Source of the DNA: Gammaproteobacteria bacterium
GTDB taxonomy: Bacteria > Pseudomonadota > Gammaproteobacteria > Pseudomonadales > Azotimanducaceae
DNA: 64,000 nt
Assembly: GCA_009841635.1 (NCBI GenBank)
Contig: VXLJ01000011.1
Coordinates: 1 to 64,000, forward strand
Reading direction: 5' to 3'
Below are positions 1-64,000 of this stretch, piece by piece (position 1 is the stretch's first letter; each line of letters opens with the position of its first letter). The notes beneath the pieces are model-generated. The model was not told where the DNA came from, ran no database searches, and saw only the letters and a list, made by a program, of their open reading frames with translations. The translations under genes were made by a program, and so were the position numbers.

Positions 1-38
1 CAGTTTGAAGGTTTTTCTTGTTTTATTGGAGAATATCC

Positions 39-1007
39 ATGATGGCAATGATGCCAGCTTTTCTTGCCGGTCTTCGACTCGGCAAACCCGTGCGAACTGA
101 CAATCTCGCAATGGTGCCTCTGTTTCACGACCAAAACGTCGTACCTGATTACTTAACTTTAGAAGAGGGAATCGACAATTCATGCTTGGTCGTCGAGGAA
201 GTCGACGAAAGTGGGAGCGTGAACGATATCTTGTTTCGTAATAAATCCGATAAGAAAGCTCTTTTGTTTGAGGGCGAGGAATTTCTTGGCGCTAAGCAAA
301 ATCGAATATTGAATGTTTCAATCTTCGCCGATGCGGATTCGAAACAGGTCATACCGGTGTCTTGCGTCGAAGCAGGTCGCTGGCAACACCGAAGTAAAAG
401 GACGGACCAGCGCCGATTTAGGATGGCCGATCGTATGCACTATGCTCGGGGTCGCGCAGCTGAAAACTCCGCTGTTAACCTTAATCTAGCCGCACGTAAT
501 GAATATCGCGGCAATCAATCTGGTGTCTGGCAAGACATTCGAGCGAAGTCAGCACGGCTGAACGCCCAATCGCAAACTGGTGCTTCGGATGCAATGTTCC
601 AATCGACTGCCGAATTGATGGACAAACACGTCACAACCATCAAGCACAAAAAGAAGCAGATTGGCTCAGCGTTTGTGGTAGACGGCGTGGTTTCCGGCGT
701 CGAAATCTTTGCGAGCGAAAAGACGCACGCTCACATGCTCCCCAGATTAGTACGAAGCTATGCGCTGGATGCTATTGATAATCAGCGGATGGAGCATGCG
801 GATACTGATGCAAAGATCGATGACGATAACACGGTAAAACGACGCACGAAAGAGTTCATCGAAGGTCTTCAAAACTCATGGATCAAGGAAACAAAAGGTG
901 TCTGCCTTGGTCATAACATTCGTTTCCAAGATGAAGACATCACGGGTGGTGCACTCGTACACGACGACACCGTGTTGCACCTTTGCGCGTTCGCGACTGC
1001 ATCGTAA
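39..1007 (+). CDS. ARPP-1 family protein, copy A
   Basis: An approximately 322-residue soluble protein of the ARPP-1 family (PF20208 as I recall it; the name refers to association with ADP-ribosylglycohydrolase and rhodanese-phosphatase proteins). Its biochemical function is not established. The family core is clear near residues 20-120: MVPLFHDQN, then NKSDKKALLFEGEE, QNRILNVS, IPVSCVE and GRW, with FASEKTH and LGHNIRF later. I see no signal peptide or membrane segment. I chose ATG 39 because GGAGA lies about seven bases upstream; a TTG at 18 would add seven residues with no ribosome-binding site. It is paralogous (roughly 60% identical by eye) to the gene at 8473. It is convergent with the ABC exporter genes, and its 5' context lies outside the window. 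Confidence 0.85.
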   Translation: MMAMMPAFLAGLRLGKPVRTDNLAMVPLFHDQNVVPDYLTLEEGIDNSCLVVEEVDESGSVNDILFRNKSDKKALLFEGEEFLGAKQNRILNVSIFADADSKQVIPVSCVEAGRWQHRSKRTDQRRFRMADRMHYARGRAAENSAVNLNLAARNEYRGNQSGVWQDIRAKSARLNAQSQTGASDAMFQSTAELMDKHVTTIKHKKKQIGSAFVVDGVVSGVEIFASEKTHAHMLPRLVRSYALDAIDNQRMEHADTDAKIDDDNTVKRRTKEFIEGLQNSWIKETKGVCLGHNIRFQDEDITGGALVHDDTVLHLCAFATAS

Positions 1008-1022
1008 CGCTTAAAACTCTTA

Positions 1023-1087
1023 TTCGCGGTGATCTGCGATCTCGTTGGACTTACGCCACGAGTTGCCTTTCGTAGTATCACCGCGAA
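1023..1087 (+). terminator. Possible terminator after ARPP-1 copy A
   Basis: The arms TTCGCGGTGAT (1023-1033) and ATCACCGCGAA (1077-1087) are perfectly complementary over 11 bp, and a T-rich stretch follows the second arm. The 43-base loop is long for an intrinsic terminator. It lies between the convergent ARPP-1 and exporter genes, so a termination role is plausible but not proven. Confidence 0.4.
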
Positions 1088-1173
1088 TTTCTTTTGTAAG
1101 TAGTTCAGCTAGGGACAACGCGCGCCGCAGTGCCTTAGATGGTGCTCAATTCACTCGATGGACAAGGCGCAAC

Positions 1174-3165
1174 TTATTCATATTCACGCAACGACTGTTC
1201 GATGATCTGGCGGAGCCGGCTATCAGAGCGCCTGGACAGGTCGGTCGGTGAGCCAATCTCGACAATCCTTCCTTGCTCAAGAAATACAACCCGATTTGCT
1301 CGCAAAATGACGTCCACGCGGTGGGTGATGACAATCGTCAAACGCTTGCTTGGCGCTACTAGCGAATTCAAAAGGATTTGCTCGCTTTCGGGGTCTAACG
1401 CCGATGTTGGTTCATCCAAAATCAGGATTTCCGCGTCGCGCAGCAATCCACGCGCAATAGACAGTCTTTGTTTCTGTCCGGTGGAAAGTGTCGCGCCACC
1501 ACGGCCTATGTAGGAGTCAAATCCCATCGGCATATCGCGCACGAAATCCAAAGCACCCGCTAACTCGCAAACGCGTGTCATTTCGGCTTCGGTGGCATCG
1601 GGATTAGCGACACGAAGATTTGCCGCAACGGTATCACTTAACAACTGGTGCTCTTGAAATACGTAGGTGACGCGTTTTCGCAGTGCATCGAGATCCAATT
1701 CGTTTAGGTCAACGTTATTGATCGACACTTGACCTTGCTCAGGCACCAAAAATCTTGGGATGAGATATGCGAGGGTGGTCTTGCCGGACCCGCTCGGTCC
1801 TGCGATGGCGAGTACTTCGCCACTGCGGGCTTCTAAACTCACGTCCGTCAGTACCTGACGCCCATCGGGATAGCGATAGCTCACGTGGTCGAGACGCAAT
1901 GTGAACTCGTTTTCAAGATGCATGCTTTTAAGCCCGGCGTCGTGCTCACCAACGCTTTCTCGATGGTGATCCATCGAGAAAAACACCCTTCTTGCGGCTG
2001 CCGCGTTGTCTTGTTGGTCGATCCAGATTCGACCAAATTGCATCGACGTTTCATACAGCAGGCTATACATCCGCAAGACTACAGGTGCATCGCCTAGCGT
2101 GAGTTCGCCTCGAATGATGCCAGAGAAAATAACCCAAAATCCCGCCGTAGCGAAGACCAAATGGACGTTTTCAGCAATCCATTCGACCGCTCGCACAACC
2201 CACGCTAGCAACAAACTTTGTTTAAAGGACTCTTTGCTCGCCGTCGCAAAGCGATGCCGTTGCAGCTCGGTATTGCCAAGGCTCTGAACCGCCGCAACAT
2301 TCTTCAGCCCTTCCTCGATTTCATTGGTGGTAGCACTACCCGAAGCACGGCTTGCTTGACTAATGCGCCGTGCCCAGCGTGCTAGTGGCGAGGTCGCCAA
2401 AAGCGTTAGAACCACAGCTGACAGCCCGATCCACACCAGTTCAGGGGCCACGGCACCATACACAGCGATAAGCACCCATAGATTGGCGGCGACGCTCACG
2501 ATCATCGCTAATGGGTTTAGCGTCAACGCATGACAAATCGCAGCGACTGACGGCGCATCGTGCAGCACCCGAAACAACGCATCGCCGGTGCGTTGCAGAT
2601 TCAAGCTAGTCATGGATTGATGCGACAGCCGCCCGAAGAGCTCACTGCGAACGTGGTTCGTGATGCGTTGCGACAAACGAATGGCAACACCAAGATCGAG
2701 CAAACCAACGATCCCGTGCGCCGCGCTTGTCCCAGCACTGATTTTGTTTTCTGATTGAGTCGCTACATCCGCGCCTTCTGCTAGATTGGCTTCAAGGAGT
2801 GTGTTGCCGGAGTAGCCAACAAAAAAGAACAGGACGGCCAGGCCAATCAGGGTGTAGAGCGTAATGGCAAGTGGGTCCATGCCACCGACAAAATTGAGAA
2901 ACGGCTCTATGAACACGGGGTACAAGAGCTGTTGTTCGGCTCCTTGAATCGGTTGCTGCATAACGCCGTGGTCTACGAGGATTTTTAGGAACCACGGCAA
3001 CAGCAACCCCAGCCCGTAAATCACAATGAGGAGTCCAACGCGGGCCGTAAACAGTTTCCGCTGCGGCCATAGATAGGCGAGCGAGCGACTGAAGAGCTCA
3101 ACGACCGCACCTGCGCCAATCTGCCATTGGGTGTCCAGGCGATCCTGGTAGTTCGCTTCAGACAT
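1174..3165 (-). CDS. ABC exporter half-transporter (membrane + ATPase), subunit B
   Basis: An approximately 663-residue ABC exporter subunit: six-helix membrane domain (about residues 40-340) followed by a nucleotide-binding domain (about 420-650). Visible ATPase motifs are Walker A GPSGSGKTT, signature LSTGQKQR, Walker B ILILDEPTSALD with the catalytic glutamate, and the H-loop histidine in ITHR. The start chosen is ATG 3165, which overlaps the stop of the upstream exporter gene by eight bases, a sign of translational coupling; the longer reading frame from 3243 would run well into that gene. With its neighbour it should form a heterodimeric inner-membrane exporter. The substrate is unknown; lipid, peptide or drug export are all possible from sequence alone. 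Confidence 0.9.
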   Translation of the reverse strand: MSEANYQDRLDTQWQIGAGAVVELFSRSLAYLWPQRKLFTARVGLLIVIYGLGLLLPWFLKILVDHGVMQQPIQGAEQQLLYPVFIEPFLNFVGGMDPLAITLYTLIGLAVLFFFVGYSGNTLLEANLAEGADVATQSENKISAGTSAAHGIVGLLDLGVAIRLSQRITNHVRSELFGRLSHQSMTSLNLQRTGDALFRVLHDAPSVAAICHALTLNPLAMIVSVAANLWVLIAVYGAVAPELVWIGLSAVVLTLLATSPLARWARRISQASRASGSATTNEIEEGLKNVAAVQSLGNTELQRHRFATASKESFKQSLLLAWVVRAVEWIAENVHLVFATAGFWVIFSGIIRGELTLGDAPVVLRMYSLLYETSMQFGRIWIDQQDNAAAARRVFFSMDHHRESVGEHDAGLKSMHLENEFTLRLDHVSYRYPDGRQVLTDVSLEARSGEVLAIAGPSGSGKTTLAYLIPRFLVPEQGQVSINNVDLNELDLDALRKRVTYVFQEHQLLSDTVAANLRVANPDATEAEMTRVCELAGALDFVRDMPMGFDSYIGRGGATLSTGQKQRLSIARGLLRDAEILILDEPTSALDPESEQILLNSLVAPSKRLTIVITHRVDVILRANRVVFLEQGRIVEIGSPTDLSRRSDSRLRQIIEQSLREYE

Positions 3166-5119
3166 TGTCGGTTTCGTGTCTAGACACGAAGTTGAAGTAG
3201 TGGCCACCTTCTTCGAGTAGAGATTCGTGGGTACCCGACTCAACGATTTTGCCGTCCGACAGAAACGCGATTTGGTCGGCGTTACGAATCGTGGACAAGC
3301 GGTGCGTAATGAGAATCGTGACGCGATCCGCGGCCCAACGCTTCAGATTCGCAATCACTTGACGTTCTGTTGCAGGATCAAGCGATGCGGTGGGTTCGTC
3401 CAGCACCAAGATGCGGGTATTGCGCAATACGGCGCGTGCGATCGAGATGCGTTGTTTTTGCCCGACGGAGAGCAATGCGCCATCGACGCCTAATTCAGTC
3501 TGAAGGCCTTCCGGCAGCGCATCTACGAACTCATCTGCGCAGGTCAACTCCAACGCTTGTTGCAGCTCGGCATCAGATGCATCTGGCGTTGCGTATCGAA
3601 CGTTGTCCGCCACCGAGACAGGAAATAGAACATTCTCTTGTAGCGTAATGGCTACGTGCTCGCGAAGATCATGCACGCGAACAGTTCGGATGTCGACGTC
3701 GTCAATGAGGACCTTGCCTTCATCTGGATCAAAAAGTCTTAATAGCAAGGTCATTGCGGTTGACTTGCCAGCGCCTGATTCGCCAACCAACGCGGTGATT
3801 TCACCAATGCGCGCGGTCAGGTTGAAGCCAGCTAATACAGGCACATCCGCCTCATAGCCAAAATCCACACGCTCGAAGCGCACCCCGTCTGCAACGCGTG
3901 GAAATGGTTGCGGCTCGTCAGGATCTTGCACCTCAGGTTTTTGTTCTAGCAGCCAAAACGCTCGGCCTAGACCCACCGCCATATCCTGTGCGTAGCACCA
4001 GACTTTGACCAGAATTTCAAAATTTAGTATGAACGCGCCTAGCGCCCCTCGTCTGGCCTGGTGCGCCGCCACCGTCCAGTTTGTAAGCGACATGCCAAAT
4101 AGAACCAACAGCGATGCACCAAACACGGTTTGGTTTTCAAGGACATATTGAGTGGCTACATAGTCCGTGACAAATAAAGTGAGCACGAGAAGGAAGGAAA
4201 CGACAACCTTCAGCAACGCGAATTCACCGCGCAACTGGAACGCAGAGTCGAGGGCTCGCTGTGACACGGCGCTAAATTGAGCATGATTTGCGTCTTCAAA
4301 GCGATAAGCTTTGATGGCTTGAATGCTCTGAAACGTCTCCTGCACGCGCGTAAAAAGTTCGGCGTTGGCGCGTCGTGCGGTTTGGCTCCATCTCCGTAGT
4401 CGTGGCGTAAACCAACTTGTTATCAGTACGATCGTGAGGACTGCCACCAGTAATAGGAACGCAAACCAAGGGCTAAATAGCGTTGCGATGACGATTTGCA
4501 TGACAAGGACGGCGATCGAGATGATGGGTTGCACGACGATGTTGTCTACGACCGCGGTCACCATGGCACTGTCCTGAAATACCCGATAGATGCCGTCGCC
4601 AGCCGTCATCTTGGTGTGAAACCGCAAACTCAATTCTTCGGCGTTTTGCACCAAGGCGACTCGCAGTTCCTGATTGACTCGTTGCAGGATCCACACCTTG
4701 TACATAGCAATGCCAGTGACCATGGTGGTGGTCAAGATGATGATGACTGCCGAAACGATGAGAAAGCGAAATAGGATTTCGAAAGCGGCGGCATCTGACA
4801 GGGCCGCGGCGTCGACGTAAGCGGCGGGAGGCAGCTGTAAAACGAAGGCTTGCATACCGGATAACGGTTCACGTTGTCCGACCGAATCCCACAGGATGTC
4901 GAAACTGAGGAACCCTATCGCGGTGCCAAACCCCACCAGCGCAAGGTTCAAAAAGAGCAGTGCCAGAAAATGGCGCAGTTGCTCATATATGTAAGGCCAA
5001 GTCGATAGATAAACCCTGGCCAAGCCTTTGAAATCTAGGCGAAGAGCTTCAAATTCCGCTGACGGGGATCCCGCTTCGAATACATCGCTCACTATAGCTG
5101 CGTGCGAATCAGCAGGCAT
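3158..5119 (-). CDS. ABC exporter half-transporter (membrane + ATPase), subunit A
   Basis: A 653-residue ABC exporter subunit with an N-terminal membrane domain (about residues 45-370) and a C-terminal ATPase domain. It has Walker A GESGAGKST, signature LSVGQKQR, Walker B ILVLDEPTASLD and H-loop ITHRLS. Both partners keep the catalytic glutamate and signature, so neither ATP site is visibly degenerate. Start ATG 5119 has only a weak GAAAG upstream. It precedes subunit B with overlapping stop and start codons. The TonB-dependent receptor gene lies 111 bp upstream on the same strand, separated by two hairpins, so the exporter may be expressed by readthrough from the receptor promoter. Confidence 0.9.
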   Translation of the reverse strand: MPADSHAAIVSDVFEAGSPSAEFEALRLDFKGLARVYLSTWPYIYEQLRHFLALLFLNLALVGFGTAIGFLSFDILWDSVGQREPLSGMQAFVLQLPPAAYVDAAALSDAAAFEILFRFLIVSAVIIILTTTMVTGIAMYKVWILQRVNQELRVALVQNAEELSLRFHTKMTAGDGIYRVFQDSAMVTAVVDNIVVQPIISIAVLVMQIVIATLFSPWFAFLLLVAVLTIVLITSWFTPRLRRWSQTARRANAELFTRVQETFQSIQAIKAYRFEDANHAQFSAVSQRALDSAFQLRGEFALLKVVVSFLLVLTLFVTDYVATQYVLENQTVFGASLLVLFGMSLTNWTVAAHQARRGALGAFILNFEILVKVWCYAQDMAVGLGRAFWLLEQKPEVQDPDEPQPFPRVADGVRFERVDFGYEADVPVLAGFNLTARIGEITALVGESGAGKSTAMTLLLRLFDPDEGKVLIDDVDIRTVRVHDLREHVAITLQENVLFPVSVADNVRYATPDASDAELQQALELTCADEFVDALPEGLQTELGVDGALLSVGQKQRISIARAVLRNTRILVLDEPTASLDPATERQVIANLKRWAADRVTILITHRLSTIRNADQIAFLSDGKIVESGTHESLLEEGGHYFNFVSRHETDNV

Positions 5120-5136
5120 CTTTCAAAATAGTTAAA

Positions 5137-5165
5137 AACAAGCGCCGATGACATCGGCGCTTGTT
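5137..5165 (-). terminator. Intrinsic terminator between receptor and exporter genes
   Basis: The arms AACAAGCGCCGATG (5137-5150) and CATCGGCGCTTGTT (5152-5165) are perfectly complementary over 14 bp. Read on the minus strand the hairpin is followed directly by a run of T. It sits just before the start of exporter subunit A, so it would end most receptor transcripts while allowing some readthrough. Confidence 0.75.
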
Positions 5166-5185
5166 AGTTGCTTAAGTAATTTGAA

Positions 5186-5215
5186 GGTCGCCACTTCTTC
5201 TCCACAGTGGCGACC
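5186..5215 (-). terminator. Second hairpin behind the receptor gene
   Basis: The arms GGTCGCCACT (5186-5195) and AGTGGCGACC (5206-5215) form a perfect 10-bp stem with a 10-base loop, directly after the receptor stop codon on the minus strand. No clear T run follows, so it could protect the receptor mRNA 3' end or assist the adjacent terminator. Confidence 0.55.
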
Positions 5216-5230
5216 CCCAATTAATGAAAC

Positions 5231-8152
5231 TCAGAATCGATAACGAAGTTCTGCGCCCCAATAGCGCCATCCCGATATGAACGGGTCGTCAACGATCACG
5301 AACACTTCTTCGCCGGTATCAGGATCTTCCCATTCATAATCAATGTATTCAAATAGTTCGATTTCCTGATCGTTGAACACGTTGTGACCAAATACGGATA
5401 TGGACCAATCTTGACTAGCCGCCGTCCAGGTTACATTTAAGTCAACGCGATCGTACGTACCAGCCTTCTCCATAGGGTTATTCGACACATAAGCATCGAA
5501 GTCACCTCGCCACGAATACACCCCGAGCAACGCAAGGGATGAGCCACCGTCAAACGGGATGGTGTATTCAGAAGATAGATTCCATTTTGTACGCGGATTG
5601 TTCGGGAGTTTGTTGCCTTCGACACTACTACTCGAAATGTATGTGTATTGCGCGTCGGGTGAAATGTCTTCATTACCAGTCCATTCATAGGTAGGAAGCA
5701 CATAAGGTTCTAGCACTTCACCTCTATTAATGGCCCAAAAGCCAAACAAACTTAGATTCTCGATAAATGGGACATCCCAAGCGAACTCGAAATCAAGGCC
5801 GCTTATACGGACATCGCCGTAATTGATATTTGGCTCACCCGCACATTCCCAAGGATCTTCAGGACAAAGTGTGATCGCCGCGTTGGCGATGTAGTTTTCA
5901 TAGTTGTAGTAATAAACGGACGTCATCAAACGTAACCCTTGATCGGGCAAGCGTACTTTCAAGCCTCCCTCGTACGTCAGCAGTTCTTCAGGGTCGAAAT
6001 GCAAAAATGGCAGGAAATCGTCGGCTGCCGTTGGAATCGCGTTGGTTCCTCCTGAGCGGTAACCAGACGCTACGCGTCCAAAAATGAAGACGTTTTCAGT
6101 TGGCGTGAATTCCAAATCGAAATTGAAAACGGTTGAGCCGTATTCAAGCACGGTAGGTTTGTTGCGTAGTACTTGCAACCACCTCGGCGCGTCAACGTCA
6201 TTCACCTCGTAAAACTGATCCCAGAGACATTCCTCAAAACTGATTTCCTCATCGTCGAGGAATGCCGGATCGTTGCATTCACCACGCGCATCGCCAGTAA
6301 CCAGTGCCGTAATGTCTGCGCTTGTTGCGAACGGGTTGAAGCGGCTAGTGAAAACGGTCTGGTTGCTCAAGTGCACGAATTCATAACTTGGTTTTTCGTC
6401 ATCAATGGTTCGCAACCCTATGGAAGCGCTCAAGGAGTCGCTTAGTTGCCAGCTTAACTCGCCAAAGACGGAAAACTGCTCCTGGCTAATTCTTTGTCTA
6501 CCAGACCAGGCCGCACTGTGAAGTCCACCAATCCCGTCCCAAAGGCCGTCTTTGTCGATACATATCAGATAGCCGGGTATCCACCCTGTGAGATTGTCTT
6601 CGGTATGGGGTTCGCCGGGACTAGGTAGTACTGGCGCGTCTTGATTTTCGTCCAAAATGGTTTGGCCGAACTGTTCCATGAGAATGTCATCGCACGAACC
6701 AGACGGGAAAGTTGCACCTAAATCGGGCGCGCCACCCACCGCGTGCAATGCGCGTAAATCGTCCAGCGTCGACCTGTTGAGCCCCGCATCTTCATAGTGT
6801 TTTTGGTCGAACCGTACTACACTGAGTGCATCCAACGTGAAGAGTCCCAAGCGTATGTCGACGTTGTCACTTAGACTGCCTGTCAGCGTCAACTCATGCT
6901 GGTCAATGTCGTAATCGCCACCACCGGTCGAGACGCGGTCGCGAAATGGACCCCCATTGTCGTCTGCTTTCGGCCAGACGCTTGGGTCGTCAGGATCCAT
7001 GAAGCCTGGCTCCCCAGTCCGGTCGGTGTAGTCGCGATCGCGATGTCTCAAATCGGAGTAATCGGAGACACCGGTCTGATAGCGCAGACCGAACCTATCT
7101 GATAGTTCCCATTCGAAGGTGAGTACGAAATTAGTCGACTCAACCATATGCGTGTTGTCGCGGTTCATTTGAACGCCGCCATCCCCGGTTGGAATCTTGG
7201 CATCCCAACCGTAGAAGGAAGCCATTCGACGTACGCCACGCGAGTTCACACCGTCATTGATATGGTTTGGAAAGGTCAATCCAGCTGGCAACACGCCAGG
7301 AGGAAACAGACCTGGCGCATTGCGCCCCATGAGGCGGTCAGATTCATACATGCCGCCCAGCAAATTCAGCGTCCACGTTTCACCACGCCATTCGAGTTGT
7401 GGCGAAATGGTCCAATTGTCGACACTATCTAGACCGGCACCGGTACATGTACCCACGTCACAAACGCGATTCAGATCAGTTCGACCTACATTAGTTTGTT
7501 GGCCATCGCGGTGATTCGAGTGTGCGGTTAGCCGGAACGCAAGTGAATCGCCAAGTCCAAAGGCTTCGACGGGTCCCGTGACGGCCAAGCCAATTCTGCG
7601 ATTTGCACTGGTTCCTAGCTCGGAAAGTAATTCGCCGCCAAATTCGAATTTGGGTGCTTTGCGCACGTAGTTGATCGTGCCGCCGATGCCGTTGCGACCG
7701 TAAACCGTGTTTTGTGGGCCTCGCAAAACCTCAATCCGGTCAATGTCGAAACCATCGGTATCGATACCCGCCGTACGCCCAGCCATCGCAGCCAGACCGG
7801 ACTGATAGACCGCCACGGCCGATTCGTTCAAGTGTGCTGTGGAGAATGCGGTGCCGACGCCGCGCATGGTGAAAAGGTTGTTGGTGGCGTGCGTCTGGAC
7901 TTCAAGACCTGGCGTCATCAAGGCTAGGTCATTGACGTTTTCTATTTTCAGTTTTTCAATTTTGAACGAGTCGAATGCGGTAATTGCTAGAGGCACCGTC
8001 ATTTCCGATTCTTCGCGTTTTTCAGCCGTTACGACGACTTCCTCGATGATCGAACGGGCTTCTTCCTCGGGCTCGTCTTGTGCGTTAACGGCGTTGGTAC
8101 TAAACGACATAAGTACAACAGCCGCCGTGTAGCTAAGTATTCGATGAATCAT
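5231..8152 (-). CDS. TonB-dependent outer-membrane receptor
   Basis: A 973-residue TonB-dependent receptor that should import a ligand across the outer membrane using TonB energy. The start chosen is ATG 8152, giving a signal peptide that ends in NAVNAQ. An acidic segment and the TonB-box-like IIEEVVVTAEKR follow, then the plug domain (about residues 50-170, with NVNDLALMTPGL and DRIEVLRGPQNTVYGRNG) and a large 22-strand barrel ending in a terminal phenylalanine. A longer frame from 8209 would spoil the signal peptide. The acidic and cysteine-containing extracellular loops do not reveal the ligand. It heads a minus-strand group with the ABC exporter and is divergent from ARPP-1 copy B. I saw no recognisable Fur box upstream. 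Confidence 0.93.
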   Translation of the reverse strand: MIHRILSYTAAVVLMSFSTNAVNAQDEPEEEARSIIEEVVVTAEKREESEMTVPLAITAFDSFKIEKLKIENVNDLALMTPGLEVQTHATNNLFTMRGVGTAFSTAHLNESAVAVYQSGLAAMAGRTAGIDTDGFDIDRIEVLRGPQNTVYGRNGIGGTINYVRKAPKFEFGGELLSELGTSANRRIGLAVTGPVEAFGLGDSLAFRLTAHSNHRDGQQTNVGRTDLNRVCDVGTCTGAGLDSVDNWTISPQLEWRGETWTLNLLGGMYESDRLMGRNAPGLFPPGVLPAGLTFPNHINDGVNSRGVRRMASFYGWDAKIPTGDGGVQMNRDNTHMVESTNFVLTFEWELSDRFGLRYQTGVSDYSDLRHRDRDYTDRTGEPGFMDPDDPSVWPKADDNGGPFRDRVSTGGGDYDIDQHELTLTGSLSDNVDIRLGLFTLDALSVVRFDQKHYEDAGLNRSTLDDLRALHAVGGAPDLGATFPSGSCDDILMEQFGQTILDENQDAPVLPSPGEPHTEDNLTGWIPGYLICIDKDGLWDGIGGLHSAAWSGRQRISQEQFSVFGELSWQLSDSLSASIGLRTIDDEKPSYEFVHLSNQTVFTSRFNPFATSADITALVTGDARGECNDPAFLDDEEISFEECLWDQFYEVNDVDAPRWLQVLRNKPTVLEYGSTVFNFDLEFTPTENVFIFGRVASGYRSGGTNAIPTAADDFLPFLHFDPEELLTYEGGLKVRLPDQGLRLMTSVYYYNYENYIANAAITLCPEDPWECAGEPNINYGDVRISGLDFEFAWDVPFIENLSLFGFWAINRGEVLEPYVLPTYEWTGNEDISPDAQYTYISSSSVEGNKLPNNPRTKWNLSSEYTIPFDGGSSLALLGVYSWRGDFDAYVSNNPMEKAGTYDRVDLNVTWTAASQDWSISVFGHNVFNDQEIELFEYIDYEWEDPDTGEEVFVIVDDPFISGWRYWGAELRYRF

Positions 8153-8154
8153 GT

Positions 8155-8166
8155 GTGGTGTACCAC
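8155..8166 (-). promoter_or_regulatory. Short inverted repeat at the receptor ribosome-binding position
   Basis: GTGGT (8155-8159) and ACCAC (8162-8166) lie three bases upstream of the receptor ATG, where a Shine-Dalgarno site would be expected; no good AGGAG-like site is visible. A hairpin here could limit initiation. Role inferred only. Confidence 0.3.
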
Positions 8167-8368
8167 GCGTCTTTATCTGGAGAAGTAACACACGTGCACA
8201 TGGGCACATGGGAATATCAAATATACAGATTTAGCGTGAAAAAAGAAGATTCGCAAAAAATCAAGCAAGCATTGGCGTGGCGGCGAGAGCCATAGCGTAT
8301 TGAATCGTGTGCTAAAACGCTAAGTAAAACAGCATATTTACGACAAAATCCTAGCTAGACACCTATCA

Positions 8369-8387
8369 TGCGACACAATATGTCGCA
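8369..8387. promoter_or_regulatory. Operator-like palindrome between divergent genes
   Basis: A perfect inverted repeat, TGCGACA (8369-8375) and TGTCGCA (8381-8387) around a five-base spacer, lies in the 320-bp region between the divergent receptor and ARPP-1 copy B genes. Size and symmetry fit a dimeric repressor or activator site. No regulator gene adjoins it, and its occupancy is inference. Confidence 0.5.
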
Positions 8388-8398
8388 GACGGTGCGAG

Positions 8399-8461
8399 AA
8401 TTACCTCAACTCCGACAACGTCCTTGAGTTGAAGCAAATCGGGCGTTTTACAAAGGTAATT
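8399..8461 (+). promoter_or_regulatory. Structured leader before ARPP-1 copy B
   Basis: AATTACCT (8399-8406) is perfectly complementary to AGGTAATT (8454-8461), and TCAACTC (8406-8412) to GAGTTGA (8426-8432) inside it. In addition ACCTCAA (8403-8409) can pair with TTGAGGT (8461-8467), which holds the probable Shine-Dalgarno GAGGT. The alternatives are mutually exclusive, so the leader could switch translation. This is structure seen in sequence; function is inferred. Confidence 0.4.
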
Positions 8462-8472
8462 TGAGGTTACTT

Positions 8473-9456
8473 ATGAACTTGACAGCACAAAGTTTCCTTG
8501 CCGGTTTAAGAACTGGCGAACCAGTGTGCCGCGACAATCTTTCGATGGTGCCACTCTTCCACGACCAAAACATCGAGCCGGATTACATCACTCTTAAGGA
8601 TGGCATCGAAAACGCCTTGCTCTTCGTTGAAGAAGTTGATGATGAAGGTAGCGTGAATGACATCCTGCTGCGTAACAAATCCGATAAAAAGGCTTTGCTC
8701 TTCGAAGGTGAAGAGGTTTTAGGCGCCATGCAAAATCGTATTTTGAATGTTTCAATTTTGGCTTCAGGCGGCTCCAAACAAAAGATCCCGGTGTCATGTG
8801 TTGAAGAGGGCCGCTGGCATCATGAAGCAGATGACGAAGATGAGCAACGATTCCATGTCGCCGATCGTATGCACTATGCCAGTGGGCGAGCCGCCGAAAA
8901 TCGCGCCGTGAATCGAAACCTTGAATCAAAGCGTGGCTTTCGAGGCGATCAAGGTCGCGTGTGGTCCGATATTGAGGAAAAATCCATGCGCTTACAGGCT
9001 GAATCGCCAACGTCTGCTTCGGATGCCATGTATGTTTCGACCAAAGCTAATTTGGATAAGCACGTAGCCTATTTCAAACAAGCCCCTGCGCAAATCGGAT
9101 CCGTGTTTCTCATACATAACGAAGTGGCAGGTTTAGAAGTATTCGCCAGCGAAAAGACGCATGCGAGTCTGTTGCCTCGCCTCATCAAAAGTTACGCCTT
9201 GGACGCGGTCGATCAAGCCATCATGCGCGACAAGCCAACACCTGATCAGAAAAGCTCTGCAGACACGCTTAGTGCCATAGCTGCGGACGTAAGAACCAAA
9301 ATGTTTCTTGACCAACTCAAGAACGCCTGGACCAAGCAGTTCGACGGTGTCAGCTTAGGACAGAATATCCGGTTCCGACATGACAACCTGACCGGTGGCG
9401 CACTCATCCATGACAATGTGCTACTTCATATGTGCGCATTCGCCACGACGAGCTAA
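8473..9456 (+). CDS. ARPP-1 family protein, copy B
   Basis: A 327-residue paralogue of the protein at 39-1007, same family and full length, with no signal peptide. Nearly identical blocks include MVPLFHDQN, NKSDKKALLFEGEE, QNRILNVSI, IPVSCVE, ADRMHYA and FASEKTHA. The middle and the region around residues 255-285 differ in length and charge. Start ATG 8473 has GAGGT five bases upstream; a TTG at 8461 is also open. It is divergent from the receptor gene and shares its regulatory region. The shared blocks, including invariant histidines, acidic residues and a conserved C-terminal GGAL(V/I)HD motif, suggest a conserved fold, but no catalytic mechanism can be read from sequence. Confidence 0.85.
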   Translation: MNLTAQSFLAGLRTGEPVCRDNLSMVPLFHDQNIEPDYITLKDGIENALLFVEEVDDEGSVNDILLRNKSDKKALLFEGEEVLGAMQNRILNVSILASGGSKQKIPVSCVEEGRWHHEADDEDEQRFHVADRMHYASGRAAENRAVNRNLESKRGFRGDQGRVWSDIEEKSMRLQAESPTSASDAMYVSTKANLDKHVAYFKQAPAQIGSVFLIHNEVAGLEVFASEKTHASLLPRLIKSYALDAVDQAIMRDKPTPDQKSSADTLSAIAADVRTKMFLDQLKNAWTKQFDGVSLGQNIRFRHDNLTGGALIHDNVLLHMCAFATTS

Positions 9457-9550
9457 ACAACAATGTGAGCGCACGGGTTGTCCGCTTGGTCTATGCTGAA
9501 AGCTACTTGAAGGACCTCGCGACAATCCTGCGCTCCCTGACCTAAAAACC

Positions 9551-9568
9551 TGCGCCGGATCAGGCGCA
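9551..9568 (+). other. Small hairpin with GGA loop
   Basis: TGCGCC (9551-9556) pairs with GGCGCA (9563-9568), exposing GGATCA in the loop. It lies in the 3' region of ARPP-1 copy B, 15 bases before the terminator hairpin, whose loop also contains GGA. Confidence 0.4.
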
Positions 9569-9583
9569 AGGCGAGGAGAAGAT

Positions 9584-9611
9584 AAAGCCGGTTGGAGAAG
9601 ACCGGCTTTTT
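9584..9611 (+). terminator. Intrinsic terminator after ARPP-1 copy B
   Basis: AAAGCCGGT (9584-9592) and ACCGGCTTT (9601-9609) form a perfect 9-bp stem with an 8-base loop, running into a T tract of five bases ending at 9611. Position and form are those of a standard rho-independent terminator. Confidence 0.85.
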
Positions 9612-9705
9612 CACAAGGTGATCTACGCCACAGACATCACTAAATCAGATACAATCATTTGAGACTTCACTCGCTGCCGTACCCTAGTTTCTACTCATCT
9701 TAGTG

Positions 9706-11070
9706 ATGAGCAATCCGTCGGCAGCTGTTGCCTCTACCACGCCCGTGCGCAAGCAGTTTGACATGAACGCATCTACCCAAATCTCTGAACGACATGTGCC
9801 AGCCGAATTTCTCCCTGAGAACGTCGAAGCGCTGTCCGGCGAGGACGAACAGCTAAAGGACGCTCAATGGTTCCGGTCTGGTGAGCCATTCCGCTCAATG
9901 CACAAGAACAACCCATGGTTGGTGCCGCCAGTGGGCGGCAACGGCGTCCCCGCGACGAGACCTGATGGTGCTTTAACGAAGCGTTTCCACTGTCCGCTTT
10001 TCGAAGCAGGCCGCAGCGCGGAAGGAGGTGGCTTGAACGGCACGCCTTATTACGACACAACGGTGCCGCGCAAACACAACTATTGGAAACAGTTTGATGA
10101 TCTGCCGAGTGAAACGAAGGACATCCGTAAAGCTCGACGCGACTTAGATAAATATGGCTTTTGCCTGATTGAAGACGCCATGAGCGAATACCAACGCGCG
10201 TATATGCGCGAACGCTTGGAGAAACAGGCAGAAGCTGAGCGCGCCTGCGGCCTAGCCGATATGACGCCGCATTTCCACATCATGTGGACGCTGGTCAATA
10301 AAGGTGATTGCTTCGCGAAATGCATCGAATTCGACCCAGAATGGGTGCAAGGTGGACCCATGATCGAACAGCTGAACAAGGAACTGCTTGGACCTGGCCA
10401 CTACGCGTATTCCTTCGCGTCCAATATTGCGCGACCAGGCAGCTATCCGCAGACGCTGCATCAAGACTCAGGGGCGATTCATCCCATCCAAACACCGCAC
10501 GCGCCGATTCTGGTTAACACCGTTTACATCATGCAAGATGTCAACGAAGTGAATGGTGGCACTTTGGTTATTCCAACGAGCCATCGTCTAGTGTCACAAA
10601 CGAAACCTGGTGAGGAAGTTGGGGCGTTACCGCCAGCGGTAAACGTTGAAGCGAAAGGTGGGACCGTCATGCTCATGGATGGTCGCTTACTACACGGCAC
10701 GGGGGTAAACCACACCGACGAGTGGCGCTACATCATGACGAATTCGAACGTCAAGCCATGGCTCCGCCAACAAGAAAACTGGCAGCTATCGATCGACCCT
10801 GACGTGCTTGCGAACGCGTCAGAGAAACTCTTGCAACGGATGGGTTATTACTCGGCAGGACTATTGGAGATTGCCACCTATTCAGGGCCAAAAACGACGG
10901 TAGCTGTGCGACTGGCGATGGAGAAGGGTGAATACAAGCGGATCCGTGCGCTAGACGAACCCGTTGAACCTTCGATCAAAGAAGAACTGCTGATTTACAA
11001 AATGAAGCAACAAATTGATGCGGCACGAAACGCCAAGAAAGACGTAAAAGGCAACGCGGCCGCGTATTAA
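9706..11070 (+). CDS. Phytanoyl-CoA dioxygenase (PhyH) family protein
   Basis: A 454-residue member of the PhyH superfamily of Fe(II)/2-oxoglutarate oxygenases. The jelly-roll core lies at about residues 135-360, with the metal triad visible as H252-x-D254 (in TLHQDSG) and H330 (in RLLHGTG), followed by an arginine-containing segment that could bind 2-oxoglutarate. The N-terminal 110 residues are an extension with no recognised fold. A GTG at 9703 is the alternative start one codon upstream. The substrate is unknown; the family hydroxylates many small molecules besides phytanoyl-CoA. It is convergent, with a 12-bp gap, with a hotdog dehydratase and a second PhyH gene on the other strand. Confidence 0.88.
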   Translation: MSNPSAAVASTTPVRKQFDMNASTQISERHVPAEFLPENVEALSGEDEQLKDAQWFRSGEPFRSMHKNNPWLVPPVGGNGVPATRPDGALTKRFHCPLFEAGRSAEGGGLNGTPYYDTTVPRKHNYWKQFDDLPSETKDIRKARRDLDKYGFCLIEDAMSEYQRAYMRERLEKQAEAERACGLADMTPHFHIMWTLVNKGDCFAKCIEFDPEWVQGGPMIEQLNKELLGPGHYAYSFASNIARPGSYPQTLHQDSGAIHPIQTPHAPILVNTVYIMQDVNEVNGGTLVIPTSHRLVSQTKPGEEVGALPPAVNVEAKGGTVMLMDGRLLHGTGVNHTDEWRYIMTNSNVKPWLRQQENWQLSIDPDVLANASEKLLQRMGYYSAGLLEIATYSGPKTTVAVRLAMEKGEYKRIRALDEPVEPSIKEELLIYKMKQQIDAARNAKKDVKGNAAAY

Positions 11071-11082
11071 CCGGCACGCCGC

Positions 11083-12177
11083 TTAGGCGGTTTTGCTTGG
11101 CAATTCGATGGTGGCGGTCGCGTAGGCTGTCGCCAAGCCAGCCTGATTGCGGTTCTCAATCGAAACTTCGACTAACAAAGCACCTTCATCAGTTTCGTAT
11201 TTCTTCGAGACGGTGCCATAGACTGTATTGGTGTCTCCGACCACATTCGGGTGACGAATCGATGCATGCAGCTTCTTGAGCGTGCCATAGTCTCCCATCC
11301 AATCTGTTGCGGCTTGTGCTAACCAGCAAACTCGCTGCGGACCATAGTCGAATTGACCAGGCATATTACGACGCTTTTGCGCATGCTCTTCATCGAATCG
11401 ACCGCCGCCACCGAGATCGGTAGAACCTTCAGCTGCTAGGGCCGACCGCGTACTGCGGCCAGTGCCGAGCACGCCATGCGTGAACAAGAAGAGTTCGGTC
11501 ACGGAGTACGTGCCCTTTTGTAGCGGATCTAGCTGATCGCCTTCTTGCACGTCCTCCCAAAATCGTTTGTCGCCGCCTTGACGTGTGCGTTCAAAAACCA
11601 ATGGATCAGGTGCGATAACTTGGCGCACTTGAGCGTCTTTCGATTCACGCGCATACTCGAGGGTGCCGCCGGTGTTTTGGTAACGAGCCATGAGTGTTTT
11701 GATCGTAGCGACAACTTCCTGACGCTGATTCGTGAATAACACGTGGCCGGTATTGAAGTTGATGTCACCGATTCGCGAGCTTGTTTTACGTGTCGTTTCA
11801 CCAACGGTTTCCATCGCTGTGATGGTGTCGTCGCGCCAAATGGGCCGGATAAAGTCGATTTCGGCACCCGCGTAATTGACCGGTAAGTATTGCGTGTTCA
11901 CACGTGCGCGGTCGATCGCACCCGTTTCACCAGCGATGACGCCGAGCGTGATGGCATAGAGGAATGTGGGTGACGCCACTAGATCCTCATAGCGACTCGT
12001 AACCGCGTATTCAGGTGAACGAAATAGTGGGTTGTAGTCCCCGACCCCGTCTGCGTAGCGGCGCAAGTTATCTACGCTCGCTTGCTTCGCCGGGCGGTAT
12101 GGCAATACCGTTCCGATACCTTTGCGATATTCGCTTTGAAATTCGTCAAGCGTGGTAATCAGTGCCGAATCAGCCAA
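11083..12177 (-). CDS. MaoC / FAS1-like double-hotdog dehydratase family protein
   Basis: A 364-residue protein with two hotdog halves. The N-terminal half resembles the FAS1-like dehydratase N-domain (VDNLRRYADGVGDYNPLFR near residue 35, and YLPVNYAGAEIDFIRPI near 110). The C-terminal half begins around residue 205 (VQEGDQLDPLQKGTYSVTEL). Such proteins hydrate enoyl-CoA or related thioesters, or act as (R)-hydroxyacyl dehydratases. The usual D-x-x-P-x-H signature is only partly recognisable (GDYNPLF), so activity is uncertain. It follows the minus-strand PhyH gene by 52 bp and is probably co-transcribed with it, suggesting a shared acyl-CoA or terpenoid-like substrate. Confidence 0.8.
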   Translation of the reverse strand: MADSALITTLDEFQSEYRKGIGTVLPYRPAKQASVDNLRRYADGVGDYNPLFRSPEYAVTSRYEDLVASPTFLYAITLGVIAGETGAIDRARVNTQYLPVNYAGAEIDFIRPIWRDDTITAMETVGETTRKTSSRIGDINFNTGHVLFTNQRQEVVATIKTLMARYQNTGGTLEYARESKDAQVRQVIAPDPLVFERTRQGGDKRFWEDVQEGDQLDPLQKGTYSVTELFLFTHGVLGTGRSTRSALAAEGSTDLGGGGRFDEEHAQKRRNMPGQFDYGPQRVCWLAQAATDWMGDYGTLKKLHASIRHPNVVGDTNTVYGTVSKKYETDEGALLVEVSIENRNQAGLATAYATATIELPSKTA

Positions 12178-12229
12178 TAGGGTTCACCCTTCCTTCGAGA
12201 TAAGTTTCAAATACGAATTTGGTTGTCGC

Positions 12230-13162
12230 TTAAGCGGCTTTTTTCGCCTGCTTTGCCCTAGCCGCAGCGAATCGCTTCTTAACGTCATCGGACATGTATC
12301 GGACGCCACGAGCATAGTCGGGACCGTTTTCATCCCAACCCATATGGTCGTCAGCACCAACTAAACGCGCGAACTCCGGCGGGTTGCGATTCAGCATTTC
12401 CTGCGTGACTCGCCACTGATAGGCCTCTTGTGTTTTAAGGCGGCGATGGCAGTGGTAACTGGTCACATTCAGCCTGAGTCCGTCGGTCTTCTTAGGGAAT
12501 GCACCATGCCATATATTTCCATGCCACGCGATAAGTGAGCCCGCTTCCGCTTCGACTGGCACCGCACGACTTTCAGCTTCACCGGGCTGTGGTTGGCGAC
12601 AGTACAGGTGGCTACCCGGCACCATGGCGATGGCGCCGTTGTCCAGTGTGTAGTCCGTTAAGCAATAGGCCGCATTAGCGACGTCCGAACATGCGGGCAA
12701 ATGACCGTCGCGATCGGGCGGTGAGTCGCTATGCAACCCTAGCGAGTCGCGATCTCCTTTCCATTTGACGAATGAGGTCAGGCTCGATAGCTGCTGCTGG
12801 CCGCGCATGAGGTAGTCGATGAGCGCATATAGGGTGGGATTCAAAATCCACTCTTCAAACACACGATCCGCCATGAGCAGATAGAACAACAGGAATTGGC
12901 CGTCGCTTTGTGGCTGCGCCTTGTATTCACCAAACGCGCCATTTTGATCAAGATCAAACTCAATGCCGGTGCGTTCCGTGCATAAACGCAGCACGGTGCT
13001 CCTGATGCGTTCAAAAAAGGCTTTGTCTGCTACTTTGTCCGGCGGTACAACGGTGAATCCGTAGGTATCGAGTTCGCAAATGTTTTCCTCAAGACCCAAG
13101 CCACGGATGCGGTTGTAGGTCTGATTGAGAGCTTCGGTGGACTTGAATTTGCCAAATTCCAT
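12230..13162 (-). CDS. Phytanoyl-CoA dioxygenase (PhyH) family protein
   Basis: A 310-residue Fe(II)/2-oxoglutarate oxygenase of the PhyH superfamily. The first metal ligands are H144-x-D146 in LGLHSDSPPD. The distal histidine is in the segment WHGNIWHGAF (H219 or the earlier H213), followed by RLNVTSYHCHRR, which holds a likely 2-oxoglutarate-binding arginine. Start ATG 13162. It is the first gene of a probable two-gene minus-strand operon with the hotdog protein. It is clearly diverged from the PhyH protein at 9706 (different length and motif surroundings), so the pair is not a recent duplication. Confidence 0.88.
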   Translation of the reverse strand: MEFGKFKSTEALNQTYNRIRGLGLEENICELDTYGFTVVPPDKVADKAFFERIRSTVLRLCTERTGIEFDLDQNGAFGEYKAQPQSDGQFLLFYLLMADRVFEEWILNPTLYALIDYLMRGQQQLSSLTSFVKWKGDRDSLGLHSDSPPDRDGHLPACSDVANAAYCLTDYTLDNGAIAMVPGSHLYCRQPQPGEAESRAVPVEAEAGSLIAWHGNIWHGAFPKKTDGLRLNVTSYHCHRRLKTQEAYQWRVTQEMLNRNPPEFARLVGADDHMGWDENGPDYARGVRYMSDDVKKRFAAARAKQAKKAA

Positions 13163-13281
13163 ATTGCTGCCAGCATGTGATAACAGAAAGGTGACGAGAC
13201 CCGCACACCTTGGCGGTTAAGTGTATTGATTGTCGTTCCGCTACTCGAACGCGATATCGCTCAAGCTGAGAATTACTAGCG

Positions 13282-14211
13282 ATGACTTTGAAAACAACAT
13301 TTGAAACGCTAGCAAAGGGTCAAGACGTAAAAGTTGAGCTCCTTACGGAAAGCACTCAGGCACAACTCCTTGAGTATGGTTTAGTGCCGGTCAATGGGGT
13401 CTTCAGTACTGACAACTTCGAGTTGCTAAATGCGACTGCCATTCGGTCCCAATTGCGCAACCATACGGATCGCTGGCTGAGATGGCTGAAAATCATGCCT
13501 TGTACGCAAAGCACCAATACGGATCTATTGAATGTCGCGCAACGCCGCGCTATCGATGGGACCGCAATAACGGCGGAGGTGCAAACGCAGGGTAGGGGTC
13601 GCCGCGGTCGGAGCTGGGTCTCGCCATTCGGGCAAAACGTTGCCTTAAGCGTGGGTGTCAAGGTTGATCGGCCGGCTGCTGAAATCGGTGCCCTCAGCCT
13701 TGCTATTGGGCTAGGGGTTGCCGTTCAACTTGAGCAGCTTGGTTTAAAAGAGGTTGGGTTGAAATGGCCCAACGATGTGCTCATTGGCACCCGCAAAGTA
13801 GGGGGCATTTTGCTAGAGCTTGCCACGACGAGCCAGCCAACCCTCATAGTCGTCGGAATTGGTTTGAATGTGAATGCAGCACCAGGCATCGATGTCACTG
13901 GAGACTATCAGGCTACCAGCTTAGTTGATCATATGCAAACGGTTTCTCGAAATGAGATTGTGACTTGCTTGCTAGAAGCTATTCACGAGACTGCGCAAGA
14001 ATTTGAACGAGCTGGATTCGAGAGTTTTCGAAGCGAGTGGCAAGTACGTGACTATCTGTTCCAGCGCGACGTTGAACTGCTAGTAGGAGGCGATAGGCTT
14101 GGGGGCGTTGGTGCTGGTGTCGATGAGGACGGCGCTTATCTCATTCAAACGCCAACGGATTTGCACCGCGCAATCGGTGGCAATCTCAGTCTGCGGGTGG
14201 CGGCCGACTAA
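13282..14211 (+). CDS. birA: Biotin-[acetyl-CoA-carboxylase] ligase
   Basis: A 309-residue biotin protein ligase, which activates biotin to biotinyl-5'-AMP and attaches it to biotin carboxyl carrier protein. The catalytic domain is intact: STNTDL, the biotinyl-AMP loop QGRGRRGRSW, KWPNDV, and KVGGILLE with the active-site lysine, then the small C-terminal SH3-like domain. The N-terminal winged-helix part seems short: 48 residues precede the LLNA motif against about 65 in E. coli BirA, with the helix-turn-helix recognition segment apparently missing. Repressor activity may therefore be lost. Start ATG 13282 is the only good one; it is divergent from the PhyH gene. Confidence 0.92.
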   Translation: MTLKTTFETLAKGQDVKVELLTESTQAQLLEYGLVPVNGVFSTDNFELLNATAIRSQLRNHTDRWLRWLKIMPCTQSTNTDLLNVAQRRAIDGTAITAEVQTQGRGRRGRSWVSPFGQNVALSVGVKVDRPAAEIGALSLAIGLGVAVQLEQLGLKEVGLKWPNDVLIGTRKVGGILLELATTSQPTLIVVGIGLNVNAAPGIDVTGDYQATSLVDHMQTVSRNEIVTCLLEAIHETAQEFERAGFESFRSEWQVRDYLFQRDVELLVGGDRLGGVGAGVDEDGAYLIQTPTDLHRAIGGNLSLRVAAD

Positions 14212-14322
14212 TTCAAGGACAGATGTGTGATCTAGCCGCTCGCTTAGTTGCGACTGATCTGGCACATTTCCTCGAAAAATTAGCCATCTAAGAAGCAGAA
14301 GCATCCTCGTAACATTCAAACT

Positions 14323-15366
14323 ATGGCTACTAAATTCGCACAGTTAAAGCACCGCGTCGGTTCGGCCTATGCAAACTGGTCTGTGACCAACCGGGTGGAC
14401 CGCTTGAATACTTGGATCAATCGTCGCGATGCCAGCGATGACGAGCATGAAACCTATGACCACACCGAAACGGTCAATGACTACTACGATCTTTGCCATG
14501 AATTCATGGAGTACGGTTGGAGCGATTCGTTGCATTTCGCACCTCTTACACCAGGCGAATCGTTAGAGGAGGCGATAAAACGGCACCAACGCTTGATGAT
14601 TCAAAAACTTCAGCTTCAAGAAGGCATGCGCGTGGTGGATGTCGGTTGCGGCGTTGGCGGACCTATGCGTCGCGTAATCAGAGAAGGCAAGGTCACGGTC
14701 GTAGGGGTCAATAACAACGAATATCAGTTAGCCCAAGCTAAAAACAAGAACATTGAAGCAGGTCTTGATGAGCAGGCGGCGTATGTGAAATGTAATTTCA
14801 TGGATATGAGCGAACTTGAAGCGGAGTCGTTCGATGCGGGTTACGCCATTGAATCGACCTGCCATGCACCTGATAAGTTAGGTGCATTTAAACAGATATT
14901 TCGCCTTTTAAAACCTGGCGCTTTGTTGTGGGGTCAGGAAATGTGCTTGACGGATGCGTTTGATGCTAGTAGTGCATCGCATCAGCTTATCAAGCGACAA
15001 TTAATGGAAGGTATTGCGCTTAACGAGATCGCTTCGTTCGACGAGGTCAATCGCACCATCGAGGCGGCCGGATTTGAAGTACTTGAAGCGTCAAATCTAG
15101 ACGTTAAGGAAGGTCCAAGCGTGCCTTGGTACAGTCCAATGCAAAGTCGTTATGGCACCGTCGGCAATTTCTTCCGGCGCACACCTCTAGGTCGCAAGCT
15201 GGTTTTACGCACGATTCAAGTTGCTGAACTTATGCGCATATTCCCTAAGCAGTCTCATAATGTCATTCAATTCATGGACCGTACAGCGGCAGCATACGTA
15301 GACGGTGGCAAAACAGGACTTTTTACGCCACTGTACTGTTATTTAGCGCGCAAACCTAGCAACTAA
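14323..15366 (+). CDS. Sterol C24-methyltransferase (Erg6/SMT)-like SAM methyltransferase
   Basis: A 347-residue class I SAM methyltransferase that matches eukaryotic sterol C24-methyltransferases along its whole length. Landmarks in order: YYDLCHEFMEYGW and SLHFAPL (sterol-binding region I), VVDVGCGVGGPMRRV (SAM motif I), GVNNNEYQLAQAK, YAIESTCHAPDK, LKPGALLWGQEM, a PWYSPM segment, and the C-terminal sterol methyltransferase domain ending GGKTGLFTPLYCYLARKP. In eukaryotes this enzyme transfers a methyl group to C24 of the sterol side chain. In a bacterium the acceptor could be a scavenged sterol, a hopanoid-like lipid or another isoprenoid. No cyclase or epoxidase gene is in the window. It lies 111 bp after birA on the same strand. 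Confidence 0.88.
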   Translation: MATKFAQLKHRVGSAYANWSVTNRVDRLNTWINRRDASDDEHETYDHTETVNDYYDLCHEFMEYGWSDSLHFAPLTPGESLEEAIKRHQRLMIQKLQLQEGMRVVDVGCGVGGPMRRVIREGKVTVVGVNNNEYQLAQAKNKNIEAGLDEQAAYVKCNFMDMSELEAESFDAGYAIESTCHAPDKLGAFKQIFRLLKPGALLWGQEMCLTDAFDASSASHQLIKRQLMEGIALNEIASFDEVNRTIEAAGFEVLEASNLDVKEGPSVPWYSPMQSRYGTVGNFFRRTPLGRKLVLRTIQVAELMRIFPKQSHNVIQFMDRTAAAYVDGGKTGLFTPLYCYLARKPSN

Positions 15367-15433
15367 GCACGTCGGTTCATACATCTGTTTAATCCGTGTG
15401 AACCTGGATTTTTGGTCAGGTCCAGTGGCGCTG

Positions 15434-16153
15434 TTAGGGTTGCCCGAGAATGTCGTTCAAGAACGTATCAGTGGCGCGAGTCACAGTGTCTGACAGAATT
15501 TCGCCAGCTATACGGTTGAATCTGAATCGATTGGGTAGCAGTTGCGGATAGCGAGGCGAGCGTATGTTTTTAAGATCATTGGGTTCGGCGTCGCCCTTCT
15601 TTACGTCATAACTTAAAGCACGGCGTTCGTGCACCTCTAGATAACTCATGGCGTCCAAAAGTGCCGATTTTTGTAGTTGGTTGCACACAATCACATCGTA
15701 AAGGTCTCTTGCCACGTAACTATTCGAATTTACCATTCGACCACGTAGCTTTTTAAACAATATCTCTACGTTTGTTTCAACCGCTATGCCGGTTGAGATC
15801 TCGATATCATCACTGATTGGATTATTCGTAACCCGAGGTGCTGAATAAAAAGATACTTCACCGGTTGGCGTCACACAACTGAAACCGCCTAAATTGAATC
15901 TCAAGTTTGAGATCGAGCCATTGGACTCGCGCTCGTGTAATCGGATTTCTATTTCTTGCCAACCATCAGCCGAACGAAACCGCGCCGTTTCACGTTCGTC
16001 AGCGAAAAGGTCGATATCTGTGCTAGTACGGTGTTGCTATCTCGCTGCTAGTGCCGTTCCAACACCTAATGCAACCATGGAGCGAGGTAACCAAAGGTCA
16101 AGGAGCTCAACGAGCCAATGCAGAGATTCTTGAAGTTGATTGGAGAGAGTCAA
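15434..16153 (-). pseudogene. AbiEii/AbiGii-type nucleotidyltransferase toxin, interrupted by an amber codon
   Basis: Reading the minus strand from about TTG 16153 gives a nucleotidyltransferase of the AbiEii toxin family (type IV-like toxin-antitoxin). The diagnostic motif is readable as LGVGTALAAR, then a TAG at 16039-16037, then QHRTSTDIDLF: the family normally has one residue between arginine and the HR-S-D-D-LF block. Translation after the stop stays in the same frame to 15434, including NVEILFKKLRGR and ARDLYDV, which fit the family C-terminal half. A single base change would explain the stop. Alternatives are amber readthrough or a sequencing error. The upstream gene ends 10 bases before it, as toxin partners do. 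Confidence 0.75.
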
Positions 16154-16163
16154 GCGTATGAAG

Positions 16164-16613
16164 TCAACGACCTAAATTGCAGTGCAAGCGATACATGCGT
16201 TGTTCGTTCGGTGGAGGTTCGTGGCCCGGTGCGCGGCAATTCAGCCACTCGGCGACGAATGGATGCCTGATTCTACAGGCGATCATGGTGCGCGCCAACT
16301 CGTACAGAGAAGCGCCACAACAATGCCGAAATAATCGGATGTTCAGACCGTCGCATTGCTCAAACACCTCATACATATAGCATTTTTGCTGCTTATTCAA
16401 GTCGCCGCTACGAACTAGGTCCCTTATCTCGTAAGGAGTCATTTTGTAGCTGTGACCAGCCATACGTGGTCCGGTCAAACTTCCAATGATCGCCTTGTCA
16501 AAATCTGCCCGAACGCGCGCACGAGGAAAATCAAAGCATTCAAGCGGCAAGATGTCGCGCCGTCGGCGCCAGGCGAATACCGAATCCGGAAACTCAAGTT
16601 TCGTCGTTGCCAT
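16164..16613 (-). CDS. Hypothetical protein, possible partner of the AbiEii-like toxin
   Basis: A 149-residue protein I do not recognise. It is basic and arginine-rich, with the segment MTPYEIRDLVRSGDL in the middle and four cysteines and several histidines in its second half (CCGASLYELARTMIACRIRHPFVAEW). No signal peptide or membrane helix is visible. The gene stops 10 bases before the probable start of the nucleotidyltransferase reading frame, the spacing and order expected of an antitoxin-toxin pair. It does not show the winged-helix signature of typical AbiEi antitoxins that I can recognise, so the antitoxin role rests on position alone. Confidence 0.55.
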   Translation of the reverse strand: MATTKLEFPDSVFAWRRRRDILPLECFDFPRARVRADFDKAIIGSLTGPRMAGHSYKMTPYEIRDLVRSGDLNKQQKCYMYEVFEQCDGLNIRLFRHCCGASLYELARTMIACRIRHPFVAEWLNCRAPGHEPPPNEQRMYRLHCNLGR

Positions 16614-16705
16614 GCGAGTGCAGTGTTCTTTACCCTCGATTTGATTTTAGTAGGAAATTACCAAACGCCGCGAGTTCCTTTTCGTCTGACCTGGTGGGAT
16701 TGAAC

Positions 16706-17566
16706 TCAGCTAAATCCATTTACGCCAGGGGTCCAGTTGTATATCCGTGCGACGTTAGCACCCATTAAGAGTTCTTTCTCATCGGCGTTTAAAAAAGCCA
16801 TTTCGTGGAAGGCATTCACACCTTCTGCATAGGTCAGGAGGTTGGTCGCTCGCGTCCAATCCGTGCCCCAAAGACATCGCGTGATATCGAAAGCATCAAA
16901 GATCTGTTTCAAGGGCTCCCAGATATCGCGAAATGGGAAAGGTTCGTGACTGAGAGTGCATGCACCCGTGATTTTGATGGCGACGTTGTCAAACTGAGTG
17001 AGCGCAAGCACTTTTGGCAATTCGTTGAACGGATTAGCAGGTGCAGGTGGTTCAAAAGGCTGACGTAAACCCAAGTGGTCTAGCACAAGCTGCGTGTCCG
17101 GATACCGGGCCGCCAAACCGCCTAGTAAAGCTGGATTTCCCCAACAGAGGATGTTTACGGGCAATTTAGCTTGGACTGCCGCTGCGAGGATTCGGTTTAA
17201 ACCTGGATCTTCAGCGGTATAGGCGAATGGGTCAGGCAGCATGATGCGAGCACCGACCGTGCCGTTCAAACGCGCCCATTCGGTCACTTGTTCGGCAACA
17301 TCCTCTGCCTGCGGGTCGAATGGTCTGATCAATCCAAACCGATTTGGATGCTTTGCATGAACTTCGAGTGCATAACTTGCGTCGTAGCGATACATGCTGT
17401 AGGGTGACACCAACAACGCACCATCGACCCCGACCTCGTCCATGGCCGCTACCATTTGGTCGCCCGTAACCTCTCCAGGGCCGTGCAGAAATCCTTGCCA
17501 AGGTCGTTCGGGTCGATCACGTTCATAGGCATGAACTTGCGCGTCAATGATTCGGTTGTTTGGCAT
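16706..17566 (-). CDS. Amidohydrolase (amidohydrolase_2) family TIM-barrel hydrolase
   Basis: A 286-residue member of the amidohydrolase-2 family, related to 2-pyrone-4,6-dicarboxylate lactonase and other metal or metal-free lactonases and decarboxylases. The first strand reads RIIDAQVHAYERD, in which the first histidine of the usual H-x-H is Gln10 while His12 is kept. Later landmarks are LVLDHLGLRQP, NVAIKITG and the C-terminal RCLWGTDWTRA with the catalytic aspartate. The substrate is unknown. Start ATG 17566. It is divergent from the pyrimidine-dimer glycosylase-like gene and stands 92 bp from the hypothetical/AbiEii pair, so it is likely a single-gene unit. Confidence 0.85.
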   Translation of the reverse strand: MPNNRIIDAQVHAYERDRPERPWQGFLHGPGEVTGDQMVAAMDEVGVDGALLVSPYSMYRYDASYALEVHAKHPNRFGLIRPFDPQAEDVAEQVTEWARLNGTVGARIMLPDPFAYTAEDPGLNRILAAAVQAKLPVNILCWGNPALLGGLAARYPDTQLVLDHLGLRQPFEPPAPANPFNELPKVLALTQFDNVAIKITGACTLSHEPFPFRDIWEPLKQIFDAFDITRCLWGTDWTRATNLLTYAEGVNAFHEMAFLNADEKELLMGANVARIYNWTPGVNGFS

Positions 17567-17607
17567 GACTGCTTTTGTGGTACGAAGCTCGCAAAATTTA
17601 AAGAAAG

Positions 17608-17640
17608 TTCACTTTGCCGACCAATGGCATACGAAGTGAA
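17608..17640. promoter_or_regulatory. Imperfect palindrome between divergent genes
   Basis: TTCACTT (17608-17614) mirrors AAGTGAA (17634-17640), and inside them TGCC (17615-17618) mirrors GGCA (17626-17629). It lies in the 136-bp region between the amidohydrolase and the glycosylase-like gene. It may be a regulator site or simply AT-rich promoter structure. Confidence 0.3.
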
Positions 17641-17702
17641 AGCGATTTATTGGATTCGGCGTGCGATTTGCTTTATTTGAGCAATGTTTAAAAGGTAGTT
17701 AA

Positions 17703-18134
17703 GTGCGTCTTTGGACCATTCATCCTTGTCATCTAGATTCGCGTGGATTGGTCGCGCTATGGCGTGAGGGGCTATTGGCGCAGGCGGTTTTAAAAGGTGA
17801 AACTCAGGGGTATCGAAACCATCCACAGTTGGCTAGGTTTAAGGCACAGGCATCGCCCAAGGCTTGTATTGGCGCATATCTCGTGGCGGTGCATGCGGAA
17901 TCACTAGAACGTGGCTATAGGTTTGATGAGAGCAAGATTGCGGAAGTCGCTTATAGTGGATTCATCGATGTTAGTACAGGTCAGATTCAATTTGAGTGGC
18001 AACATTTGCAAGCCAAGCTAGCCATCCGATCACCTGAGCACTATGCGTCTCAAACCACGGTGAAACCGCGACTACATCCTTTATTCAGATTACGTCCCGG
18101 GGGCATTGAGTCCTGGGAGCGCTCAACAACCTGA
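17703..18134 (+). CDS. Pyrimidine dimer DNA glycosylase/endonuclease V family protein
   Basis: A 143-residue protein that matches the bacterial branch of the pyrimidine-dimer glycosylase family (T4 endonuclease V-like). Typical features are the N-terminal MRLWTIHPCHLDSRGLVALW, then LLAQAVLKGETQGYRNHPQL, and a histidine/proline-rich tail. Such proteins are proposed to excise UV photoproducts, using the N-terminal amine in the phage enzyme. Here residue 2 is arginine rather than threonine, so the mechanism may differ. GTG start at 17703 with AAAGG seven bases upstream. Confidence 0.8.
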   Translation: MRLWTIHPCHLDSRGLVALWREGLLAQAVLKGETQGYRNHPQLARFKAQASPKACIGAYLVAVHAESLERGYRFDESKIAEVAYSGFIDVSTGQIQFEWQHLQAKLAIRSPEHYASQTTVKPRLHPLFRLRPGGIESWERSTT

Positions 18135-18233
18135 AACATCCCACGTTGTCGACCGGCTCGCCGATTGCCAAACGGCTAGGAGGCTAGCCCGCGACGGTTC
18201 GTGAGCCGACATTAGAGGTGGTAGATTGGGCTA

Positions 18234-18255
18234 ACCCACCCCTTTCGAGGTGGGT
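18234..18255. terminator. Hairpin between convergent genes
   Basis: ACCCACC (18234-18240) pairs with GGTGGGT (18249-18255). It lies between the stops of the glycosylase-like gene and the giant surface-protein gene and could serve either strand. No strong T run follows, so it is a tentative terminator. Confidence 0.45.
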
Positions 18256-18264
18256 CATTAAGGC

Positions 18265-21200
18265 TTAGAAGCTCAATCGAATCGAAGCTTGAACGTTAGC
18301 TGCTGCTTTGTCGTGCAGACCAACTGTGCGCCCAACTGCTATCTGGGATGATATCGTCGTTTTCGTGCGAGCAGCCTGATCAAACTTCACGCCGAATTGT
18401 GATGTTTGTCTGAGCATATTCGCACTCACATGTGCAATGAATGGCGTAACGATGAACTTTTCGGCAGCCGTTAGGAAGCCGTAGCCCAACTGTGCTTCAA
18501 CGTGCATTTGGTTCGAACGCGGTTCAAGATGAAGCGACGATGAATGACCAGATCCAAGTTCGCTACTAACTGCAGTCGCCCAGATTTCACTAGCGCCATA
18601 GTGGTTTTTGCCCCATCGTGGCGAAATGCTGGCCGACAAACCGCGACCATTCATGGCAGGATTGATTGTTGCACTCATCGCCATGCCACGCTCGCTGAAA
18701 GCTTGCGGGCCTTCCACTTCGAACGACCTACCAGACAGCTCGATGCTCAGTGCTTGGTAGGTGAGTTTGAGACCACCCGCCAATTCCAAGCCACGATCCT
18801 GATCTACGCCGTCGCGGTCGAGACGGAAATTAATTTCGCTGAAGGGTTCAATGGTTACACCGTTCGACCAATCTAACGAGTATGACGATTCGAGACCACC
18901 TCTGATTCGTTGCACATCACGTGTCAAACTCATGCTTGCGGTTTCACCTGCGGTCGTCGCGAGTGTATTGGCAGCGATATCGCCTCGCAAGGCGAGCTCG
19001 AACTTAGTGGTGCTAGCAATTCGGTGCCGACCCGCCAAGACGGCTAGACGACTGGACAGGCTGCTAGCGTCTTCCTCAACGGCATGCCGAAGGACATTTA
19101 GGTCACCAGAGCCAAGACCGATGGTACCCCATACCGACGTGCCGTCAGTTGGTGCAAAACGAACGTACGGCATCAGGTGCTTGAGCTTCATCGTTAAATG
19201 TTGCGTCACCGTACCGAACGAAGAATTCGCGTCACCGTGGTGATTTGCGATAGCTAAACCGACTACCCAAGCATCGCCGATGGGTTTATCTAGACCCACG
19301 TAGACGTTTGCAACAACACCGTCATTTGCGGGTCCCGAAACTGACTGTCGATCCATTGAACTCCACAGCGACCACGGAGCTGTTGTGTCACTTTGACCTA
19401 ACTTGACACTGAATCCATGGCTAAACGGGGAGGTTGAACCCATCGCGATTGGACTTGGTTGGTGAGAGGTTAAACCATCTGTCACACTCACCGAACTTGG
19501 GTTGGTAGCTTGCTTAAAAATCTGAAAATCTACGGATTGAGAATGATTAGACAACCAAGTTTCGGTGGACATGGCGTGCCAAGCGTCGTTACTTTCGTCG
19601 AGCACATTGCGAGCCTTATTTGCTCTCGCGCCGATGGTGTTGGTCGTACTTGCGAGCATGACGCGCCCCAAACTGCCTAGCGACTTTTCTGCAGCCTCTT
19701 TCAGCTGCTCATCGCCCACGGTGATGTTGGCCGTTAGGGTGGACGAGCTGCCGTAGGGGTCGGTTGCGGAAAGGGTGAGTCCAACACGGCCTTTTTTGAG
19801 TGCTACAAATTTCACATCGACGGGTGTTTCGATCACTTCGATGACGCCAGACGTAGACAGGGTTGAGGCATAGGAAAGCTGCTCGTCATCATCGACGAAC
19901 CAATCCGTGAACGTGAGTTGGTAAGGCTCGCCACCAACCTCTAAGTGAATCGATTCCAGCGTGGCGGTTGTCTGTGGGCTTAGATTGTCAACGATGACTC
20001 TAAAGGTGGTTTGGGTAGCCGCACCGGCGGTATCGATGGCTGTGACCGCGACTATCGTTTCGCCCACAGCTATACCACGAATCGTTAGCAAACCATCTTC
20101 CAAATTGCTTTCGACGATCGAATCATTCACAGTGAGGGTAGAAAGTTGTAGCGGTTCACCGTCCGGATCTAGAAATGTTTCGTTGAGGTCAATCGTCGTA
20201 TCGCTAACCCGCGAAATGCGCTGCACTGCAATCGGTTTGACCAACATCGGCGGCGCATTCACTACGTTCACAAAAAACATGCTTTTGGTGGTGTGTCCAG
20301 CGTTATCGCTCGCCGTCAGCTTGACATGCGTTTCACCAAGTGCCACTGCTGTTAGCGTGAGCTTCAATCCATCGGCATGTGCGTGAACAACATTCGAATC
20401 ATGAACTTGATGATTCAATGTCCAGTTTGAGTTTTGCTGGTCCAGACCCGGCAGTTTCTCTGCAATGTTCAAAACTAATGGCGTACCGCGATCCAGCGTT
20501 TGCGCAGCGTAAATGAGCGCATCAGCTGAGGCAGGCGTCACGGTAATTAGCACCTCGGTGGCGTTCTCGGCACCTTGGGTGTCGAAAGCCTTAATGGATA
20601 GAGTTGATTCACCAGCAGTGCGGGCGAACGCAGTCAAGATGGTCTCTTGATCCAAAATGACTAACAAAACGTCGCTATCCGATGAGCTGACCTCATAACG
20701 GGCAATTCGATCGTTTGGATCGGGATCGCTAAAGACCGTTTCAAGGTCAATTTCAAAAAACTCTGGAATTGCGATCATGTTCTCCGCTGGCAAAGCAGCG
20801 CGCAACGCGTCCTCGTCGATCACTGGCGGTTGGTTGTCGTCCGGGTCATCGCTTGTGACGACGCTAAGTCGAGCCATTGCTTGCGTGGTGTTGTTTGCAG
20901 TGTCGGTCGCGCGCACCGAGATGTCAGCCTCGCCAATGGCGCGCGCGATCAGAAAAACCGATCCGGATGTACTTGGGTTGCCGGAGACACGTATGACGGA
21001 TTCGTTCGATGAAGAAATGCTGAGCGTGACAGCATCTTCATCAGGATCTGTGAACAGGTCGCCTAGCTTGAACTCATGGTACGTGCGAAGTTCCAGCTTT
21101 TTATCGGTAGGCAACGCTGCATCAAAAGCCACTTGATTCAATACGGGTGCTTGATTCTCGGGTGTGGGTTGCGTTACAACAGCAATGCGCCGGATTTCCT

Positions 21201-23826
21201 GGGTTGTATTGCCTGACGTATCAGTCCCGGTGAAAGTCAAGTTAGCTTGTCCTTCAGTGCGACCTAGAAGCACTGCGACTAAGTCATCCCCCTCACCCGT
21301 TAGCGCTACAAGCAGCACGTCTGGTAAGTCAGAGATCACGTTTACTTCCACGTTGTCGCCGTCGGGATCGGTGAATAGACGGCTTAGAGGTAGCTCAAGC
21401 GGTTGGTTTACCACAACCTCTAGATCTGATGGCAGCAGCTCGTCATACGCCTCGGTGTTTACAACAGGTGGTTGGTTCGCTACGACCTCCACGGCAAACA
21501 CTTGGGTTGCGGCTAACCTCGCGTTGTCCGAACCTGTGAGCGTGATGGTTGCGGTGCCGATAGCGACACCGGATAGGGTGATTTGATCGGCTCCTTGAGT
21601 TGTTACGGTTGCAATGCCAGGATCGCTGCTGGTTGCATCGATGATGACGCGGTCGTCGACATCTTCATCGGAGAAATAGTTGCCGACTGACAAGCTATGC
21701 ATAGCTTGCACGGCGACCGACTGCTGCGGAACGGCCCCCATGGCCATTGGCGGGTCATTGACGTCATTAATGGTGATCTCGACATAACGTTCAATGTCTG
21801 GATCACTGCTTGCGTAACCGTCGTTCAAGCTGAGGGTCACCTTGTAGGAAGGTGTCCGCTCGAAATTAATCGGTTGTGCTGTGACAACGGCAATTCGATT
21901 TTCTTGACGTTGGCATGTTGCAGACGCCTCTGCGCATACATTCGTGCCATCCCAGTATGGCGCGACAATCGCATCGAAAGCTGGCGAATCTAAAGTAACC
22001 TCTATCTCATCGGGATTTGAGTCGTCATCCGCGTACTGCACCAAGTTGGATACTGCCGTACCGATGGGCACGTTTTCATCGATTGATGCTTCACTACCTA
22101 GTACGCCGGCTGGTTCGAAGCGGGGCGGTGTGTTGGTGTTTCGAACCTCTACGTCCATCGTCCGAGTGACTTCAATCTCGCCATCTGTAGCAATGACCGT
22201 TACGATGTAAGATGCGATTGGGTTCGTCGAGCTCGTACCGACGCCTGTGAGAGTCACCTGATTCGCCGATTGGTTCACCAGCTCGCCAGCTACGTTTGCA
22301 AAGACTGTATAGCTGACGACATCCATCTCGGGATCAGTGAAATAATCGTCAAGGTTGAACGTTCGCGAACGGCCTTGTAGCAAACGCACGGTTGACGGCA
22401 GCACAGCCTGATTGGACGCGTCTTCGTGGGCGTACAACTCATTGATATTGAGGATTTCAATTTCGATTGAAACAGCTGTTTGGTCCCAACCATCACTTGC
22501 CTGTAGTGTGACCACGAGCGTTTTCGAACTAGCGAGAACTGGGCTCTCGTAATCCAAAAAGAACCCCTGTAGCGCCACGCCTGATTCGGCATGCACGAGA
22601 CCGATGCACATCTCGCCAAATTGGATGGCGCGTGCACCTGTATTCATGCAGTTTTCTACCGCACCCACCAGACTGTATTCGAGCGTATCACGGTGCGAGG
22701 AATTTGCATCGCTATTGAGATCTGTTGCGTCCCAAGCTCCCATCGGCATTGGAACGATCATGGTGGCGTCTAAACTGCCTTGCGGTGATTCGTTCACCGA
22801 TATGGCAAAGCCTGACGCACCGCCGCGAAACTCTGGTGGGTCGTTGACACCGCGCTTGACGAATATGGTGACGTTGGCACCCTCTTCTCGCGTGGTGACA
22901 TTGCCGTTTTGATCGGCAGCGCCAAAGTAGAGTTTTACCCAGTAGACACCAGCAGTGTTCATCCCCGCGCCGTCCGCTTTTGCGATAAGCAAAGGACCTC
23001 GTTTTTCTAGCGACACGATGTCTGGCTCGTCTGGAAGATCGTTGTAGCCGAAACAACGACTTGAGTCCTCATTGAAATCACCGGCTATGCCGGTATCGCA
23101 AACTTCAATAGTCTCTTCCGGTAAGACGACCGCGCCACCTTCTGGGTCATCGAATAGATTGTGAACGCTGTACATGACGGCGTCACCAACTTCAAGATAA
23201 CGCGTCTCACCAGCATGAGCGGGTGATTGCACGAAGGCAAATGCCTCGTCTTTGAGAAAGGGCTTTTCGTCGAAATCAGCGAGCTCAAATGTGACGACCA
23301 AGGAATTTATGGTGCGGTTGGCTGGTGTATCGGCGTTTGCATGTGCACGAAGGGTGAGAGTATGCGGCACTCGTGAGTCGTAATCGAAGGCGGTTTCGCC
23401 CAGTAACAAAGCAAAGTCTGTGATCGACCCGGTGAATCCGTTCGGTGCGGTGGCGTCGCCAAATGAGCAATTGATCGTTGGCACGTCCAATAGGTTTTGC
23501 GGAGAGGTTTCAATCTCAAAGCAAAAATCAGTTGGCGCGTCGTTGAGCATTTCTTGGATTCTCGTATTGAGATTACCCAGCTGCTCGGTTTGTTGAGCTG
23601 GATCCTCATGCCAATCAAATGTGATATTCGCACTCTTGAACGCGTCTTGGCCATAGACAAGGCTGCAGAAAAGCAACGTTGTGAGGGTTAGCAAGCCGCG
23701 AATCCGACGATTCGGCGTGCGATATGAAGCGTCGCTATGCAATTCAGCCAGTGACGGCTTACAACGACTGACCTTGTGGAAAAGAAGCATTGCGAAGTTA
23801 GCTGAAATCTGAACGACCTTCGGCAT
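18265..23826 (-). CDS. Giant cadherin/Ig-repeat surface protein with autotransporter-like C-terminal barrel
   Basis: An 1853-residue secreted protein. A hydrophobic segment (RGLLTLTTLLFCSLVYGQ, about residues 43-60) ends in a plausible cleavage site after an unusually long polar N-terminus. Residues about 60-1370 hold cadherin- and Ig-like repeats; many carry a (L/Y)F(T/S/L)DP(D/E)xD calcium-binding-type motif followed by strand-rich segments and linkers such as NDVNDPP or NQPPV. An alanine-rich helix-like linker (about 1370-1420) precedes a roughly 370-residue amphipathic beta-barrel that ends in SIRLSF with terminal phenylalanine. This layout suggests a type V-like autotransporter adhesin displayed at the cell surface. 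Start ATG 23826 has TAGGT nearby; ATG 23790 is an alternative. Confidence 0.82.
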   Translation of the reverse strand: MPKVVQISANFAMLLFHKVSRCKPSLAELHSDASYRTPNRRIRGLLTLTTLLFCSLVYGQDAFKSANITFDWHEDPAQQTEQLGNLNTRIQEMLNDAPTDFCFEIETSPQNLLDVPTINCSFGDATAPNGFTGSITDFALLLGETAFDYDSRVPHTLTLRAHANADTPANRTINSLVVTFELADFDEKPFLKDEAFAFVQSPAHAGETRYLEVGDAVMYSVHNLFDDPEGGAVVLPEETIEVCDTGIAGDFNEDSSRCFGYNDLPDEPDIVSLEKRGPLLIAKADGAGMNTAGVYWVKLYFGAADQNGNVTTREEGANVTIFVKRGVNDPPEFRGGASGFAISVNESPQGSLDATMIVPMPMGAWDATDLNSDANSSHRDTLEYSLVGAVENCMNTGARAIQFGEMCIGLVHAESGVALQGFFLDYESPVLASSKTLVVTLQASDGWDQTAVSIEIEILNINELYAHEDASNQAVLPSTVRLLQGRSRTFNLDDYFTDPEMDVVSYTVFANVAGELVNQSANQVTLTGVGTSSTNPIASYIVTVIATDGEIEVTRTMDVEVRNTNTPPRFEPAGVLGSEASIDENVPIGTAVSNLVQYADDDSNPDEIEVTLDSPAFDAIVAPYWDGTNVCAEASATCQRQENRIAVVTAQPINFERTPSYKVTLSLNDGYASSDPDIERYVEITINDVNDPPMAMGAVPQQSVAVQAMHSLSVGNYFSDEDVDDRVIIDATSSDPGIATVTTQGADQITLSGVAIGTATITLTGSDNARLAATQVFAVEVVANQPPVVNTEAYDELLPSDLEVVVNQPLELPLSRLFTDPDGDNVEVNVISDLPDVLLVALTGEGDDLVAVLLGRTEGQANLTFTGTDTSGNTTQEIRRIAVVTQPTPENQAPVLNQVAFDAALPTDKKLELRTYHEFKLGDLFTDPDEDAVTLSISSSNESVIRVSGNPSTSGSVFLIARAIGEADISVRATDTANNTTQAMARLSVVTSDDPDDNQPPVIDEDALRAALPAENMIAIPEFFEIDLETVFSDPDPNDRIARYEVSSSDSDVLLVILDQETILTAFARTAGESTLSIKAFDTQGAENATEVLITVTPASADALIYAAQTLDRGTPLVLNIAEKLPGLDQQNSNWTLNHQVHDSNVVHAHADGLKLTLTAVALGETHVKLTASDNAGHTTKSMFFVNVVNAPPMLVKPIAVQRISRVSDTTIDLNETFLDPDGEPLQLSTLTVNDSIVESNLEDGLLTIRGIAVGETIVAVTAIDTAGAATQTTFRVIVDNLSPQTTATLESIHLEVGGEPYQLTFTDWFVDDDEQLSYASTLSTSGVIEVIETPVDVKFVALKKGRVGLTLSATDPYGSSSTLTANITVGDEQLKEAAEKSLGSLGRVMLASTTNTIGARANKARNVLDESNDAWHAMSTETWLSNHSQSVDFQIFKQATNPSSVSVTDGLTSHQPSPIAMGSTSPFSHGFSVKLGQSDTTAPWSLWSSMDRQSVSGPANDGVVANVYVGLDKPIGDAWVVGLAIANHHGDANSSFGTVTQHLTMKLKHLMPYVRFAPTDGTSVWGTIGLGSGDLNVLRHAVEEDASSLSSRLAVLAGRHRIASTTKFELALRGDIAANTLATTAGETASMSLTRDVQRIRGGLESSYSLDWSNGVTIEPFSEINFRLDRDGVDQDRGLELAGGLKLTYQALSIELSGRSFEVEGPQAFSERGMAMSATINPAMNGRGLSASISPRWGKNHYGASEIWATAVSSELGSGHSSSLHLEPRSNQMHVEAQLGYGFLTAAEKFIVTPFIAHVSANMLRQTSQFGVKFDQAARTKTTISSQIAVGRTVGLHDKAAANVQASIRLSF

Positions 23827-24170
23827 GAGAATTACCTAGCACTCGAGAATGGAAAAATGAATGGCTTTGTTGCAAAGCTGAGTGATCACAGCGGTTAAAC
23901 CCTAACTAGACGCGGCATTAGATTTACCTGCTCCACAGGGCCATCGTTTGTTCGCTGAAACAAACTGATGGGTATGTTTTTACTTAGGGTTTGCCTTAGC
24001 AGAGAAGCGCTTTTTCAAGGTCTGAATGGCGACCGCCATTGACTCTTGAACGCACCTTCGCCTGTTCACGGGCGCGGGAATTTTAGTGACCGTAGAAAGG
24101 TTATTGGATCACTAACAAGCGCCTCCTTTGAAACAAAAAGATTTAAGGCTCATCTTCAAGATCGTCTAAA
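23827..24170. other. Upstream region of the giant surface-protein gene
   Basis: These 344 bases carry no convincing coding frame. They hold a small inverted repeat, GTTTGTT (23946-23952) and AACAAAC (23959-23965). The region should contain the promoter of the giant gene, but I cannot place -35 and -10 boxes with confidence. Confidence 0.5.
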
Positions 24171-24506
24171 TTAGAGCACCTGCACTGGGTTAGGTTCTGA
24201 GCTAGGTGGAGTTAGCGGCGCGATTACTCTCCGACGTAGGTATTTAACCGTCACGTTAGCTGGAACATCGATACCTAAATTGGCAAGTTTTTCGCTTTGA
24301 CGAGCGGTCATTTCGTCAGGAATTTGGCAATCACTTGCTTCCCAAGCTCGCTTGTAGTCAACTACTTTGTCAGGGTTGTCGTTTTCAGCTGCCTTAAATA
24401 AGGAGTCTAGCTGACTCTTAACGGTAGCCCGGAAAAGGTCTCTGATAGAGACGGGTACGTTACTAAATCCACCATAAGATTTACTCTGAAACGAGAAATT
24501 ACTCTT
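24171..24506 (-). pseudogene. Open frame without a start codon, probable gene remnant
   Basis: The minus strand is open for 112 codons from a TAA at 24509-24507 to a TAA at 24171. It encodes a hydrophilic, coding-like sequence with segments such as SIRDLFRATVKSQLDSLF, NPDKVVDYKRAWEAS and IPDEMTARQSEKLANLG, and ends SSEPNPVQVL. No ATG, GTG or TTG exists in the first third; the first ATG leaves only about 45 residues. An ATG in another frame lies just upstream, so a frameshift is possible. I do not recognise the family. It is read here as a decayed C-terminal fragment. Confidence 0.4.
24187..24198. repeat. 12-bp direct repeat, left copy
   Basis: GGGTTAGGTTCT occurs here and again at 25564-25575 in the same orientation. 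The pair brackets a remnant frame and the 24567 zincin gene. It resembles short repeats found around REP-associated elements in gammaproteobacteria, but that link is only a resemblance. Confidence 0.55.
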
Positions 24507-24566
24507 TTATCAAACTCATATAGGCATCGTAAGGAGTTGTGTACAGATATTGGCGCTAAATTGTGT

Positions 24567-25562
24567 CTAACGGCGCAACCTGATTTTCAAAGGAATACGC
24601 TCCCGCATGAGGTCAACAACTGTTGTTTTCATGCCGTTCTCTTTTAATACGCCTTCCCAGACGCGAAGTAACTCTTGTAGAGAATCTGGTCTGGTCTTCC
24701 ATCGGTGCAACATACCTACTTGTTGCCATAGCTCGGGCATTGCGATAAAGTAGGGCAAGAGCTCTCTCGCGAAAGCCCAGTTTAAGGCTCGTTCGTACCG
24801 ATACCTCTCTAAATCGTCAATCCAATTTGGGAGCCAGTCTGGTGGATCCGTACTAATTTGGATGTTGTAGTTTCTTACCAAATCCTGATCTTTTCCATCA
24901 TATGCCGCGTTGTAGTACTCATCCCAATCAGATCGGGAGTAGGAGGGGTATGGTGAATGAATGTAGAACTTACGGAGAACGTAGGCGGATCCCAAATCCG
25001 CGAACATCTCGTCGAGCCAACCCAACTTAGCTACCCTACTATCTTCCTCTACGTTAGCGAATAAGTGCACCAATTCATGCGCAAATTGGTAGGTATATTC
25101 CCTGTAGCGTGGTCCATTTACAAACAAACAAATTTTGGCCCATTTCTCGTCTTCTAGTTCTTCGAACCATATGCTGGGGTTGTCCCCACACCACCTAATC
25201 AACACGTGCTCGTTGATTGCCTTGTGACCGAATACGGTCCATAACTCCACAAAAATAGGTTCTAGATGTGTACGAAGGTCACCTCTTGTGTGTCCCCTCC
25301 ATCCTCCTTCGGTAATGAGTGGGTTATATTCACTATACTTTGCCGGATAGGTTCGATCTGATTTGATAATTCCGCCAAAACTTTTCACGTACGCCTTATA
25401 ACGCAGGTTGGTCTTTTTATTCTCGACCCTATTTTTGATATCTTGTACCAACATATCCTTAAGGAAGAATAATTGTCGCTCTTCGTAAATTGACGAGGCG
25501 TGGCTGGGTAAACCGAATAAACCTATAGTTACTAAGAGTACAGGTATCCTACAAGCAGACAC
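24567..25562 (-). CDS. Secreted zincin-like metalloprotease-fold protein
   Basis: A 331-residue protein with an N-terminal signal peptide (PVLLVTIGLFGLPSHAS). The zinc-binding motif H162-E-L-V-H166 (in FAHELVHLFAN) is followed at E185 by WLDEMFADLGSAYVL, the gluzincin-style third ligand region. The rest is rich in tryptophan and tyrosine, with no further domain recognised. The fold suggests a periplasmic or secreted peptidase, but substrate and activity are unknown. The start is GTG 25562; no better codon exists, and no good ribosome-binding site is visible because the 12-bp repeat lies directly upstream. The gene looks more A+T-rich than its neighbours, and a dead IS3 element lies upstream, which fits acquisition by transfer. 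Confidence 0.75.
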   Translation of the reverse strand: MSACRIPVLLVTIGLFGLPSHASSIYEERQLFFLKDMLVQDIKNRVENKKTNLRYKAYVKSFGGIIKSDRTYPAKYSEYNPLITEGGWRGHTRGDLRTHLEPIFVELWTVFGHKAINEHVLIRWCGDNPSIWFEELEDEKWAKICLFVNGPRYREYTYQFAHELVHLFANVEEDSRVAKLGWLDEMFADLGSAYVLRKFYIHSPYPSYSRSDWDEYYNAAYDGKDQDLVRNYNIQISTDPPDWLPNWIDDLERYRYERALNWAFARELLPYFIAMPELWQQVGMLHRWKTRPDSLQELLRVWEGVLKENGMKTTVVDLMRERIPLKIRLRR

Positions 25563-25563
25563 G

Positions 25564-25575
25564 GGGTTAGGTTCT
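25564..25575. repeat. 12-bp direct repeat, right copy
   Basis: Second copy of GGGTTAGGTTCT, identical to 24187-24198, lying directly upstream of the GTG start of the zincin gene. Because the copies fall in the same frame, both contexts would encode Glu-Pro-Asn-Pro-Val. Confidence 0.55.
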
Positions 25576-25801
25576 TCTGATTGTGGAAAATATAGTTTTT
25601 ATTGACAGACTTCACACTGGTCGCCAAGGGAACAATTAAGCGCCGGATTTTCCAGTGTGAGTGATGCTTTTTCTACAGAAGAAGCATCCTTTGTACACAA
25701 ATAATACTAAGTCTTTAATCCACAGCAGGATCCTAACGGTATTTCGGTGGGGTATTACCGAAAACGTAGACACTTTTTTGTTTGAGTGTTTGACCATTGA
25801 C

Positions 25802-26525
25802 TCATGAACTCTGAAAGAATCCCTGCTCAACGGCGTTTTGTGTCTGGTAGTTGAGTTTTGAATGAAACCTATCGGCATTGTAATAACCGATAGTGTCGTC
25901 CAATGCATCTTTCGAAGATGCCAAGCGACGCATAGCGTTGCCTTCGAATAACCGCTTTTTATAAGGTCGCAAGCCAGGCTTCAGCCATGGCATTGTCATA
26001 ACAATCACCGACGGAGCTCATGGACTGGCGCATGCCTGCTTCTCGGCAGTGCTCACGAAACGCGATAGCCGTGTATTGCACGCCTTAATCGGCGTGCACG
26101 AGCATCTCTTCACAGGAACCCCGCGCTGCGGCTTGCTTCAAGGCGTTCACCGTCAATCGCGCATCCTGCGTCGTGGATAGGTCCCAACCCACCACCTTGC
26201 GGGCATTGACGTCCAACACCATTGCGAGGTAGGCTGCTTCCCCGCTCGCCAAGGTCATTGCCGTGACATCGCAGACCACCAGCTGCCTTGGTTCGCCCGC
26301 TTTGAATCGACGCTGCACGAGACTCCGTATCCCATGGGGACGCCCTTTCGAGACGGTGGTCTACCGGCCGTTTTTTAGCGCGACGACCCTGCAGTTGCAG
26401 CTGGCGCATCAGACCATAGACGCGCCGCCGCCCCACGTGCGGGTACCACAGTTTATTCCAACGGCGATCCTGGCTGCCCCAGACGTGCCACGGCTGTTCG
26501 CATTTTTGATAACACTCCACGTACC
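25802..26525 (-). pseudogene. IS3-family transposase (orfB) remnant
   Basis: Three minus-strand fragments together give a degenerate IS3-family orfB. The helix-turn-helix-like part (WYPHVGRRRVYGLMRQLQLQ) is followed after a frameshift near 26300 by the integrase core (LVVCDVTAMTLASGEAAYLA and VLDVNARKVVGWDLS). A TAA at HAD-stop-GVQYTA replaces the glutamine or arginine expected there. SVGDCYDNAMAEAW carries the last catalytic glutamate. A second frameshift leads to the C-terminal GYYNADRFHSKLNY. One nonsense codon and at least two frameshifts show it is inactive. I could not define terminal inverted repeats or target duplications. Confidence 0.82.
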
Positions 26526-26599
26526 GCTAAATGGCAAAAACGGGCTCATTCAGTACTAATATTTGCGTACGGACCTTTAGCAAGTTGAAAGGGTTTAGA

Positions 26600-29236
26600 T
26601 TGCCTCAATTGTTTTTACGCAAAAGCGCCTTTACCCTGCTAGTTATTTCACTGATCGCAGCAAGTTCGACTGCATTTGCCGAGGAATACGCCAGCAGCGT
26701 CATCGGTTTTGAAGGCGACATGAGATCGGTCACGGTGATTATTGAAAACCGCGCCGTATTCGAAACAACCCGTCCCAACGAGTTAGGGGAATTCGAGTTT
26801 GATGGTCTCGAGCCTGGTCGGTATTTCGTCAAAGTATCCGCGCCTGGTTATAGGACAACCCCAGCCCGGCCGATAGATCTGCCTTTAATCGAGAACAGCG
26901 CGCCTTTTGAACTAACCCGTGCCAGCACCGATGGATTCGAGTTCCACTGGGAGGAAGACCAAAGCAGCGCAGGCTACGAGTACTCATCCAGCATAAACGA
27001 ACCGGTGCAAGTCACTTTCCTTGACGAAACGTTAGAGCTTGCGGACACGCGAGCGTCCGGTTATTTACTTTCGGAATTTGACGTCGTGCTTGTCGACGCG
27101 GAGGAATCGTGGACGTCTGATCACAGCTATCGACTGCACCAAGCGTTCCGATCGGTTGGCGAGCCCAACAGATACCATCAGCGCAATCCTGAGAAAGCAA
27201 AGAGCCGCTGGGAACTTACCAAGGATGAAGTTGCGAATGACATCCACATCACAAGACATGAGGATGGGAGTCGAGTAGTACGGGTTGCAGAAGCGGCGTT
27301 TGCGCATGCCGCGCCAAAAATCGTTGAAATCGAAGGTCGAAGAGGCATCTGGTATTCGCAGCGCTTGCATCAGGCAGTTGTCCGTTTCGTGACGGACAAC
27401 GGTTTTGACACGGGCGAAGTAAGACGCCTGTTGGACGACCGCTTCGGTGTCTCGCTACGCGCCGATTTTGAGGAGCTGACAAGGTACACAACCGGTGAAA
27501 CTGCGTCGTCATTCGAGGCGTTCAAGCCGGAAGAGCTGGTCAATCTGATCAACCTGTTCGAAGAAATGCCGAAAGGGTTTCACCACATCCCTCAATTGAA
27601 GCATGTGGTGCGACGAATCGACGGGGTGCCACACCCACTGTATCCCCAAGCGCCGGCTGTCGCTTGGCCTGAGTCTGGTTACATCGAGTTTATGGAATCT
27701 GCATTTACGCAAGCTTCACTCGAAGACATCCATCGTTTGATCCTTCACGAAAAAGCCCACTTCATTTGGGCACACCTATTGGATGAGACCACCCGCCAAG
27801 ACTGGATTGAATTAGGGGAGTGGTATATGGACCCAGAATCTGATTCAGGATGGTCCACTCATCAAACGACACAATTCGTATCGGCCTATGCCCATGCAAA
27901 GAACCCCAATGAAGACATGGCCGAATCCATCGCCGACTTTGTCGTCAATCCTGATGTGCTGCGTGCAAGAGCACCCTTGAAGTATGAATTCGTACGCGAT
28001 CGTTTGATGGATGGCAATTACTATATATCCAAAATCCGCGACGATCTCACTTTCGAGGTATACAACCTATATCCAGATTACGTATACCCTGGCAAAATCA
28101 AGCGTGTGCACGTTCAAGTTGATGGCGAACCGAACGAAGACAAGCTTCTTCAGGTCGAAATTGAGCTGCACGCTTTAGACGCAGAAAAAGAAGGGGCTAA
28201 GTATGCGTACTTTCGCATCGCAAGCGACGTTGGCACCCATTTTGATATGTACCTTTATCCAAAGGACGAAACCAGTGTGCGACCTTCCGAGGGAGTCGTC
28301 CTTCGAGGTGAACACCGATTAGGGAAACACGTGAAGGCTGGCTATTGGTTTGTGGTCGCTGCAAAGATGGTCGATGCGGCCGGAAACGCGCGTTACCAAC
28401 GCGATGATACATTTGACATGAAAATCTACGTTAATAACCCGCTTGAAGATTACATCGCGCCGGAGTATGTCGCTAACTCCATCGCCTTGTCAAAATACAG
28501 TGAGATGCGAAACGTATGGGGCAAAGACCACGAAATTCAAATCACAAATGTAACATGGGATGTAGACGATGACAGGGGTCTTAGAGATCGTAACGGTTGT
28601 TATGTTCGTCTCGTGGTAGATATAGAAAACACAGGCTCTTACGATGAGTATGGAAATTTCGAAAATGACCACTGTTCAGTAAATTTCGCCATGCCGCATT
28701 ACATGCCGACCGGATCGTATAGCGTGCGGTTTGTAAGTATGATTGACGTCGGGACAAATTGGGGGGACTATGTATTTTTAAGCGATGGTGAAGAGAGGAT
28801 ACCAACCATCGATTTAGTTACCAACAATCCAGATTCCCAAGCGCCCGAATTAGACGTAAATCGCATTTATGTTGTTGCAGAACCTACTAATCCGGCGCGA
28901 CCGAATGGTGAAACTCTGGTGCAAATCACATACTATTTGCGCGAAGACAACTCGGGACTGGAGGATTCTGCGATAACCTTGAGAGATCCCCAGGGTGGTA
29001 AGCATTTCCGATGGCATCATGTCCCAGATCGTGGTGCGCTATTCTCCAGAGCGCCAGCTAATCAGTGGCAAAAACGAAAGCTTGACTGGATCCTGCCTGA
29101 AGGTTCGCCACCTGGCACGTGGGGCATTTCGGAGATCTTTACCCAGGATAAAGCGTCAAATGAAGCCAGATACAAATTTACTGAAGTAATTCACGTAGAA
29201 GTAGAGAACCAAGCTAATATCATCTTGCTGCAATGA
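26600..29236 (+). CDS. Large secreted zincin-like protein with carboxypeptidase-regulatory-like domain
   Basis: An 878-residue secreted protein. I chose TTG 26600 because GAAAGGG ends seven bases upstream and the result is a classical signal peptide (LFLRKSAFTLLVISL, cleavage near AFAEE); the frame opens earlier at ATG 26531 inside IS-derived sequence. After the signal comes a carboxypeptidase-regulatory-like beta domain (GEFEFDGLEPGRYFVKVSAP). A zincin motif H383-E-K-A-H387 (LHEKAHFIWAHLLDE) follows, with NPNEDMAESIADF (E438/E442) as a likely third ligand. The C-terminal half is made of beta-sandwich segments with many aspartates. A secreted or surface gluzincin is likely; substrate unknown. 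It is divergent from the smaller zincin, across the dead IS3 element. Confidence 0.75.
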   Translation: MPQLFLRKSAFTLLVISLIAASSTAFAEEYASSVIGFEGDMRSVTVIIENRAVFETTRPNELGEFEFDGLEPGRYFVKVSAPGYRTTPARPIDLPLIENSAPFELTRASTDGFEFHWEEDQSSAGYEYSSSINEPVQVTFLDETLELADTRASGYLLSEFDVVLVDAEESWTSDHSYRLHQAFRSVGEPNRYHQRNPEKAKSRWELTKDEVANDIHITRHEDGSRVVRVAEAAFAHAAPKIVEIEGRRGIWYSQRLHQAVVRFVTDNGFDTGEVRRLLDDRFGVSLRADFEELTRYTTGETASSFEAFKPEELVNLINLFEEMPKGFHHIPQLKHVVRRIDGVPHPLYPQAPAVAWPESGYIEFMESAFTQASLEDIHRLILHEKAHFIWAHLLDETTRQDWIELGEWYMDPESDSGWSTHQTTQFVSAYAHAKNPNEDMAESIADFVVNPDVLRARAPLKYEFVRDRLMDGNYYISKIRDDLTFEVYNLYPDYVYPGKIKRVHVQVDGEPNEDKLLQVEIELHALDAEKEGAKYAYFRIASDVGTHFDMYLYPKDETSVRPSEGVVLRGEHRLGKHVKAGYWFVVAAKMVDAAGNARYQRDDTFDMKIYVNNPLEDYIAPEYVANSIALSKYSEMRNVWGKDHEIQITNVTWDVDDDRGLRDRNGCYVRLVVDIENTGSYDEYGNFENDHCSVNFAMPHYMPTGSYSVRFVSMIDVGTNWGDYVFLSDGEERIPTIDLVTNNPDSQAPELDVNRIYVVAEPTNPARPNGETLVQITYYLREDNSGLEDSAITLRDPQGGKHFRWHHVPDRGALFSRAPANQWQKRKLDWILPEGSPPGTWGISEIFTQDKASNEARYKFTEVIHVEVENQANIILLQ

Positions 29237-29378
29237 TGTAGGGCGGCTTCGCTCTTTACGTGCTGAATGCCGCAAGAAAACACTTTCACGGGTCATCGGG
29301 TGAAGTTGAGGAGCCTGCTCATCCAACGCAACCCTCATTGGACTAGATGCGTCGTGCTGGCACAGAAAACTTGGCTAA

Positions 29379-30821
29379 CTAGGAAGGAAACCGACGCGGA
29401 TCACGACCGACAGGCACCGTGTCAGACGTCTCGATAAACCACTCGAGCATGCTGTTTTCAAGGTCGCGTTTCGTGTCGCGCAAACTTGGCTCGTCGATTA
29501 GATTGTGAGTTTCGCTAGGATCCGCGACCAAATCGTATAGCTCGTCTTGACCTAACGGGCGACGAATTAATTTATGTTTCATCGTCCGAATCATCGTTGT
29601 TCGGCATACGGTTTCTGGCTCTTCCTGCTGCAATGTGCCTTTAGGATAGTAAATGCCTTTCACTGGTGGGTTCGATCGGTCCCAACGACCTTCGAAAGCA
29701 TGTGGTTCTGCTTCGCCGTAACCGCCTTCCGCAAATACACATCTATTCGGATCGGCACGTTGGCCGTTCAAATTCGGTACGAATGATCGTGAGAAGTGGG
29801 TGTGTTCGCTTGGTATATCGGCAAGCTCTAAAACAGACGCCATAAGATCAAGCATTTCAATTGGCTCATTAACTGTATGACCGACAACGCCACCAGGTGC
29901 TTTAACAATAAGCGGCACGCGGGAAATGGGATCACTGTAATCGGTTGGCCATTTTTCTACTAATCCAAAATCACCAGCCCAATCGCCATGATCGGATGAA
30001 ATGATCAATACGGTATCTTCGAACAAATTGAGCTCATCCATCACATCCAGAAGCTCGCCTAAGAGCCAATCTGTGTAACTGATCATCCCAAGATAAATGG
30101 CGTTTATCTGCTTGAAGAACATGGCATCTAATTCATCTAAACGCCGGTACTTGCGTATCAATTCATAGAAATTGGGCTTCTTATCTAAATTTGCAGGACG
30201 CAGATCCGGTATATCTTGTGCCTTGTATAGATGGTAAAAATTACTGTGCGTGGTATATGATGGATGCGGTTGTAAAAGAGGTAAAAATAGAAAGAACGGA
30301 TTGGCACCAGATTTGCGAGTTCGCAGAAAATCTATTCCAGCCTTCACTTTAATATAGTCACCGATTTCATCGTGTTCGCAATTCAATGGTTTGTAATGAA
30401 AGCTGTAATACTCTTTTTCGCCGAATTTATATAGGTTTTCGCGTTCAACGCCCATGGGCTCGCAATATTCTTTGATGCAACCTAGACTTTCCGGTGCAAG
30501 CAGATCGTTTTTGCCGAACCAGTGGATGTCATAGCCGCCTTCATACAAGTATTTAAATAAATGTGGTTCATGCGGTCGAATCAGATGCCATAGGGTTCGA
30601 TGCCCAGCGCAATGAGGGTATAGACCCGTCATCATGGACACACGTGACTCAGTACATTGAGAGTTTTGCACAAAACATTTATCAAATCGCGTTCCTTCGT
30701 TTGCGACACGATCATAGTTCGGCGTTTCAACTAATGGATGGCCGTAACAAGCTAAACTTTCAGCCCGCATTTCATCAGGCTGAAAGAAAATAAAGTTCGT
30801 CCGTTTCACCGTTGGCACCAA
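29379..30821 (-). CDS. Sulfatase-family hydrolase (alkaline phosphatase superfamily)
   Basis: A 480-residue sulfatase-like hydrolase. The N-terminal metal site reads FIFFQPDEMRAESLACYGHP, the nucleophile region is QC56-T-E-S-R60 followed by MMTGLYPH, and the downstream metal-binding motif is SSDHGDW. Active sulfatases need a formylglycine made from the cysteine of C-x-P-x-R; here proline is replaced by glutamate, so maturation by FGE is uncertain. No signal peptide is visible, which suggests a cytoplasmic enzyme. Start is uncertain: TTG 30821, GTG 30818 or GTG 30809, none with a good ribosome-binding site. It is divergent from the DUF1800/DUF1501 genes. Confidence 0.82.
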   Translation of the reverse strand: MVPTVKRTNFIFFQPDEMRAESLACYGHPLVETPNYDRVANEGTRFDKCFVQNSQCTESRVSMMTGLYPHCAGHRTLWHLIRPHEPHLFKYLYEGGYDIHWFGKNDLLAPESLGCIKEYCEPMGVERENLYKFGEKEYYSFHYKPLNCEHDEIGDYIKVKAGIDFLRTRKSGANPFFLFLPLLQPHPSYTTHSNFYHLYKAQDIPDLRPANLDKKPNFYELIRKYRRLDELDAMFFKQINAIYLGMISYTDWLLGELLDVMDELNLFEDTVLIISSDHGDWAGDFGLVEKWPTDYSDPISRVPLIVKAPGGVVGHTVNEPIEMLDLMASVLELADIPSEHTHFSRSFVPNLNGQRADPNRCVFAEGGYGEAEPHAFEGRWDRSNPPVKGIYYPKGTLQQEEPETVCRTTMIRTMKHKLIRRPLGQDELYDLVADPSETHNLIDEPSLRDTKRDLENSMLEWFIETSDTVPVGRDPRRFPS

Positions 30822-31225
30822 GTAACTATTAGAAGAATTTTCATCGTTTCAGGTATCGATTCGCTATTGCGCGGCCTGTGCAATGCTAACCCCGAATCGT
30901 TGCTTGTATAGAACCTAGTTCCCGTCAAGACAGTTAGGCTGGTCGTTGGCAAGGTAAACGACAGTCGGCAGCTGAAGTTCTAAATTTCATTCTCGGTCGC
31001 GCGTGCTATTGAATCTCACCATCGACAAGCCTCATTTCAATTTGAAAGCATGAACCTGAGGTGCGAATTTCAATCAACTCGGGCTTTGACAGCGGCGCAT
31101 GTTCTCCAAGGCCAGTAATTTTTAATACACAAGGCAGATTTGGCTGTACACATGCTCCATTGAAGCTTCTTTATTTTTGGCGATCGTTCTGTATACTCAA
31201 CTCCATAAACATTGAGAACAATGTA
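30822..31225. other. Divergent intergenic region
   Basis: About 400 bases between the sulfatase-like and DUF1800 genes. The plus-strand frame is open from ATG 31061, but the first 55 codons look non-coding and precede a perfect lipoprotein signal. Promoters for both genes should lie here; none is clear enough to place. Confidence 0.45.
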
Positions 31226-32938
31226 ATGAGGCAGCGAGTGGCTCTGCGCGCACTGGCGTGCATTGCGTTCAGCGTGTTTTTAGTGAGCTGCGGTGGCGGC
31301 GGGTCAAGTTCGCCAGCGAATCCCGTAGCAAATCCGCCACCTCAAGCTCCCCCGCCGCCACCACCACCTGTTCCTACATCAGCTGAGTTAGAAGCGGCGG
31401 CGGCGTTTGCTAGTCGGGCTACCTTCGGTATGCCGTACACCGGCATCTACCGGATCGCTGATAAGGGTCATGAGGCATGGTTAGACGACCAGCTAGCCAT
31501 GGAGCCATCTAGTCATCTTGAATTTGCGGATGAACTGATTCGCCGTCGTGACGCAGGAGAATTCAAGCCAGCGGATGACGGCATCTTGCTCACCATTACG
31601 TTCTGGCGCGCTGCTTGGTGGAACCGAGCGATAACAGCACCGGATCAAGTTCAACAACGCGTTGCGTATGCACTCAGTCAGATCTTTGTCGTTTCTGATA
31701 TTGATTTGCTGCGGGACAATCCGCCAGCCATCACGAGCTTCAATGATGTGCTTCTAAAAGGTGCTACCGGCAACTTCCGCGATTTGCTCTACGATGTTTC
31801 GTTGCATCCGGCGATGGGAATCTATCTAAGTCACGTTAATAACCGTAAAGCCGATCCTGAAAACAACATCTTTCCTGATGAGAACTTCGCTCGCGAAGTC
31901 ATGCAACTATTCACTATTGGCCTCTTTGAGCTCAACGAAGACGGCACGTACCAGTACGACGCAAACGGCCGTTTAATCCCAACGTACGACAGCGATGACA
32001 TTCGGGAATACGCTAAGGTTTTCACTGGCTTGTCATACAGCGGACCCAATGCGTGGTTTGGTCGCTGGCGACCTTATTTCCGTGAACCGATGCAGATGTT
32101 TGAAGAACATCATGAACCGGGTCCCAAGCACTTGCTAGGTGGCGTAGTCGTACCAGAAGGTCAGACTGGCTTGGAAGATGTGGAGGATGCGGTCGATAGC
32201 TTGTTCAACCATCCAAACGTGGGACCTTTCATTGGTCGACAACTGATTCAGCGCCTCACGACTTCAAATCCGTCCCCAGCCTACATTCAGCGTGTGACGA
32301 ATGCGTTCAATGGCGATGAGACGGGTATACGAGGTGATATGAAAGCGGTCGTGAAGGCGATACTGCTAGACCCGGAAGTGGCCGACCCAATAAATCCGAA
32401 TCACTTCGGCAAGTTGCGCGAGCCTGTGTTGCGCTTGGCCGCTTTAGCTCGTCAGTTCAATGCAGAGTGTGAAGACGGCATGTTCTACAACAATGGCTAT
32501 CGGATGCAATATCACGGGCAACAACACCCGTTGGCGGCACCGAGCGTTTTCAACTTTTATTCCCCGTTTCATGCTCCGGCTGGGGCAATCGCCGAAAGCA
32601 ACTTGGTTGCCCCGGAATTTCAGATTACGACGGCCACAACGGTCATCAATATGGTCAATCTAATTGATCTCGGTTTGTTCCACGACGATCAACTGTTCTC
32701 GCCGAGCGAACCATTTGAACCGACCAACATCAATATCGATGACTACATCGAGATGGCGACCAACATTGACCTCTTAATCGATCGCTTGGATCTTGTGATG
32801 ATGGCGGGGCGCTTGGATGAAGCAACACGCTTGCGAATCAAGCTTGGGATTGAGAGTGTTGGTACTGATAACGCTGATCGTGCTCGACATGCCATATACC
32901 TAATGGCGATTGCACCCACTTACGTTGTGGAGAACTGA
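31226..32938 (+). CDS. DUF1800 family lipoprotein
   Basis: A 570-residue DUF1800 protein. I chose ATG 31226 because it gives a lipoprotein signal peptide with lipobox FLVSC followed by a GGGGSSSP linker and a proline-rich spacer; the frame upstream to 31061 adds 55 residues that destroy this. The DUF1800 domain starts near ELEAAAAFASRATFG and includes NFAREVMQLFTIGLFELN and FTGLSYSGPNAWFG. The protein is probably anchored in a membrane facing the periplasm. Function is unknown. It is almost always found next to a DUF1501 gene, as here, with only two bases between stop and start, so the two proteins probably act together. Confidence 0.88.
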   Translation: MRQRVALRALACIAFSVFLVSCGGGGSSSPANPVANPPPQAPPPPPPPVPTSAELEAAAAFASRATFGMPYTGIYRIADKGHEAWLDDQLAMEPSSHLEFADELIRRRDAGEFKPADDGILLTITFWRAAWWNRAITAPDQVQQRVAYALSQIFVVSDIDLLRDNPPAITSFNDVLLKGATGNFRDLLYDVSLHPAMGIYLSHVNNRKADPENNIFPDENFAREVMQLFTIGLFELNEDGTYQYDANGRLIPTYDSDDIREYAKVFTGLSYSGPNAWFGRWRPYFREPMQMFEEHHEPGPKHLLGGVVVPEGQTGLEDVEDAVDSLFNHPNVGPFIGRQLIQRLTTSNPSPAYIQRVTNAFNGDETGIRGDMKAVVKAILLDPEVADPINPNHFGKLREPVLRLAALARQFNAECEDGMFYNNGYRMQYHGQQHPLAAPSVFNFYSPFHAPAGAIAESNLVAPEFQITTATTVINMVNLIDLGLFHDDQLFSPSEPFEPTNINIDDYIEMATNIDLLIDRLDLVMMAGRLDEATRLRIKLGIESVGTDNADRARHAIYLMAIAPTYVVEN

Positions 32939-32940
32939 GC

Positions 32941-34323
32941 ATGCCATCGCGACGAACATTCCTAACTCATAGTTGTGGCATGGGCGTGGCGGCCGCCACG
33001 TCGAGCAGTACGTTGCTTTCGATGGCTTTTGCTCGCCAAGCGGCGGCAGCGCATCATGGTGACGATTACAAAGCGCTGGTTTGCATCATGCTGGCCGGTG
33101 GCAATGACGCGTTCAACATGCTGGTTCCACATGACCAAGATCAGTACGACGAGTACGTCACGTTTCGGTCGGATTTGGCGTTGCCGCGCGATGACTTGCT
33201 ACCGCTGCCGGAAAATAGCGAAGGCCGCACCTATGCGTTGCATCCGGGCATGGCGGAATTAGAAGAGTTGTACCGGGAAGGCGAACTAGCCATCGTGAAT
33301 AACGTCGGCACCTTAGTGGAGCCTATTGATACGGCACAACTGCAAGCTGGCTACGCCCGAGTTCCGGTTGGCTTGTATTCGCACTCAGACCAGCAAATGC
33401 AATGGCAAACTGCAGTGAGTTACAGTCGCAGCGCGACCCATGGTTGGGCTGGGCGAATTGCGGATTTGCACGGGCCGGAATTGGCGAATGGCCTTTCGAT
33501 GAACATTTCGCTCAACGGCACCAACGTCTTCCAAAGTGGCGCGCAAGCAGTTCCTTACAACATTCATCCAGAAGGTGATGGTGCTCAAACCATTTGGGCC
33601 TATGGCGACGACGGTGGTTACAACAGCCGCCGCAAACAGATGATCGATGACGTGTTTTCGGTACACCATGACAACCTATTGCGCAATGAATATGCCTATC
33701 GCATGCGCAAGTCGCTTGATAACGCTGAAATCTTCATCGAGGCTATTCGATCGGCCCCAGAAATTCAAACGTCGTTTCTCGATCAACGGCTCTCACAAGC
33801 ACTTCACCAAGTGGCTCGCGTCATCTCAGTCCGCGAAACCTTGGGCGCACACCGTCAGACGTTTTATGTGCTTATTGGCGGCTGGGATCATCACGACGAA
33901 GTCTTGAACAACCAGGCACGCATGTTGCCGTACGTCAGCAAAGCGATGCGCCAGTTTCGGGACGCCTTGCGCGAAATCAACATGTACGACAACGTCACAA
34001 CGTTCACCATCTCGGATTTTGGGCGGACGCTGACGTCAAATGGCAAAGGTTCGGATCATGGCTGGGGTGCCCACCATCTTGTGATGGGTGGCGCGGTAAA
34101 TGGTGGGACCATGTATGGCACCTATCCGACGTTACATCAAGATCACCCGATGGATACTGGACGTGGGGTCTTCATGCCAACGACAAGCACGGAAGAGTAT
34201 TTCGGCGAGTTGGCGTTGTGGTTTGGCGTCGCGCCGAGCGATTTAGATCGGGTGCTGCCTAATGTGAGGAATTTCTACGCACCTGGATCGGCGTCGTCGC
34301 CGTTGGGTTATATGGCGATTTAG
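32941..34323 (+). CDS. DUF1501 family Tat-exported protein
   Basis: A 460-residue DUF1501 protein with a twin-arginine signal (PSRRTFLTHSCGMGVAAAT) implying folded export to the periplasm. Family landmarks are LVCIMLAGGNDAFNMLVPHD, SHSDQQMQWQTA, LIGGWDHHDEVLNNQ and DFGRTLTSNGKGSDHGWGAHH; DUF1501 is distantly related to the sulfatase/alkaline phosphatase fold, and the clustered Asp and His residues could bind metal. It is translationally coupled to the DUF1800 gene. The pair is known from many marine bacteria, but its substrate is unknown. Confidence 0.9.
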   Translation: MPSRRTFLTHSCGMGVAAATSSSTLLSMAFARQAAAAHHGDDYKALVCIMLAGGNDAFNMLVPHDQDQYDEYVTFRSDLALPRDDLLPLPENSEGRTYALHPGMAELEELYREGELAIVNNVGTLVEPIDTAQLQAGYARVPVGLYSHSDQQMQWQTAVSYSRSATHGWAGRIADLHGPELANGLSMNISLNGTNVFQSGAQAVPYNIHPEGDGAQTIWAYGDDGGYNSRRKQMIDDVFSVHHDNLLRNEYAYRMRKSLDNAEIFIEAIRSAPEIQTSFLDQRLSQALHQVARVISVRETLGAHRQTFYVLIGGWDHHDEVLNNQARMLPYVSKAMRQFRDALREINMYDNVTTFTISDFGRTLTSNGKGSDHGWGAHHLVMGGAVNGGTMYGTYPTLHQDHPMDTGRGVFMPTTSTEEYFGELALWFGVAPSDLDRVLPNVRNFYAPGSASSPLGYMAI

Positions 34324-34472
34324 TAGACGTTTTTCTACAACACTAGACTTGCGAATTGCGCAAGCTGAAGTGACTAGGCCATGACCGTTTTGCCATTCGC
34401 AAAGTAATTGCATCCCGAGTTCAGTAGAAAATAGTTTGCGAACGTGGTCGTAATGACATCATTTCTAGCAAC

Positions 34473-35342
34473 TTGAACGAATCACTAACAAATCCAGAAC
34501 AATTTTTAGTGAAAGCTGGCGAACAGGTCCAGCTAAGTGAACGTCCTACCCAAAGTCCCGATTTTTCGCTGACTCGATCGGAAGCGCGCAAGAGCTTGCG
34601 CGATTGCGTCGACGTGTTAGCGTTGCTGCAGCACCGGTTGTATGCTGAGAACTCGCGCTCGATGTTGTTGATTTTTCAAGGCATGGATGCATCGGGCAAA
34701 GACAGCACCATTCGTCGTGTTACGACCGGCCTGAACCCGGCCGGCGTGCAAGTTCATGCATTCGGGATGCCCACCGAACAAGACTTTGCAAATTCCTATT
34801 TAAGCCGCCACTGGGATCGTCTGCCCACGCGTGGACAAATCGGGATTCATAACCGTTCGCATTACGAAGAAGTGACGGTCACCCGTGTGCATCCGAACTT
34901 ACTACGGTCGCGCGGACTTAGTCTTGGCGACATCAATGATGATTTTTGGCGAGAGCGATATGAGGACATTCGCGCATTTGAACGCCACGTGGCGAGGCAA
35001 AGTCATACGACGATCATCAAGTTCTTTTTACACATTTCAAAGGACGAGCAGCGCAATCGATTGCTAGAGCGACTCGATGATCCCGAGAAAAACTGGAAGC
35101 TCGATAACAGTGATATCCGCGAACGGACGTATTGGGACGACTTTCAAGCGGCTTACAACGATGCCATTAGTGCCACGTCTACAGAATGGGCGCCTTGGTA
35201 CGTCATTCCGGCCGATCAAAAACGCTTCGCGCGCTTGGCGGTTGCCGAAGTGTTAGCCGCAAGACTCTCGGCGATGGACCCGCAGTTTCCGAAACCTCAT
35301 GCTGACTTTGAGAGCGCGCGCCACGAGCTGATGCGGTCCTGA
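34473..35342 (+). CDS. Polyphosphate kinase 2 family protein
   Basis: A 289-residue single-domain PPK2 enzyme, which transfers phosphate between polyphosphate and nucleotides. Walker A-like GMDASGKDST (about residue 70), the R-containing helix, NRSHYEEV (lid and Walker B region) and KFFLHISKDEQRNRLLERL are all present, so it should be active. Single-domain PPK2 proteins use ADP, AMP or GDP depending on class; the class cannot be fixed here. The start is TTG 34473 because no ATG or GTG in frame precedes the conserved part. It stands alone between the DUF1501 gene and the tRNA cluster. Confidence 0.9.
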   Translation: MNESLTNPEQFLVKAGEQVQLSERPTQSPDFSLTRSEARKSLRDCVDVLALLQHRLYAENSRSMLLIFQGMDASGKDSTIRRVTTGLNPAGVQVHAFGMPTEQDFANSYLSRHWDRLPTRGQIGIHNRSHYEEVTVTRVHPNLLRSRGLSLGDINDDFWRERYEDIRAFERHVARQSHTTIIKFFLHISKDEQRNRLLERLDDPEKNWKLDNSDIRERTYWDDFQAAYNDAISATSTEWAPWYVIPADQKRFARLAVAEVLAARLSAMDPQFPKPHADFESARHELMRS

Positions 35343-35424
35343 GAGAGTTCCTAGGGTCTTCGGCCGCTTTCACTTCCTAAAATTTTGCGCTTGCTTGACG
35401 CGCATGGTCATCAGTTCACCTTTT

Positions 35425-35500
35425 GCCACCATAGCTCAGCCGGTAGAGCAGCTCACTTGTAATGAGAAGGTCCAGGGTTCAATTCCTTGTGGTGGCACCA
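35425..35500 (+). tRNA. tRNA-Thr (anticodon TGT)
   Basis: A 76-base tRNA with acceptor GCCACCA pairing TGGTGGC, discriminator A and encoded CCA. D-loop AGCTCAGCCGGTAGAGC, anticodon loop CTTGTAA giving TGT, and T-loop GGTTCAATTCC are standard. First of five tRNAs in the order also found before secE or tuf in other gammaproteobacteria. Confidence 0.96.
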
Positions 35501-35631
35501 GTTTTACGAGTATTTGCTGGTGTTTTATTCGTATCTGCGATGGATCCGTTTTTGCACGGTTTAGTGCTTGTTAACGCAATCCCAGTCTGGATGAGATTTA
35601 CATAAGATTGCGCTTTGTGTCGCGGAAATAT

Positions 35632-35660
35632 TTGACACGGAAGGACTGGATAGAGAAAAT
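35632..35660 (+). promoter_or_regulatory. Probable promoter of the tRNA-Tyr/Gly/Thr/Trp cluster
   Basis: TTGACA (35632-35637) and GAAAAT (35655-35660) are separated by 17 bases, and a GC-rich discriminator (TCTGCGCC) follows, as in stringently controlled stable-RNA promoters. tRNA-Tyr begins at 35685. The -10 box is only a 4/6 match. Confidence 0.5.
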
Positions 35661-35684
35661 TCTGCGCCTAAATTTGCACGTGCA

Positions 35685-35769
35685 GGAGGGGTTCCCGAGC
35701 GGCCAAAGGGACCAGACTGTAAATCTGACGGCTCAGCCTTCGTAGGTTCGAATCCTACCCCCTCCACCA
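35685..35769 (+). tRNA. tRNA-Tyr (anticodon GTA)
   Basis: An 85-base class II tRNA with long variable arm. Acceptor GGAGGGG pairs CCCCTCC, with discriminator A and encoded CCA. Anticodon loop ACTGTAAAT gives GTA. T-loop GGTTCGAATCC. Confidence 0.96.
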
Positions 35770-35802
35770 TATGGTCTTGGATTCGAGTTATTGGGTCGTA
35801 TG

Positions 35803-35876
35803 GCGGGTATTGTTCAGTGGCAGAACCTCAGCCTTCCAAGCTGATGGCGTGGGTTCGATTCCCGCTACCCGCACCA
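35803..35876 (+). tRNA. tRNA-Gly (anticodon TCC)
   Basis: A 74-base tRNA with acceptor GCGGGTA pairing TACCCGC, discriminator A and encoded CCA. Anticodon loop CTTCCAA gives TCC. Spacing of 33 bases from tRNA-Tyr indicates one transcript. Confidence 0.96.
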
Positions 35877-35915
35877 TTTGTGCGCAATGTGGGGCGTACC
35901 TCGCGAGGTAGACAG

Positions 35916-35991
<76 letters not shown>

Positions 35992-36097
35992 GCCTCCGAC
36001 AAGCAATGGTGGGGCGATTGAATGGCGCTTCGTGACGTGCTGGTGGCGAACGGCGCGTAGGTGTGGGCCTATTAACGGTTAACGGTCATGAGAGTAC

Positions 36098-36173
36098 AGG
36101 CCAGTAGCTCAGTTGGCAGAGCGAGGGTCTCCAAAACCCTAGGTCGGGGGTTCGAAACCCTCCTGGCCTGCCA
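36098..36173 (+). tRNA. tRNA-Trp (anticodon CCA)
   Basis: A 76-base tRNA with acceptor AGGCCAG pairing CTGGCCT, discriminator G and encoded CCA. Anticodon loop CTCCAAA gives CCA. It immediately precedes secE, as in Pseudomonas-type gene order. Confidence 0.96.
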
Positions 36174-36208
36174 GATCTCTTTTTGGCTTAGTTAGGAAGT
36201 ACTAACAA

Positions 36209-36589
36209 GTGGCAACGACAAAAAATCCAGATAGTGCTGATAGTTTTGATCTACTTGACCGAGTCAAGTGGTTGGGCGTATTCGCAGTGCTTATTGCTGG
36301 CGTCGTTGGCAATTGGTATTTCAGTGAAACGTCATTGCTGTTACGGGCGGTGGTGCTGGTCGGTATGGCGGTGCTCGCTGCGTACCTGCTGTATCTCACC
36401 CGGCGCGGTAAAGAGCTGTGGGTTCTGATTAACGAATCCCGTGCTGAAATCAGTCGCGTGGTTTGGCCAACGCGGGAAGTTACGCTGCAAACAACCTTGA
36501 TTGTCATTGCGTTGATTCTGATCGTCTCATTGATTTTGTGGGGACTCGATTCGGCGTTGTCTTGGGGAGTGAGTAAAGCCATTGGATAA
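36209..36589 (+). CDS. secE: Preprotein translocase subunit SecE
   Basis: A 126-residue SecE of the three-helix E. coli type: hydrophobic segments at about residues 22-40, 45-63 and 92-115. The conserved amphipathic-to-TM3 region reads INESRAEISRVVWPTREVT. SecE clamps SecY in the SecYEG channel. Start GTG 36209 with TTAGGAAG upstream. It overlaps the nusG start, the usual secE-nusG operon. Confidence 0.95.
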   Translation: MATTKNPDSADSFDLLDRVKWLGVFAVLIAGVVGNWYFSETSLLLRAVVLVGMAVLAAYLLYLTRRGKELWVLINESRAEISRVVWPTREVTLQTTLIVIALILIVSLILWGLDSALSWGVSKAIG

Positions 36590-37352
36590 CGCAGAGATGC
36601 CTACGAACGACGAGCCAACGACAGACGAAGCCGTTACGACGGCTGCACCTGTTAGTTCGGATACCGATATCGCCGCAGCTCAAGCGGCGGGTGACACAGC
36701 AGCGCCAGAACAACCATCTACTGGCGAAGGAACCGAAGACGAGGCCGCCAGCGAAGAAGAATCTGTCACGCAAGTTTTTGCGCAGCAGGCAGAATTTGAT
36801 CGAACGCTTCTAGAAGATCCAACAAAAAAGTGGTACGTGGTAAGTGCGCAAGCGGGTCAAGAAAAACGCGCAAAACTCATGCTGGAAGAGCGGGTCAAGT
36901 ATTCCAATCTCGCGGATCAATTCGGCGTGATTCTGGTGCCCACCGAAGAGGTTGTAGAACTCAGAGGCGGTAAACGCCGGCGTAGTGAAAGACGGTTCTA
37001 CCCAGGCTACATCTTCGTGCAAATGGAGATGAATGAGTCAACTTGGGAGTTGGTGACAAAAACAACTCGCATTTCAGGCTTCGTTGGCGGTACAATTGCC
37101 AAACCTACACCGCTCCCAAAGGCTGAAATTCAGCTGATTCTGGATCGGATTGATCAAGGCGGCGAAAAGGTCACGCCAAAGACCGTATTTGAGCCGGGCG
37201 AACTCATCCGCATCATCGATGGACCGTTTAACGAGTTCAGCGGGACTGTCGAAGAAGTTAACTACAAAAAACAACAACTAGTCGTCGCTGTCACGATTTT
37301 CGGCAGGTCTACGCCTGTCGAACTTGATTTTTCTCAAGTTGAGAAAGGCTGA
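36582..37352 (+). CDS. nusG: Transcription termination/antitermination factor NusG with acidic N-terminal extension
   Basis: A 256-residue NusG. The NGN domain begins near residue 82 (KKWYVVSAQAGQEKRAKLML) and includes RRFYPGYIFVQMEMN. The KOW domain is at the C-terminus (FEPGELIRIIDGPFNEFSG). NusG binds RNA polymerase clamp helices and links it to Rho or the ribosome. About 80 extra N-terminal residues, rich in Glu, Asp, Ala and Thr and probably disordered, are absent from the 181-residue E. coli protein. The TTG start at 36582 overlaps the secE stop; ATG 36597 is an equally possible start and would remove only five residues. Confidence 0.94.
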   Translation: MDNAEMPTNDEPTTDEAVTTAAPVSSDTDIAAAQAAGDTAAPEQPSTGEGTEDEAASEEESVTQVFAQQAEFDRTLLEDPTKKWYVVSAQAGQEKRAKLMLEERVKYSNLADQFGVILVPTEEVVELRGGKRRRSERRFYPGYIFVQMEMNESTWELVTKTTRISGFVGGTIAKPTPLPKAEIQLILDRIDQGGEKVTPKTVFEPGELIRIIDGPFNEFSGTVEEVNYKKQQLVVAVTIFGRSTPVELDFSQVEKG

Positions 37353-37367
37353 TAACCCGGTTATCAG
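37349..37367 (+). promoter_or_regulatory. Hairpin across the nusG stop codon
   Basis: CTGATAACC (37349-37357) and GGTTATCAG (37359-37367) form a perfect inverted repeat that includes the nusG TGA stop and a following TAA. A second one, AACTTGA (37321-37327) with TCAAGTT (37334-37340), lies just upstream in nusG. They could regulate passage into rplK-rplA or mark an RNA processing site. Confidence 0.45.
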
Positions 37368-37405
37368 TGGTCGACGCCTACAACACATGGAACGCTTGAC
37401 GCCGA

Positions 37406-37837
37406 ATGGCTAAACAGATCGACTCTTATCTGAAGATGCAGGTGCCTGCTGGTCAAGCTAATCCAGCGCCACCGGTTGGGCCAGCGCTCGGTCAAGCGGG
37501 TCTGAACATCATGGAGTTTTGCAAAGCGTTCAACGCCCAAACGCAAAACGTGGAGGCTGGCGTACCGGTCCCCACCGTGATCACGATTTACGCGGATCGC
37601 AGTTTTTCGTTCATTACGAAATCGCCCCCGGCATCGTATCTCATCAAGCGCGCGGCGAACATTGACAAAGGCAGTGGTACGCCCAACACGGAGAAGGTTG
37701 GAAAAGTCACGCGCGCGCAGCTTGAAGAGATTGCCAAAACGAAAGATGCAGATTTGACGGCGGCGGATATGGATGCGGCCGTCAAGACGTTAGCTGGAAC
37801 GGCGCGAAGTTCCGGCATTGAAGTGGAAGGGCTGTAG
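37406..37837 (+). CDS. rplK: 50S ribosomal protein L11
   Basis: A 143-residue L11 of normal length with the N-terminal proline-rich segment ([18 protein letters not shown]) that forms the thiostrepton and GTPase-centre region with 23S rRNA, and the C-terminal RNA-binding domain. ATG 37406. It is followed by rplA with a one-base overlap. Confidence 0.97.
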
Positions 37838-38538
37838 TGGCTAAACGACTGTCCAAGCGAAAGAAGGCTGCTCAAGCGGCAGTCGAGCCTGGCAAAATCT
37901 ATGAAATTGACGAAGCGATCAAGATTTTGTGCGACTTGCCGGCCGGCAAATTTAAAGAATCCGTCGAGTTGGCGGTCAATCTTGGCATTGATCCGAGGCA
38001 AGCTGATCAAAACGTGCGTGGTGCGACCGTCTTGCCGCATGGCTCTGGCAAGGACGTGCGCGTCGCGGTGTTCGCCCAAGGTGCCAATGCCGACGCAGCC
38101 AAAGAAGCCGGCGCGGACATTGTTGGCCTGGATGATCTTGCAGAGCAAGTCAAAGCCGGCCAGTTCAATTTCGACATCGTGATCGCGACGCCGGACTGTA
38201 TGCGCGTGGTAGGTGCGCTAGGACGGATATTAGGCCCGCGTGGCTTGATGCCCAATCCGAAGAGTGGCACGGTGACGCAAGACGTCACGCAAGCAGTTGC
38301 AAATGCCAAGTCAGGGCAACTGCAGTATCGAGCAGACCGCAATGGCATCATCCATGGCGCGGTAGGTCAGCTCGGTCAAGATCAGACGCAAATCAAAGAG
38401 AACATCGAAGCAGTGGTCGCAGATTTACGCAAAGCCAAACCGCCGTCGGCGAAAGGCTCGTACATTCGCAAAGTCACCGTTTCGACCACCATGGGACCTG
38501 GCATTCCCGTGGAAGAAGCAAGCATTGGGGCTGTATAG
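37837..38538 (+). CDS. rplA: 50S ribosomal protein L1
   Basis: A 233-residue L1, which binds the mobile stalk of 23S rRNA and in E. coli represses its own rplKA operon. Conserved [18 protein letters not shown] and the final [22 protein letters not shown] segment are present. GTG start overlaps the rplK TAG by one base. Confidence 0.97.
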
Positions 38539-38540
38539 CG

Positions 38541-39074
38541 ATGCCGCTTAAACTCGAAGCGAAGGAGGCGATCGTCGTCGAGACTCGCGAGGTCGCGCAA
38601 AGTGCGATCTCTACGGTGGTAGCGGACTATCGAGGCATGACGGTTGCGGAAGTGACCGAATTGCGCAAGCAAGCGCGGCACAGCGGCATTCGACTATCGG
38701 TGATTCGCAACACGCTTGCGAAGCGTGCTTTTGAAGGTACTGACTATGCATGTCTTGATGAGGCGTTGCGTGGTCCGACCATGCTCGGCTTCAGTTTTGA
38801 GGATCCAGGCGCGGGCGCGCGCCTGTTTCGCGACTATGCTCGGCAGTGTCCTGCCTTAGAGGTCAAAGCGCTTTCGCTTAACGGCGAGCTTTATGGTGCT
38901 GAAGACCTAGCCAAAGTTGCTTCTTTGCCAACCCGCGAAGAAGCGCTGGCACAGTTGTTGTCAGTGATGAAAGCGCCGATTGCGAAAATCGCGCAAACGC
39001 TGCACGCCGTGCCGGCAAAACTCGTACGCACGCTGGCCGCTCTCAAGGACCAGCAGGCGGCGAGCGACGCATAA
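38541..39074 (+). CDS. rplJ: 50S ribosomal protein L10
   Basis: A 177-residue L10, base of the L7/L12 stalk. The N-terminal domain (KEAIVVETREVAQSAISTVV, DYRGMTVAEVTELRKQ) and the C-terminal helices that carry L12 dimers are present. It starts two bases after rplA, so the long rplA-rplJ spacer with promoter and L10-binding leader of E. coli is absent. ATG 38541. Confidence 0.97.
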   Translation: MPLKLEAKEAIVVETREVAQSAISTVVADYRGMTVAEVTELRKQARHSGIRLSVIRNTLAKRAFEGTDYACLDEALRGPTMLGFSFEDPGAGARLFRDYARQCPALEVKALSLNGELYGAEDLAKVASLPTREEALAQLLSVMKAPIAKIAQTLHAVPAKLVRTLAALKDQQAASDA

Positions 39075-39114
39075 ACCCACCCATCCCATTTACCTTTCTC
39101 GATTGGAGTAACTC

Positions 39115-39504
39115 ATGAGTCTTTCAAACGAAGAAATCATTGATGCCATAGCGGAAAAATCCGTCATGGAAATCGTTGAACTTGTCGAAGCAATGGAAGA
39201 GAAGTTCGGCGTGCAGGCTGCGGCCGCAGTCGCTGTAGCGGCTCCTGCAGCTGGAGCTGGCGATGCCGGTGGCGCAGAAGCTGAAGAAGAGAAATCGGTG
39301 TTCGACATCGAATTAGCCAGCTTCGGCGATAACAAGATCAAGGTCATCAAAGCCGTTCGCGAGCTCACTGGCTTAGGTCTGAAGGAAGCGAAAGCACTCG
39401 TCGAAAGCGCACCGACCAATGTTCGGGAAGGCGTCGCTAAAGACGAAGCTGAAGACATCAAAGGCAAGCTTGAAGCCGAAGGCGCTACGGTCGAACTCAA
39501 ATAA
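39115..39504 (+). CDS. rplL: 50S ribosomal protein L7/L12
   Basis: A 129-residue L12. N-terminal dimerisation helix ([20 protein letters not shown]), an Ala/Gly/Glu hinge, and the C-terminal factor-binding domain with [20 protein letters not shown] and [15 protein letters not shown] lies upstream of ATG 39115. It recruits elongation factors to the ribosome. Confidence 0.97.
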
Positions 39505-39561
39505 CGCCGCGCAGCATCAGCCACGCTTTTTTCAATTCATAACCTCATTCGCGCGAGATTG

Positions 39562-39583
39562 ATCGTGCGCAGTTGCGCACGAT
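39562..39583 (+). promoter_or_regulatory. Hairpin between rplL and rpoB, attenuator candidate
   Basis: ATCGTGCGCA (39562-39571) and TGCGCACGAT (39574-39583) form a perfect 10-bp stem followed by a short T-rich stretch. It sits where E. coli has the rpoBC attenuator and RNase III site, so partial termination or processing here could set the ratio of stalk proteins to RNA polymerase. Confidence 0.6.
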
Positions 39584-39616
39584 TTGTTCTCGCACGTCAT
39601 TAATACGGAGCGTTGA

Positions 39617-44038
<4,422 letters not shown>

Positions 44039-44050
44039 GAGGAGGAAGTC

Positions 44051-48349
<4,299 letters not shown>

Positions 48350-48372
48350 GGTTCGTTCTCACTAGAATTGCG

Positions 48373-48417
48373 CACCCCAAAGCGTGGCAAGCGATAGCGC
48401 TCGGTGCGCTTTGGGTG
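48373..48417 (+). promoter_or_regulatory. Hairpin between rpoC and rpsL
   Basis: CACCCCAAAGCG (48373-48384) pairs with CGCTTTGGGTG (48407-48417), with one bulged C. No T run follows, so it is unlikely to be a plain terminator; it may be a regulatory or processing structure in the leader of the str operon. Confidence 0.45.
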
Positions 48418-48444
48418 TGATTACGACGAAGGAGTTGATGTTTA

Positions 48445-48816
48445 TTGGCAACCATTAATCAATTGGTTCGAAAGCCGCGCAAGCGGAAAAAGGCCAAAAG
48501 CAACGTACCGGCACTCGAAGCAGCACCGCAAAAGCGCGGGGTATGCATGCGGGTGTATACGACCACACCGCGCAAGCCGAATTCAGCGATGCGCAAAGTA
48601 TGTCGGGTGCGATTGAACAATGGTTTCGAAGTCAATTCCTACATCGGTGGTGAAGGTCACAACCTGCAAGAGCACTCATCTGTGCTCATTCGCGGCGGCC
48701 GGGTGAAGGATTTACCAGGCGTGCGCTATCACACAGTACGAGGCGTTGGCGATTTAGCCGGCGTCGAAGAGCGCAAGCAAGGGCGCTCCAAGTACGGGTC
48801 CAAGAAGCCGAAGTAG
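48445..48816 (+). CDS. rpsL: 30S ribosomal protein S12
   Basis: A 123-residue S12 of normal length, part of the decoding centre. TTG start with AAGGAG ten bases upstream, confirmed by the family N-terminus [13 protein letters not shown]. The streptomycin loop reads [11 protein letters not shown]: position 42 is Arg where E. coli has Lys, Lys43 is kept. [14 protein letters not shown] retains the modified aspartate. First gene of the str operon. Confidence 0.97.
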
Positions 48817-48825
48817 CGAAGAACC

Positions 48826-49302
48826 ATGTCACGACGTCGTCGAGCGGAAAAGCGGGTTATCCTGCCGGATCCGAAATACCACAACGAAACGCTTGCTAAA
48901 TTCATCAATCATGTGATGGAAAGCGGCAAAAAATCGGTCGCTGAACGTATCGTTTACGGCGCGCTCACGCTGATTGAAAGCCGTCAAAAAGCCGATCCAG
49001 TTGATGTGTTCTTGAAAGCGTTGGAAAACGTTTCGCCGACGACTGAAGTGAAATCGCGCCGTGTAGGCGGAGCGACCTATCAAGTTCCGATAGAAGTACG
49101 ACCGTCGCGCCGTGAAGCTCTGGCGATGCGCTGGTTGGTGGAAAACGCTCGGAAGCGGAGTGAAAAATCGATGGACGCGCGTCTCGCGGGTGAACTATCC
49201 GACGCGGCGGCGAACAGCGGCAATTCCGCATCCATCAAAAAGCGGGACGACACGCACCGCATGGCGGAGGCGAACCGTGCCTTCGCGCATTTCAGATATT
49301 GA
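48826..49302 (+). CDS. rpsG: 30S ribosomal protein S7
   Basis: A 158-residue S7 that nucleates the 30S head. Conserved [33 protein letters not shown] and the C-terminal [15 protein letters not shown] are present. ATG 48826, ten bases after rpsL. Confidence 0.97.
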
Positions 49303-49304
49303 TT

Positions 49305-49344
49305 GAACGATAAAGGTTACGTTCGAAACGTTCTGCGATCGTTC
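49305..49344 (+). promoter_or_regulatory. Nested inverted repeats between rpsG and fusA
   Basis: GAACGAT (49305-49311) pairs with ATCGTTC (49338-49344), and a smaller ACGTT/AACGT stem lies inside. The 87-bp spacer may carry a regulatory RNA structure; there is no T run. Confidence 0.3.
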
Positions 49345-49389
49345 TAACTCTTAGATCCTAACAAACCACAGCTCTCGTTCGGGGGGAAG

Positions 49390-51483
49390 ATGCCACGTAG
49401 CACGCCGATAGGCCGCTACCGAAATATAGGTATTGTCGCGCACGTCGATGCGGGCAAGACCACGACCACGGAACGCGTGCTGTTCTATGCGGGTATCTCC
49501 TACAAAATCGGCGAAGTGCATGACGGCGCGGCTGTTATGGACTGGATGGAGCAAGAGCAAGAACGCGGCATCACGATTACGTCGGCGGCAACGACTTGCT
49601 TTTGGCGCGGCACGGAAGCTCAATATCCCGAACATCGCGTCAACATCATCGATACACCTGGCCACGTTGACTTCACGATTGAAGTTGAGCGTAGTCTGCG
49701 TGTGTTAGACGGCGCGGTCGTTGTGTTTTGTGGCACCGCTGGCGTAGAACCCCAATCGGAAACGGTGTGGCGTCAAGCGGACCGTTATCAAGTGCCACGT
49801 GTGGTATTCATCAATAAGATGGATCGTGCAGGCGCAAATTTCGAACGCGTTGTTGACCAGATTGAAGACCGTCTCAATGCTAAACCGATCCCGATTCAGC
49901 TCGCGATCGGTGCGGAAGAGTCTTTCAAAGGCGTTGTCGATCTCATTGATATGCAAGCACTGTACTTCAACGAGGAAGATCAAGGCCTGACCGTCACGAA
50001 AGCGCACATTCCTGATGAATTGTTAGCTGATGCAACTGCGGCGCGCGAAAGATTGATTGAAGCGGCTGCAGAAGCAACGGAAGAGCTGACTGAGAAATAC
50101 CTTGAAAGTGAAACGCTAACCAGCGCTGAAATCAAGGAAGGCTTGCGTCTGCGCACGATTGGCAATGAAATCGTGCCGGCCTTGTGCGGTTCGGCATTCA
50201 AAAACAAAGGCGTACAGCCGGTGTTGGATGCGGTGATCGACTACTTGCCGGCCCCGACCGAAGTCAAGGCGATCGAAGGCACTGCGAAAGATGGCGTGTC
50301 GACGGTTGCGCGGACCTCTGACGACAATGAACCGTTCGCGGCCCTGGCATTCAAGATCGCAACGGATCCATATGTTGGCACGTTAACGTTTTTTCGCGTG
50401 TATTCAGGCGTATTGAAAACCGGTGACAGGATATTCAATTCGGTCCGGGAGCGGCGTGAACGCGTTGGCCGGATGGTGCAAATGCACTCGAATGAGCGTC
50501 GTGAAATCAATGAAGTTCGTGCTGGCGATATTGCTGCAGCGATTGGCCTAAAGGACGTCACAACCGGCGATACGTTTTGTGATGAAAACCATTTCGTGCA
50601 GCTGGAACGTATGGACTTTCCAGAGCCGGTCATTCACGTTGCTGTAGAGCCACGCTCCGTCGCCGACCAGGACAAGATGTCTATGGCGTTGTCCAAGCTC
50701 GCTCGTGAAGACCCGTCCTTCAGGGTCTCGACCGATGCCGAATCGGGCCAGACCATCATCGCGGGTATGGGTGAACTTCATCTCGACATCATCGTGGACC
50801 GCATGAAACGCGAATTCAGCGTTGAAGCCAATATCGGCAAACCACAGGTCGCGTACCGCGAAACCATTCGCAAGAGCGTGGATCAAGAAGCCAAATTCGT
50901 GCGCCAATCCGGTGGTCGTGGTCAATATGCACACGTGTTCGTACGGTTTGAACCTCTCAATGGGAGCGAGGAGACGTATGAATTCACGGACGAGGTCGTC
51001 GGTGGGTCGGTGCCTCGAGAGTACATTCCTGCGGTCGACCGCGGCATTCGCGAACAGATGGATAACGGCGTCGTTGCAGGCTTTCCCTTAATCAATGTCA
51101 AAGCGACGCTGTACGACGGCTCATTTCATGAAGTCGATTCAAGCGAAGTCGCTTTTAAAATTGCTGGCTCAACTGCGCTGCGGGATGGCGCAGCAAAGGC
51201 AGATCCGGTGTTGCTTGAGCCGGTAATGTCCGTAGAAGTCGTTACGCCTGAAGACTACATGGGTAGTGTGGTCGGCGACATGAATCGACGGCGTGGCATG
51301 ATCGAAGGCATGGATGAAAACTATGCTGGAAAGATTGTGCGCGCGAAGATTCCGCTGGGCGAAATGTTCGGCTACGCAACGGATCTGCGATCTTCAACGC
51401 AAGGACGCGCGACTTTCACGATGGAATTTGCCGAGTACGCCGAAGTGCCGGCGGACATCGCCGAAGTCATCCAAGCGCGATAG
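49390..51483 (+). CDS. fusA: Elongation factor G
   Basis: A 697-residue EF-G. G1 [19 protein letters not shown], switch I near [15 protein letters not shown]3 [10 protein letters not shown]4 NKMDR and the domain IV-V region ([20 protein letters not shown]) are all present. It catalyses translocation on the ribosome. ATG 49390 preceded by a G-rich ribosome-binding site. Ends 43 bases before tuf. Confidence 0.97.
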
Positions 51484-51526
51484 CAATGCAGCTCAATCGT
51501 CTTGCCAATTAACGGAGGAATTCACC

Positions 51527-52726
51527 ATGGCAAAAGAGAAATTTGAGCGTACCAAGCCGCATATCAATGTTGGCACCATCGGTCACGTAGACCATGGCAA
51601 GACGACGTTGACTGCTGCAATGACCAAGATTTGTGCAGTAGATCGTGGTCGTGGGGACGTCAAAGAGTTTGACGAAATAGATAACGCTCCAGAAGAAAAG
51701 GAACGTGGTATCACCATCGCGACGACCCACGTTGAATACGAGAGCGAAAATCGCCACTATGCGCATGTGGACTGTCCTGGTCATGCTGACTATGTCAAGA
51801 ACATGATCACGGGCGCCGCGCAAATGGATGGTGCGATACTGGTCGTATCGGCCGATGACGGACCGATGCCGCAAACGCGCGAGCACATCGTTTTGTCGCG
51901 GCAGGTTGGCGTTCAGAATATGGTCGTCTACATCAATAAAGTGGACGCCATCGATCCCGCCGAGCGTGATGAATTTGTTGAACTCGTGACGATGAGCGTA
52001 CAAGAACTGCTGACCGATAACGATTTCTCCGAAGACACGCCGATCATCGTTGGGAGCGCACTCAAAGCACTTGATGGCGATGAAGGTGAAGACGGTGCTG
52101 GCAGTGTCCGTGCATTGATTGAAGCGCTGGACGACTTCATTCCTGAGCCAGAACGACCTATTGACTCCCCATTCATGATGCCGATTGAGGACGTGTTCTC
52201 AATTTCTGGTCGTGGTACGGTAGTCACTGGGAAAGTGGATCGCGGCATTGTCAAGATGGGCGACGAGCTGGAAGTCATTGGGATTCGGGACACGCAAAAA
52301 ACCACGTGCACCGGCGTTGAAATGTTCCGCAAGTTGCTGGACGAAGGTCGCGCAGGCGAAAACATAGGCGTATTGCTGCGTGGTTTGAAGCGAGATGAAG
52401 TTGAACGTGGTCAGGTGCTGGCCGTACCTGGTTCGATCACACCACACACCGCGTTCGAAGCGTCTGTGTACGTTTTGACCAAGGAAGAAGGTGGCCGGCA
52501 CTCGCCCTTTTTCACGAACTATCGTCCGCAGTTCTATTTCCGTACCACTGACGTGACCGGCCGAGTTGAAATGGCCGACCCAGAGCAAATGGTGATGCCT
52601 GGTGACAACGTTGAGTTCCTTGTGAAATTGATCAGTCCGATTGCAATGGACGAAGGCTTGCGTTTCGCTATTCGCGAAGGTGGGCGCACGGTCGGATCAG
52701 GAATCGTCACGAAAATCATCGAATAA
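51527..52726 (+). CDS. tuf: Elongation factor Tu
   Basis: A 399-residue EF-Tu that delivers aminoacyl-tRNA. The true start is ATG 51527 with ACGGAGGA upstream; the frame is open earlier inside fusA. G1 [30 protein letters not shown] and NKVD are present. Domains II-III are close to E. coli ([38 protein letters not shown]). It is the only tuf in the window. An intrinsic terminator follows. Confidence 0.97.
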
Positions 52727-52740
52727 ACCCGCGCAAGTTG

Positions 52741-52773
52741 AAGGCTGCGTAAGTAAAATTCGCAGCCTTTTTT
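52741..52773 (+). terminator. Intrinsic terminator after tuf
   Basis: AAGGCTGCG (52741-52749) and CGCAGCCTT (52761-52769) form a 9-bp stem with an 11-base loop, followed by a T run to 52773. It ends the str operon before rpsJ. Confidence 0.88.
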
Positions 52774-52797
52774 CGCCCCTAGTTATGGGTAGGGGCG
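52774..52797 (+). promoter_or_regulatory. Second hairpin, S10 leader region
   Basis: CGCCCCT (52774-52780) and AGGGGCG (52791-52797) form a 7-bp stem directly behind the tuf terminator and 29 bases before rpsJ. It could be part of the S10-operon leader. Confidence 0.4.
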
Positions 52798-52826
52798 TGT
52801 TTGCGCATTGAAATCTTGGAAAGGTA

Positions 52827-53141
52827 TTGGCGACAACCCAACATATTCGCATCCAGCTAAAGGCGTTTGATCACAAACTGCTGGATGCAACGACGGAAGA
52901 CTTGGTGGATTCGATCAAGCGCTCAGGCGCACGCTTGGTCGGACCGATACCGTTACCGACTCGTACCGAGCGTTGGACGGTGTTGATTTCACCTCACGTG
53001 GACAAAGACGCTCGCGATCAGTATGAGATTCGCACGCATAAGCGTCTTATTGACATTGTGGATTACACCGACAAGACGGTCGATGCGTTGAGCAAACATG
53101 ATGTTGCAGCAGGAGTAGACATCGAGGTAAGCGTCACCTAG
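52827..53141 (+). CDS. rpsJ: 30S ribosomal protein S10
   Basis: A 104-residue S10, also NusE in antitermination complexes. Conserved [30 protein letters not shown] and the [16 protein letters not shown] segment. TTG start at 52827 with GGAAAGG close upstream, so initiation is weakened. It is separated from tuf by a terminator and from rplC by another terminator-like element. Confidence 0.96.
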
Positions 53142-53198
53142 CCAAATTCAGGTCGTCGCAAGCATTTGCAGGTGTTTGTGATTGCACAGTGCAAGAAT

Positions 53199-53232
53199 CG
53201 GTTCACTGCCAAGGTAGTGTGCCGTTTTTTTT
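53199..53232 (+). terminator. Attenuator-like terminator between rpsJ and rplC
   Basis: CGGTTCACTGCC (53199-53210) pairs with GGTAGTGTGCCG (53213-53224) over 12 positions with two G-T wobbles and one mismatch, followed at once by eight T (53225-53232). It is a strong intrinsic-terminator form placed inside the usual S10 operon, 43 bases before rplC, so it may regulate entry into rplC and the downstream genes. Confidence 0.8.
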
Positions 53233-53274
53233 CACTATGAGACAACCTCAAGCAGGTCACGCTAATAGGAAGTT

Positions 53275-53970
53275 ATGACAGTAGGCATCGTAGGCACAAA
53301 AGGAGGTATGACTCGGCTCTTCGATGAGACGGGGAAGGCTATTCCGGTCACGGTGATTGAAGCGAAGCCTAATCGCGTCGTGCAAGTCAAGACCGCCGAA
53401 ACCGACGCTTACGCAGCGTTGCAAGTTGCCTATGGCACGCAAAAAGCCAAGCGACTAAGCAAGGCCGTGCGCGGACATTACAAGGCACGACTCGCGACGG
53501 CCGAAACCAGCGCGGATCAGCTTGACGTGCTCGGTCGACGTCTTTATGAATTACGCACCGATGGCGCGACTGAGTCGGATATCCCCGCCGTAGGCGGCAC
53601 CTTAACGGTGGCGCAATTCGAAGTCGGCCAGGCAGTTGATGTGCGTGGCACCTCCAAGGGCAAAGGTTTTGCTGGGACGGTCAAGCGTTGGAACTTTTCA
53701 ACGCAGGACGCGACGCACGGCAATTCACTCTCGCATCGAGCGCCAGGCTCGGTGGGCCAATGTCAAACGCCAGGCAAGGTCTTTCGCGGCAAGAAAATGG
53801 CGGGCCAACTCGGCAATAAACGCGTCACGGTGCAAAACTTGCAAGTCGTGGCGGTGGACGAAGAGCGTGATCTCCTGATGGTTCGCGGTGCGGTCCCAGG
53901 TCCGACGGGTGGCGATGTGTTTGTGTGTCCAGCGATTAAAGATCACGCCGATTCGGAGTCACGGAGCTAG
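53275..53970 (+). CDS. rplC: 50S ribosomal protein L3
   Basis: A 231-residue L3 that approaches the peptidyl transferase centre. Conserved [34 protein letters not shown] and the loop [17 protein letters not shown] with the glutamine methylated in E. coli. ATG 53275. Starts the continuous run of ribosomal genes to the window end. Confidence 0.97.
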
Positions 53971-53972
53971 TC

Positions 53973-54578
53973 ATGAACATTTCGCTTCACGGATCGTCGG
54001 ACAACATCGAAGTTAACGATGGCGTATTCGGAAGCGAGTACCGCGAAGCGCTGGTTCATCAAGTGCTTTCAACCTATATTCGACGTGGGCATACTGGCAC
54101 GCGCAAGCAGAAAAACCGTGCCGATGTGCGCGGTGGCGGTGCAAAACCCTGGCGTCAAAAGGGTACTGGTCGGGCCCGCGCCGGTTCACGCACCAGTCCC
54201 ATCTGGCAAGGCGGTGGCGTTACCTTTGCGGCGCAACCGGTGAAACGCCAGGTCAAACTTAATCGGAAGATGTATCAAGGCGCGATGCGCTGTTTGCTCT
54301 CCGAATTGGTCCGTCAAGATCGCGTATCTGCGGTCGCCAACTTACCAGCGACCGACGCAAAAACCAAGCATCTAGTCGCGGCCCTCAACGAACTCGAGCT
54401 GACCAACGTGCTGCTCGTCGACGCGTCCGAGAACGCAGCCCTCGCACAAGCTGCACGAAATCTAAATCAGGTCGAAGTGCTGAGTGTCGCGCAACTCAAT
54501 CCAGTGAGTCTGATGAAGTGCGACCATGTGCTGTTCTCAGTGGATGGGATTCGGCGGTGTGAGGAATCGTTGGTATGA
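53973..54578 (+). CDS. rplD: 50S ribosomal protein L4
   Basis: A 201-residue L4 lining the exit tunnel and, in E. coli, the repressor of the S10 operon. The tunnel loop KPWRQKGTGRARAGSRTSPI and WQGGGVTFA are conserved. ATG 53973, two bases after rplC. Confidence 0.97.
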   Translation: MNISLHGSSDNIEVNDGVFGSEYREALVHQVLSTYIRRGHTGTRKQKNRADVRGGGAKPWRQKGTGRARAGSRTSPIWQGGGVTFAAQPVKRQVKLNRKMYQGAMRCLLSELVRQDRVSAVANLPATDAKTKHLVAALNELELTNVLLVDASENAALAQAARNLNQVEVLSVAQLNPVSLMKCDHVLFSVDGIRRCEESLV

Positions 54579-54880
54579 ACGAAGCACGTCTATACAACGT
54601 CATCGTTGAGCCTCATGTCACTGAAAAGACGACGAACATCGCCGAACAAGGCAATCAATATGGCTTCAAAGTCGCGCCGGACGCGACCAAAGATGAGATC
54701 AAAGAAGCCATTGAGAGGTTATTTGACGTGAAAGTGCTCAAAGTCTCGACGGTAAACGTCAAAGGCAAAGTAAAGCGTCGCATGCTTCGCCGTGGCGCGG
54801 CCAGTCGCTTCAAGTCGTGGAAAAAGGCCTACGTGCGGCTTGCAGAAGGCGATGACATTGACTTTACGAAGGATTTGTAG
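54575..54880 (+). CDS. rplW: 50S ribosomal protein L23
   Basis: A 101-residue L23 at the tunnel exit, docking site for trigger factor and [23 protein letters not shown] and [17 protein letters not shown] are typical. ATGA overlap with rplD indicates coupling. Confidence 0.96.
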
Positions 54881-55707
54881 TGGCAGTAGTTCAGACTAAG
54901 CCAACCTCACCGGGACGTCGTTTCGTCACCAAGGTTGTGCACAAAGACCTGCACACAGGGTCGCCGTACAAACCTCTCTTAGAACCTCAGCATGGTCGTG
55001 GCGGACGCAACAACAACGGCCGCATTACAACTCGTCACCGAGGTGGTGCGCACAAGCAGCACTACCGCAAGATCGATTTCAAACGAACCAAGGACAACAT
55101 CCCGGCGGTTGTCGAACGCCTTGAGTACGACCCGAATCGTTCCGCAAACATCGCGTTACTGAAGTACCGTGATGGCGAGCGACGTTACATCGTTGCGCCG
55201 GAAGGGTTGAAAGCGGGCGACGAGGTGCGCTCAGGCTCATCTGCGCCGATCAGCGTCGGCAATGCCATGCCATTGCGCAACCTGCCATTAGGTAGCGTCA
55301 TTCACTGCATCGAACTCAAACCGGGGAGTGGCGCGCAACTAGCTCGCAGTGCGGGCACGTCCGCGCAGCTTATCGCTCGGGAAGGTACGTATGCCACCCT
55401 GCGATTGCGCTCTGGCGAGATGCGTCGTGTGTTGGCGGAGTGTCGGGGTGTTTTAGGTGTTGTGAGCAATTCAGAACACAATTTGCGGTCGTTGGGCAAA
55501 GCTGGCGCCAAGCGTTGGCGCGGCATCCGACCGACGGTTCGCGGTGTCGCAATGAACCCAGTGGATCACCCGCTTGGTGGTGGCGAAGGCAAATCCGCAG
55601 GTGGTCGCAATCCTGTATCGCCCACCGGTATGCCGACCAAAGGCTACAAGACCCGGCGCAACAAGCGCACGGACAAATTCATCGTGCGTCGTCGAGGTCG
55701 TCGTTAA
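54880..55707 (+). CDS. rplB: 50S ribosomal protein L2
   Basis: A 275-residue L2, essential for subunit association and peptidyl transferase. Conserved [20 protein letters not shown] and [18 protein letters not shown] with the catalytic-area histidine. GTG start overlaps the rplW stop by one base. Confidence 0.97.
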
Positions 55708-55710
55708 GTC

Positions 55711-55986
55711 ATGCCAAGATCACTTCGTAAAGGTCCCTTTGTTGATTTGCATTTGCTCGCCAAGGTGGAGCGTGCGCAACAAAACAACGACCGCCGGCCA
55801 ATTCGCACCTGGTCGCGGCGCTCCATGATCGTGCCGCAAATGGTCGGCTTGACGATTCAAGTGCACAACGGGCGTGCACATGTACCAGTCTTCATTACCG
55901 AAGAACTGGTTGGGCACAAATTAGGCGAATTTGCACCGACGCGCACATTTCGTGGTCACGCTGGTGACCGACGAGCAAGGACATAA
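55711..55986 (+). CDS. rpsS: 30S ribosomal protein S19
   Basis: A 91-residue S19 of the 30S head, with [33 protein letters not shown] and [22 protein letters not shown] 55711, three bases after rplB. Confidence 0.97.
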
Positions 55987-55989
55987 GAG

Positions 55990-56319
55990 ATGAGAGCCAC
56001 GGCGACAGCGCGACGGTTGCGTGTTTCACCACAAAAAGCTAGATTGATCGTCGATCAGATTCGCGGGATGCCGGTGACCAGCGCATTGGATGTATTGCGT
56101 TTTGATGTGCAGAAGAGTGCGCAATTCGTGAGCAAGCTGCTTGATTCAGCTATCGCCAACGCAGAAAACCTGAACGCCTCGGTCGACGACTTGCGCGTGT
56201 CGGAGGTATACGTGAACGAAGGTCTCACGATAAAGCGTTTGCGCTATCACGGTCGAGGTCGCACAGGACGTATGTTCAAACGCACGTGCCATATCACCCT
56301 TGCTGTAAGCGACGAGTAG
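55990..56319 (+). CDS. rplV: 50S ribosomal protein L22
   Basis: A 109-residue L22 of the exit tunnel wall. [19 protein letters not shown] and the tunnel hairpin [20 protein letters not shown] are conserved. ATG 55990. Confidence 0.97.
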
Positions 56320-56336
56320 CGGAGGAGCAGGTCAGC

Positions 56337-56993
56337 ATGGGTCAGAAAGTCAATCCCATTGGCATGCGCCTTGGGATCATTAAAGAACATCGCTCGATTT
56401 GGTATGCGGATCGTAAGAACTACGCCAATTACCTGCTGAACGACCTTGAAGTTCGTGACTACTTAATGAATCGCCTGCGCGACGCGTACGTAAGTCGTGT
56501 GGAAATCAAGCGACCTCGCAGTGACATTCATGTTCTGATTCATAGCGCACGACCTGGCATGGTGATCGGCACCAAAGGTGCCGACATCGACAAGCTGCGG
56601 GCCGAGCTATCGGTCATGATGGAACAGCCTGTCAAACTGGATGTAGAAGAGATTCGCAAACCAGAAATTGACGCGTATCTCGCGGCCCAGAACGTTGCGC
56701 AACAGTTGGAAAAACGGGTTGCGTTTCGGCGTGCGGTACGCCGGGTCATGACCAACGCCATTCGCATGGGTGCAGAAGGCATCAAAGTTCGCGTTGCGGG
56801 ACGTCTAAATGGCGTCGAAATCGCGCGTTCGGAAACCTTTGCAGAAGGTCGAGTGCCCTTGCACACATTGCGCGCTGACATCGATTACGCCGTTGTCGAA
56901 GCGCAGACCACCTACGGCACGCTTGGTGTTAAGGTGTGGATATTCAAAGGCGAGATCATCGGTGACGATGATCGGGAAGCTCGCGGAGGCTAA
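56337..56993 (+). CDS. rpsC: 30S ribosomal protein S3
   Basis: A 218-residue S3 at the mRNA entry. The start is ATG 56337 with CGGAGGAG upstream, giving [13 protein letters not shown]; the longer frame inside rplV is ignored. KH-domain [20 protein letters not shown] and the C-terminal [10 protein letters not shown] are present. Confidence 0.97.
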
Positions 56994-56999
56994 CGAGCA

Positions 57000-57413
57000 A
57001 TGTTGCAACCGACGCGAACCAAGTTTCGCAAACAACAAAAAGGCCGCAATCGTGGCCTGGCGCTACGCGGCAGCAAAGTCGCTTTTGGCGAATTCGGCCT
57101 TAAAGCCACTGGACGCGGTCGCTTGACAGCACGTCAAATCGAATCGGGTCGACGGGCAATGACCCACTACATCAAGCGTGGCGGCAAGGTATGGATTCGG
57201 GTATTTCCTGACAAACCGATCACCAAGAAGCCGCTAGAAGTGCGCCAAGGCAAAGGCAAAGGTAGCGTCGAATACTGGGTTGCACAAATTCAACCTGGTC
57301 GCGTCCTGTATGAAATGGAAGGCGTATCTGAAGCCGTTGCGCGCGAAGCCTTTCGCTTGGCCTCTTCCAAACTACCGTTTTCTACGACGCTTGTCAGACG
57401 GAGTGGTTCTTAA
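57000..57413 (+). CDS. rplP: 50S ribosomal protein L16
   Basis: A 137-residue L16 near the A site. [39 protein letters not shown] and [15 protein letters not shown] are typical; the arginine hydroxylated by YcfD in E. coli falls in a conserved position. ATG 57000. Confidence 0.97.
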
Positions 57414-57604
57414 TGAAAGCATCAGAGCTGCGCGATTTGACGGCGGAAGAGTTGAAGGCTGAGCATTTGCGCTTGTTGAAGAGCCAAATGAACTTGCGAA
57501 TCAAGCGCTCCATGGAGCAGATGGCGCAACCACACATGATGAAGGCGATCCGGCGTGATATCGCCCGCGTCCAAACGATCATGCGGGAGAATCGCAATGG
57601 CTGA
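57413..57604 (+). CDS. rpmC: 50S ribosomal protein L29
   Basis: A 63-residue two-helix L29 near the tunnel exit: [20 protein letters not shown] and RRDIARVQTIMREN. ATG overlaps the rplP stop by one base. Confidence 0.96.
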   Translation: MKASELRDLTAEELKAEHLRLLKSQMNLRIKRSMEQMAQPHMMKAIRRDIARVQTIMRENRNG

Positions 57605-57866
57605 AGCTAAAACGACCAAACCCCGCGTCATCCGCGGCGAGGTCGTCTCAGTGAGCTCGAACAAGACGGCAACCCTGCGTGTCGACCGACGGGTGAAGCA
57701 CCCACTGTACGGCAAGTACATCAAAAAATCGACGAAGTTCCACATTCACGACGAAGACAACGAATGCCAGCTTGGCGATCTTGTGAGTGCCGTCGAATGT
57801 CGACCGATATCGAAGAGCAAGTCGTTCAAACTGACGTCCATCGACGTCAAGTCGACGCGAGGATAG
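57597..57866 (+). CDS. rpsQ: 30S ribosomal protein S17
   Basis: An 89-residue S17 with RVIRGEVVSVSSNKTATLRV, YGKYIKKSTKFHIHDE and the C-terminal ISKSKSFKL. ATG 57597 overlaps rpmC by eight bases. Confidence 0.96.
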   Translation: MAEAKTTKPRVIRGEVVSVSSNKTATLRVDRRVKHPLYGKYIKKSTKFHIHDEDNECQLGDLVSAVECRPISKSKSFKLTSIDVKSTRG

Positions 57867-57872
57867 AACGAC

Positions 57873-58238
57873 ATGATTCAAGCCGAAACGATGCTCGAAG
57901 TCGCCGACAATAGTGGCGCTCGAAGGGTGAAGTGCATCAAGGTGCTCGGCGGCTCGCGCCGTCGCTACGCGCGTATCGGTGACATCATCAAGATCACGGT
58001 GAAGGAAGCGACCCCTAACGGACGGGTGCGTAAAGGCCAAGTCATGAACGCAGTGGTCGTTCGGACCCGCAAAGGCATGCGCCGTCCCGATGGTTCTTTG
58101 ATCAAGTTCGATCAAAACGCGGCCGTGTTGTTGCAAGGCGACGAGCCCATTGGCACGCGCATATTTGGACCAGTCACGCGCGAATTGCGGACGAGCAATT
58201 TCATGCGCATCGTATCCCTTGCGCCAGAAGTGTTGTAA
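57873..58238 (+). CDS. rplN: 50S ribosomal protein L14
   Basis: A 121-residue L14 at the subunit interface: [40 protein letters not shown] and [14 protein letters not shown] 57873, start of the spc-type block but with no gap for a separate promoter. Confidence 0.97.
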
Positions 58239-58252
58239 CGGTTGTAACGACG

Positions 58253-58564
58253 ATGAAACGACGCATTCGAGTGGACGATCAAGTTATTGTCATCGCTGGC
58301 CGCGACAAAGGGCGCATGGGGTATGTCGTGCGGTTTGTTGGCTCAGACCGCGTGGTCGTGAGCAATGTCAATGTGGTTAAACGTCATGTCCGCGCTACGC
58401 AAGAAGGCGAACAAAGCGGGATTCTGGAACAAGAAGCGCCACTGCATATTTCCAATGTGGCAATCTACAACCCGAACACCCAAAAACGCGACAAAATCAA
58501 GTTTGTCGAAGAGGAAGGCGAGCGAGTTCGCACCTACAAATCTACGAATGAAAAGGTAGCGTAG
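58253..58564 (+). CDS. rplX: 50S ribosomal protein L24
   Basis: A 103-residue L24 with a KOW motif ([20 protein letters not shown]) and [19 protein letters not shown]. An assembly initiator. ATG 58253. Confidence 0.96.
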
Positions 58565-58566
58565 GG

Positions 58567-59118
58567 ATGGCGAATTTGTTGCAGGAATACAACGACACCA
58601 TCCAAGACAACTTGCGTGAGCGATTTGGCTACGAATCCGTCATGTCGATTCCGCGCCTGCAAAAAGTGACGCTCAACATGGGGGTCGGTAGTGCGGTCGC
58701 CGACGGCAAAGTCGACGACAAGATTTTGGCTGCGGCGGTCGACGATCTTGCGCTCATCGCCGGTCAAAAGCCGCGCTTGACAAAGGCGCGCAAATCCGAA
58801 GCGGCATTCAAGATTCGGGCGGGTTGGACGGTCGGGTGCATGGTCACTTTGCGGCGTGCGCGCATGTATGAGTTTGTTGAACGCTTGATTGGCATTGCGA
58901 TACCTCGCATCCGTGACTTTCGCGGTTTGAATCCGCGTGCGTTCGACGGACGTGGCAATTTTTCCATGGGTTTGACGGAACAGATTGTGTTCCCCGAAAT
59001 CGACTATGACAAGATCGATCGGATTCGTGGCATGAATGTCACGGTGACCACTTCTGCAGCCACAGACGAAGAAGGCTTGGCTTTATTAGAAGCCTTCGGA
59101 TTTCCATTTAGGAGCTAA
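58567..59118 (+). CDS. rplE: 50S ribosomal protein L5
   Basis: A 183-residue L5 that binds 5S r[39 protein letters not shown] and [20 protein letters not shown] are conserved. ATG 58567. Confidence 0.97.
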
Positions 59119-59125
59119 TGAGCGA

Positions 59126-59431
59126 ATGGCCTCGAAATCCATGTTGGCGCGCGAAGTCAAACGCGCAAAAACCGCGGCAAAGTACGCAGAACGTCGCAAG
59201 GCATTGAAGGCCGTGGTCAATGACCGGAGTGCCGATTACGAGACGCGCATGGAAGCACAGCAAGCGCTGCAAAAACTGCCTCGCGACGCGAATCCCATTC
59301 GCCAACGCCGGCGGTGCGGGTTATCCGGGCGGCCCCGCGGTGTATACCGCAAGTTCGGTTTAGGTCGTAATAAATTGCGCGAAGCGGCGATGCGCGGCGA
59401 TGTCCCTGGGCTGGTCAAGGCTAGCTGGTAA
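59126..59431 (+). CDS. rpsN: 30S ribosomal protein S14
   Basis: A 101-residue S14 of the long, zinc-free type: the CxxC pairs of short S14 are absent and only one cysteine is seen in [22 protein letters not shown] 59126. Confidence 0.96.
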
Positions 59432-59436
59432 ACGCT

Positions 59437-59832
59437 ATGACGATGCAAGATCCTGTGGCAGACATGCTCACACGCATTCGCAATGCTCAAATGGTGAGCA
59501 TGAAGAGCGTTTCGATGCCAAGTTCCAAGCTCAAGCGCGCCATTTGCGAAGTGCTGGCAGCCGAAGGTTATATCGAGCGCTTTGAGGTTTCGACCGACGC
59601 GAAGCCGGTGTTAACGATCGCCCTCAAGTACCTCGATGACGGCACGCCAGTCATTGAGTCCATCGATCGAGCCAGTCGACCTGGCTTGCGTCAATACGTC
59701 GGCCGAGACGATCTGCCGCGGGTACGAGGCGGCTTAGGAACGGCCATCGTGTCCACCAATCAAGGGGTTGTTACAGAGAAGACTGCACGTCGTTTGGGCG
59801 TTGGCGGTGAAGTTCTTTGTACGGTGTTCTAG
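59437..59832 (+). CDS. rpsH: 30S ribosomal protein S8
   Basis: A 131-residue S8, in E. coli the spc operon repressor. [20 protein letters not shown] and the C-terminal [17 protein letters not shown] are typical. ATG 59437. Confidence 0.97.
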
Positions 59833-59841
59833 GATCCGGCG

Positions 59842-60375
59842 ATGGCTAAATCAAGCATTAGAACAGTGGATGTGCCTGATGGCGTCGAAGTACGTCTACA
59901 GGACACGAACGTTGAGGTCAAGGGTCAGCATGGTGAGTTGAGCCTTGCTGTTCACCGCAATGTCACAGTTTCACAACAAGATGCGATGTTGGAAGTCACT
60001 CCCAGGACAAAGCAACGCGCTGATCAGGCTTTGGCTGGGACTTTCCAAGCGTTATTGCGCAATATGGTGCACGGTGTCTCGCAACGTTGGGAAAAGCAGT
60101 TAGAAATTCAAGGCACTGGCTATCGCGCTCGAGCTGAGAACGGCAACTTGAATCTCATGCTTGGCTACTCCGCACCGGTCGACTTTCCAGTGCCGGACGG
60201 CATTGAGATTACGACGCCGACGCAAACGGCCATTGTCGTGGCGGGCATTGATCGCCAGCAGGTGGGGCAAGTGGCTGCGGAAATTCGCAAGTTGCGTCCA
60301 CCTGAGCCATACAAAGGCAAAGGCGTGCGCTATCGCGATGAGCGCGTTCGTCGCAAAGAAGGCAAGAAGAAGTAA
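59842..60375 (+). CDS. rplF: 50S ribosomal protein L6
   Basis: A 177-residue L6 near the sarcin-ricin loop: two similar domains, [20 protein letters not shown] and [23 protein letters not shown] 59842. Confidence 0.97.
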
Positions 60376-60379
60376 GCGC

Positions 60380-60730
60380 ATGAGTCAGAAAAGCGACAAG
60401 CGGATGCGTCGTGCCCAACGTAGCCGGATCAAGATGCGTGAACTAAAAACCACGCGATTATGTGTGCATCGCACGTCGCAGCACATGTATGCGCAAGTCA
60501 TTGATGAGGCTGGCGAACGCGTCTTAGCGCAGGCATCTACCTTGGATGAGTCGTTGCGAGACGGCAGCACGGGCAACAAAGAGGCTGCCGCGAAGGTTGG
60601 GACGCTGATTGCACAACGGGCGCAAGAGGCGGGTATCAAACGCGTCGCCTTCGACCGGGCAGGCTACAAATATCACGGACGCGTCAAGAGCCTTGCTGAG
60701 GCGGCGCGAGAAGAAGGACTCGAGTTCTAG
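60380..60730 (+). CDS. rplR: 50S ribosomal protein L18
   Basis: A 116-residue L18 that binds 5S r[39 protein letters not shown] and [20 protein letters not shown]. The start is ATG 60380; the longer frame inside rplF is ignored. Confidence 0.96.
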
Positions 60731-60732
60731 CT

Positions 60733-61236
60733 ATGGCATATGCGAACGAAAGTCGCGAAGAAGGCTTAATCGAAAAGCTCGTTGACTTCAAACGCGTCAA
60801 TAAAACGGTCAAAGGCGGCCGGATTGTGACCCACAAGGCACTCACCGTGGTCGGCAACGGCAATGGGCGCGTCGGCTATGGTCATGGTCGCGCGCGCGAA
60901 CTTGCGACAGCCATCACGAAGTCCGCTGAAGCGGCCAGACGGAATATGTTCGACATCGAGCTGAATGGCACGACGTTGTGGTATGCCGTGACCCAAAAAC
61001 ATGGCGCGTCAAAAATCTTCATGAGTCCTGCGTCCGAAGGTACGGGCATCATCGCTGGCGGCACGATGCGGGCGGTTTTAGAAGCGGCTGGCGTGCGCGA
61101 CGTCCTGGCAAAGTGCTATGGCTCGACGAATCCGGTCAATGTGGTCGTGGCAGTCGTCAGCGGTCTGCGCAGTATTAGTTCGCCGGAGATGATCGCGGCG
61201 AAGCGTGGCATCGCGATCGAACAGGTGATAGGTTAA
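60733..61236 (+). CDS. rpsE: 30S ribosomal protein S5
   Basis: A 167-residue S5 important for decoding fidelity. [40 protein letters not shown] and [20 protein letters not shown] are conserved. ATG 60733. Confidence 0.97.
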
Positions 61237-61240
61237 GACG

Positions 61241-61429
61241 ATGGCTGCTAAGACGCTAGTCGTCAAGCTCACGAAGAGCCCAATCGGGCGGATGGCGAAA
61301 CATCGTGCCTGCCTGCGCGGATTGGGGTTGCGGCGCATTGGTCAAGCGGTCGAACTAGAAGACACGCCGTCGGTGCGCGGCATGATCAAACGCATCGATT
61401 ACATGGTTGAAATCGAAGGCGAGGCGTAA
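61241..61429 (+). CDS. rpmD: 50S ribosomal protein L30
   Basis: A 62-residue L30 of the short bacterial type: [42 protein letters not shown] 61241. Confidence 0.96.
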
Positions 61430-61431
61430 CC

Positions 61432-61872
61432 ATGGGATTGCGGCTAAATGAAATTGCACCCGCTTCAGGCAGTCGCCAGAAGCGCAAGCGCGTTGGACGC
61501 GGTGCGTCTGCGGGTCAAGGCGGCACCTGTGGGCGCGGTAATAAGGGGCAGAACTCACGTACGGGTGGCGGTGTGCGGCCTGGGTTTGAAGGCGGCCAGT
61601 TACCGCTGCAAAAACGGGTGCCGACCTATGGGTTTAAATCGCGCAAGGCGCGGAAGACTGGTGAAGTGCGGTTAAGCGAACTGAATAGGGTCGACGGTGA
61701 CGAAGTCACGTTGGCGAAATTGATCGCTGCGGGCATTTTGCCCCGCAGTATCACACGGGCGCGCATATTTGCGTCTGGTCAAGTAGAACGTGCAGTGCAC
61801 GTAAAAGGCGTTAAAACCACCGCAGGCGCGAAAGCCGCCATTGAAGCGGCCGGCGGATCCGTCGAGAGCTAA
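61432..61872 (+). CDS. rplO: 50S ribosomal protein L15
   Basis: A 146-residue L15: GRGASAGQGGTCGRGNKGQN, RPGFEGGQLPLQKRVPTYGF and the C-terminal KGVKTTAGAKAAIEAAGGSV. ATG 61432. Confidence 0.97.
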   Translation: MGLRLNEIAPASGSRQKRKRVGRGASAGQGGTCGRGNKGQNSRTGGGVRPGFEGGQLPLQKRVPTYGFKSRKARKTGEVRLSELNRVDGDEVTLAKLIAAGILPRSITRARIFASGQVERAVHVKGVKTTAGAKAAIEAAGGSVES

Positions 61873-61884
61873 GCACAGGTTAGC

Positions 61885-63204
61885 ATGGCAACTGTAGCGC
61901 CACCTCTCGCTGGGGTGCAGACCGGGTTAACGGAACTCCGTAATCGGTTGTTGTTCGTGCTATTCGCCTTGCTGGTGTATCGCATTGGCACGCACATTCC
62001 GGTCCCTGGCATCAATCCAGACCGGTTAGCTGATTTATTTGAAGCCAATCAAGGCGGCATTCTGGATTTGTTCAACATGTTCTCGGGCGGTGCCCTCGAA
62101 CGTATGAGCATCCTCGCCATGGGCGTCATGCCTTACATTACGTCCAGCATCATCATGAACTTGCTCACGATGATGTATCCGACGCTCAATCAACTTCGCA
62201 AAGAGGGTGAGGCTGGGCGACGTAAGATCACCAAATATACGCGCTACGGCACATTGCTCATTGCGCTCGTGCAAGGCACCGCGATGACGGGTGGCATTGC
62301 AGCTCAAGGGCTGCCGTTCGATCCTGGCATCGGCTTTTATTTCGTGTCCATCGTCACGTTGGTGACTGGTGCGATGTTCATGATGTGGCTCGGCGAGCAA
62401 ATCACCGAACGTGGGGTTGGCAATGGCATTTCGCTATTGATTTTTGCCGGCATTGTGTCCGGATTCCCCGCTGCGATTGGCCAAGCGTTCGAATCCGCGC
62501 GTCAAGATGAAACGAATATCGTCGCCTTGCTCGCGGTTGGCTTGTTTGCGATCGTGGTGGTAGGGTTCGTGGTGTTTATCGAACGCGGCCAACGCCGAAT
62601 CACGGTGAACTATGCCAAGCGCCAACAGGGTAATCGTTTGGTGCAAGGCCAACAGACGCACCTGCCGTTGAAGGTGAATATGGCGGGTGTCATTCCGGCG
62701 ATTTTCGCCTCGAGCTTGCTGTTGGCGCCAGCGTCGATGGCGCAATGGTTCGGGCAAGGCGTTGGTATGGGTTGGTTGCAGGACGTTGCGCTTGAGCTGA
62801 GCCCAGGACGACCGCTTTACATCTTGATGTTCGGCGCCGGCATCATCTTTTTCAGCTTCTTTTACACCGCCATCGTATTCGATCCGAAAGATGTCGCAGA
62901 CAATCTGAAGCGACAGGGGGCGTATATCGCTGGCATTCGGCCGGGCCAACAGACCACGCGATACATTGACGATGTCATTACGCGCTTGACGTTGTTTGGC
63001 TCGTTGTATGTCACGCTTGTGTGTTTATTGCCAGAATTCATGATCGTGTTTTTCAACATCACGTTCCAATTAGGCGGCACGGCGTTGCTCATCGTGGTGG
63101 TGGTTTCAATGGACTTCATGTCACAGGTGCAAGCGCACTTGATGTCGAGCCAGTATGCGAAGCTCATGGAACGCTCGAATTTACGCAACTATCGGCGACG
63201 CTAG
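61885..63204 (+). CDS. secY: Preprotein translocase subunit SecY
   Basis: A 439-residue SecY channel with ten predicted transmembrane helices. IGTHIPVPGINPD, MPYITSSIIMNLL, the plug-side GGALERMSILAMG and the SecA-binding cytoplasmic loop IRPGQQTTRYIDDVITRL are present. With SecE of this window and an unseen SecG it forms SecYEG. ATG 61885. Confidence 0.97.
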   Translation: MATVAPPLAGVQTGLTELRNRLLFVLFALLVYRIGTHIPVPGINPDRLADLFEANQGGILDLFNMFSGGALERMSILAMGVMPYITSSIIMNLLTMMYPTLNQLRKEGEAGRRKITKYTRYGTLLIALVQGTAMTGGIAAQGLPFDPGIGFYFVSIVTLVTGAMFMMWLGEQITERGVGNGISLLIFAGIVSGFPAAIGQAFESARQDETNIVALLAVGLFAIVVVGFVVFIERGQRRITVNYAKRQQGNRLVQGQQTHLPLKVNMAGVIPAIFASSLLLAPASMAQWFGQGVGMGWLQDVALELSPGRPLYILMFGAGIIFFSFFYTAIVFDPKDVADNLKRQGAYIAGIRPGQQTTRYIDDVITRLTLFGSLYVTLVCLLPEFMIVFFNITFQLGGTALLIVVVVSMDFMSQVQAHLMSSQYAKLMERSNLRNYRRR

Positions 63205-63222
63205 GTCGCAAGAAGGACTCCA

Positions 63223-63336
63223 ATGAAAGTCAGAGCATCTATTCGCAAGATGTGCAGGAATTGCAAGGTGGTACGCCGTCGTGGCGTGCTGTACGTACTT
63301 TGCGAAGATCCGAAACACAAGCAGCGGCAAGGCTAA
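63223..63336 (+). CDS. rpmJ: 50S ribosomal protein L36
   Basis: A 37-residue L36: [20 protein letters not shown] followed by [17 protein letters not shown]. Cys11, Cys14, Cys27 and His32 make it the zinc-binding form. ATG 63223 with GAAGGA upstream. Confidence 0.96.
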
Positions 63337-63340
63337 CGAG

Positions 63341-63694
63341 ATGGCACGAATTTCCGGGATAAACGTCCCCGACAACAAGCAGGCTGGCATTGCCCTGACT
63401 TACGTGTTTGGCGTTGGCCGCACGACGGCCACGCAAATCTGCGCAAACACTGGTGTTTCGGCTACGACCAAGATCGCTGATTTAAGTGAGGCTGATTTGG
63501 ACAAGCTGCGCGCTGAAGTTGGCAAGCTAACGGTGGAAGGCGATTTGCGCCGCGAACAAGATATGACTATCAAGCGGCTCATGGACTTAGGTTGCTATCG
63601 TGGTATTCGCCATCGGCGCGGGTTACCGGTGCGTGGCCAACGGACGCACACCAACGCGCGCACACGGCGCGGTCGCAAAGTGAATCGAGGCTAG
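63341..63694 (+). CDS. rpsM: 30S ribosomal protein S13
   Basis: A 117-residue S13 of the 30S head: [40 protein letters not shown] and [13 protein letters not shown]. The start is ATG 63341, just after rpmJ; the longer frame is ignored. It begins the alpha-type block. Confidence 0.97.
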
Positions 63695-63697
63695 AGC

Positions 63698-64000
63698 ATG
63701 GCACGGGGAAATCGACAAGAGTCGTCCAGCAGAAGGCGTGGTCGAAGGTCAGTTTCTGATGGGTTGGCGCACGTTCACGCGTCGTTCAATAACACCATCA
63801 TCACGATCACCGACCGCCAAGGCAATACGCTAGGATGGAAAACGGCAGGTGGATCAGGCTATCGTGGCTCACGCAAGAGCACGCCGTTCGCGGCCCAAGA
63901 AGCGGCCTCGTTTGTAGCCCGGCAGGTGATGGACACCTTCGACATGAAAGCTGTCGATGTATTCGTGAAAGGACCAGGGCCGGGACGTGAGTCTGCGGTA
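63698..64000 (+). CDS. rpsK: 30S ribosomal protein S11 (3' end beyond window)
   Basis: The first 101 codons of S11: [40 protein letters not shown] and [16 protein letters not shown] 63698, three bases after rpsM. The gene runs off the end of the window, so its C-terminus is not visible. Confidence 0.97.

Follow-up and report, generated by a model that had tools for sequence, protein, structure and literature searches.

The gene at positions 14323 to 15366 of the window (the whole stretch of DNA that we analysed, 64,000 nucleotides of one gammaproteobacterial contig) encodes a protein, P0001, that is probably a SAM-dependent sterol C-methyltransferase. It belongs to a group of bacterial sterol methyltransferases (SMTs) that we term clade A, which is distinct from the canonical SMTs and would be part of a horizontally spread sterol-tailoring cassette. 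P0001 would use SAM to methylate a sterol, most likely at a side-chain double bond (C24 or C28, possibly of a sterol that is already alkylated), in a pocket where the usual aromatic, cation-stabilising residues appear to be swapped for others. In most carriers of the cassette, a fusion of GPP34 and cytochrome P450 and a KshA-type Rieske oxygenase would oxidise the sterol, before or after its methylation by the SMT, and an RND or MMPL transporter would move it across the envelope. The bacterium of the window could apply P0001 to sterol that it makes, to sterol that it acquires, or to both.

The open reading frame is intact, with an ATG start and 347 amino acids, and the reverse strand across 14323-15366 is stop-rich. 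The gene has these features:

14323..15366, + strand: predicted clade-A sterol methyltransferase (P0001), 347 aa, from the open reading frame, Pfam, BLASTP, and trees
14485..14538, + strand: region I, YDLCHEFMEYGWSDSLHF, residues 55-72, from the alignment to yeast Erg6
14629..14676, + strand: SAM-binding motif, RVVDVGCGVGGPMRRV, residues ~103-118, with the equivalents of yeast D125, C128, G129, and P133 retained
14842..14871, + strand: YAIESTCHAP block, residues 174-183, with the equivalents of yeast Y192, E195, and H199 retained
14929..14964, + strand: WGQEMCLTDAFD, residues 203-214, replacing yeast AVYEWVMTDKYD; across 97 clade-A core sequences, W-G-Q and M never vary
15169..15357, + strand: Sterol_MT_C domain (PF08498), residues 283-345, from Pfam

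As in the SMT family, P0001 combines a class I SAM core (Methyltransf_11, 59.1 bits, residues ~99-220) with a C-terminal Sterol_MT_C domain (residues 283-345), which scores 58.5 bits (cut-off 21.7) at E = 6.9e-16. A profile search for PF08498 gave matches in 0 of 14 control genomes, so the match in P0001 is no chance event; the window's genome has two such genes, P0001 and one on contig C30. BLASTP alignments give 43% identity to Arabidopsis SMT1 (residues 37-345) and 36% identity to yeast Erg6 (residues 28-347). VVDVGCGVGGP, YAIESTCHAP, and GGKTGLFTP are all found. By its domains and alignments, P0001 is a full-length SMT-family protein, C-terminal SMT domain included. The initial annotation is thus borne out in describing a full-length bacterial SMT-family gene with the SAM motif, the YAIE(S/A)TCHAP block, and a C-terminal SMT domain that includes GGKTGLFTP. 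Searches of NCBIfam gave weak matches alone, all far under their cut-offs, and no fitting equivalog model. The solved structures nearest to an AlphaFold2 model of P0001 (pLDDT 85.6, pTM 0.87, from an alignment of 37 sequences) are small-molecule methyltransferases, including geranyl- and farnesyl-diphosphate C-methyltransferases, and fold alone is no proof of function. A solved SMT was absent among the structural matches listed, which has no bearing on the fold.

We built a quick tree of 138 sequences and a careful tree of 49. In the latter, clade A, including P0001, is split from Erg6, SMT1, and the canonical bacterial SMTs by a branch with support of 100/100 (the support is for the split and not for a root). 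The second SMT of the window's genome, on contig C30, falls among the canonical ones (clade B1), and its region I and YEW aromatics are canonical. All SMTs, including P0001, are split from gamma-tocopherol and phosphoethanolamine methyltransferases with an SH-aLRT of 99 in the quick tree (the outgroup branches are long). This rules out a tocopherol or phosphoethanolamine methyltransferase and agrees with the placement among the SMTs that the initial annotation supposed. The genome collection holds at least 558 relatives of P0001, and clade A spans at least nine phyla in the 138-sequence tree. Among the best 80 of these relatives, all of the nearest ones are from bacterial MAGs, and sponge MAGs commonly carry clade A. 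We take 'Plut' in some carrier bin names to stand for the coral Porites lutea. Bin names of clade-A carriers also indicate Rhopaloeides, Coscinoderma, and Ircinia, which are sponge hosts (PMC8163846), with the host of each bin inferred from codes. Two different SMTs lie a few kb apart in L107, L109, L095, and L098, where clade A is accompanied by a canonical or third-type SMT.

The sterol-binding region I that had been claimed for the protein is present, but it is not unaltered. Yeast FYEYGWGSSFHF becomes FMEYGWSDSLHF in P0001 (Y81→M62, G86→S67, F89→L70); the equivalents of yeast E82, Y83, W85, and H90 are retained. Where canonical C24-SMTs have the aromatics of YEYGWG (yeast 81-86) and YEW, P0001 has M-E-Y-G-W-S and Q-E-M. 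These changes are shared throughout the clade: among 97 clade-A core sequences, Y81→M is found in 96, and F89→L, A221→W, Y223→Q, and W225→M (yeast numbering) are each found in all 97. H90, D125, C128, and E195 are invariant in the same 97 sequences, and the H199 position is H or Y. Clades B1 and B2 retain Y81, E82, and W225 (yeast numbering). Since the aromatics of region I and YEW are swapped throughout clade A, the C24-methyltransferase label in the initial annotation is not established for P0001, and the SMT that does look canonical in this genome is the gene on C30. The sequence neither justifies nor excludes the C24 label, which is unproven, as Y64 and W66 stay.

One alternative is that clade A consists of ordinary C24-SMTs with a drifted pocket, which carry out C24 methylation (and sequential methylation) of desmosterol-type sterols. 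We consider this reading evenly poised. Eight of the 10 sponge-symbiont SMTs that were assayed by Brown et al. methylated desmosterol (PMC10070321) and, given how common clade A is in sponge MAGs, some of those enzymes may belong to it; clade A also retains W85, H90, E195, and the SAM site. However, the changes Y81→M, F89→L, Y223→Q, and W225→M are nearly or fully fixed over at least nine phyla, a pattern more like selection for a different acceptor geometry than like drift. Also, many carriers have a separate canonical SMT beside clade A.

A second possibility is that clade A has another regiochemistry, such as methylation of the side chain at C26 or of C4 of a 3-oxo sterol. C24 methylation requires cation-pi contacts with the region I aromatics (PMC6997595) and, as residues held necessary for it are swapped in clade A, the methyl group could go to a different position or to a different lipid. 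The nematode 4-SMT, which methylates C4 of 3-oxo sterols, is likewise an SMT relative without the region I aromatics, although it is a different protein that we liken to clade A by its description (E = 1e-29 and 58% coverage to Erg6; PMC6997595). As of 2023, a 26-SMT had yet to be found (PMC10070321), and the oxygenases of the cassette could prepare a different acceptor. On the other hand, most of the SMT core is kept, as are Y83 and W85, and methylation at C4 would reverse the C4 demethylation that is encoded in the same genome by SdmA/SdmB-like genes. We find this reading somewhat doubtful.

The reading that we prefer, a sterol C-methyltransferase from a tailoring cassette, draws on the genes that accompany clade A across at least nine phyla: the GPP34(GOLPH3)-P450 fusion, the KshA-type Rieske oxygenase, a FAD oxidase, and RND/MMPL transporters. 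Within ~10 kb of the SMT at the loci of the best 80 of at least 558 relatives, GPP34-P450 genes and RND or MMPL transporter genes each occur at 62 loci, the Rieske gene at 54, and the FAD oxidase gene at 27. GPP34 is seen fused to the P450 at 58 of the 80. KshA_C is among the Pfam matches of the partner genes, two MMPL types of clade-A loci match the sterol-sensing domain, and the cassette FAD oxidase is ~70% identical to the FAD oxidase of the sterol cluster on contig C35 (below). At L045, L051, and L095, clade A is found beside SdmA/SdmB, ERG24-like, and CYP51-like genes and a non-A SMT, and the cassette there runs directly into genes for sterol synthesis; an epoxidase-cyclase fusion is also present at L045 and L051. 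The two MMPL genes with sterol-sensing-domain matches (L135:11094-13577 and L138:6147-8477, one of which also matches Patched) adjoin clade-A SMTs in Chloroflexota and other bacteria. The heme cysteine and the ExxR motif are present in 57 of 57 GPP34-P450 sequences, and the I-helix is without the usual acid-threonine pair, so the chemistry of this P450 may be unusual. In the open-access literature on GPP34/GOLPH3 and P450, or on sponge-symbiont sterols and P450/Rieske, we found no description of the cassette, and we found no open-access paper on the fusion.

Whether carriers make their own sterols varies. Among 50 further clade-A carriers, 15 have a match of the oxidosqualene-cyclase class (>690 bits), and the open frames of 14 of these 15 exceed 1100 aa and are fusion-like. 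(Long frames that resemble the epoxidase-cyclase fusion occur in carriers from several phyla.) In the other 35, the search did not find an oxidosqualene cyclase. Some of the 35 have weaker matches of 165-300 bits, which we infer to be hopene-cyclase-like from the gap to 690 bits, and several carriers have no match to either cyclase class. In the bacterial family, 36 of 38 genomes with an SMT have GPP34-P450, versus 10 of 163 others. Canonical SMTs occur in all 14 cyclase-positive genomes and in 5 of the 20 cyclase-negative ones; for clade A, the corresponding counts are 10 of 14 and 17 of 20. These co-occurrence counts describe a pattern and are no causal test, and their Fisher values are descriptive because genomes from a single family are not independent samples. 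(The two SMT genomes without GPP34-P450, G124 and G140, are both <75% complete.) Canonical SMTs track the cyclase and clade A does not. The absence of a cyclase from fragmentary MAGs can reflect assembly gaps. G062, a single contig of 4.3 Mb that is 97% complete, has clade A and no cyclase match. Within the genus, G081, G134, G152, and G162 each have two clade-A SMTs and GPP34-P450, without the epoxidase-cyclase fusion or a canonical SMT, and appear to tailor sterols without synthesising them. Carriers that lack oxidosqualene cyclase would need to acquire the substrate sterol (from a host, the diet, or a neighbour), which suggests that many clade-A bacteria remodel sterols drawn from their surroundings. 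A bolder version, which we find somewhat doubtful, is that the clade-A enzymes form a new functional class of SMT, with another acceptor position or substrate than C24-SMTs, and that together with GPP34-P450, Rieske, and transporters they make up a horizontally spread system with which symbionts from many phyla rebuild sterols that they do not make themselves.

Third, clade A could have descended from SMTs to methylate a non-sterol lipid (a hopanoid or other terpenoid). Many carriers have a hopene-cyclase-like match without one of the oxidosqualene-cyclase class, and terpenoid C-methyltransferases are among the structural neighbours of P0001. This seems unlikely in view of the several carriers in which neither cyclase class was matched, of the sterol genes that adjoin clade A in L045, L051, and L095, and of the KshA_C and sterol-sensing-domain matches among its partners.

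The window's bacterium can probably make sterols itself. Squalene epoxidase and oxidosqualene cyclase, for which the initial annotation proposed to search the genome, are both present on contig C35 (locus L035, G000:C35), in this cluster:

809-1924: SdmB-like gene
1921-3027: SdmA-like gene
3032-4105: ERG4/ERG24 reductase (ERG24-like)
4027-5505: CYP51-like P450, from a general P450 match and the cluster context
5457-8849: squalene-epoxidase/oxidosqualene-cyclase fusion, 1130 aa
8883-10253: FAD amine-oxidase-like gene
10286-10957: EXPERA-domain gene
11014-12051: squalene synthase

The set for de novo synthesis is complete, with squalene synthase, epoxidase, cyclase, and genes for C14 and C4 demethylation. 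The cyclase scores 708.7 bits against TIGR03463, under the cut-off of 851. Of the 18 genomes from the genus, 11 have a match to the fusion. We do not claim the fusion as new because fused SMO/OSC homologs are mentioned in PMC10070321, nor the cluster, because such clusters are described in PMC9531527.

The surroundings of P0001 can be compared with those in two relatives of the same genus (L074/L075):

12230..13162, - strand: PhyH-family dioxygenase, a syntenic anchor with no proposed role, ~90% identical to its counterpart left of BirA in L074/L075
13282..14211, + strand: biotin-protein ligase (BirA type), the syntenic left anchor; the PhyH-BirA order is also found in L074/L075
31061..35342, + strand: DUF1800-like, DUF1501-like, and polyphosphate-kinase-2-like genes (named by sight), the syntenic right anchor
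L181:8123-10141 (G000:C51): GPP34 (GOLPH3-like)-cytochrome P450 fusion of the window's genome

In L074/L075, the order is PhyH, BirA, Rieske, GPP34-P450, RND, MFP, SMT, DUF1800-like, DUF1501-like, PPK2-like, nusG, rpl, and rpoB, with the right-anchor genes directly after the SMT. In the window, the SMT directly follows PhyH and BirA, the Rieske-P450-RND-MFP block between BirA and the SMT is missing, and the right anchor is ~16 kb off. P0001 thus sits in its syntenic place with no cassette gene beside it. The MFP, RND, and GPP34-P450 genes are on contig C51 and the FAD oxidase is on C35. The KshA-type Rieske gene, for which 16 of the 18 genus members have a match, was not found in the window's genome (97% complete). 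With the Rieske gene missing and the SMT apart from all sterol and cassette genes, the cassette is broken up in this genome. The intervening ~16 kb (15367-31060) encodes an autotransporter-like protein of 1853 aa (18265-23826) along with an amidohydrolase and small uncharacterised ORFs. The genome has several PhyH-family dioxygenases, at 9703-11070 and 12230-13162 of the window (both <5 kb from the SMT) and at L181:15206-17041.

Finally, although SMTs are typically eukaryotic, a eukaryotic or foreign contig in a bacterial bin is extremely improbable, and eukaryotic contamination is ruled out, given that P0001 shares its contig with five tRNAs, nusG, ribosomal proteins, and rpoBC within the window, that its gene order matches L074/L075, and that its nearest relatives are from bacterial MAGs.

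Side-chain-methylated steranes are read as biomarkers of eukaryotes or sponges, and C24-alkylation by bacteria is already a known complication. The relevance to biomarkers that the initial annotation saw has already been published (PMC10070321, 2023; PMC9531527, 2022). Clade A with its oxygenases and transporters, often without synthesis genes, offers a concrete gene set for the origin of unusual sponge sterols, to which symbionts could contribute if clade A is indeed a new class. We speculate that clade A is a candidate for the side-chain methyltransferases that are still missing, such as the 26-SMT.

Compared with the eukaryotic C24-SMTs (Erg6 and plant SMT1/SMT2), clade A shows full-length homology (36-43% identity to Erg6/SMT1) and shares the SAM site and the YAIE(S/A)TCHAP block, but differs at Y81→M, F89→L, Y223→Q, and W225→M. 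The SMTs of Brown et al. (PMC10070321) are, like P0001, bacterial proteins with a methyltransferase core and Sterol_MT_C; several are from sponge symbionts and some are in sterol clusters. Unlike the clade-A cassette, the clusters in the main text of that paper are erg/sdm clusters only, with no mention of P450 or transport. Steroid clusters of Ircinia symbionts, in 10 phyla and with signs of horizontal transfer, have an ERG24-CYP51-LSS core with a reductase upstream and an SMT or squalene synthase downstream, which matches the cluster on C35; in the part of that work considered here, they are synthesis clusters, and the clade-A cassette is not described (PMC9531527). As with the sterol transport genes BstA/B/C of Methylococcus (PMC10942540), clade-A loci have RND/MMPL-type transporter genes beside sterol genes, but the clade-A transporters are of several alternative types and lie beside SMT, P450, and Rieske genes. 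Bacterial SMTs and sponge-symbiont sterol clusters have thus been published already; beyond them are the presence of a de novo sterol cluster and a second, canonical SMT in the genome that carries P0001, the separate clade A with its altered pocket, and the cassette.
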